33,927 nucleotides of DNA from Acidobacteriota bacterium. Its GTDB lineage: Bacteria; Acidobacteriota; Terriglobia; Bryobacterales; Bryobacteraceae. Every line of letters begins with the position of its first letter. Positions within the stretch are counted from its first letter, which is position 1. The translations under genes were made by a program, and so were the position numbers. Below, piece by piece: positions 1-33,927 of the stretch. Under the pieces are notes generated by a model that ran no database searches, was not told the origin of the DNA, and saw nothing but the letters and a program-made list of their open reading frames with translations. The stretch covers positions 1 to 33,927 of the forward strand of contig VFZY01000047.1 in assembly GCA_016870915.1 (NCBI GenBank). Reading direction: 5' to 3'.

Positions 1-103
1 TTTGCCCCTGCCATCGGAGGTTTGGATCAACAAGCCGGTCGACACCAGCCCAACAGACAGAGAGGAACGTCAGTAAATTCCCATGCCGGGTGTCTCAAAG
101 TTG

Positions 104-136
104 TTGACACGCGCCGGCACGCAAAAGTGATACATT
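104..136 (+). promoter_or_regulatory. Putative sigma70 promoter of the PEP-CTERM gene
   Basis: A perfect TTGACA lies at 104-109. It is followed by TGATAC at 128-133 (18-nt spacer), which overlaps TACATT at 131-136. Transcription would start near 140 and give a leader of about 60 nt that ends in a strong Shine-Dalgarno sequence. This is a motif match only, and the exact -10 hexamer is ambiguous. Confidence 0.4.
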
Positions 137-198
137 CGTCCAGTCGCGCTTCGGTCAGAGTATCCGTCGTCGACGCAACCTTAAGGAGGTAAAGGAAT

Positions 199-750
199 AT
201 GAAGTCTTTCGCGCTCTCTCTCATGTTTTCGTTGGCGGCCTCGACGGCGGCCTTCGCTGGCAAGATCCACGTCACCCTGCCGAACAGCGGCACCAACATC
301 CGGTTTACGGTGCTCAACGACGATGGATTTGACATCACCAAGATCAAGTTCGACCTCTCGACGACCTTTTCCGACGCACCGGGCAATCCGCCTCTTGTGG
401 TCGACAGTACGTACGGCGAAGTCGGACCCACAGGCGGCACCGCGACTGCGTTTTCCATGGGCCAATTCATCTTCGGGTACGACTTCACCAGCTTTAACCA
501 CGGCGAGACCTTTGGATTCAACCTGGATCCCGACATCGCGGGCGACCCGTCCTACGGAGCCGTTACCACGGAACTGATCGGCGCCGGAGTGTGGGTGACC
601 ACCACCGGCGGCACAGTGCACGGGACCATTGGGATGATGGGCCGGGATCTCGGCGCCTGGATCGACTCCCCGGACGTCCCCGAACCGACCACCTACGCGC
701 TGTTCGCGCTCGGCTTGGCTGGAATCGCGGCGCTGCGGCGTAAGAAGTAA
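199..750 (+). CDS. PEP-CTERM sorting domain-containing protein
   Basis: This is a small exported protein (183 aa) of unknown specific function. Residues 1-20 form a signal peptide (MKSFALSLMFSLAASTAAFA). The body is beta-rich with many Gly, Thr and Asp. The C-terminus is a textbook PEP-CTERM tail: VPEP at about 160-163, a hydrophobic segment (ALFALGLAGIAAL) and a terminal RRKK. Known for the family: the tail directs proteins to exosortase processing and surface or exopolysaccharide association. The start is fixed by AAGGAGGT at 183-190, the best ribosome binding site in the window. The gene is monocistronic, with a promoter candidate at 104-136 and a terminator directly downstream. No exosortase gene is in the window, so the partner must lie elsewhere. 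The class is confident; the role of the body is unknown. Confidence 0.9.
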   Translation: MKSFALSLMFSLAASTAAFAGKIHVTLPNSGTNIRFTVLNDDGFDITKIKFDLSTTFSDAPGNPPLVVDSTYGEVGPTGGTATAFSMGQFIFGYDFTSFNHGETFGFNLDPDIAGDPSYGAVTTELIGAGVWVTTTGGTVHGTIGMMGRDLGAWIDSPDVPEPTTYALFALGLAGIAALRRKK

Positions 751-770
751 GGTTTCGAAGGCTAACGCAA

Positions 771-804
771 GGCCCCGCACGGTTCGCCGTGGCGGGGCTT
801 TTTC
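771..804 (+). terminator. Rho-independent terminator after the PEP-CTERM gene
   Basis: GGCCCCGC at 771-778 pairs with GCGGGGC at 792-798, with inner ACGG/CCGT pairs, and is followed by a T-rich tract (TTTTTCTTTT). The 3' arm plus T-tract (790-811) is repeated almost exactly at 812-833, so two alternative hairpins share one 5' arm. The site also separates this gene from the convergent gene that ends at 837. Confidence 0.8.
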
Positions 805-836
805 TTTTCCCTGGCGGGGCCTTTTCTTTTCCGCCG

Positions 837-1379
837 TTACGCGGATCTCCAGAGCAGCCATCCCAGTCCCAGCAGAAAACCGAAGAGCGCGTTGTACTCC
901 TCATTTTTCCGGTACAGCGGCCAGGAAAAGCGCGCCGCGCTGGATTCGCGGGGCCGGGCGGGTATGAGCATGGGAACGTTGCGTTCGTACTCGGCAAATT
1001 CGGGAAACAGCTTGCGCAGGTGCTGTTCCTCAAGTTCGATCACGGGCAGATAGATCAGGCCAAAGACGCCGGCGAACAGCGCCGCAAGCGTCCACTCCCG
1101 GGCGGCAATCACCAGCCCCGCGGCCACGGTGAGCGTACCCAGGTAGAGCGGATTCCGCAGCCAGGCGTAGGGCCCGCCGCGAGCGAGCGTGGTGTTTTTC
1201 GCCAGATGGCCCGCCGCCCAGCCACGCAGGCACAGACCGAGGATCGAGACCGGAACGCCCAGGGTCAACGAACCCACGGTGGGCGCGGCCAGCCATCCGA
1301 ACGCGGCCACCAACAGAAAACCGCCCGGCACGCGCAACTTGGCCACCGCATCGGCGTACCGTTTGGGAAACCTTGCCAC
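837..1379 (-). CDS. Isoprenylcysteine carboxyl methyltransferase-like membrane protein
   Basis: This 180-aa integral membrane protein resembles the ICMT/PEMT (phospholipid methyltransferase) superfamily. Hydrophobic segments lie at about 15-35, 36-56, 82-120 and near the C-terminus. The family signature is visible as GPYAWLRNPLYLG (about 69-81) and the later E-E-(x)n-FPEFAEYERNV (about 116-134), which in the family forms the SAM-binding part. The start is GTG (1377-1379), directly abutting the TAG stop of the upstream GT9 gene, with GGAGGGAG just upstream, so it is the last gene of the LPS operon. Substrate unknown: isoprenylcysteine is unlikely in this organism, and a lipid or small hydrophobic acceptor is plausible. 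The fold is confident, the substrate is not. Confidence 0.8.
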   Translation of the reverse strand: MARFPKRYADAVAKLRVPGGFLLVAAFGWLAAPTVGSLTLGVPVSILGLCLRGWAAGHLAKNTTLARGGPYAWLRNPLYLGTLTVAAGLVIAAREWTLAALFAGVFGLIYLPVIELEEQHLRKLFPEFAEYERNVPMLIPARPRESSAARFSWPLYRKNEEYNALFGFLLGLGWLLWRSA

Positions 1380-2312
1380 CTAGGCTCCCTCCAGGCGGGT
1401 CATCAGAGCACGGAACACGGCGGCGGGTTCAATGGCACGCATGCTGGGGTGGATCTCGCCAGCGCGGCGGTAGGTGGTGGCGGCGCCGGGGGCGCGCAAC
1501 AGGCCGAAGCTTCCGCCGTAGGGTCCGTTGCGCTCGGGGTCGGTTGGGCCGAAGATGGCGATGCCTGGTTTGCCGAGCGCGGCCGCGATGTGGAGCGGTC
1601 CGCTGTCAATGCCCACCACGGCGCGCGCCCGGCGGGTGGCGGCGATGAGACCGGGGATGCTGGAGGCGTGCACTCTGACATTTTCCAACTCTCTCAACTC
1701 GGGCAGAGCCGCGGCGGCGTTCAAGACCAGATCCAGGCCCTGGCGGCGCAGCATGCCGCCCAGCGTGGCGTAGTTCTCAAGCGGCCACTGCTTTGAGACC
1801 CAGCCGCCCAGTGGATTCGCCAGAACAAAGGGACCTTCCGGCAGGGTGCCTTCGTCGACGCCTGCGGGCAGCGCGAAGCGCAGGGTCCGGTTCCCTCCGG
1901 CGGCCTCGGCCAGATCCAGGTTGCGGTCCACCACGTGGCGCGACGGGGCCGGCACGCGGCGATGGTAGAAGAGCCGGGCCAGGCGTTCGCGCACGTGCTC
2001 GAACCCGATGATGCGGCGTGCTCCACCCAGCCAGGCGGCGGCGGCCGATTTGATGAGCCCCTGAAAGTCCACGGCAAGCGTGACGGGCGTGCTCCGCAGC
2101 GCACTGAGCGCGTCCCGAACGCTGGACCATTGGCGGCGGTTCAATGGAATTGCCGTGTCGACGTCCGGATTGCCGTCCAGAAGGCAGGCCCAGCGCGGCT
2201 CCACCAGCCAGTCAATGCGGGCTTCGGGGAAGGCTGCGCGCAGGCTGGCGGCGGCGGGCAGCGTGTGCACAATGTCGCCCATGGCGCCCATGCGAACCAC
2301 CAGGATCCTCAT
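1380..2312 (-). CDS. Glycosyltransferase family 9, heptosyltransferase I-like
   Basis: This 310-aa cytosolic GT9 enzyme is expected to transfer a heptose (or similar sugar) from an ADP-sugar to the lipid A-Kdo inner core. The N-terminus MRILVVRMGAMGDIVHTLPA is the classic GT9 opening of WaaC. The C-terminal half contains a nucleotide-sugar site of the form VVGIDSGPLHIAAALGKPGIAIFGPTDP (split: GIDSGPLHIAAALG, then IFGPTDPERNGPYG). The length matches the family (about 320 aa). It overlaps the upstream nucleotidyltransferase by ATGA (2309-2312) and abuts the downstream methyltransferase, indicating translational coupling. It is the second GT9 enzyme in this operon, and the N-terminus is closer to WaaC than WaaF. 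The exact donor and acceptor are inferred, so no gene symbol is assigned. Confidence 0.88.
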   Translation of the reverse strand: MRILVVRMGAMGDIVHTLPAAASLRAAFPEARIDWLVEPRWACLLDGNPDVDTAIPLNRRQWSSVRDALSALRSTPVTLAVDFQGLIKSAAAAWLGGARRIIGFEHVRERLARLFYHRRVPAPSRHVVDRNLDLAEAAGGNRTLRFALPAGVDEGTLPEGPFVLANPLGGWVSKQWPLENYATLGGMLRRQGLDLVLNAAAALPELRELENVRVHASSIPGLIAATRRARAVVGIDSGPLHIAAALGKPGIAIFGPTDPERNGPYGGSFGLLRAPGAATTYRRAGEIHPSMRAIEPAAVFRALMTRLEGA

Positions 2313-2668
2313 TCCGGCTGCGCCAGCGCCTGCCGGGCGCGGATATGCGCCATGAGGGCGCCGCGCCGGGCCAGGTCCGCCGCGCGCTCATCCACGGCAT
2401 GGAGCGGCAGTTGGCCGACTTCGGAGAGCCCTGCCGCGGCTTCCACCATATCGAGCGCGGCAACCAGTTCCAGACGCGCCCCGGCGGGCATCAGCGGATC
2501 AGGCGGGTCATCCACCAGCACCAGAAGTCTCCCGCCCCGGGCCAATTCGTTCAAGCGTTCGGCGTGCGCGGCGGTCAACGGGTCAAAGTAGCCACAGACG
2601 ACGGTGCGCCCGGAGGCGGCCAGCGTCCGCGCCGCCTCGCCATCCACCAACTTGATGCGTGTATCCAA
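2309..2668 (-). CDS. Degenerate cytidylyltransferase-like (nucleotidyltransferase fold) protein
   Basis: This small protein of about 119 aa sits between two heptosyltransferases. It resembles the nucleotidyltransferase domain of HldE/RfaE: VVCGYFDPLTAAHAERL aligns with the family pattern F-D-x-L-H-x-G-H-x-x-x-L. The first His is replaced by Thr and the Gly by Ala, and only the second His remains; no ISSTT-type nucleotide motif is seen. The enzyme may therefore be inactive or altered. The start is uncertain: the open frame extends upstream to 2734 inside the heptosyltransferase II gene, but no homology-like sequence appears there. The best start is TTG at 2666-2668, 5 nt after the upstream stop. 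It overlaps the next gene by ATGA. The context suggests a role in heptose nucleotide supply or a regulatory remnant; both are inference. Confidence 0.6.
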   Translation of the reverse strand: MDTRIKLVDGEAARTLAASGRTVVCGYFDPLTAAHAERLNELARGGRLLVLVDDPPDPLMPAGARLELVAALDMVEAAAGLSEVGQLPLHAVDERAADLARRGALMAHIRARQALAQPE

Positions 2669-2673
2669 GTACT

Positions 2674-3720
2674 CTATTTCAGCAGGTCGAGCGTGGTGCG
2701 CGCCACACGATCCGCCGGGACGCCGGTCATGCAACGGTGGTCAATGGGGCATTCGCGCAGCAGGCAAGGACTGCATTCCACCGGTTGCCGGACAATGCGC
2801 GCCAGAGGACCCGTGGGTCCGGTGGCCACATGATCGGTGGCCCCGAAGACGGTGACCGTCGGGATGCCGAGTGCGGAGGCGATGTGCATGGCCCCGGAAT
2901 CGTTCGTGAGGAACGCCTGGCACGCGGCGGCCATTTCGATGAACTGCCGCAGCGTGGTTTCGCCGGCGAAGTTGTGGACCGCGTGGCCGCGTTCAGCCAG
3001 CATCACCCGGACACGCTCGCAGAGTTCGCGTTCGTCCCGGGAGCCGAACAGCGCCACGCTGAACCCGCGCGCCAGTGAGACCTGTGAGGCCGCGGCGGCG
3101 AACCGCTCCGGCAGCCATCGTTTGGCGCTACCGAAAGCCGCCCCGGGGCTCACCCCAAGCACTTCACGGCCCAAGCCGGCAGATTCCAGGCGGGGAACCC
3201 CGGCGGCGGCGCTTTCCGGCGCGCTGGCCAGACGGATGACGATCTCCGACGGCAAGGCGCCGGTGAGCCCGGCGCGGCGCAGCAGTTCCAGATAGTAGAA
3301 GCTCTGATGAGCCGGAATGGCGCCGGGCGCGGGCGGCGGAATGGCATGGGTCAGCATCCAGCCGCGGCCATCGCGGTTGTAGCCGATGCGAACCGGGATG
3401 CGGGCCAGAAAAGCCGGCAGCGCCGAATCGAATGAGTTGGGCAGAATGACAGCGCAATCGAAGTGGGGCCCGGCCAGGTCGCGGCCGGCGGTCCATTTGG
3501 CGGCGAGACCGCACCACCCCCGGGGAGCGGTCCAGGGGATCATTTCATCGCAAAACGGTTCCCGGGCATAGAGATCGGCTACCCAGGGCATGGCGAGAAT
3601 GCTGATGCGGGCGCGGGGAAACCGCTCACGCAAGGCACGAAGCGCGGGCAGCGACATCACCGCGTCGCCCACCCAGTTGGTGGCTCGAACCAGGATCCGT
3701 TCGGCGGAGTTCACGGTCAT
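2674..3720 (-). CDS. waaF: Lipopolysaccharide heptosyltransferase II (GT9)
   Basis: This 348-aa cytosolic GT9 enzyme is expected to add the second L-glycero-D-manno-heptose of the LPS inner core. After a short lead come the WaaF hallmark ILVRATNWVGDAVMSLPALR and, near residue 265, AFLTNDSGAMHIASALGIPT followed by VFGATDH, the ADP-heptose-binding region. Late cysteines (ECSPCLLRECPIDHRCM) are typical of WaaF C-termini. The chosen start is ATG at 3718-3720; an in-frame TTG at 3741 would add seven residues without a ribosome binding site. A -10-like TATCTT (minus strand, 3745-3740) lies about 19 nt upstream, so this is the first gene of the operon that runs down to 837. Confidence 0.9.
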   Translation of the reverse strand: MTVNSAERILVRATNWVGDAVMSLPALRALRERFPRARISILAMPWVADLYAREPFCDEMIPWTAPRGWCGLAAKWTAGRDLAGPHFDCAVILPNSFDSALPAFLARIPVRIGYNRDGRGWMLTHAIPPPAPGAIPAHQSFYYLELLRRAGLTGALPSEIVIRLASAPESAAAGVPRLESAGLGREVLGVSPGAAFGSAKRWLPERFAAAASQVSLARGFSVALFGSRDERELCERVRVMLAERGHAVHNFAGETTLRQFIEMAAACQAFLTNDSGAMHIASALGIPTVTVFGATDHVATGPTGPLARIVRQPVECSPCLLRECPIDHRCMTGVPADRVARTTLDLLK

Positions 3721-3919
3721 GGCCTGCCGGTATCGCCCCAAGATAGGTCAGCCAAAACGCGCTAACCCACAACCACGCGACACCGGGGGGTGTCCGTGCA
3801 GGCGGCGGGCAGAAACGCCGGGAGCGGTGATGGCGCAGTCATATCCGTTCCTCAGTCTAGCGAAAAAAATTTGTCCCTTTTTCGAAAGTGCGAGCGCTTG
3901 TCTGGTCAGGAAGGACTGA

Positions 3920-4555
3920 ATGATACCGACACCGCCCCTCACGGTCACGCTGACGCCCTCGAACCGCGCGCTGCTCACCGGCTGCGCCACGCAGGACCCC
4001 GAAGCGTGGGCGGAACTTTACCGCCGCTTCCGGCCAGTCATCCAAGGCCGGCTGGTTCGTATCCTGGGCGCAGCCTCGATCCAGACCGAGGACTTGAGCC
4101 AGGACGTGTTTCTGAAGGTGATCGAACACTGCGGGCGGCTTGCGGAGGAGGCCATGGAACGGCCCGATGCCGGGCTCTTCGGCTGGATCGCCACAACCGC
4201 GAGCCATGCGGCGATCGATCAACTGCGGCGCCGGCGCGATCCGCGCGAACTGCCGCCGGATCTGGCCCAGCCGGGCGACTGGAACACACCGGCGCTGAAC
4301 CGGCTTGAGTCAAAACGGCTGCTGGAACAGATCGACGAGCATCTGATGTCCCAGGCCCACGCCCAGGCGGCGCGCGACCGGACGATCTTCTGGCTGCATT
4401 ATCGCGATGGAGTGCCCGCCCGTAGGATCGCCGAACGGACCCCGTTTGGGCTGACTCCCAAGGGCGTGGAGGCAGTGATCCGCCGGCAGGTAGCCTATCT
4501 GAAAGGCCGCCTGGTGCGGGCGAAGCATACCACCCAGCCTGTCGAAGCAATATGA
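3920..4555 (+). CDS. RNA polymerase sigma factor, sigma70/ECF family
   Basis: This 211-aa protein directs core RNA polymerase to a specific promoter set. Region 2 is visible at about 27-95: AELYRRFRPVIQGRLVRILG, then TEDLSQDVFLKVIEHC (the region 2.2-like helix) and ASHAAIDQLRRRRD (region 2.3/2.4). A divergent region 4 helix-turn-helix lies at about 150-200 (WLHYRDGVPARRIAE, then GLTPKGVEAVIRRQ). AGGAAGGA immediately upstream supports the ATG. No anti-sigma gene adjoins; the next gene, 9 nt downstream, encodes an exported TIM barrel. Regulation and target promoters are unknown. The 178-bp divergent spacer before it (3742-3919) is AT-rich around 3855-3885 and probably holds both promoters. Confidence 0.88.
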   Translation: MIPTPPLTVTLTPSNRALLTGCATQDPEAWAELYRRFRPVIQGRLVRILGAASIQTEDLSQDVFLKVIEHCGRLAEEAMERPDAGLFGWIATTASHAAIDQLRRRRDPRELPPDLAQPGDWNTPALNRLESKRLLEQIDEHLMSQAHAQAARDRTIFWLHYRDGVPARRIAERTPFGLTPKGVEAVIRRQVAYLKGRLVRAKHTTQPVEAI

Positions 4556-4564
4556 TGGGAGTGC

Positions 4565-5437
4565 ATGGTACGCCGATCTTTCCTCGCCGCCGCCGCGGGT
4601 TTTGCCGCCAACGCATCCGCCCAGGACCGGCTTCCGGTCCGCAAAGCGATCCTTCTCAGCATGCTGCCGCAGAGCCTTTCGATCAAGGACCGCTTCCAAC
4701 TGGCGAAGGACGTGGGGTTCGACGAGATCGAACTGCCCACATCCTCCGACCAGGCCCGCACGGAAGAGTTTAAGAAAGCCTCCGAGACCAGCAAGCTGCG
4801 CATTCATTCGGTGATGAACAGCGACCACTGGCGCTACCCGCTCTCTTCGGGCGACCCCGAGGTGGTGCGCAAGTGCGTGGCCGGCATGGAGACCAGTCTG
4901 CGCAACGCTCAATTCTGGGGCGCCGACACGGTTCTGCTGGTGCCCGCCGTGGTGGACGCCAAGACCGGGTACGGCGATGCGTGGAAGCGGTCCCAGGCGG
5001 AGATCCGCAAGATGATTCCTCTGGCGCGGGAGTTGAAGGTGATCATCGCGGTGGAAGAGGTGTGGAACAAGTTCCTGCTGAGCCCGCTTGAGTTCGCCAA
5101 CTACGTCGACCAGTTCAAGAGCCCGTGGGTGCGCGCCTACTTCGATGTGGGCAACGTGGTGCTCTACGGCTACCCCCAGGACTGGATCCGGACCCTGGGC
5201 AACCGCATCGTCAAGCTGCACTTCAAGGACTTCACGTTCCGCAACGACCCGGCCATCCGGAAGCGCGTCGCCGATTTCGTCAACATCCGCGATGGCGAGA
5301 TCGATTGGAAGGAGATCCATGCCGCTCTGCGCGAGACGGGCTACAAAGGGTCGGCTACGCTTGAGATCGCCGGCGGCGACGAAGCCTACCTGCGCGATGT
5401 GTCGAAGCGCTTTGACATGATCCTCACGGGAGCGTAG
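4565..5437 (+). CDS. Exported sugar phosphate isomerase/epimerase-like TIM barrel protein
   Basis: This 290-aa protein is of the AP endonuclease 2/xylose isomerase-like TIM-barrel superfamily. The N-terminus MVRRSFLAAAAGFAANASAQ is a Tat-type twin-arginine signal peptide, so the protein probably acts in the periplasm. Putative divalent-metal ligands are visible at the expected beta-strand ends: E164/E165 (VEEV), D194 (YFDVGN), H219 (KLHFKD) and E267 (TLEIAG). The family isomerises or epimerises sugars and cyclitols; the substrate here is unknown. The start has GGGAG 5 nt upstream, and the gene begins 9 nt after the sigma factor stop, so the two are likely cotranscribed. Exported members of this family are common in Acidobacteriota and Planctomycetes. 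Confidence 0.85.
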   Translation: MVRRSFLAAAAGFAANASAQDRLPVRKAILLSMLPQSLSIKDRFQLAKDVGFDEIELPTSSDQARTEEFKKASETSKLRIHSVMNSDHWRYPLSSGDPEVVRKCVAGMETSLRNAQFWGADTVLLVPAVVDAKTGYGDAWKRSQAEIRKMIPLARELKVIIAVEEVWNKFLLSPLEFANYVDQFKSPWVRAYFDVGNVVLYGYPQDWIRTLGNRIVKLHFKDFTFRNDPAIRKRVADFVNIRDGEIDWKEIHAALRETGYKGSATLEIAGGDEAYLRDVSKRFDMILTGA

Positions 5438-5453
5438 GCGGAAGCGGCCGGAC

Positions 5454-7187
5454 ATGAAGAAGTTTCTCATTGGTATTGCCTGCGGGTTCGCGTTCGCGGG
5501 GGTGGCGGCGCTCATCGTGGCCGCGGCGCTGGTGCGGTTGGCATCCTCAGGCCCTGCCCTGCCGGTTCCGCGGAACGCGATCCTTGTGCTGGACCTTTCA
5601 GGTGACGTGCCGGAACAGGCTCCGGCCGAGATCCCCATCCCCGGATTCGAAACGCGATCGCCCTTGACCACCGTTGAAATCTGGAATGCCCTGAAGCGTG
5701 CGGCCACGGACTCGAACATTGAGGGGCTGGCGATCATGCCGGGCAGGATCGGCGCCGGATGGGCCAAGCTGGAACAGATCCGCCAGTCGGTGGAGGACTT
5801 CAAGGCGCGGTCCAGGAAGCCGGTGCTGGCGTTTCTGAAGTCGCCGGGCAATCGCGAATACTACCTGGCCACGGCAGCCGACGCCATCTACGTGACGCCG
5901 GAAGATCATCTGGACCTCAAAGGACTGCGGGCCGAACTGACATTCTTCCGGGAAACGCTGGACAAAGTTGGGGCGCGCATGGAGGTGGCCTACGCGGGCA
6001 AGTACAAGGACGGCCTCGACAGCTTCGTCGAAAAAGGGAGCCGGGTGTCATCGCGTGAAGTGATCAATTCGATTCTGGACACGATTTACGGGCACTTCAC
6101 GGAAACGGTGGCCGGCGGACGGGACCTGGACGTGGCCAAGGTGCGGGAGTTGTTCGACGACGGGCCCTACCTGGCGGTGCAGGCCAAGGAAAAGAGTCTG
6201 ATCGACGACGTGTTGTACGAAGATCAGTTCTTTGAAAAGTTCACCAAGGTGGAGAGCCGGCGCGCCGACGGGCGCCGCCTGAGCCTGCGCTCTTATCATG
6301 CCCGCGCCGGGGGCGGATCCGGTTCGGGCGCCCGCGTCGCGTATATCGTGGGCCAGGGCGCCATCCTGCGCGGATCGAACGACGACGCCGACGATGGAAT
6401 CTATTCAGCCGATTTCGTCTCCATGCTGCGCGGCCTTCGCTACGATTCATCGGTGCAGGGGGCGATCATGCGCATCGATTCCCCGGGTGGAGACGCCATC
6501 GCCAGTGACGACATTCTGCGTGAACTGAAGCTGCTGAGCAAGGCGAAGCCGCTGGTGATTTCCATGTCGGACGTGGCGGCCTCCGGCGGCTACTTCATCG
6601 CGGCCACGGGGGACCCGATTGTCGCCTACCGGACCACCATCACGGGTTCGATTGGGGTCTACTTCGGCAAGATCAACCTCCGCGGCCTCTACGACAAGCT
6701 GGGCATCCGGAAAGAGATCTTCGAACGCGGGCGCAATGCGGCCATCGACACCGATTACCGGCCGCTCACCGGCGCCGGCAGCGCCAAGCTTGTGGAGGGC
6801 GTGGCCCATACCTACAAGGGATTCGTGGATCGCGTGGCCGAAGCCCGGAAGAAGAAGTTCGATGAGATCGACGCCGTGGCTCAGGGACGCGCCTGGATGG
6901 GAGCCGAGGCACTGAAGAACGGACTGGTGGATGAGGCCGGGGGCATCGACCGGGCGGTGGAGATGATCCGAAAGCGGCTCAAGCTGACGGCCAGCCAACC
7001 GCTGCAACTGGTGCCCTATCCAGCCCGGAAGAGCATCTTCGACCGCTGGCTGAGCGCGGCGTCCCGCTACTCCCGCCAGGACCCGCCGGCAGCACTGGCG
7101 CGCCAACTGGTGCGTGAACACAATCTGCAGCCCCTGATCGACGGCGGCATGCTCGCCCTGCTACCCTATTCAGTCACAATCAAGTAA
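5454..7187 (+). CDS. sppA: Signal peptide peptidase SppA, long (67K) form
   Basis: This 577-aa membrane-anchored serine protease degrades leftover signal peptides and membrane protein fragments at the periplasmic face. One N-terminal membrane segment (about 5-30) precedes two tandem ClpP-like domains. The Ser/Lys dyad is split between them, as in the E. coli-type enzyme: K185 in AGKYKDGLDSF of the N-terminal domain and S377 in SDVAASGGYFIAA of the C-terminal domain. SPGGDA at about 343-348 matches the family's substrate-binding Gly motif. Length and residue layout are normal, so the enzyme should be active. It starts 16 nt after the TIM-barrel gene, and its TAA shares a base with the ATG of the next gene (TAATG), showing translational coupling. 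Confidence 0.95.
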   Translation: MKKFLIGIACGFAFAGVAALIVAAALVRLASSGPALPVPRNAILVLDLSGDVPEQAPAEIPIPGFETRSPLTTVEIWNALKRAATDSNIEGLAIMPGRIGAGWAKLEQIRQSVEDFKARSRKPVLAFLKSPGNREYYLATAADAIYVTPEDHLDLKGLRAELTFFRETLDKVGARMEVAYAGKYKDGLDSFVEKGSRVSSREVINSILDTIYGHFTETVAGGRDLDVAKVRELFDDGPYLAVQAKEKSLIDDVLYEDQFFEKFTKVESRRADGRRLSLRSYHARAGGGSGSGARVAYIVGQGAILRGSNDDADDGIYSADFVSMLRGLRYDSSVQGAIMRIDSPGGDAIASDDILRELKLLSKAKPLVISMSDVAASGGYFIAATGDPIVAYRTTITGSIGVYFGKINLRGLYDKLGIRKEIFERGRNAAIDTDYRPLTGAGSAKLVEGVAHTYKGFVDRVAEARKKKFDEIDAVAQGRAWMGAEALKNGLVDEAGGIDRAVEMIRKRLKLTASQPLQLVPYPARKSIFDRWLSAASRYSRQDPPAALARQLVREHNLQPLIDGGMLALLPYSVTIK

Positions 7188-8089
7188 TGCCGTCCGAGCC
7201 CAAGCCCCCTGCCACGGATGCCCGTGCCACGGATCAATTCGACACGCCCCCTCCACCCAAAGTGTCCGTGCTGATCCTTTGCCGCAATCAGGCTGGGCCG
7301 TTGCGAAAGACGCTGGCCTCGCTCGAACGGTCTGAGCATCGCCAGGCGATCGAGGTGGTGGTTGTCGATTCCGGCTCAAGCGATGGCAGTGAGGCGATGG
7401 ACGGGGAGTTTCCCGGCATCAACATGCTGCGCCTGCCCAAGAACTTTGGCGCCACCAAGGCGAAGAACATCGGGACGCGCACCGCCACCGGTGAGTTCCT
7501 GCTGTTTCTGGATCCCGGCTATGAAGTTTCGCCCGACACCGTCCATGCCCTGGCCGCATCGCTTGAATCCCAGACAGGCGCCAATGCGGTGTGTCCGCTG
7601 GTGACGGGCCCCAATGGACCGCCTCCTGTGTACGCGTTGCCCGATGCAGCCTGGTTTTCGCAGCCCCGCACCACGGCGGTGACGTTCGCGGGCCCCTCGG
7701 CCGTGGAGTTTCCGGCGGGCTGGCCGATGATGGTGCGGCGGCAATTGATCGCCGGATCGAACTACTTCGACGAGCGCTACGGGCACCACTGGACGGATGC
7801 CGATCTGGCCATCCGCATCCACAAGGCCGGACGCAGGATTCTGGTGCTGCCCGATATCGCGGTGGCCGCGCCGGAGGGGGGCGTGGCGCCGGTGGGTTTG
7901 CAGGGCAGCACCGCGGAACGGTCCGATTATCTGCTGGGAGCGGCCCACTATCTGGGCAAACACAGAGGCGCCGTGGCCGGCCTGCTGTTCCAGGCGAAGT
8001 CGATTCTCCTTGCGCTGCTGACCCTGCGGCTGCCCCTGTTCTTCGCGCTGCTCAGCGGGCGCAAGATCGATAGGACACAACCCGAGTAA
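7187..8089 (+). CDS. Glycosyltransferase family 2 protein
   Basis: This 300-aa GT-A enzyme transfers a sugar from a nucleotide donor. A Pro-rich N-terminal tail (1-25) precedes KVSVLILCRNQ (about 25-35), the first Rossmann strand, and VVVVDSGSSDGS, the family's D-x-S donor-binding motif. KNFGATKAKNIG and FLLFLDPGYE follow; the usual DxD is here D-P-G, a known but weaker variation. A C-terminal hydrophobic stretch (about 265-290, LLFQAKSILLALLTLRLPLFFALL) suggests membrane association. It is translationally coupled to sppA by the overlapping TAATG, so it probably belongs to the same transcript. Donor and acceptor cannot be read from sequence; an envelope polysaccharide or glycolipid is plausible. 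Confidence 0.85.
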   Translation: MPSEPKPPATDARATDQFDTPPPPKVSVLILCRNQAGPLRKTLASLERSEHRQAIEVVVVDSGSSDGSEAMDGEFPGINMLRLPKNFGATKAKNIGTRTATGEFLLFLDPGYEVSPDTVHALAASLESQTGANAVCPLVTGPNGPPPVYALPDAAWFSQPRTTAVTFAGPSAVEFPAGWPMMVRRQLIAGSNYFDERYGHHWTDADLAIRIHKAGRRILVLPDIAVAAPEGGVAPVGLQGSTAERSDYLLGAAHYLGKHRGAVAGLLFQAKSILLALLTLRLPLFFALLSGRKIDRTQPE

Positions 8090-8123
8090 ATCGGCAGACA
8101 TCGCTGCCTTGCCCTGTCTTCGC

Positions 8124-8129
8124 TACACT
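8124..8129 (+). promoter_or_regulatory. -10-like box immediately before the methyltransferase start
   Basis: GCTACACT (8122-8129) ends 9 nt before the ATG at 8139. If used as a -10, transcription would start at or within a few bases of the start codon, giving a leaderless mRNA. No Shine-Dalgarno sequence is present. The same arrangement recurs before other genes in this window. No convincing -35 was found. Confidence 0.4.
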
Positions 8130-8138
8130 GGCGGTACT

Positions 8139-9137
8139 ATGGCTGAACCGAACCCCGGCCTGGTCTGGGAGACCATCAATGGCCATCAGCGCACCGCGGC
8201 GCTGAGGGCCGCCGCTGAGATTGGCGTCTTTGAGGCGATCACGAAAGGCCACCAGACCGCGGCGTCCATTGCCGCCGAATGCGGCGTGCCCGAACGCGGC
8301 ATCCGGATTGTTTGCGACTATCTGGTGATTGGGGGCCTGCTGGCGAAGAGCGGCTCGGTGTACGCGCACACACCCACCAGCGCGGCCTTTCTGTGTCCGC
8401 TATCGCCGCACAGCATGGCGCCCGTGCTGCCGTTCATGCTGTCACGCAAGATCCTGCGCGGTTCGGACGTATTGACAGAGACCATCCGGCGCGGCGCGAC
8501 GGCGCTGGAGGAACCACTGGCCGGCGAGGAAGTGAGCGAGTGGGTCACCTTCGCGCAGTCCATGCACCCCATGATGGGCGCTGCCGCCGAGTTCCTGGCC
8601 GATGTGGGCAGCCGCCGCGGCGCGCCGGCGAAGGTGCTGGATGTAGCCGCCAGTCACGGGCTGTTCGGCATGGCTTTCGCGCGGCGCAGCGGGTCGACCC
8701 GGGTGGTGGCGCAGGACTTCCCCAGTGTCCTGGAGGTGACGCGGGCCAAAGTGGAAGCGGCCGGGCTCGCGGGCCAGTACGAGTTCCTGCCCGGCAGCGC
8801 CTTCACGGTGGATCTTGGCGCCGGGTACGGCGTCATTCTCGTGACCAATCTGTTTCATCATTTCGATCAGCCCACCTGCCAGGTGTTGATGCGCCGGTTC
8901 CACGCGGCGCTCGCGGACGGCGGCACCATGCTGACGCTTGAGATGGTGCCGGATGAGGACCGCGTCTCACCGCCGCCCGCGGCCACCTTCCCGTTGATGA
9001 TGCTGGCCAACACCCCGGCGGGCGACGCCTATACGCTCTCGGAGTACCGGGACATGCTCGCCGCCACCGGATTCCGGGATGTCGAGAAGTTCGACGTGCC
9101 GCATTCACCGCAGCAGTTGGTGGTGGCTTCGAGATAG
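8139..9137 (+). CDS. SAM-dependent O-methyltransferase (family 2, hydroxyindole/caffeate-type)
   Basis: This 332-aa two-domain methyltransferase has an N-terminal winged-helix dimerisation domain (about 5-100; HQRTAALRAAAEIGVFEAI, then AECGVPERGIRIVCDYLV). A C-terminal Rossmann SAM-binding domain follows, with motif I KVLDVAASHGLFGMAFA at about 165-181, acidic loop VVAQDF, and LVTNLFHHFD as the motif IV-like strand. The family methylates hydroxyl groups of secondary metabolites, quinone-like rings and similar acceptors; the acceptor here is unknown. The ATG at 8139 is preferred over an in-frame TTG at 8109 because the latter overlaps the promoter-like box. It lies 49 nt after the GT2 gene and may have its own promoter. 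Confidence 0.85.
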   Translation: MAEPNPGLVWETINGHQRTAALRAAAEIGVFEAITKGHQTAASIAAECGVPERGIRIVCDYLVIGGLLAKSGSVYAHTPTSAAFLCPLSPHSMAPVLPFMLSRKILRGSDVLTETIRRGATALEEPLAGEEVSEWVTFAQSMHPMMGAAAEFLADVGSRRGAPAKVLDVAASHGLFGMAFARRSGSTRVVAQDFPSVLEVTRAKVEAAGLAGQYEFLPGSAFTVDLGAGYGVILVTNLFHHFDQPTCQVLMRRFHAALADGGTMLTLEMVPDEDRVSPPPAATFPLMMLANTPAGDAYTLSEYRDMLAATGFRDVEKFDVPHSPQQLVVASR

Positions 9138-9157
9138 CTGGCCCCGGCGCCTCGCCG

Positions 9158-9210
9158 TCTCTCTACACGACCTCTCTACACGCCCTCTCCACACGGGCCT
9201 CGCTACACTA
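9158..9210 (+). repeat. Four-copy 13-bp tandem repeat in the fabD upstream region
   Basis: Degenerate copies of CCTCTCTACACGC lie at 9158-9170, 9171-9183, 9184-9196 and 9197-9210 (the last is 14 nt). Each carries TACAC or CACAC, and the last supplies the -10-like TACACT (9204-9209) that ends 10 nt before the fabD ATG. The array lies wholly between the methyltransferase stop and fabD. It could be a repeated protein-binding site or a slippage-generated promoter array; both are inference. Confidence 0.7.
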
Positions 9211-9219
9211 AAAGTTTCC

Positions 9220-10158
9220 ATGTCAACCGCACTCCTTTTCCCCGGCCAGGGGTCTCAGTTCCCCGGCATGGGCAAGTCTCTTTTCGACTCCTTTGAAGTC
9301 TCCCGCCGCGTCTTCGAGGAGGCCGATGACGCCCTGGGCGTTTCGCTCTCCAGGCTCTGCTTCGAAGGTCCGGAAGACGAGCTCAAGCTTACCTGGAACA
9401 CGCAACCGGCGCTGCTCACCGTTTCCATCGCGGCGCTGGCGGCGTTGCGAACGGTGGGCGTGGAATACTCCGTGGTGGCCGGGCATAGCCTGGGCGAGTA
9501 TTCCGCCCTGGTGGCGACGGGATCGCTGGACTTTGGCGCCGCGGTCCGGCTGGTTCGCCGCCGCGGCCAGTACATGCAGGAGGCGGTACCGGCCGGCGTG
9601 GGCGCCATGGCGGCGCTTCTGAGACTGCCCGAAGGCGAGTTGGACCGTGTGCTGGCGGAAGCGGCCCAGGGTGAGGTGCTGACGGCGGCGAACCTCAACG
9701 CGCCCGACCAGGTGGTGATCGCCGGTCACGCGGGCGCTGTTGCCCGCGCGGCCGAACTGGCCAAGGCGGCCGGCGCCAGGCGGGCCGTCATTCTGCCCGT
9801 GAGCGCCCCGTTCCACTGCCCCCTGATGTCACCCGCCCAGGAACGTCTGCGCGCGGACCTGGATGCCACGGCGTTCGCCGATCTCACCGTGCCGCTCATC
9901 AACAACTGGCAGGCACGGCTGGTGCGATCGGGCGCCGAGGCGCGGGAGGGACTCTATCAGCAGGTGCCGAATCCGGTGCGCTGGACCGAGTCGATGAAGG
10001 TGCTCGAACAGACCGGCGCCACGCGATTCATCGAAGTGGGCGCCGGGGCCGTGCTGAACGGACTGGCTCGCGGCACCGCGCCGGTGCTCACCGGAGCACG
10101 GTGCGGCGAAGCGGCGGATGTCGAAAAACTGGCCGGGAGCCGGGGAACGGCCGTCTAA
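9220..10158 (+). CDS. fabD: Malonyl-CoA:ACP transacylase
   Basis: This 312-aa cytosolic enzyme moves the malonyl group from CoA to acyl carrier protein, the first committed step feeding fatty-acid elongation. It opens with MSTALLFPGQGSQFPGMG, carrying the conserved GQGSQ. The nucleophile is S90 in GHSLGEYSALV and the catalytic His is H199 in SAPFHCPLM; an Arg in the LVRRRGQYMQ helix (about 111-120) is positioned to bind the malonyl carboxylate. All key residues and the length are normal. The start is the ATG at 9220, with no Shine-Dalgarno but a TACACT box 10 nt upstream. It is isolated from other fab genes and faces the TonB receptor gene with stop codons one base apart. Confidence 0.96.
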   Translation: MSTALLFPGQGSQFPGMGKSLFDSFEVSRRVFEEADDALGVSLSRLCFEGPEDELKLTWNTQPALLTVSIAALAALRTVGVEYSVVAGHSLGEYSALVATGSLDFGAAVRLVRRRGQYMQEAVPAGVGAMAALLRLPEGELDRVLAEAAQGEVLTAANLNAPDQVVIAGHAGAVARAAELAKAAGARRAVILPVSAPFHCPLMSPAQERLRADLDATAFADLTVPLINNWQARLVRSGAEAREGLYQQVPNPVRWTESMKVLEQTGATRFIEVGAGAVLNGLARGTAPVLTGARCGEAADVEKLAGSRGTAV

Positions 10159-10159
10159 C

Positions 10160-13100
10160 CTAAAAGAAGAAGCGCAGACCAAGCTGGATCTGGCGCGGGC
10201 TTCCCAGTTGCGTATTGTTGCGGTCGTAGTTGCCGTCGGCCGCGCGCAGACGCATGAAGCGCGGGTCGATCGGCAGATTGTTTCCGGTGGCCGGATCGGT
10301 GCCCAGGCCATAGACAAAAGCGGCGCTCCGGGCGTTCGAAGGATCGCCGAACACGACATTGTCGATGTTGAACAGGTTGAAGAACTCGGCCGAGAACTGG
10401 ATCTTCGACGTCTCGTTCCAAAGCTTGAAGCTCTTCATGACACGGAAGTCCACGGTGCGAATGGGCCGGTTGAGGAAGGCGTTGCGTTTGAAGACCTGGC
10501 CCGGGGCGGAATACGGCCGGTCGATGGCGATGGAGCCATCCGCGTTCGTATCCGCGCCTGTGGTGGCGTTGATCGGCCGGCCGCTGTAGGCGCGCGCCAG
10601 GCCCGCCAGTTCAAAGCCCCACGGAAGCTGGCCCACGGCGTTGGCGACAAACTGGTGCCGGACATGCAGGTTTGAGTAGTTGTAGTCGGGGCGCAGGTTG
10701 AACGTGTTATCGTACTGGCCGCCGGTGGTGTCGCGCTCGTTGTCGTCATCGGAGAAGGTGTCTGAGATGGTGTAGAACGCGCCGAACTGAGCGCGCCGCG
10801 CCCGGTACTGCGACTGGAACGTCATGCCGCGGTACAGGGACCGGGCCGTGGACTCACGAACGTTCATCACGGCGGCCGACGGAACGGGCCGCGGGATGCC
10901 GCCGTAGAAAGGCCGCTGGGAGCGGTCCGTGGGCCGCAGAATGGGCCCGGGCAGGTTGTAATCCCGGTTGCGCTGCAGGCGAACCGTGTTGACGTAGTTC
11001 AGTTGCACGCCAACAATCAGGTTGCGCGCGGCTTCGGTCTCGACGCCGAGGCCGGTCTGGAAGGACCGCGGATTGGTGAAATCGTTCGCCATTCCGAAAA
11101 CCGAAGCGCCACGGAACGGGTCCGGCGCGCCGCCGCTCTGCAGGGCCGCGATGCGCTGGGTCTGTTCGATGGTGAGCACCGGGAGCTTGTCCAGCGCGAA
11201 GTCATTCAGGTTGATTCCGGCGCCGCGCAGAAACAGATCGTGCAGGCTCTGGGTGGGCGTGGGGAAGATGGCGAGGGAAAGGTCGCCCGGCGGGTTCCGG
11301 TAATTGTTGTTCGGGCCGGCAAACAGCAGCATCGGCGTTGAGGCGTAGAACAGTCCGGTGTGGCCGCGCACGACGGTGCGGCGGCCGCCCTGGAACGGGG
11401 TCCAGGCAAAGCCAAAGCGCGGTGCGATCTGTTTGGGAACGTTTGGCACTCGCGTGGGGTCGAAGGTGACGCCAATCGGGAACCGCACCCCCTGGAAGCG
11501 GCTGATCAAAGCCGTGTTGTCGGCTTCCGGCTGCGGGTTCCACTGCCCTTCCCAGCGCAGGCCCAGATCGATGGTGAGCCCGCGCGAAACACGCCAGCTG
11601 TCCTGGGCGTAGACAGCCGCCTGGCGCATGGCGAAGGCGGCCTTCAGGTTGCCGATCTGCCGCTGATACCTGACGTTCGGCGAATCGAAGCGGTTGCGAA
11701 TCTGCCCGCCCACGGTGAGCAGATCGAGGATGGTGTTGACATCGGCGCCGAGAATGGTGAAGCGGCCAAACTGGTTGAAGCCGAACTCCTGGCCGGTCCA
11801 GGTGCGGTTGAAATCGAAGCCCACCTTGATCAGATGCGTGCCGCGCGTGATGGAGAGCCCGTCGGTGATCTGGAACCGCATGTCTTCCTGTGTGGTGGGC
11901 AGGAAGGAACGCGTGCCGTAGCTGCCGATGACCGATGCCTCCACCAGCGGCGTTGAGGAATTTGCCAGGCGCGGCCGGATCTCATAGGACTCCGTGAACT
12001 TCAGATCATTCACTACCGACGAGGAAACCAGGTGCGTGTACTGCACGGTTCCGATGTGGTACCGGTCCGCTTCAATGCCTTCATTGTTCAGCGCATTGTT
12101 GGTGAACGGGTTGAGCGCCCCGCCAACGCTGGCCGCGTTCACTTCCCGGGAATTCGAATGGTTGTAGCGGGCCGTCAGGCGGTGGCCACCGGCGAACTGG
12201 TAATCGCCGCGGCCCAGCAGCGCCGTGGAACGGTTGGTCTGCTTGAACGGCTCTTCCAGACGCTTGAAGTAGTCGAAGGCGTCGCGCGTGTCGGGTGTGG
12301 CGGCCCGGCCCACCAGCTGCGCGAAGAACACCTGGCGCGGGGTGTTCGCTTTCTGCGATTCCGCGGAGACGAAATAGAACAGCTTGTCCTTCCGGATGGG
12401 CCCGCCCACACCGCCGCCGAACTGCTGCAGGGTCTCCGATGGTTTGACATTAAAGATGGGGTTCTTGGCGCTCAACGACCGGTGGCGAAGCTGGTAGAAC
12501 GTCTCGCCATGCGTATCGTTCGACCCGCTCTTGGTGATTGTGTTGAGGACACCGCCGGTCGACCGGCCGTATTCCGCCGAATATCCCGTCGTCACCACCT
12601 GGAACTCCTGCACCGCGCTCTGGGGCACGGTGAGAACCGTGTTCGAGCGTTCGCCGCCGCGCACGCCGCCGAAAAACGGCTGGTTGTTGTCGGCGCCGTC
12701 GAGCATCACGTTCGTGTTGATGCCACGCTGACCGGCGAAGGAAAGCTGGCTGCGGCTGGGCTCCACCTGCACGCTGGGCGTGAGCGTCGCGAAGTCCTGG
12801 TAGCGCCGGCCGTTGATGGGCAGGTTGGTGATGGCCGCGTTGTTCAGCACCGCCGACGGCGAGGGCATAGTGATGTTCACCAGCGTTTCTCCGACATCGA
12901 CGGTGGTTGTGGTGGCCTGCAGTTGCAGCTTGATATCGATGTTCACCGTGGAGCCGACGTTGAGCGTCAACCCCGTAACCGTGGCCTTTTCAAAACCCTG
13001 CGTCTGCGCGGTGATCTCATAGGCACCTGGGTCAAGCAGCACGGCCCGATACTGGCCTGCTTCGTTCGACACAACGTCGCGCGTAAAGCCGGTGCCCATG

Positions 13101-13249
13101 TTTCGCAGCCGGATTTGGACGCCCGGCACCACGGCCTGATTCGGATCGAAGACCGTTCCGGTGATCTGGCCCTTGTTGGCGTCAGCCTGGCCGAAAACGG
13201 CGGCTGCGCACACGACGAGCGTCAGGAAGAAGCGGGTTATGGTTCGCAT
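10160..13249 (-). CDS. Oar-like TonB-dependent outer membrane receptor with carboxypeptidase-regulatory-like domain
   Basis: This 1029-aa outer-membrane beta-barrel probably takes up or releases oligosaccharides, peptides or other ligands. Residues 1-21 form a signal peptide. Residues about 27-110 are a CarboxypepD_reg-like/Ig-fold domain (GQITGTVFDPNQAVVPGVQI, NEAGQYRAVLLDPGAYEI). A plug domain follows at about 115-230, with LPINGRRYQDFATLTPSVQV and NVMLDGADNNQPFFGG. The rest is barrel strands, ending in the terminal aromatic FFF typical of barrel-assembly substrates. A start at ATG 13249 is chosen because it gives the signal peptide directly; an open frame extends upstream without one. A -10-like TAGAAT lies at 13274-13269 on the minus strand. 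Proteins of this architecture are strongly expanded in Acidobacteriota. The ligand is not predictable. Confidence 0.93.
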   Translation of the reverse strand: MRTITRFFLTLVVCAAAVFGQADANKGQITGTVFDPNQAVVPGVQIRLRNMGTGFTRDVVSNEAGQYRAVLLDPGAYEITAQTQGFEKATVTGLTLNVGSTVNIDIKLQLQATTTTVDVGETLVNITMPSPSAVLNNAAITNLPINGRRYQDFATLTPSVQVEPSRSQLSFAGQRGINTNVMLDGADNNQPFFGGVRGGERSNTVLTVPQSAVQEFQVVTTGYSAEYGRSTGGVLNTITKSGSNDTHGETFYQLRHRSLSAKNPIFNVKPSETLQQFGGGVGGPIRKDKLFYFVSAESQKANTPRQVFFAQLVGRAATPDTRDAFDYFKRLEEPFKQTNRSTALLGRGDYQFAGGHRLTARYNHSNSREVNAASVGGALNPFTNNALNNEGIEADRYHIGTVQYTHLVSSSVVNDLKFTESYEIRPRLANSSTPLVEASVIGSYGTRSFLPTTQEDMRFQITDGLSITRGTHLIKVGFDFNRTWTGQEFGFNQFGRFTILGADVNTILDLLTVGGQIRNRFDSPNVRYQRQIGNLKAAFAMRQAAVYAQDSWRVSRGLTIDLGLRWEGQWNPQPEADNTALISRFQGVRFPIGVTFDPTRVPNVPKQIAPRFGFAWTPFQGGRRTVVRGHTGLFYASTPMLLFAGPNNNYRNPPGDLSLAIFPTPTQSLHDLFLRGAGINLNDFALDKLPVLTIEQTQRIAALQSGGAPDPFRGASVFGMANDFTNPRSFQTGLGVETEAARNLIVGVQLNYVNTVRLQRNRDYNLPGPILRPTDRSQRPFYGGIPRPVPSAAVMNVRESTARSLYRGMTFQSQYRARRAQFGAFYTISDTFSDDDNERDTTGGQYDNTFNLRPDYNYSNLHVRHQFVANAVGQLPWGFELAGLARAYSGRPINATTGADTNADGSIAIDRPYSAPGQVFKRNAFLNRPIRTVDFRVMKSFKLWNETSKIQFSAEFFNLFNIDNVVFGDPSNARSAAFVYGLGTDPATGNNLPIDPRFMRLRAADGNYDRNNTQLGSPRQIQLGLRFFF

Positions 13250-13384
13250 CGGTACCCCAAATGAAGTGATTCTATTCGAACAGGGAAGGTGAACTCTCAG
13301 GATACCCGATTGCCCCCGCGTTCTCCACTCTGCTTCCTCCCGGAGCCGCCAGAGCCGCGCGGCAGACAGCAAGCCCCGGGCGGC

Positions 13385-13390
13385 TATCAT
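13385..13390 (+). promoter_or_regulatory. -10-like box before the ABC exporter
   Basis: GGCTATCAT ends 8 nt before the ATG at 13399. There is no Shine-Dalgarno sequence, so a leaderless or near-leaderless transcript is possible. It lies in the 149-bp divergent spacer shared with the TonB receptor gene. Confidence 0.4.
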
Positions 13391-13398
13391 CAAAGTGC

Positions 13399-15339
13399 AT
13401 GCGACTTTCTCACGGCGAGGGCCACCGGGGCGGTAACCGGCACCAGGGCGGCGAGGCGGCCGCCGGTCAGAAGGCTCCTGCCTCCCAGCGGTTGCGCGAC
13501 ATCTGGCCCGATATCCGGGACCTCATCCTGCCGCGACGGCTTCTGCTGGCGGCGGGATTCAGCCTGATGCTGGTGAACCGCATCGCCGGGCTGGTGCTTC
13601 CGGCATCGACGAAGTTCCTCATCGACGACGTCATCGGCGCCAGGCGTGTGGACCTGTTGACTCCGCTGATCGGCGCCGTGGCTCTGGCAACCCTGGTGCA
13701 GGGCATCAGTTCCTTCGCCCTGACACAGTTGCTCTCAAAGAGCGCCCAGCGCCTCATCAGCGAACTGCGGCGCAAGGTTCAGGCGCACGTGGGCCGTCTG
13801 GCCCTGCCCTTCTACGACGCCAACAAGAGCGGCAACCTGGTTTCGCGCATCATGAGCGACGTGGAGGGCGTGCGCAACCTGATCGGCACGGGTCTGGTGG
13901 AGTTCGCCGGCGGCCTGCTCACTGCCGTGTTCGCACTGGTGATGCTGCTTCGCATCAGCCCGCTGCTGACTGTGATGGCTCTGGTGATTGTCTGCGGGTT
14001 CGCGGCGGTGCTGGCACGGGCGTTCCGAACCATCCGCCCCATTTTTCGCGAACGGGGGAAGATCAATGCCGAGGTGACCGGGCGCCTCACGGAGTCCCTG
14101 GGGGGCGTGCGTGTGGTGAAAGGCTATCATGCCGAAAGCCGCGAATCGGAGGTGTTTGCCGGCGGTGTGGAACGCCTGCTGGCAAACGTTCTGAAAAGCC
14201 TCACGGCCATGTCCACCATGGGCGTTGCCGCCACTCTGCTGATGGGCGTGGTGGGAACCCTGGTGATGTACGTGGGCGCGCTCCAGATTTTCGCCGGCAC
14301 GTTGACCCTGGGCGGCTTCGTGACCTTCACCGCGTTCCTGGCGTTCCTGGTGGCGCCGGTCTTCCAGGTGGTGGGCATCGGCACGCAGTTGACCGAAGCC
14401 ATCGCCGGGCTGGAACGCACACGCGAGATCCTCAACGAGCAGCCCGAGGACCGCGATCCTCTGCGCACCATCGCCCTGGATGAAGTGCGCGGCGAGGTGG
14501 AATTCATCGATGCCGGTTTCTCCTACGAGGCCGGAAAGCCGGTCCTCAACGGAATCAGTTTCCGCGCCGCGCCGGGTACGGTGACCGCTCTGGTGGGGTC
14601 CTCCGGCTCCGGCAAGTCGACCATCATCGGGCTGATCGCGGCCTTCTACCGTCCCAATGACGGACGCGTGTTGATCGACGGAACGGACCTGGCGCGGGTT
14701 CGCCTTGATACCTATCGCACGCGGCTGGGCGTCGTGCTGCAGGAGACCTTCCTGTTCGATGGAACCATTCGCGAGAACGTGGCGTTTTCAAAGCCATTCG
14801 CCACCGAAGCCGAGATTCTCGAAGCGTGCCGGATCGCGTGCGTGAGCGAGTTCGCGGAGAAGTTCGAGAAGGGCTACGACACGGTTGTTGGTGAACGCGG
14901 GGTGAAGCTTTCCGGCGGTCAGCGGCAGCGCGTGTCAATTGCGCGCGCCATCCTGGCCGATCCGCGCATCCTGATTCTGGATGAAGCGACATCCAGTTTG
15001 GACTCCGAATCCGAGGCCTTGATTCAACAGGGTCTGGCCCACCTGATGCGGGGCCGGACGACCTTCGTGATCGCACACCGGCTTTCCACCATTCGCCGGG
15101 CCTCGCAGATTCTGGTCATCGAAGGGGGCCGCATCGCCGAACAGGGAGCGCACGAGACGCTGATGGCCGCCCATGGCCGGTACTTCGAGTTGTACACGCG
15201 CCAGCACGGGCTGGAGTCGAACCTGTTCCTTGCGCCGGGCGAAGGCGACGCGGTGGCGGACGATTCGGCTTCCAATGCGCGCGCCGCCCAGGGCGGAGGA
15301 GGGCTGGGTGAAGCGATGCGGATTATCCGCGGCGGATGA
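13399..15339 (+). CDS. ABC transporter, MsbA-like fused permease/ATPase
   Basis: This 646-aa half-transporter with fused membrane and ATPase domains functions as a homodimer, probably flipping or exporting lipids or lipid A. Residues 1-40 are a polar, Gly/His-rich tail. Six membrane segments lie between about 48 and 330. The ATPase domain (about 365-610) has Walker A GSSGSGKST at 400-408, Q-loop VLQETFLFDGT, signature LSGGQ at 504-508, Walker B LILDEA at 525-530 and H-loop H560. All catalytic residues are intact. The C-terminal 45 residues are low-complexity. No cotranscribed partner is seen. LPS-core genes elsewhere in the window fit an MsbA role, but multidrug export cannot be excluded. Confidence 0.92.
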   Translation: MRLSHGEGHRGGNRHQGGEAAAGQKAPASQRLRDIWPDIRDLILPRRLLLAAGFSLMLVNRIAGLVLPASTKFLIDDVIGARRVDLLTPLIGAVALATLVQGISSFALTQLLSKSAQRLISELRRKVQAHVGRLALPFYDANKSGNLVSRIMSDVEGVRNLIGTGLVEFAGGLLTAVFALVMLLRISPLLTVMALVIVCGFAAVLARAFRTIRPIFRERGKINAEVTGRLTESLGGVRVVKGYHAESRESEVFAGGVERLLANVLKSLTAMSTMGVAATLLMGVVGTLVMYVGALQIFAGTLTLGGFVTFTAFLAFLVAPVFQVVGIGTQLTEAIAGLERTREILNEQPEDRDPLRTIALDEVRGEVEFIDAGFSYEAGKPVLNGISFRAAPGTVTALVGSSGSGKSTIIGLIAAFYRPNDGRVLIDGTDLARVRLDTYRTRLGVVLQETFLFDGTIRENVAFSKPFATEAEILEACRIACVSEFAEKFEKGYDTVVGERGVKLSGGQRQRVSIARAILADPRILILDEATSSLDSESEALIQQGLAHLMRGRTTFVIAHRLSTIRRASQILVIEGGRIAEQGAHETLMAAHGRYFELYTRQHGLESNLFLAPGEGDAVADDSASNARAAQGGGGLGEAMRIIRGG

Positions 15340-15480
15340 TCTGGAAAAATTCGCGCCTGCGTGAGGTGTTCACCTGAACGCATTACGCCTGTATGAGTGA
15401 AGGGCGGCCCCGAATGGAACCGCGGAGGGATTCCATCCGTTTGTGGCTGCCATGTCTGGAAGCTCCGTTTGGGGCTGCGT

Positions 15481-15507
15481 CGCGGGCGTCTGGAGGGATC
15501 GCCCGCG
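15481..15507. terminator. Possible bidirectional hairpin between convergent genes
   Basis: CGCGGGCG (15481-15488) pairs perfectly with CGCCCGCG (15500-15507) across an 11-nt loop. It lies in the 193-bp spacer between the convergent ABC exporter and amidohydrolase genes. No T-tract follows on either strand, so termination is a weak inference. Nothing else convincing was seen in 15340-15532. Confidence 0.3.
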
Positions 15508-15532
15508 GCCCAGGCATTTCAGGCCCTCGCGT

Positions 15533-17242
15533 CTACATCTTCCTGGCGTAGACACGCCGTCCGCCCAGCCACGTCTCATCCACTTGTACCTGGCGCACCT
15601 GTTCAAGCGGAACCGTCAGCACATCCCGATCCAGCAGGATGAAGTCCGCCAGCTTCCCGGCCTCAAGCGAACCCTTTTCCTTTTCCGCGAACGTCAGGAA
15701 GGCGTTGTTAATGGTGTAGAAGCGGATGGCCTGCTCACGCGTCACGCGCTGTTCCGGATGGACCGCGCCGGTCATCCAGCGGGGCTCGCGTGCCAGCATC
15801 ATCCACATGCCCAGCCAGGGGTTGTAGGGGTTCACCGAACGGAGGCTGCCGATCTTCTGCATGTGGTCGGAACCGCCGCCCACCATCACACCCTCGTCGA
15901 ACAGAGTCTTGTAAGGCTGAAAAAACGCCATCCGCTCATTGCCGAATTGCTTCAGCAGGGTGGCCCCATCCAGATAGAACCAGATGGGTTGAATGTCGGC
16001 CACGATGCCCAGACGCTTCATGCGGCGAATGGCTTCAAGCGTCATGAAATTGGAATGAGTGATGGACGGGCGCGCCTCGCGCACGGGTTGATCGTGCTCA
16101 TTCACCCGCTCGTAGGCGTCGACAAGGGCCGTGACGGCGCCATCGCCCACGGAGTGCGATGTGGGCTGAAGTCCGTTGCGGATGGCGAGCCGGGCGATCT
16201 GATAGAGCTTTTCAGGCTCGATGTAGCGCATGCCGCGATACGCGGGATCGTCGATCGAATAGACCTTGCTGACGCCCCAGGGCTTCAGCATGTAGGCGCT
16301 GCCCGTGAGCATGCCGCCATCAAGATAGGTCTTGATGCCGCGAAGCCAGAGTTCCTGATTCGGCTTATGAAGCGGATCGGCGGTGGCGCGCCGGATGCGG
16401 GCTTCAATGTCCGGCAGAGGCGCTTGAGCGTCGACGCTCAGGTTCAGGAAGACACGCGTCGTGAGTTCACCACGGGCGTGCACGGCCCGGAAGACAGCCA
16501 CTTCGGAATCCGACGTGTCACGGTCGGCAATGGAGGTAAGGCCAACGGAGTTGTAGTCAGCCAGAAGCTGCTTGAGCAGCCGCTCCTTGTCGGCTTGCGC
16601 CGGCTGCTTTGTGGATGGCGTGTAGCGAATGAACCGCGCGCCGCTACGGATGATGCCTGTCGGCTCGCCGCTCGCGTCCCGTTCGATGCGGCCGGGTTGC
16701 CCGTCGGTGATCTTGAAGTTCCGGTCGATCCCGCTTGCCTTGAGTGCCGGGGAGTTGAGGGAGGCGTCGGGTCCGGTTCGAAACACAACGGGGTTGCGCG
16801 GCGCCGCCTGGTCGAGTTCGGCACGTGTGGGAAACCGCTGATCCCGCAACCGCGTGATGAAGATCTGGGAGAGGAGGATCCACTCGCCGGGCTTGAGCGC
16901 GGCGGCGCGGGAGCGCACATAGGCCAGCACATCGGCGATGGTCTCCATCTCGGGGACCTTGTGATCGAACTCCCAGGTGGCGGACTCAACGGCGTGGACA
17001 TGTGTGTCCATCAAGCCGGGCAGGACCGTGCGGCCGCGGAGATCGACGCGGTTGGTGCGAGGTCCGGCCAGCTTCAGGACGGCGTCACTGGACCCCGTGG
17101 CCGTGATGCGGCCGCCGGTGACGGCAAAGGCTTGAACAATGGTGAACGCGGAGTCCACGGTGACCACCTTGCCGTTGTGAAACACGGCATCGGGGGTCTG
17201 GGCTGTGAGCGGTAGAGCCGCCAAGGCGAGCAGACTGAACAT
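15533..17242 (-). CDS. Exported amidohydrolase, YtcJ-like (amidohydrolase 3 family)
   Basis: This 569-aa metal-dependent hydrolase acts on C-N or ester bonds of an unknown substrate. The N-terminus MFSLLALAALPLTAQ is a signal peptide, so the enzyme is probably periplasmic. The early beta-sandwich strand (AVFHNGKVVTVD) and the metal motif LPGLMDTHVHAVES (HxH) are clear. YLDGGMLTGSAYM at about 310-322, SVGDGAV and ITHSNFM supply later barrel-strand His/Asp residues, and GGGSDHMQKIGS carries the typical catalytic Asp. The size fits the YtcJ group (about 540-570 aa). The ATG at 17240-17242 is preceded by an extended -10-like TGTACCAT that ends 7 nt upstream, without a Shine-Dalgarno sequence. It is monocistronic. 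Confidence 0.92.
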   Translation of the reverse strand: MFSLLALAALPLTAQTPDAVFHNGKVVTVDSAFTIVQAFAVTGGRITATGSSDAVLKLAGPRTNRVDLRGRTVLPGLMDTHVHAVESATWEFDHKVPEMETIADVLAYVRSRAAALKPGEWILLSQIFITRLRDQRFPTRAELDQAAPRNPVVFRTGPDASLNSPALKASGIDRNFKITDGQPGRIERDASGEPTGIIRSGARFIRYTPSTKQPAQADKERLLKQLLADYNSVGLTSIADRDTSDSEVAVFRAVHARGELTTRVFLNLSVDAQAPLPDIEARIRRATADPLHKPNQELWLRGIKTYLDGGMLTGSAYMLKPWGVSKVYSIDDPAYRGMRYIEPEKLYQIARLAIRNGLQPTSHSVGDGAVTALVDAYERVNEHDQPVREARPSITHSNFMTLEAIRRMKRLGIVADIQPIWFYLDGATLLKQFGNERMAFFQPYKTLFDEGVMVGGGSDHMQKIGSLRSVNPYNPWLGMWMMLAREPRWMTGAVHPEQRVTREQAIRFYTINNAFLTFAEKEKGSLEAGKLADFILLDRDVLTVPLEQVRQVQVDETWLGGRRVYARKM

Positions 17243-17257
17243 GCCAGTGATGGTACA

Positions 17258-17500
17258 TCAGAGCCCGCGCATCGCGGGCGGCTGCCACTTGAACCAGTCG
17301 TCTTCGGAGGCGGGCTCGCCAGGTGGAACGGCCATCAACGGTTCCGGCCTTGCCGTTTCCAGGCGGAGTCCGGGGAAAGGCTTCTGAAGGGGGACGCGAC
17401 CGGCAGGCTGACCGAGGCTTCCTTCACCCCGGTTTCGAACGTGGTCTTGAATCCGGCAGCCTTGCCGCCCGCCAGTTCCAGATTCTCGGCGGCCAGCGCC
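17258..17500 (-). pseudogene. Decayed coding remnant, frameshifted, family unknown
   Basis: The 528-bp spacer 17243-17770 has no intact gene, but the minus strand keeps coding-like sequence in two frames. From about 17490 to 17345 one frame reads ALAAENLELAGGKAAGFKTT and continues for some 50 codons with strongly G/C third positions. From about 17400 to 17258 a second frame reads PEPLMAVPPGEPASEDDWFK and ends QPPAMRGL and a TGA. An ORF upstream of these (17523-17762) is weaker in codon bias. The simplest reading is a gene 3' end broken by at least one frameshift. The family was not recognised. A GCCCGCG/CGCGGGC hairpin (17263-17279) covers its last codons. The rest of the spacer shows only the promoter-like boxes of the flanking genes. 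Confidence 0.4.
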
Positions 17501-17756
17501 GTTCATCTCGCTGCTCAGCCGGTCAACAAGCTATGCCCGAGCCGGCCCATATCCGGCGTTCGGCGGCCGCGATTGTTCTTTGTGCTTCATTTTGTTGCCG
17601 CCACTCAGTCCGCATCTGTGATCGCAGTGTTTGTGCCGCGAGTGCGGTGATGGAACTGATCGAAGGCCGGGCCATGATCCTTGGACTCAATTCCACCGCT
17701 CCATCGTCGTCCCAGGGACAGACTCTAAACACGACGTCAGGCATTGCCTGAAGCGC

Positions 17757-17762
17757 TATCAT
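17757..17762 (+). promoter_or_regulatory. -10-like box before the secreted helical-repeat protein
   Basis: CGCTATCAT ends 8 nt before the ATG at 17771. There is no Shine-Dalgarno sequence. It is nearly identical to the box before the ABC exporter (GGCTATCAT, also 8 nt from its ATG). Confidence 0.4.
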
Positions 17763-17770
17763 GCAATCAA

Positions 17771-19414
17771 ATGAGAGCCGCCATCCTCGCCGGCGTCTGC
17801 CTGGCCACGTGGCTCGCGCCCCCGGCGCGCCCCGCCTGGACCCTGTACCGTTCCGGACCCTTCGACGTCCTGACCAACACGGACCGCCGCGCCGCGCGGC
17901 AGGTACTGAATGAACTCGAACAGATCCGCCATGTCCTGGGCCAGATGCTCGGCCGCCAGGACCTTATGGCGCCCTGGCCGCTGCGCGTGGTGATCGGCGG
18001 AAAGAACGGAACCGCCATCCAGCCCGCCCTCTCCCGCGATAGCTTTCGTGCTTCCCTGCCCGGAGCCACCCTGCCGCCGGCCTGGCGCCGCCCGGCGATC
18101 CGCCTGCTCCTCGAAGGTGCTCCGGGCCGTTTGCCAGAGGCGTTCGAAACCGGACTCGTCGATCTCCTTTCAACCATTGATGTCAAGGAGACCAATATCT
18201 TCCTGGGAGCGCCGCCGGAGGTCTCGCGGCGAACGCCGGAGTGGGCCCGGCTGCAATATCTCGCCACCGCTCCCGAGTATCAGAGCCGGTTCCGCGTGAT
18301 TCTGGCCAACCTTCAACAGGGCAATCCCTTTGGGGTGGCTTTGCGCGCCGCCCTCCAGTTGTCCGAGGCGGAACTCGCCTCCGCGCTCACCGGGCACATC
18401 CCGGCGGCCGTCCGCTATTCGGCCCGGCCACTCAATGCTGACAAGGACTTCTCCCCCCGGGAGCTGACACCGGAACTGGCCGCCCTGGCCGAAGCCGAAA
18501 CGCTTCTCGCCAGCCCCGCGCACGCGGCGGAAACCCGGCGGGCATGCGGGGCGCTCGGAACGCCGGAAGGCCAGGAGTGCCTGGGGCTGCTGGCCCTGCG
18601 TGAGGGCAACGCGGCGGAAGCGCGCAGGATGCTGGCGGCGGCTTCCGGCCCGCGTGGCAAATTGGAGTTGGCGCGTCTCACCCGGGACGCGTCGCACGCC
18701 GCGACTGCGGCGGCACTCAAACCCGATTGGGCCGAAGCCTACTCGCTGCAGGCCGAACTGGCAACCGATGGAACGCAGCGTGCCGCGCATTGGAAGAGGG
18801 CCTATTCGTTGGCGCCGCGCAATGCCCAATACGCAGTGGCCGCGGCGCTTGCGCTGGCGGAAGCCGCCGACCATCGCGAGTCCGTCAAGGCGTGGGCCCA
18901 AGCCGAGCGCGCCACGCCGGATCCGGAGGCGCGGCAAAAGGTACGCGCGGCGCGGCTGGAGGCCGACGACCGGCGTCTGGCCGCGGAAGGCGAACAACGG
19001 CAGGCCGCCGCGGAGCAGAAGCAGCGGGAGCTTCAGCAGGTGAAAAACGACTCCATGGCCTCCATCCTCCGGGCCCAGAACAAGGCCAATGAAGGGCTAA
19101 AGCCCATGGACCCCAACCAGAAAGTGGAAGCCTGGTGGGATGGGCCCCAGCCCGATGCCCGCACAGCGGGCGTGCTCGAACGGGTGGACTGCCTGGCCGC
19201 GGGCATGGCGCGGCTCACCGTGCGGTCCGACAGCGGCAAACCCGTCTCGCTGCTGATTCGCGAACCCGGCAAAGTGGTCATCCAGGGAAAAGGCGAGTTG
19301 ACGCTGGGCTGCGGACCGCAGCGTCCGCCGCGGCGTGTGAGTGTGCAATACTTCGCTAAGCCCGATGCGAAACTGGCCACCGCTGGCGACGCCGCGGTGA
19401 TCGATTTTCCATGA
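17771..19414 (+). CDS. Secreted helical (TPR-like) repeat protein, function unknown
   Basis: This 547-aa protein was not assigned to a named family. A signal peptide (MRAAILAGVCLATWLAPPARP) is followed by an N-terminal segment WTLYRSGPFDVLTNTDRRAA. This resembles the opening of secreted acidobacterial proteins with a relic peptidase-like domain followed by tetratricopeptide-type helices. Ala/Leu/Glu-rich paired helices occupy about 230-400 (AEAETLLASPAHAAETRRAC, LLALREGNAAEARRMLAAAS). A charged, Gln-rich coiled stretch lies at about 405-440, and the last 90 residues form a beta-rich domain with two Cys. ATG at 17771 is preferred because it begins the signal peptide. Its TGA overlaps the MFS gene's ATG (ATGA), so the two are coupled. 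The role is unknown; protein-protein interaction in the periplasm is plausible. Confidence 0.8.
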   Translation: MRAAILAGVCLATWLAPPARPAWTLYRSGPFDVLTNTDRRAARQVLNELEQIRHVLGQMLGRQDLMAPWPLRVVIGGKNGTAIQPALSRDSFRASLPGATLPPAWRRPAIRLLLEGAPGRLPEAFETGLVDLLSTIDVKETNIFLGAPPEVSRRTPEWARLQYLATAPEYQSRFRVILANLQQGNPFGVALRAALQLSEAELASALTGHIPAAVRYSARPLNADKDFSPRELTPELAALAEAETLLASPAHAAETRRACGALGTPEGQECLGLLALREGNAAEARRMLAAASGPRGKLELARLTRDASHAATAAALKPDWAEAYSLQAELATDGTQRAAHWKRAYSLAPRNAQYAVAAALALAEAADHRESVKAWAQAERATPDPEARQKVRAARLEADDRRLAAEGEQRQAAAEQKQRELQQVKNDSMASILRAQNKANEGLKPMDPNQKVEAWWDGPQPDARTAGVLERVDCLAAGMARLTVRSDSGKPVSLLIREPGKVVIQGKGELTLGCGPQRPPRRVSVQYFAKPDAKLATAGDAAVIDFP

Positions 19415-20598
19415 AAAACTTTCCCATCCGCTGGTTCGTTGTCGCCGTCTTCGTTCTTTCCTCCTCGCTCAATTACCTGGACCGCCAGGTGCTGGCGGCC
19501 CTTTCACCCGCCATCATGGCGGAGTTCCAGTTGACCAATGAGGACTACGGCAGAATCCTTTCCGTCTTTTCGCTGGTCTACGCACTGGCTTCGCCCGCCG
19601 CCGGCCTGCTGCTGGACCGTTTGTCGCTCAACGTGGGAATCTCGGTCGCCGTCGGGTTCTGGTCGCTGGCGAACATGGCCCGCGGACTGACCAGTGGCCT
19701 GCCCGGCCTGATGGTGGCAAGCGCGGCGTTGGGGCTTGGCGAGTCGGGCGGGATTCCGGCCACGGGCAAGGCAGGCAACACGTATCTGGAGCCGCGCGAA
19801 CGGGCCCTTGGCGCCGGGCTCAGCCAGATTGGGCTCAGCATTGGAGCCGTGGCGGCGCCGTTGCTGGCCAACTACTGTCTGCGCAACTTTACCTGGCGCG
19901 AGGCCTTCCTGCTCACGGGCGCTCTGGGTTTTCTGTGGATTCCCCTTTGGCTGGGTGTCTCGCGTCTGGCGCCGAAGCAGTCCGCCGCGACGCAGTCTAA
20001 ACCGGAGCCCATCGGCGATCTGCTGCGCAGCCGCACCTTGTGGGGCTTTGTGCTGGCCAATCTCATGGCCATGGTGGTGTATTCGTTGTGGACGAACTGG
20101 ACCACCATCTACCTCACACGCGTCTTCAAGCTGCCCACCATTGAGGCCAACAAGCTGGCCGCCTGGCCCCACTTCTTCGCCTACTTCGGCGCCCTGACCG
20201 GCGGGTGGATCTCCTACCGGCTGATGAGCCGCGGCTGGGCGGCGCTGGACGCGCGGCGCCGGGCCTGTCTCATCGCGGCCATGGGGATTCTCACCACGGC
20301 GGCAGTGCCCCGGTTTTCCACGCCCACGGCGGCGGCGCTTGCCATCTCATTCAGCTTCTTCTGCTCCTCGGCCTGGAGCGTCAACCTCTACACGATGCCC
20401 GTGGATGCCTTCGGCGGACGGGCGGCGTTTGGAGTCTCGCTTCTGACCATGGCCTACGGGGTCCTGCAGTTTCTGATCTCACCCATGATTGGCCGCTCCA
20501 TTGACCGGTACGGCTTCGAAGGTGTCTGCCTGGTGGCGGCCGTCATGCCGCTGGCGGCCTACGGAGTGCTGCACCTGACGCGCCGCCGTGAAGCATGA
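19411..20598 (+). CDS. MFS transporter, ACS (hexuronate/anion) type
   Basis: This 395-aa inner-membrane secondary transporter has about 12 predicted membrane helices. The first helix and loop, LSSSLNYLDRQVLAALSPAI, match the anion:cation symporter (ExuT/GudP-like) group; GLGESGGIPATGKAGNTYLE and a central charged loop (about 195-210) also fit. The likely role is proton-coupled uptake of sugar acids or related organic anions; the specificity is inference. It overlaps the upstream secreted protein by ATGA (19411-19414) and the downstream rimI-like gene by ATGA (20595-20598), so all three are translationally coupled. Confidence 0.9.
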   Translation: MKNFPIRWFVVAVFVLSSSLNYLDRQVLAALSPAIMAEFQLTNEDYGRILSVFSLVYALASPAAGLLLDRLSLNVGISVAVGFWSLANMARGLTSGLPGLMVASAALGLGESGGIPATGKAGNTYLEPRERALGAGLSQIGLSIGAVAAPLLANYCLRNFTWREAFLLTGALGFLWIPLWLGVSRLAPKQSAATQSKPEPIGDLLRSRTLWGFVLANLMAMVVYSLWTNWTTIYLTRVFKLPTIEANKLAAWPHFFAYFGALTGGWISYRLMSRGWAALDARRRACLIAAMGILTTAAVPRFSTPTAAALAISFSFFCSSAWSVNLYTMPVDAFGGRAAFGVSLLTMAYGVLQFLISPMIGRSIDRYGFEGVCLVAAVMPLAAYGVLHLTRRREA

Positions 20599-21008
20599 CC
20601 ATCCGTGAAGCGACGGCGGAGGACACAGCGGCCCTGGCGGTGATTCAGGCTGCCGCTCCCGAGGCCTCGCACTGGCCCCCGGCGGACTACCTGGCGGGCA
20701 TCTGCCTGCTGGCTGAGGATGAGGGTTCTGTTCAAGGATTTCTGGCGGCGCGCCTGCTGGCCCCACCCGAGTACGAACTGCTCAATCTTGCCGTAGCCCC
20801 GGAGTACCGGCGCCGCGGGGTGGCACAGGCGTTGCTGACGGCGGCTCTCAGACGCTTTCCAGGCACCTGGTACCTGGAAGTGCGGGGGTCCAATGAGGCC
20901 GCAAGCCGGTTGTACCGCGGGATTGGCTTTGAGGAGATCCACCGCCGGAAGGACTACTACCAACACCCCGTGGAGGAGGGTGTTGTATTCCGCCGCGAGG
21001 CATGCTAA
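20595..21008 (+). CDS. rimI: GNAT acetyltransferase, RimI-like
   Basis: This 137-aa acetyl-CoA-dependent N-acetyltransferase is expected to acetylate the N-terminal Ala of ribosomal protein S18 if it is a true RimI. The GNAT core is clear: strand beta4 YELLNLAVAPEYRRRGVAQA carries the acetyl-CoA loop (R/Q-x-x-G-x-A as RRRGVA), followed by WYLEVRGSNEAASRLYRGIGF, whose N-E-A-A-x-x-L-Y-x-x-x-G-F pattern is RimI's hallmark (written in two parts: WYLEVRGSNEAA, SRLYRGIGF), and KDYY. The start overlaps the MFS gene by ATGA. The last codons contain the promoter for the next gene. Other GNAT substrates cannot be excluded. Confidence 0.88.
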   Translation: MTIREATAEDTAALAVIQAAAPEASHWPPADYLAGICLLAEDEGSVQGFLAARLLAPPEYELLNLAVAPEYRRRGVAQALLTAALRRFPGTWYLEVRGSNEAASRLYRGIGFEEIHRRKDYYQHPVEEGVVFRREAC

Positions 21009-21011
21009 AGT
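20983..21011 (+). promoter_or_regulatory. Promoter of the DUF465 gene, inside the end of rimI
   Basis: TTGTAT (20983-20988), a 17-nt spacer and TAAAGT (21006-21011) form a reasonable sigma70 promoter; the -10 overlaps the rimI TAA stop. It predicts a leader of about 120 nt before the ATG at 21137. The leader contains a small perfect hairpin, CGTCG/CGACG. Confidence 0.45.
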
Positions 21012-21136
21012 CAGGGCGTCGGGAGGCCGACGGTGACCTTCCGGCTTTGGAAACGAATGCCTGCCAATCCCGCCCGCCGGACCCCAACCAAACAATCAAG
21101 AGAGCCCGGTGCGGACCCTAAAGGAGAACACCGCTT

Positions 21137-21376
21137 ATGGAAGTAGCGAATCAGGAAGAACTGAAGGCGCACCTGATGGCCACCGATGAGGAGTTTCGCC
21201 GCATAGCGACTCAGCACTCGGAGTACAAGAAGCTGATCGAGGCCCTGGAAGCCCGCCCACACATGACCGAGCAGGAGCATCTGGAAGAAGTGCGGCTCAA
21301 GAAGTTGAAGCTGCGCCTGAAGGATCAGATGTCGGACATGATGGCGCGGTTCAAGTCCCAGCAAGTCCCGGTCTAG
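21137..21376 (+). CDS. DUF465/YdcH family small coiled-coil protein
   Basis: This 79-aa, highly charged, almost wholly helical cytosolic protein belongs to the DUF465 (YdcH/SlyX-like) family. It begins with ATDEEFRRIATQHSEYKKLI and continues with a Lys/Glu-rich second helix (HLEEVRLKKLKLRLKDQM), the pattern of a short two-helix hairpin. The family's function is not established. AAGGAG at 21120-21125 supports the ATG. It has its own promoter candidate, a long leader and a strong terminator, so it is an independent transcription unit. Confidence 0.9.
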   Translation: MEVANQEELKAHLMATDEEFRRIATQHSEYKKLIEALEARPHMTEQEHLEEVRLKKLKLRLKDQMSDMMARFKSQQVPV

Positions 21377-21406
21377 CTGCCATCAGGTGCGCCTGCACCG
21401 CGATCT

Positions 21407-21444
21407 GGCCCTGGCCCCTCCGCTTGAGGGCGCCGGGGCCTTTT
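21407..21444. terminator. Strong rho-independent terminator after the DUF465 gene
   Basis: GGCCCTGGC (21407-21415) pairs with GCCGGGGCC (21432-21440) with one G-T pair. The stem continues with CCCTC/GAGGG around a CGCTT loop and is followed by TTTT. The flanking genes converge here, so it may work on both strands. Confidence 0.85.
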
Positions 21445-21456
21445 CCATTTGGGGGC

Positions 21457-21825
21457 TCAGACGTGCTGATCCAACAGAATGGGGTTGCCATCAGGGTCCA
21501 CCGCGACAAGGCTTGCAGGCCCGGTGGTGGACTCGTCGGCTTCGCTCACCAGCGTCACGCCGCTGGCCTTGAGCTGGCGCTGGAGTTCGCGCACATCGGT
21601 GAACCCGGGAATCTGCCTGGCATCGGCATCCCACCCGGGGTTGAAGGTGAGAATGTTGCGATCGAACATGCCCTGGAAGAGGCCGATGATCGCTCCGCCG
21701 TTCCTGAGGATCAGATAGCCCTTGCCATCGCCCGCCATGACTGAAAATCCGAACTTCTCATAGAAGGCCTTTGAGGCTTCCAGATCCTTCACCGTCAGGC
21801 TGATTGAAAAAACTCCAAGTTGCAC
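21457..21825 (-). CDS. VOC (glyoxalase/bleomycin-resistance fold) family protein
   Basis: This 122-aa protein has one vicinal-oxygen-chelate domain made of two beta-alpha-beta-beta-beta units. VFSISLTVKDLEASKAFYEK is the classic first unit, and the end DPDGNPILLDQH is the classic second-unit metal region. Family members are metal-dependent lyases, dioxygenases, isomerases or drug-binding proteins; the function here is unknown. The start is GTG (21823-21825), set by AAGGAGG (21830-21837) that overlaps the TAA of the upstream rhomboid gene, so the two are an operon. Confidence 0.9.
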   Translation of the reverse strand: MQLGVFSISLTVKDLEASKAFYEKFGFSVMAGDGKGYLILRNGGAIIGLFQGMFDRNILTFNPGWDADARQIPGFTDVRELQRQLKASGVTLVSEADESTTGPASLVAVDPDGNPILLDQHV

Positions 21826-21835
21826 CCACGCCTCC

Positions 21836-22600
21836 TTACTGTGTCCAGTCGCCTGGATCGCGGCCCTGCTTTCGCATGTAGACCTGAAACTTGCGCCGCG
21901 CCCGCTCGACGCGCCAGCGCTTGTACATCGCCTTGGCGGGAGCCAGCAGGTTGCCCGTCTTGAAGCCGCGCCGCGAACGGATGGCGATGTAGCCGAAGAT
22001 CATGCCACCCAGGTGCGCCACATGGCTGACGCCGCTGCCTGAGGCGCCAAAGGTCATCAGGAACGAGATGCCGCCCATGATCAGCACCAGGTACTTGGCC
22101 TGGATGGGAAACAGGAAGCTGAACAGCACGGTTCGCGTGGGGAACAGCATCCCGTAGGCCATCATGACGCCATAGACAGCGCCCGAGGCGCCGATGGTTG
22201 GAACGCGGGGATCGCCGAACAGGAAGTTCGCCGCCACCACGCAGACGCCGGCGCCCGCTCCGCAGAGGAAGTAGAAGCGCAGAAAACGCTTCATGCCCCA
22301 TTCGCGTTCCACGTCGGCGCCGAACATCCAGAGCCCAAGCATGTTGAACAGGATGTGCATGATGTCCCCGTGCAGGAACAGGTAGCTCACCAGTTGCCAT
22401 ACCATCAACGCCTTGACCACCAGGATGGGGTATAGCTTGAAGTGGCTCAAAAACTCCACGGCGGGAGCAATCCGCAGTGCGGCCGCCATGTAATCCACCA
22501 CGAAAACAGCGGTTGTGATGATCAGAAGGTATTTGATGCCGAGGGGAACATATCCGGAGTAAGAGTACCCCGTATACCGGCTGCGCATGCCATACGCCAT
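21836..22600 (-). CDS. Rhomboid family intramembrane serine protease
   Basis: This 254-aa inner-membrane protease cleaves membrane-anchored substrates within the bilayer. Six to seven hydrophobic helices span about 22-210. The catalytic dyad is S139 (TIGASGAVYG, the GxSG motif) and H196 (VSHVAHLGGMIFGY). HGDIMHILFN provides the H82/N86 oxyanion pair, and the WMFGADVEREWG loop carries the Arg of the family. A basic C-terminal tail (about 205-254) extends into the cytosol. The residues are intact, so the enzyme should be active. A -10-like TATCCT lies at 22626-22621 on the minus strand, about 20 nt upstream. The substrate is unknown. Confidence 0.93.
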   Translation of the reverse strand: MAYGMRSRYTGYSYSGYVPLGIKYLLIITTAVFVVDYMAAALRIAPAVEFLSHFKLYPILVVKALMVWQLVSYLFLHGDIMHILFNMLGLWMFGADVEREWGMKRFLRFYFLCGAGAGVCVVAANFLFGDPRVPTIGASGAVYGVMMAYGMLFPTRTVLFSFLFPIQAKYLVLIMGGISFLMTFGASGSGVSHVAHLGGMIFGYIAIRSRRGFKTGNLLAPAKAMYKRWRVERARRKFQVYMRKQGRDPGDWTQ

Positions 22601-22650
22601 GAGGGTGAACCGACAACGCCAGGATATCAGATCGCCGCCCGTGCCCCAAT

Positions 22651-24171
22651 TCAGGCTTTCGCCGGGTGAGCTTCCTTCACGCCCGGCATGCGGTCCACGA
22701 AGCCGGCCTTGGTGCGCCGCAGTTCGGCGATGGCCTTCTGGCGCAGGCGCCGCAGCGTCGCCTGATGCTCGGGTTTGACGGCCAGGTTGTTGAGTTCATC
22801 CGGGTCCGTCTTGAGGTCGTAGAGTTCCTCGTAGTCGTGGATGAGCGGCCGGATGTACTTGAGATGCCGGTCGCGGATCATGACGTACCAGGGCACGCCG
22901 CCGTGCATCGCCTTCTCGCCGGTGGGGATGTTGTTGGTGTTTGACCCGAAGGTCTGGCCCGTGGCCACCATCATCATGGTGTGAGGCCATGGCGCCGCCG
23001 GGTTCTTGAGGAGCGGTGTCAGGTCATGCCCGTGCATCTCCCACGGCAGATCCAGCCCGGCGAACCTGAAGATCGTGGGCGGAATATCCACACCGCTCAC
23101 CGGCACGTCGCAGGTCTTGCCTTCGGGCACGGTGCCCGGCATGGAGAAGATGAGCGGCGAACGGACATTGGCGTCATAGCCCGCGATCTTCACGCCCTTG
23201 AATCCATGCTGGCCGAAGGCGAGCCCCTGGTCCGAGGTAAAGATCACCAGGGTGTTGCGGCGCTGGCCGGTCTCTTCAAGCGCGGCCATGAGGCGCCCCA
23301 CGCCTTCATCGATGGCGTAGACACCCTGATGATACTGGCGCACCCAGGAGGTCAGCGTGCGGCCCTGCGACATGGGCGTGCCGTCGGGACCCTTTTCCCA
23401 CTGCGCGATTTTCTGCGCCCAGTCGGGCTTGCCTGGCCGCGGCGGAAAGACGTCTTTGGGTGTGTCGAAGTCGATGCCCGGCAGTTCCTGTTTGTGGCGC
23501 TCGGCGGGTTGATAGGGTCCGTGGACGGCGCCGTAGCAGAGCCAGAGATACCAGGGTTTCTCCTTGGGGCGGCCGTTGCCGCGGATGAGGTCGAGAGCCC
23601 AGTCCGTGTACTGGTCGGTGGAGTAGCGCTTGAGGATCTCGGTCTTGCCGCCGTGATAGGTGATGGGCTGGTCGTAGTAGTAGTGGGTGCTGGTTTCGGT
23701 GAACTTGGGGCGGTTCCATACCAGTTGGAAATCCCAGTCACGGCCGTAGCCCGTGTCGGTTCCGGTGTGCCACTTGCCGATCTGCGCGGTGAAGTAACCC
23801 TTTTCGCGGAAGACCTTGGGCCAGAACGGGCACTTGTCGGCCTCGTAGACGCAGCCCGGATACGGCCCTTCCATGCGCATGGACTCGACGGCGAACTGGT
23901 GGTGTCCGGTGAGCATCACGGCCCGCGACGGCATGCACCAGGCGGCATTGTAGGTGGCCGCGAACCGGACGCCCTGCTTTGCCAGCTTGTCAATGTTGGG
24001 CGTGCGCACCCAGGGGTATGCCTCCGGCCACGCCGAGATGGTGCGGTAGGAGTGGTCGTCTGTGTAGATGAAGAGGATGTTGGGGCGTTCAGGGGTGGCG
24101 GCGCCGCGCGCCAAAGCGCTGCCGGCCAGGGCTCCGAGAGCTTGGCGGCGAGAGAGATTTCCAGTGTTCAT
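22651..24171 (-). CDS. Tat-exported type I sulfatase (arylsulfatase-like)
   Basis: This 506-aa enzyme hydrolyses sulfate esters, probably of polysaccharides or small metabolites in the periplasm. The N-terminus SRRQALGALAGSALARGAA is a Tat signal. PNILFIYTDDHSYRTIS gives the first two metal-binding Asp residues. AWCMPSRAVMLTGHH contains the C-x-P-S-R formylglycine motif with C79 as the residue converted to formylglycine. IGKWHTGTDT and FTSDQGLAFGQHGFKG supply further active-site residues. GGAAGG just upstream supports the ATG. The maturation enzyme must be elsewhere. A candidate promoter lies at 24206-24201, inside the end of the preceding gene. Confidence 0.95.
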   Translation of the reverse strand: MNTGNLSRRQALGALAGSALARGAATPERPNILFIYTDDHSYRTISAWPEAYPWVRTPNIDKLAKQGVRFAATYNAAWCMPSRAVMLTGHHQFAVESMRMEGPYPGCVYEADKCPFWPKVFREKGYFTAQIGKWHTGTDTGYGRDWDFQLVWNRPKFTETSTHYYYDQPITYHGGKTEILKRYSTDQYTDWALDLIRGNGRPKEKPWYLWLCYGAVHGPYQPAERHKQELPGIDFDTPKDVFPPRPGKPDWAQKIAQWEKGPDGTPMSQGRTLTSWVRQYHQGVYAIDEGVGRLMAALEETGQRRNTLVIFTSDQGLAFGQHGFKGVKIAGYDANVRSPLIFSMPGTVPEGKTCDVPVSGVDIPPTIFRFAGLDLPWEMHGHDLTPLLKNPAAPWPHTMMMVATGQTFGSNTNNIPTGEKAMHGGVPWYVMIRDRHLKYIRPLIHDYEELYDLKTDPDELNNLAVKPEHQATLRRLRQKAIAELRRTKAGFVDRMPGVKEAHPAKA

Positions 24172-24200
24172 CGAGGTGCCTTCCGGTTGAAGTGGAAGTT

Positions 24201-24206
24201 ATTGTA
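24201..24206 (-). promoter_or_regulatory. -10 box of the sulfatase gene
   Basis: On the minus strand TGTTACAAT gives an extended -10 (TACAAT) about 30 nt upstream of the sulfatase ATG, just 3' of the preceding hydrolase's stop codon. The -35 region is weak. Confidence 0.45.
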
Positions 24207-24209
24207 ACA

Positions 24210-25259
24210 CTAGAGATTTCGCAGGAAAAACGACACGATATGGTAGCCGTCGATGAACTTGAACGGCGTTTCGCCCAGGGTGTAGTGGCCGCAGGGCAGG
24301 ACGACGACCCGGTGATCGATGCCGTGGCGGGCCACAAATGCGAGAATTTCGCGCGAAAACTCGGGTAAAAACGTCGTATCGTAGCGTGTATAGACGAACA
24401 GCGAACGCTTGCTGTGGCCGGCAAAGCGCTGCATGTAGCTCACCGGGCTGATGGCCTGCCAGACGTCGCGCAGGGAGTCGCGGTCGAGATTGCCTTCAAT
24501 GCTCTGCCGGATGTGGCGGGTGGAAAGGCCGGTCCAGACCACGTCGCCGAAGTGCGAGGAGCAGTGGTTGAAGACGTTAACCCGAAGCCGCGGGTCGTGG
24601 GCACTGGTGAGGAACGCGTAGCAGGAGCCGAGGCTGGTGCCAACGATCCCAATGCGCTCATAGCCCTGCAGTTCCAGCCAGTCCGCCGCGGACCGCGTGT
24701 CGATGACGGCCTGACGGGTGGCATCGATGGTGCGGGCGATGTTCGATGAGACGGCGTAGTCGGCGCGATGCAACTCCTCCGGCATGCGGTGATCGTGGTA
24801 CGGCAGGCTGAGCCGCAGCGCCGACAGGCCGAACCTGGCGAGCCCTTTGCAGAGCCCGGCATGCTGTCCGGCATGGGCATTCCAATGCGGCAGGACGATG
24901 ACAGCCCGGCGCGGGCGGCCCGGCTTTTCCTCGGCCGGGAACCACTGGGCGTGCACCGTGTTGTTCTTCCGGTGGGGTGTGGGCGCCGCCGTGGTGAACC
25001 TGACCATTCCATCGTCCAGGCGAAAGTCCGTGGGTGGTGTGTAGCCGTAGAAATCGCCGCTCTGGGCGATGGCGCGCTGATTCAGTTCGCGCAGCCAGGC
25101 GATTTCGTCGTGGCCATTGCGGTGCGCGCCGTTCGAGGTGGGCCAGTTGCCTGCCCAGTCCAGCCCCCATTCAAAGGGCCTCACCACGCGGTCCGTTGAG
25201 CGGAAGCAAAGTTTGTTTTCCCAGCGTTCGATCCACTGGCTGTAGATTTGTCCGAGCAT
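24210..25259 (-). CDS. Alpha/beta hydrolase family protein
   Basis: This 349-aa, probably cytosolic esterase-like protein has an alpha/beta hydrolase fold. VIVLPHWNAHAGQH supplies the oxyanion strand, IGIVGTSLGSCYAFL the nucleophile elbow (G-x-S-x-G as GTSLGS), FVYTRYDTTF the acid strand and VVLPCGHYTLG the catalytic His. No signal peptide is seen. The start is the ATG at 25257-25259; an open frame extends to 25466 but overlaps the next gene in a shadow frame. It could be an acyl- or acetyl-ester hydrolase acting with the adjacent sulfatase on decorated carbohydrates, which is inference. The leader holds a large hairpin (25280-25315). Confidence 0.85.
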   Translation of the reverse strand: MLGQIYSQWIERWENKLCFRSTDRVVRPFEWGLDWAGNWPTSNGAHRNGHDEIAWLRELNQRAIAQSGDFYGYTPPTDFRLDDGMVRFTTAAPTPHRKNNTVHAQWFPAEEKPGRPRRAVIVLPHWNAHAGQHAGLCKGLARFGLSALRLSLPYHDHRMPEELHRADYAVSSNIARTIDATRQAVIDTRSAADWLELQGYERIGIVGTSLGSCYAFLTSAHDPRLRVNVFNHCSSHFGDVVWTGLSTRHIRQSIEGNLDRDSLRDVWQAISPVSYMQRFAGHSKRSLFVYTRYDTTFLPEFSREILAFVARHGIDHRVVVLPCGHYTLGETPFKFIDGYHIVSFFLRNL

Positions 25260-25279
25260 CGATTGAGAAGTGTCGTGAG

Positions 25280-25315
25280 GGCTCCGGCGGCGACGCGATG
25301 CATGCCGCCGGAACC
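25280..25315 (-). promoter_or_regulatory. Large hairpin in the hydrolase leader
   Basis: Twelve-base arms (GGCTCCGGCGGC at 25280-25291 and GCCGCCGGAACC at 25304-25315, one imperfect pair) enclose a 12-nt loop. It lies between a minus-strand TACAAT (25324-25319) and the hydrolase ATG, so it could be a leader structure or, lacking a T-tract, the end of the upstream transcript. Confidence 0.5.
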
Positions 25316-25329
25316 CCCATTGTACCGTC

Positions 25330-28300
25330 TTACATCCGCACCGCTCGCGCATAGGGGCGCGGTTCGGCGATGGAGAGCCCATAGATGCAGACGTGATCGA
25401 AGGCCCAGAGGTTGACGATGGGGATGCCCACGCCGCGAGCCATGCGATACTCCTTCTCCCAGGCATAGCCTGCCCGGAAGACGGGAATCAGGTGCCGGAT
25501 GGAGTCCTTGGGCCATGCGAGCGCCAGAGGAAAGCCAATGGTGGACATGGCGAGATTGAGGTTGCGGGACCACGCCCCGAAGTCGAGCGCCTCCATCTTG
25601 AGGCGGTCGAATCCGCTGGTGGTTTTCTGTCCCCACTCGGCCGGGAAGTTGACATAGGCGTTCAGGCGCCCGCCGAGGTTGTTGGCGCCGGCGGGCGTGG
25701 GGTGGTTCACGTCGTGGGGATAGAGAAGTTCGATTTTCGCCGTCGGGTGAAGGCCGCGGACGTGCGCACCGAGGGCCGCGGCGTAGTCGCGCAGGCGATT
25801 GCGCAGGAAGAGCGCGTCGGCGCTTCCGTTCACGCCTGGGTCATTGTCGGGCCCGGTAAAGAGATGCAGCGGACGGCCCAGGGCGGCCTGGGCGGCGGTG
25901 GTGGTTTCCGAGTCGTAGAAGCCCATGCCGCCCGCCGGGTTCATCGCCGACTGGTTCGAGAAAGACCACCAGACGAACTCGCCAAACTGGACGTTGGGTA
26001 CCAGGAGCGAATCGGCCATCAGCCCGGCGATGCCCGCAAAAACCTGCTTCTGATAGTCGAGCATGGGAGTGGAGAAGGCACAATGGGTGGACATCAGACT
26101 GCCGAATCCCACCGAGGTGATGACCGGTTGATTGTCCGGGAAGCGCGCCGCGAAGGTGAGGGGCGGGTTCACCAGTTCCATGGACGAGGCGACGACAATT
26201 TCGCGATTGCGCAGCTTGCATTCGTCGAAGAGGTTGCGATGCCAGTCACGCGCGCCGCGGTTGAGCGCGGGGCTTTGCGACGGGTCCACTTCCCAGGTGC
26301 CGGGCTGGCCGCCGGAGAGTGACCCGGCCACGGTGACGGAACCGGAGGAGCCGGTGCCAGACTCCTTCCACGCCGCGATGGTGAAGCTATAGGCCGGCGA
26401 AGCCGAACGCTGATGAATCGTTAACACTCCACCGACAGCTTGCGCCCACACACCGACAAAGGTCTCATTGATGAAGTAGGCAAAGTGCGAGGCGATGATG
26501 GAGTTGTTCTCGTTAGGGAAGACGCTCTTGCCGATGACTCGGCCGCCGATGTTGACGAAAACGGCGTCGCCGGCGTCGAATGTGCCGGCGAGAGTGACGG
26601 TGGCGCTGGCGAGCATCCCACTGACCCGCTTCCGCTGGTTCCACCAAAAGACCCCGATGTATTCGTTCATGGGGCCGGTGAAGCCGAGTTTGTCGAAGTT
26701 CCAAAGCAGGCGCGCCGGCGTCAGCTTGTAGGTGTGATCGGTGGAGTAGTCGAGCGCGGGTGAGATATGGTCGCGCGCGGCGGGCGCATCGGGCACATCG
26801 CCGGGGACGGCGGCTTCAAGGAAGTCGAAGTAAAAGACCCCGGCCGTACGCTGCACGAGGGTTACGGAATGGATGCCGGCGGGAACGTTGGAACGAACCC
26901 GGCGGCGGGTGTTGACCTGGGAATCGGTGTCGAGATAGCAGTTGAGCTGGGTCTCGGTGTCGTTGTCCAGGCGGATGCCCACGGCGGCACGGTCCGTGTA
27001 GAGGGATGTGCCGAGATAAAGGTCATGGGTGGTGGCGCAGGAGTACCGGATGGTGACGGCCTGGCCAATGGCGTTGGCGCGGCGGGCCCAGCCCTGCGAG
27101 TAGAATCCCACCTCGGGCACCCAACCGGAGGTATAGATACACCAGGAGTCATCCTCTTCGACTCGCGTGCTGGCGGGTCCGGCTACCTGGAGAGTCTTGA
27201 GGGCCTCGGTGCCGGAAAGGGTCCAGTTGGTGAACTCGGCCTGCCACTCGGTATCGGCATAGGCGGCGCCGTTGGCGAGCCGCGGGGCGAAAGTGAGCCA
27301 CATCTGGCGAATGCGCGGCACACCCAGGGCGGCAAAGTTGAGGGTGACACGCCAGGTGGCATCCGAGATGCCGCCGGAGAATTGCGAAACGAACCCGCCA
27401 CCAGGGGCAAGCGCCTGAAGGCGCGTGTTCTTGGCCACGGAGTAGAGGGTGATCATGTTGCCGTCGTAACCCGGTTCGGCGGCGGTGATCTGTACCGTGG
27501 CGCCCGAGGCCACGGCTGTGATGGGGCCATCGACGCCGAGCGCAACCCAATTGACCTGGTTGATCTGGAGAGCGAGGTTGGCGGCGATGGTGGTGAGGCC
27601 CACGCTATAGAGCGTGAAGACGGCGGGGCCGGCCGTCGAAGAAACCGTGAATGCCGCGCCGTCCGAAGTGCTTGCCCGCAGGTTCACCTGATTGGCCGGG
27701 CCGAGTTCCGGGGAGCCATCACCCTGGATCGCCGAGACCAACGGGCAGGCCGCCAGCGCCGTGACAACCTTCAGGGCGACAGCGGTATTGGTGTCTCCCG
27801 AGGCTTCCACGGCCGAATACTGGACACCAGCCACGGTAACCCGATGCACGGTGCCCGCGCCTTGAGCCGTGAAGGCATAGGCGCATTCGATCTGGGGCAC
27901 AAGGTAGTCAAAGGCGAGGTTCTTGTACCAGAGGGTGACCCGGTCGAACTGCTTGAACGCCGCACCGGTGATGGTAAACGAACCCGAGGCGGCGGTGAGC
28001 GTGCCACCTACCTGCGTGGCGTTGGGCCGGAGCGGGATGGTGTGGCGAGTGCCGGATTCGGCGATGACGTCGAGATACGGCCAGTCGATGGTGGGGAACT
28101 TGGGCGAATCAAGCGGCATGAGGCCGGTGGAACGCATGTCGAACTGGAGGGTGAGTCCGTCGAAGTCGAAGTCGGGCAGGTAGCGCAGGCGCGGATGCTC
28201 GAAGAAGTTGTCGGCGTCGTGCAGGATGAGCACGGCGAAATCGGCCGGATCGCGGAAGACGCCGCTCACCTTGAACGAGTTGGCGGTGGCGGTGTGAACG

Positions 28301-28380
28301 GCCGCGGCCGCGCCGAGCGAATCGAACCCACGAAGGTGGAGGGTCCGGTTGGGTTGTAGTTTGTAGATCCGTTCTGGCAT
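25330..28380 (-). CDS. Large phage-tail-like protein with TIM-barrel C-terminus (non-contractile tail sheath-like)
   Basis: This is a 1016-aa protein with no signal peptide. Residues 1-170 are a characteristic N-terminal domain (MPERIYKLQPNRTLHLRGFD; later LPDFDFDGLTLQFDMRSTG). Three beta-repeats of the phage-tail style lie at about 181-249, 263-337 and 592-691; the second is clearest (AANLALQINQ, then EPGYDGNMITLYSV). Residues 340-525 look like jelly-roll, carbohydrate-binding-type sheets. Residues 705-1016 look like a TIM barrel, with VQFGEFVWWSFSNQSAMN around E801 and LYPHDVN. From memory this architecture matches proteins annotated as non-contractile tail sheath-like; no search was run. 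GGAG 5 nt upstream supports the ATG. No other phage gene is in the window, so it stands as an orphan. The function is unknown. Confidence 0.8.
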   Translation of the reverse strand: MPERIYKLQPNRTLHLRGFDSLGAAAAVHTATANSFKVSGVFRDPADFAVLILHDADNFFEHPRLRYLPDFDFDGLTLQFDMRSTGLMPLDSPKFPTIDWPYLDVIAESGTRHTIPLRPNATQVGGTLTAASGSFTITGAAFKQFDRVTLWYKNLAFDYLVPQIECAYAFTAQGAGTVHRVTVAGVQYSAVEASGDTNTAVALKVVTALAACPLVSAIQGDGSPELGPANQVNLRASTSDGAAFTVSSTAGPAVFTLYSVGLTTIAANLALQINQVNWVALGVDGPITAVASGATVQITAAEPGYDGNMITLYSVAKNTRLQALAPGGGFVSQFSGGISDATWRVTLNFAALGVPRIRQMWLTFAPRLANGAAYADTEWQAEFTNWTLSGTEALKTLQVAGPASTRVEEDDSWCIYTSGWVPEVGFYSQGWARRANAIGQAVTIRYSCATTHDLYLGTSLYTDRAAVGIRLDNDTETQLNCYLDTDSQVNTRRRVRSNVPAGIHSVTLVQRTAGVFYFDFLEAAVPGDVPDAPAARDHISPALDYSTDHTYKLTPARLLWNFDKLGFTGPMNEYIGVFWWNQRKRVSGMLASATVTLAGTFDAGDAVFVNIGGRVIGKSVFPNENNSIIASHFAYFINETFVGVWAQAVGGVLTIHQRSASPAYSFTIAAWKESGTGSSGSVTVAGSLSGGQPGTWEVDPSQSPALNRGARDWHRNLFDECKLRNREIVVASSMELVNPPLTFAARFPDNQPVITSVGFGSLMSTHCAFSTPMLDYQKQVFAGIAGLMADSLLVPNVQFGEFVWWSFSNQSAMNPAGGMGFYDSETTTAAQAALGRPLHLFTGPDNDPGVNGSADALFLRNRLRDYAAALGAHVRGLHPTAKIELLYPHDVNHPTPAGANNLGGRLNAYVNFPAEWGQKTTSGFDRLKMEALDFGAWSRNLNLAMSTIGFPLALAWPKDSIRHLIPVFRAGYAWEKEYRMARGVGIPIVNLWAFDHVCIYGLSIAEPRPYARAVRM

Positions 28381-28427
28381 GTCTGCTCCGAACCGAGTCT
28401 AGAAATGCCCTCCAAACGCGTTACGCG

Positions 28428-28454
28428 AAATCGCTTATTAAGTGACTGATTTCA
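28428..28454. promoter_or_regulatory. Nested AT-rich inverted repeat upstream of the tail-like gene
   Basis: GAAATC (28428-28433) pairs with GATTTC (28449-28454), and a perfect CTTA-T-TAAG lies inside at 28435-28443. It is 48 nt upstream of the ATG and could be an operator or part of the promoter. The 219-bp spacer 28381-28599 shows nothing else convincing apart from a T7 run at 28467-28473. Confidence 0.3.
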
Positions 28455-28599
28455 TAGCCAGAAGATTTTTTTGCGCGAGGCGTGAACGGCGAAATCGGGT
28501 TCCCACGGGCGGGGCTGACGAGGTGCCCGGCAAGCGGGCCTGGGGCCGGTCCGGGATCTCGTAGGAACGAACCCGGCGGGGGGAATTCCGGCCGCTACC

Positions 28600-29700
28600 A
28601 TGAAGGCCTTGTTGGAAGACACGGCCGCGCGGGCGGGGCGGTACCGGGCGGCGGTGGGCGGCATGCGGGTTGCTCCTCGGCCCGCCCGGTTGGAGGAGTT
28701 TGGCGGTCCTCTGCCGGACGGTCCCTCCGACCCCGGGGCGACGCTCGCGTTGCCGGATGACGTCGGTTCACCGGCCACGGTGGCGGCATCCGGTGGACGG
28801 TACTCCGGACTCGTGATCGGGGGCGCGGTGCCCGCCGCCACGGCGGCCCACTGGCTGGCGGGGATCTGGTACCGATGTCACCGGTTGCCGCCAAGGTGGA
28901 GGAAGTGGTGCCGGCCTGGATTGGCGAGTTGCTGGGTCTTCCCCGCTCCGCCGGCGCGGGCTTTGCGACCGGGACGACCAGGCCAGTTTTTCAGCCTTGG
29001 CAGCGGCCCGAACCGCGTTGTTGCAGCGCGTCGGGTGCGTGGTGGTGGGAGAGGTGGCTCACGTCACGGTGTTGAAGGCGCTGGCGATGCTGGGACTGGG
29101 CCTGCGCGCGCGGGAGGCGGGAGCGTGGGTGCATGTAGATGGCGCGTTCGGGCTTTGGGCGGCGGTATCGCCCCGCTATGCGCCGTTGGTGGCAGGCAAC
29201 GGCTTGGCCGATTCGTGGGCGATTGACTGTCACAGGTGGCTCAAGGTGCCCTACGACTCGGGGTTGGCGTTGGTGCGTTCACCGGAGCACCTGCGGAAGG
29301 CGTTGGCGCTGACGGCGGCCTACCTCTTCGAGGCGCGCCCGGGGTATCGAGATCCGGGCCGCGATGCGCTTGCTGGGGCGTGCGGGGTTGAGGGATCTGA
29401 TCGAGCGCAACTGCCGGTTCGCCCGCGTTTTCGCCGAGAGACTTAGTTAGGAATGCTGGATTCGAGGTCTTGAACGACGTGATGCTCAACCAGGTGCTGG
29501 TTTCCTTTGGCAGCCCGGCGGCGACTCAGCGCGTGATCGCCGGGGTGCAGGCAGACGGGACATGCTGGTGCGGCGGGACGCAGTGGCAGGGGCGTGCCGC
29601 GATGCGGATCAGCGTTTCAAGCTGGGCGACCACGGAAGAAGATGTGGAGCGCAGCCTGGGGGCCATGCTCAGGATTGCGGGCGGCCGGGAGGCGCGCTAG
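28600..29700 (+). pseudogene. Decayed PLP-dependent (group II-type) decarboxylase/aminotransferase
   Basis: A recognisable fold-type I PLP enzyme is broken across three frames. Frame 1 (28600) reads ALLEDTAARAGRYRAAVGG and ends near ATAAHWLAGIW. The next piece, SPVAAKVEEVVPAWIGELLG, is in another frame from 28875. FSALAAARTALLQRV to LKALAMLGLGL is in a third frame from 28988. About 70 residues are then missing before AREAGAWVHVDGAFGLWAA. EIRAAMRLLGRAGLRDLIER (from about 29349) is shifted again and meets a TAG at 29448, and NAGFEVLNDVMLNQ to ATTEEDVERSL finishes in frame 1. The PLP lysine in the H-K-W motif is Arg (AGG at 29234-29236, in DCHRWLKVPYDSG). At least four frameshifts, one large deletion and a lost lysine make it non-functional. 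Its TAG overlaps the stop of the convergent permease gene. Confidence 0.85.
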
Positions 29701-32270
29701 TCCCCGTCCCGGCGGAGCGCAGCTATCGGATCCAACGTGAACACCTGGCGCGAGGGCCAGTAACAGGCGGCGAGAGCCGCGGCCAGCATCAGCAGCGCCG
29801 CGCCGCCAAGGACGCCATGGTTTGAAGGTGGGACACCGAATAGCAGGCTTTGCGCAAGCCGGCTGAGAGCCACCGCGCCCGCGGCACCCGTGGCGGCGCC
29901 CACCGTGGCGGGCCTAAGGACAGAGAGACAGACGGACTTCACGATGTGCGCGGGCGGCGAACCAAGGGCAAGGCGAATCCCAAACTCCTTGGTGCGTTGC
30001 GCCACCGAATAGGCCGTAACGCCATAGATTCCAAGGCACGCCAGCAACAGAGCGACGGCAGCGAAGGCCGTCAGGAGCCGTGTGTAGAGTTCCCGCGTTT
30101 CCCACTCCGCGCCGATGACATCGGGCAGGGGCCGTATGTTCGAGATGGTCTGCTGTGGGGCGACGGCGAGGATCTGGCGCCGGACGGCCGATGTCATGGC
30201 GGCAGGGTCGCCGTGTACCCGCACGGCGAGCCAGGATGGCGCCGAGAACATCGCCTTCACCTGGCGGGGAGAGACATAGAAGATTGCTTTCGGCGGGACG
30301 GCGAGCCCCATTTCGCGCACATCCGCGACGATGCCAGCGATGCGCATCCAATGCCCTTCACTCGTGCGAATGCGTTGGCCCAACGCCTCTTCACCCGGAA
30401 AGAAATGCCTGGCCAACGTCTGGTTCACAACGACGACGGGCTCCGCCCCGGCGGAATCGGAATCGGCAAGGCCTCGCCCGCGCAGGATGGGGATGCCCAG
30501 CGTCTGGAAGTAGGCGGGAGTTACCTGGCGGTGCAAGGCCTCCTGCCCGGGCCGGGCAGGGCCCCGGCCTTCGATTTCAAAACCGCTGGTGCCGCCCTTC
30601 CACATGAGCGGAATGGCAGACATGTAGGCCGCCGACTCCACGCCGGGCAGCGCCTGCACGCGTTCGAGGACTGCGTCGTAGAACTGGTTGCGGCGTTCGA
30701 ACGTGATGCTATCGGGATTCAGCGCGGTGAGCATGGTGAGGACACCGGCCGGCCGCACGCCGGGGTCGACTGACCTGAGGTGAAAGAAGCTCTGAATGAG
30801 GAGGCCGGCCCCGGTCAGTAGCACAAGAGCCATGGCTGTTTCCAATCCGATCAGCACGACGGATGCGGACCGCGTGGTTCTGGCGGAATGCGCCGCGAGG
30901 CGTGCGCGCAGGCCTGACCGCGCTGACCGCCAGGCCGGCCACCAACCGGAGAGCAGGGCCGCGGCAAGGGTGGATGTGGCCAGGAAGCCGAAAACCCGAT
31001 AGTCGAGCGCGAGTTCGGTGGAATGAGAGAGACCGCCAGGGATCAGCTTCCTCAGCAGAACAAATCCCGCCTGGGCGATGAGCAATCCCGCGGCACCGGC
31101 GATGGAGGCAAGCATCAGGTTTTCGGTGAGAAGCTGCCGGATGAGGCGGCCGGCGCCTGCCCCCAACGACGCGCGCACGGCCAATTCACCGCCGCGGCGC
31201 ATGGTTCGGGTGAGCACCAGATGGCTGGTATTGGCGCAGGCAATCAGGAACAGACACGCGACTCCCCCCAGCAGAGCAAGATAGCTGGGCCGCACCTGGT
31301 GCGTGAGTTGATCGCGCAGGGATGTGAGCACGGGCTGAAGGTCTTCATTCTCACGCGGGTGCTCGCGTTCCAGCCGCTGCGCGATGGCCCGCAGGTCCTG
31401 ATTGGCGGCTTCGAGGGTCACTCCCGGTTTGAGCCGGCCCACGGCATGGAGGTAGCGATTGCTGAATCGTGAATAGCTTCTTTCCTCGAGCGCCAGGGGC
31501 ACCCAGAATTCGGTGTTGCCATCGACGAACTGCCAGCGCCGCGGCATGACACCAACCACGGTGCGCGGGCGCCCGCTCATGAGCACCTTGCGTCCGATGA
31601 GTGATGCATCGCCGCCGAACCGGCGTTGCCATAGGCCGTGACTCAGAATGACCACACCGTCGCGGCCGGGGGTCTCTTCGTCCGGCGTGAACAGGCGGCC
31701 GATGGCGGGCTGTACACCGAGCAAGGGGAAGAGACCCGGGCTGATGATTTGCCCGTCGAGCCGCTCGGGCTCTGCATCGCCCGTGAAGTTGGCGGTCATT
31801 TGGTAGTACGCGCCAATCCCTTCGAGTGTCGTGTTGCCCTCGCGCCAGGCGCGGAAGTTACCAGGGGAAAAATCCCCGCGGGGAAAGCCGGTTCGTGCGT
31901 GATCCTCGTAGAGATAGACGAGGGCAGCGGGATCGCGAAAGGGGAGCGGACGCAAGAGCACGGCATCGATGAGGGAGAAGATCGCCGTACCGGCGCCAAT
32001 GGCGATGGCGAGCGTTCCTGAAGCAAGCAGGGTGAATCCTGGCTGGCGCACCAGGCCGCGGAGGCCGAAGCGCAGATCCCGCAGCAGGTGATCGAGAGCC
32101 GTGAAACCCCACGCCTCACGGCTGCTCTCCACCAGGACCGCGGCCCGCCCGGTTCGCGCCGCGCCGCGCTGTTCGATGTGCAGGGCGATCTCTTCCTCAA
32201 GCTCGGCGGTGAGCTGCTCCCGTCGCCGGAAGGCGTTCCAGCGCCGCGCCCATTCGTCCCACAGGGGCAT
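29697..32270 (-). CDS. ADOP-type MacB/FtsX ABC permease
   Basis: This 857-aa integral membrane protein is of the acidobacterial duplicated orphan permease type, with no ATPase of its own. After a short cytosolic N-terminus containing ELEEEIALHIE (about 24-34), a first MacB_PCD domain begins at the membrane segment GFTLLASGTLAIAIGAGTAI and is followed by FtsX-like helices (about 340-450). A second periplasmic domain (about 500-720) and FtsX unit (about 730-850) repeat the layout and end DPIAALRRDGD. The likely role is mechanotransmission or export of an unknown substrate with a separate ATPase. Its ATG lies 1 nt after the PadR stop, so the two genes are an operon under PadR control. The family and its PadR pairing are typical of Acidobacteriota. 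Confidence 0.93.
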   Translation of the reverse strand: MPLWDEWARRWNAFRRREQLTAELEEEIALHIEQRGAARTGRAAVLVESSREAWGFTALDHLLRDLRFGLRGLVRQPGFTLLASGTLAIAIGAGTAIFSLIDAVLLRPLPFRDPAALVYLYEDHARTGFPRGDFSPGNFRAWREGNTTLEGIGAYYQMTANFTGDAEPERLDGQIISPGLFPLLGVQPAIGRLFTPDEETPGRDGVVILSHGLWQRRFGGDASLIGRKVLMSGRPRTVVGVMPRRWQFVDGNTEFWVPLALEERSYSRFSNRYLHAVGRLKPGVTLEAANQDLRAIAQRLEREHPRENEDLQPVLTSLRDQLTHQVRPSYLALLGGVACLFLIACANTSHLVLTRTMRRGGELAVRASLGAGAGRLIRQLLTENLMLASIAGAAGLLIAQAGFVLLRKLIPGGLSHSTELALDYRVFGFLATSTLAAALLSGWWPAWRSARSGLRARLAAHSARTTRSASVVLIGLETAMALVLLTGAGLLIQSFFHLRSVDPGVRPAGVLTMLTALNPDSITFERRNQFYDAVLERVQALPGVESAAYMSAIPLMWKGGTSGFEIEGRGPARPGQEALHRQVTPAYFQTLGIPILRGRGLADSDSAGAEPVVVVNQTLARHFFPGEEALGQRIRTSEGHWMRIAGIVADVREMGLAVPPKAIFYVSPRQVKAMFSAPSWLAVRVHGDPAAMTSAVRRQILAVAPQQTISNIRPLPDVIGAEWETRELYTRLLTAFAAVALLLACLGIYGVTAYSVAQRTKEFGIRLALGSPPAHIVKSVCLSVLRPATVGAATGAAGAVALSRLAQSLLFGVPPSNHGVLGGAALLMLAAALAACYWPSRQVFTLDPIAALRRDGD

Positions 32271-32271
32271 C

Positions 32272-32610
32272 TTAAGCCTCGCTTTCGATGACGCGGCCGA
32301 TCGCCGCCATGACGCGTGAGAAGCCCGATAGTTCGCGGGCCAACTGCTTTCGCCCCGCCGGCGTGAGCCTGTAGTAGCGGGCACGCCGGTTGTTTTCTGT
32401 TTGCCGCCATTCGCCGAGCACCCAGCCCTTGATCAGCATGCGCTGCAATGCGGGATAGAGGGTGCCTTCCTCAACGCGGAGAACATCTCCCGAGGTCTCC
32501 TCGATGTGCTGGGCGATGCCATAGCCATGCATGGGCCCAAGGCGGGCGAGTGTCTTGAGCACGAGCATGTAGAGAGTACCTGGCGGAATTTCGGCGTCAT
32601 GTCTTTGCAT
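32272..32610 (-). CDS. PadR family transcriptional regulator
   Basis: This 112-aa winged-helix repressor has a core reading PGTLYMLVLKTLARLGPMHG, then YGIAQHIEETSG and VEEGTLYPALQRMLIKGWV, the full PadR N-terminal domain with the GTLYPAL signature. The C-terminal helix (about 85-112) mediates dimerisation. It heads a two-gene operon with the downstream permease and probably represses its own promoter. The ligand is unknown. Confidence 0.93.
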   Translation of the reverse strand: MQRHDAEIPPGTLYMLVLKTLARLGPMHGYGIAQHIEETSGDVLRVEEGTLYPALQRMLIKGWVLGEWRQTENNRRARYYRLTPAGRKQLARELSGFSRVMAAIGRVIESEA

Positions 32611-32612
32611 AG

Positions 32613-32634
32613 TTTGTCTACCCTCGTTTACCTA
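32613..32634. promoter_or_regulatory. Possible PadR operator (direct repeats)
   Basis: TTTGTCTA (32613-32620) and TTTACCTA (32627-32634) match at 6 of 8 positions with a 14-bp period, directly upstream of the padR ATG. The region between padR and the divergent peptidase gene is only 79 bp. This is a motif impression, not a demonstrated PadR site. Confidence 0.3.
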
Positions 32635-32677
32635 TGGTACGGGAGAAACGCAAGGGCCAATTGAAGCAGCGCGCTGG

Positions 32678-32683
32678 TATCCT
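32678..32683 (+). promoter_or_regulatory. -10-like box before the cyanophycinase-like gene
   Basis: GGTATCCT ends 6 nt before the ATG at 32690; no Shine-Dalgarno sequence is present. It belongs to the same start-proximal box pattern as several other genes here. Confidence 0.35.
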
Positions 32684-32689
32684 TCACCT

Positions 32690-33538
32690 ATGAGTTCCGC
32701 CAAGAATGCTTCCATGATCCTGGTGATCGCAGCCACTGCGCTCGCGCAGGGCTCGTCGGGCCCCTCAAAGGGGGTCCTGGTTGTGGATGGTGGCGGCACA
32801 TCGCAGTTGGTTGTCGAGGAATTCGTCCGGCTGGCCGGCGGCCCGTCGGCAAAGATCGCGGTGATCCCAACCGCGGCGTCCAGCCTTCGGTTTGGAGGGC
32901 AGAAGACGATTCTCAATCCGGACTGGCCACGCAGCCGGCCGGAGTGGGCCCTCTACGAAAAGCATCTCGAGGGGATCTTTGGCACCGAGTCCATCACGGT
33001 GCTGCACACGCGGGACCGGCAAGTTGCCGACTCCGAGGAGTTCGCCGGGGCCCTTCGTTCGGCGACCGGCGTGTTTCTTGGCACCGGCAACGCCGGCCGC
33101 CACGCCGCCGCTTATCTGGGGACAAAGGTGCAATCGGAGTTAGCGGCGCTGCTGGAAAGAGGCGGCGTGATCATGGGCAGTTCCGCGGGGTCCATCATCC
33201 TTGGGTCGTTCATTGTTCGCGGGCGTCCCGACAAGCCGCTGCTGATGGCGAAGGGCCACACGGTTGGCTTCGGGTTCCTCCGGAATGTCGCCATCAATCC
33301 GCACCTGACGTCGGCGAAGCGCGATAACGAGTTGGTGAACGTGTGTGACGAGCACCCTTCACTCCTGGGCCTTGGCTTAGACGATGATGTGGCGCTCATC
33401 GTGCGCGGGAACAGGTTTGAGGTGATCGGCAAGGGTGGGGTTGCCGTCTACGACAATCTGCCGAAGGAAGGTGCGTGGTATTCGTGGCTGAAGCCGGGGG
33501 ACTCGTTTGACCTCGCCACTTGGAAAAAGGTGCAGTAG
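32690..33538 (+). CDS. Exported cyanophycinase-like peptidase (family S51)
   Basis: This 282-aa protein has a signal peptide (about 1-19, NASMILVIAATALAQ) and a class I glutamine amidotransferase-like fold of the S51 family. GVLVVDGGGTSQ opens the first strand and IAVIPTAASS the second. TGVFLGTGNAGR corresponds to the family's G-G-N/D oxyanion loop, and GGVIMGSSAGSIILGS carries the nucleophile S165 in the S-S-A-G elbow. NPHLTSAKRDNEL and a late LDDDVALIVRGNRFEV match the cyanophycinase group. It should be an exo-acting serine peptidase on beta-linked or Asp/Arg-type peptides in the periplasm. Export and lack of a cyanophycin synthetase nearby argue for another substrate. Confidence 0.9.
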   Translation: MSSAKNASMILVIAATALAQGSSGPSKGVLVVDGGGTSQLVVEEFVRLAGGPSAKIAVIPTAASSLRFGGQKTILNPDWPRSRPEWALYEKHLEGIFGTESITVLHTRDRQVADSEEFAGALRSATGVFLGTGNAGRHAAAYLGTKVQSELAALLERGGVIMGSSAGSIILGSFIVRGRPDKPLLMAKGHTVGFGFLRNVAINPHLTSAKRDNELVNVCDEHPSLLGLGLDDDVALIVRGNRFEVIGKGGVAVYDNLPKEGAWYSWLKPGDSFDLATWKKVQ

Positions 33539-33660
33539 GTTCGCCTGTGCAAGCGCTGAAGCCGCGGTTCGGGACTGGCAGGGAAGGCACTACCGGGTCG
33601 CTGGAACGAACAATAAGGCTGGTACTAACTCCGAAAAGCGTTGGGCTATGCTGGGAGCAA

Positions 33661-33894
33661 ATGAGACAAGCCGTGGTTCACAAAGGCGAAGATGGGCAGT
33701 GGGTTGCGGAGTGCATGAGCCTGCCAGGCTGCGTGAGCCAGGGGCAATCCCGCAAGGAAGCAGTGAACAACATGCGGGAGGCCATCCAACTCTACGTCAG
33801 GTGTCGGAGCCAAGTAGAAAGTTCCTATTCCCGGCCAAGTAGAAAGTTCCGGTTTTGGGAATCCGTTTCGGGACCCCATGGTATGTTCGCATAG
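33661..33894 (+). CDS. HicB-type antitoxin, 3' end replaced by an insertion element
   Basis: This is a 77-aa reading frame. The first 47 residues are HicB-like: GEDGQWVAECMSLPGCVSQ and SRKEAVNNMREAIQLYV match the RNase H-like HicB N-terminal domain. The remainder (QVESSYSRPSRKFRF and on) is the translation of a DNA repeat and not antitoxin sequence. The break is at codon 47/48, where TGTCGGAG (33802) begins. A HicA toxin is not visible upstream; if the gene order was hicB-hicA, the toxin lies beyond the inserted element. TATGCT ends 8 nt before the ATG and GGGAG lies 3-4 nt before it. The antitoxin lacks its normal end, so function is doubtful. Confidence 0.7.
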   Translation: MRQAVVHKGEDGQWVAECMSLPGCVSQGQSRKEAVNNMREAIQLYVRCRSQVESSYSRPSRKFRFWESVSGPHGMFA

Positions 33895-33927
33895 CCACGC
33901 CGGGGTCGCGCCTGGCGTCGTTACCCA
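33802..33927. mobile_element. End of an IS21-type element, partial (continues beyond the window)
   Basis: TGTCGGAG at 33802 interrupts hicB and is followed by two copies of a 17-bp repeat. IS21-type elements begin with TG and carry several repeated transposase-binding sites near each end, which fits. Neither transposase (istA) nor its helper ATPase is in the window, so the family is inferred from the end structure alone. Confidence 0.5.
33809..33850 (+). repeat. 17-bp direct repeat, 25-bp period
   Basis: GCCAAGTAGAAAGTTCC occurs exactly at 33809-33825 and 33834-33850, separated by TATTCCCG. It falls after the hicB coding homology ends and probably serves as transposase-binding sites of the element. 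Confidence 0.85.

Follow-up and report, generated by a model that had tools for sequence, protein, structure and literature searches.

What does a gene for a phage-tail-like protein do when it stands alone on a bacterial chromosome? We examined this question in a stretch of 33,927 nucleotides (contig VFZY01000047.1, assembly GCA_016870915.1; hereafter the window) from an Acidobacteriota bacterium of the family Bryobacteraceae. The gene lies on the minus strand (25330..28380), begins with ATG, carries a GGAG a few bases upstream of this start, and encodes a protein of 1016 amino acids (P0001). It is a genuine gene, far beyond chance, since its product scores above the cut-offs of both Pfam families of non-contractile-tail-sheath-like proteins (NCTSP; PF23845, 49.6 vs 27 bits; PF23844, 36.6 vs 27 bits) and has relatives in many Bryobacteraceae genomes with 47–64% identity across most of its length. 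The open reading frame described in an earlier sequence-only reading is present as proposed. No signal peptide was seen by eye at its N-terminus (MPERIYKLQPNRT), in agreement with that reading. NCBIfam assigned the protein to no family, and a collection of phages returned 29 records with weak matches, none covering 80% of the query. Seven pairs of such solitary genes gave pN/pS ratios of 0.14–0.42, the pair of the window gene having the weakest signal of selection (0.42).

The AlphaFold model of the protein (mean pLDDT 93.4) and its structural matches bear out the sequence-based predictions of beta domains, a jelly-roll and a TIM barrel, and the overall fold is both tail-like and TIM-like. An NCTSP N-terminal domain occupies residues 25–98 (28087..28308, minus strand; PF23844, E = 3.5e-9). 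A beta jelly-roll resembling carbohydrate-binding modules follows at about residues 400–530 (26791..27183, minus strand; borders set by us), within which residues 417–515 match the module MiXBM (7ehg) by profile (E = 4.2e-4) and by Foldseek (TMt 0.62). The remainder, about residues 536–1010 (25351..26775, minus strand; borders again ours), is a TIM barrel with an inserted beta domain (PF23845, E = 3.9e-13). The best match among solved structures is the tail sheath of phage N4: the barrel aligns with chain 9yf5_SA at Z = 27.2 over 321 residues and with 9lc0_M at Z = 26.0 over 298. A single-sequence search of solved structures returned no match, whereas a profile built from a 43-row alignment reached the N4 chain 9lc0_M, named Gp64 (E = 9.1e-9). 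The orphan is thus a non-contractile-tail-sheath-like protein of the NCTSP family.

The same 43-row alignment shows three invariant glutamates that are also glutamates in the N4 chain 9lc0_M, namely E735 (26176..26178), E801 in a QFGE motif (25978..25980) and E930 (25591..25593), all on the minus strand. In enzymes of clan GH-A, barrel strands four and seven each end in a catalytic glutamate, the acid/base being that of strand four. The barrel of the window protein shares its fold with such hydrolases and with PgaB (Z of about 20–22 to GH42, PgaB and GH35; 22.6 to GH42 1kwg), and E801 likewise ends strand four. Unlike in the hydrolases, no acid is visible at the end of strand seven (strand numbering ours, from the DSSP string).

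Downstream of the gene lies an RcgR-like alpha/beta hydrolase (24210..25262, minus strand; NF047337, 197.3 bits vs a cut-off of 182), which our neighbour tables show to be a recurrent downstream neighbour of these solitary genes; the other window neighbours are a pyridoxal-decarboxylase fragment and a sulfatase. These are the neighbours that the sequence-only reading had named. More generally, hydrolases and sulfatases recur beside the orphans, and it is conceivable that the protein is an independent cellular protein that binds or cleaves glycans and has no relation to any particle. The glycoside-hydrolase-like barrel and the carbohydrate-binding-like domain agree with such a role, but we regard it as unlikely: the protein has no signal peptide by eye and retains a tail-type N-terminal domain, and an independent function leaves unexplained why the orphan occurs where another gene, described below, is missing. 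No prophage genes were found around the window orphan and the other orphans examined likewise sit outside prophages, contrary to the possibility that such genes always belong to complete prophages. The view of a domesticated tail protein or of part of a contractile-free apparatus, raised from sequence, comes close to the reading that we develop here.

The absence of capsid and tube genes holds within the window but not across the genome, and the protein is not without candidate partners. Contig C41 of the same genome carries, at about 15,043–28,996, a 14 kb gene-transfer-agent-like cluster that comprises a terminase, portal, scaffold, P22-like capsid, tube, short tape-like protein, two DUF2460 proteins and a J-like hub. 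Profile matches support the head genes (TerL, phrog_2, 6e-34; portal, phrog_145, 8e-49; scaffold, phrog_206, 8e-9; capsid, phrog_283, 9e-39) and the tail genes (phrog_290, DUF2460 and the J-like hub with Phage-tail_3); several small proteins match no profile. The roughly 1300-aa hub-end protein and the short tape resemble those of RcGTA. All gene calls come from a home-made caller based on codon usage, with approximate starts and some genes missed. In related genomes the cluster often closes with a paralogue of the window protein directly beside the hub, which we term type B, the solitary form being type A; on C41 this slot is empty. The compact tail module with its exchangeable tip or sheath gene would also suit a headless or DNA-free tailocin-like weapon for which the orphan supplies the targeting subunit. 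We consider this very improbable, as the same clusters retain capsid, portal, scaffold and terminase.

The cluster is embedded among host genes. In genome G000, Isc-type genes (Rrf2 regulator, class-V aminotransferase, NifU-like and Hsp70) flank it on one side and a Wzt-ABC/POT/M24 block on the other. The Wzt gene directly follows the hub in 9 of 15 type-A genomes, joined by M24 in eight, with the contig ending in the ninth (G048); G532 is an additional type-A genome with this arrangement. In two of 10 type-B genomes, the gene after type B is Wzt. No integrase was found among ten G000 proteins scanned (eight flanking, two from the cluster), and no integrase, replication or lysis genes were recognised between TerL and the hub, a span that includes the small unmatched proteins; few other flanks were scanned.

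Types A and B show a complementary distribution. Among 46 genomes, 30 have a hub-side type-B gene with no orphan, and the other 16 lack this gene and carry a type-A orphan elsewhere. This set includes two genomes from outside the family (G068 and G081) and one scored by coordinates (G060). We predicted in advance that the pattern would extend to 20 further genomes, which span 16 genera, eight of them already represented in the first set; it held in 19, or in 18 of 19 without the already examined G386. The exception, G614, has a phage-type copy beside the hub, contrary to the wording of the prediction. Several genomes fall outside the 46: G005, in which the hub was not found; G015, G017, G038, G058 and G061, with contig ends or a split hub; G009, G077, G085, G087 and G093, with weak or partial hub matches; and G016, which is 62% complete and has capsid and NCTSP pieces but no match to the hub. 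Six genomes with a cluster or an orphan could not be scored as A or B. By coordinates alone, a hub-adjacent NCTSP gene is present in eight more genomes outside the set (G003, G014, G046, G049, G056, G059, G063 and G073), that of G059 being split into pieces about 12 kb apart. G089, a non-family genome also outside the set, has a hub but no NCTSP gene after it, and none was found with P0001 as the query.

Downstream of the hub, tblastn detected no trace of an NCTSP gene in 15 type-A loci, with 2.4–9.2 kb covered; a second hub in G043 (C176) is followed by no NCTSP gene in the remaining 3.0 kb of its contig, and no type-B gene appeared when eight of the 16 type-A genomes were searched again. Broken or incomplete copies resembling A are present in two type-B genomes, G651 (C12) and G605 (C85). 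At the hydrolase neighbourhoods of nine type-B genomes and G028, no convincing orphan remnant was seen in 10 stretches, one of only 1.6 kb (best E = 0.49), a result that does not separate insertion from loss at these sites. No promoter motif was shared by orphans and clusters, the top 7-mers falling within the range of shuffled sequences in a comparison that did not include four orphans and four clusters; a 14-base motif upstream of two orphans was absent before every cluster.

Both the hub and the orphan track their hosts. Hub and rpoB distances were correlated across 40 genomes (Mantel r = 0.67, p = 2e-4; r = 0.63 with two outgroups), as were those of the type-A orphan across 16 (r = 0.67, p = 2e-4); these tests rest on one marker gene and on quick tree searches without a mixture model, with many inner forks open. 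On the rpoB tree, in which G015 was scored as type A with its hub end unread and from which G056 and G058 were left out, the A/B state changes about nine times. Of seven independent starred pairs, a mean of 6.9 were opposite in state (sign test, p = 0.016). Vertical descent of both genes alone would yield matching trees without any joint function.

These patterns bear on whether the clusters are prophages, defective or in slow decay, that left the orphan behind without a function. Every profile-matched cluster gene is of phage type, A-like genes occur in phage-like clusters and IMG/VR contigs from Bryobacteraceae, and a 2025 paper describes the Bryobacterales members of the cluster, as ‘group (i)’, as proviruses, naming the isolates ‘Ca. 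Solibacter usitatus’ Ellin6076, Paludibaculum fermentans P105 and KBS 96 as holders of a related proviral region (PMC11924767). However, the capsid gene (C41:18821-19729 in the window's own genome) was matched in 198 of 237 Bryobacteraceae genomes, a count that includes one distant match (G592), and in 70 of 76 genera, mostly as a single copy that is 71–87% identical over its full length among the relatives compared. The host-tracking trees of hub and orphan, the pN/pS ratios of the orphan pairs, the recurrent host-gene flank and the complementary A/B distribution likewise speak against decay. The leftover reading is already disfavoured, and we hold it to be improbable.

We compared the system with domesticated particles and with N4. 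Gene transfer agents (GTAs) are defined by particle proteins derived from tailed phages, full endogenisation often at several loci, mostly vertical inheritance, packaging of mostly random host DNA, an own genome that is never fully packaged, and delivery of DNA to other cells (PMC9662315). The cluster has particle proteins of tailed-phage origin by profile match, is chromosomal with host-gene flanks and a sheath gene at another locus, and has descended mostly vertically, co-diversifying with its hosts by the hub–rpoB comparison with one marker gene. Like RcGTA, BaGTA and BhGTA (the last with a cluster of 16.3 kb; PMC9662315), it is a compact structural cluster with no integration or replication genes seen, mostly single-copy and host-tracking, and has parts at separate loci; its placement at several loci draws on the A/B distribution, because we infer the role in trans. 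It differs in being known from its genes alone, in its P22-like capsid and its phylum, and in an N4-type sheath gene that lies either inside the cluster or in trans. With the N4 sheath the window protein shares the barrel fold, the QxGE..WW motif and glutamates 735, 801 and 930. N4 has separate minor (gp64) and major (gp65) proteins, whereas the window protein joins barrel and beta domains in one 1016-aa chain; moreover, N4 is a podophage, while the partner cluster is chromosomal, has siphophage-type tail genes and its sheath gene apart. Three papers identify gp65 as the receptor-binding part of the sheath (PMC12892993; PMC12633501; PMC5862860). The terms ‘gene transfer agent’, ‘GTA’ and ‘domesticat’ are absent from the main text of PMC11924767, and passages of that paper, including section 23, do not mention an unlinked sheath gene. 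We found no paper joining a non-contractile tail sheath with a TIM barrel and, in titles or abstract openings, no GTA described for Bryobacteraceae; in part of PMC5900883, ‘gene transfer agents’ is only a general phrase.

Building on the fold, the family, the cluster with its empty slot, the complementary distribution and the host-tracking descent, we consider it probable that the window protein is the sheath or receptor-binding subunit of a domesticated GTA-like tailed particle, in which type A acts in trans for the missing type B. Counting against this reading are the lack of a promoter motif common to orphans and clusters, the hub without NCTSP in G089, the six unscored genomes, the A-like pieces in G651 and G605, the exception G614, the overlap in genera between the first and the further genomes, and the weak selection signal of the window gene's own pair. 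The distribution suggests that A and B perform the same job. In about two thirds of the genomes examined the subunit would be provided by the last gene of the particle cluster; in the remaining genomes, including that of the window, the type-A paralogue at a separate locus would supply it. The subunit may decorate the short non-contractile tail or form its tip, and may use its barrel and carbohydrate-binding-like domain to bind, and perhaps trim, a surface glycan, comparable to receptor binding by N4 gp65. The particle would transport host DNA, and exchange of A for B could alter which cells are recognised.

Known GTAs are few, being reported from alphaproteobacteria, a sulfate reducer, a methanogen and a spirochete (PMC9662315). 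We lean, by a small measure, towards a broader model in which most Bryobacteraceae keep an ancient GTA, which by our searches would be the first in Acidobacteriota, with an exchangeable glycan-targeting sheath cassette (native type B, a phage-type copy in G614, or type A in trans) that has been swapped repeatedly to change DNA recipients. The locus also carries a caution, in that a phage gene standing alone as an ‘orphan’ may still serve a particle whose other genes lie at another locus. The recurrent swapping of a single subunit offers a natural experiment on which component sets recipient range, and a family-wide, host-tracking GTA candidate in a phylum prominent in soil would open horizontal gene transfer among these rarely cultured bacteria to testing.

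The window's type-A orphan, a 1016-aa non-contractile-tail-sheath-like (NCTSP-like) protein, is encoded on the minus strand (25330..28380) from an ATG with GGAG immediately upstream. Pfam places two domains above cut-off, NCTSP_N (residues 25-98) and TIM-barrel_NCTSP (residues 702-832), and its PHROGs match is phrog_6040, of unknown function. Its AlphaFold model, built from a 43-row alignment, has a mean pLDDT of 93.4 and a pTM of 0.88. The top solved-structure matches in Foldseek are tail chains of phage N4 (E 7.5e-11 and 7.9e-11), and VIA-align scores these two chains at Z 27.2 and 26.0, followed by GH42 (22.6) and PgaB (21.9). Among predicted viral proteins, one from Acinetobacter phage IMEAB3 ranks first (E 5.6e-28), and the first five also include a tail protein from Goslar and two proteins with an NCTSP domain. 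Residues 417-515 resemble the MiXBM carbohydrate-binding module. Across the 43 rows, 29 columns are invariant, including E735, Q798, G800, E801, W805, and E930; in the profile alignment, N4 chain 9lc0_M keeps all three glutamates (735, 801, 930) together with the QxGE..WW motif.

Matches to this protein were found in 61 of the 101 genomes searched, and an NCTSP tree of 47 rows resolves three main groups. Type B (~910 aa in Bryobacteraceae) adjoins the J-like hub of a structural gene cluster, while type C (four rows) adjoins other hub-like genes. In the third group, the type-A orphans, the window's protein among them, form a single clade (27 rows; SH-aLRT 99), outside which branch A-like genes from other phage-like clusters. 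Across seven orphan pairs, pN/pS ranges from 0.14 to 0.42, being lowest for L022/L023 (0.14; dS 0.54) and L029/L030 (0.21; dS 0.42) and highest for the window with L021 (0.42; dS 1.1); one pair is saturated. The type-C genes of loci L045-L048, also next to other hub-like genes, encode 1134-1279 aa, and a CBM_4_9-domain gene comes after the one in L045.

The compact cluster runs from terminase, portal, scaffold, capsid (~303 aa), connectors (named from position), tube, and a small protein to a short tape-like protein (~170-260 aa), two DUF2460 proteins, the hub (~1310 aa), and, as last gene, the type-B NCTSP. The tape-like protein is so named because BLAST places it with longer proteins, among which one has matches to tape-measure profiles; the short protein itself has no such match, and a 601-aa protein occupies its position in G068. 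These proteins (L041:16232-16939 and equivalents) group with ~830-aa proteins of related phage-like clusters (L054, L056), relative to which they look, by sequence, as if shortened. The capsid is matched in 198 of 237 Bryobacteraceae genomes (G592 by a distant match only) and in 70 of 76 genera; a phylum-wide sample of 396 genomes gave 15 matches, 13 of them at only 22-31% identity. In the window's genome the cluster spans approximately C41:15043-28996, with a single-copy capsid (C41:18821-19729) and the hub at C41:25088-28990, between iron-sulfur-assembly genes on one flank and a Wzt-ABC/POT/M24 block on the other. At least 583 IMG/VR stretches were confirmed for this capsid; among the best 80, every contig is ≤18.7 kb, many being short pieces, and 652 of 719 called genes match cluster or flank references. 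IMG/VR contigs bearing NCTSP relatives reach 85 kb.

The hub end could be read in 46 genomes, 44 of them Bryobacteraceae, and across these types A and B proved complementary. Type B lies beside the hub in 30 (29 read, G060 from coordinates), and no type-A orphan was found in these; the remaining 16 have no NCTSP beside the hub and carry a type-A orphan elsewhere. A-like genes also occur within other phage-like clusters (G007, G027, G032, G053) and, in the phage-type clade, at contig ends (G020, G023). The state changes 11 times on the hub tree and nine times on the rpoB tree. On the latter, an average of 6.9 out of seven independent starred-branch pairs had opposite states (sign test, p = 0.016); G020 and G023 were scored against the rule.

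In the window's genome, the Wzt gene directly follows the hub with no NCTSP between them; nor does an NCTSP follow the hub in 14 other type-A orphan genomes or in G011. Searches with A and B by tblastn found no NCTSP trace in 15 type-A hub stretches, 2.4-9.2 kb past the hub. The Wzt gene comes next in nine of 15 type-A genomes, with M24 in eight of those nine, and the Wzt block comes after type B in two of 10 type-B genomes (G055, G034). Thus, at least in these genomes, a single chromosomal site either has type B or lacks it; flanks in the remaining genomes read differ from the Wzt/M24 block. A second full-length hub of G043 (L366, contig C176; 52% identical to the query hub) has no NCTSP after it, and neither has the hub of a class-level relative (L190, G089:C495), in whose genome the window's protein as query found none. 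In G059 (C138:16302-30850), the type-B gene is apparently in two pieces ~12 kb apart, the second with stops.

The rule was set down as a prediction before a search of 20 further genomes, 19 of them new and one (G386) read earlier. Type B lay beside the hub in nine, G386 included, and type A elsewhere in 10. Orphan neighbourhoods were read in all 10 A genomes and hub ends in four (G597, G598, G532, G642), the rest being placed by coordinates. In G597, a single contig, type A lies 2.2 kb beyond the hub on the opposite strand. Contrary to the prediction's wording, an A-like gene sits directly beside the hub in G614 (L352, C28:9000-22000); its sequence falls in the phage-type clade, and a phage-type NCTSP has apparently replaced type B in situ. 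Extra NCTSP copies adjoin other hub-like genes in G553, G605, and G648, and broken or partial A-like pieces occur in G651 (with stops) and G605. As eight of the 16 genera were already in the first set, and the G593 and G604 orphans are identical to the already sampled loci L021 and L023, the test is not fully independent.

Distances of the hub correlate with those of rpoB (r = 0.67, p = 2e-4, 40 genomes; 0.63 with two outgroups added), as do those of orphan A with rpoB (r = 0.667, p = 2e-4, 16 genomes) and with the hub (r = 0.59, p = 0.002, 14 genomes). In the simplest scenario, both A and B were present in an ancestor and either one was later lost in different lineages; transfer may be an alternative.

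Type-A orphans often precede an RcgR-like hydrolase or an uncharacterized ~290-aa protein. In the window, the RcgR-family putative quorum-lactone hydrolase (24210-25262, minus strand; NF047337, above cut-off) belongs to a family adjoining orphans in several genera. The available text of PMC11841831 places RcGTA, a gene transfer agent (GTA), under quorum regulation, a parallel that is only suggestive of a link. On the other side lie a pyridoxal-dependent decarboxylase fragment (28997-29446, plus strand; PF00282), an overlapping ORF (28600-29226) with no Pfam match at E 0.001, and, adjoining the fragment, an ADOP-family duplicated permease (29697-32384, minus strand; TIGR03434, 853.5 bits). The 14-base motif AATCAG(C/T)CA(C/G)TTAA occurs at 28438-28451 (minus strand) and at L052:7979, 58 and 86 bases from the orphan starts. 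In 2.3 Mb of sequence it was found only ahead of these two type-A orphans, occurrences in L001 and L012 being copies of the same two places.

Locus L260 is IMGVR_UViG_639633060_000001, one of the Bryobacterales 'group (i)' proviruses of PMC11924767, the available text of which makes no mention of GTAs. Searches of open-licence PMC papers gave no description of family-wide descent or of an exchangeable sheath gene in trans. Of the six GTA features in the available text of PMC9662315, gene and tree data show three in the cluster; as the other three need experiments, we call it GTA-like rather than a GTA. In phage N4, according to the available portions of the reports, the sheath around the tail tube is a gp64/gp65 heterodimer, of which gp65 is the subunit that binds the receptor, NfrA (PMC12633501, PMC12892993, PMC5862860). 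By analogy, the type-A protein would cover the short tail or form its tip, binding and perhaps also cutting a surface glycan, and the particle would be set free by lysis, which fits the absence of a signal peptide on this protein, as judged by eye.
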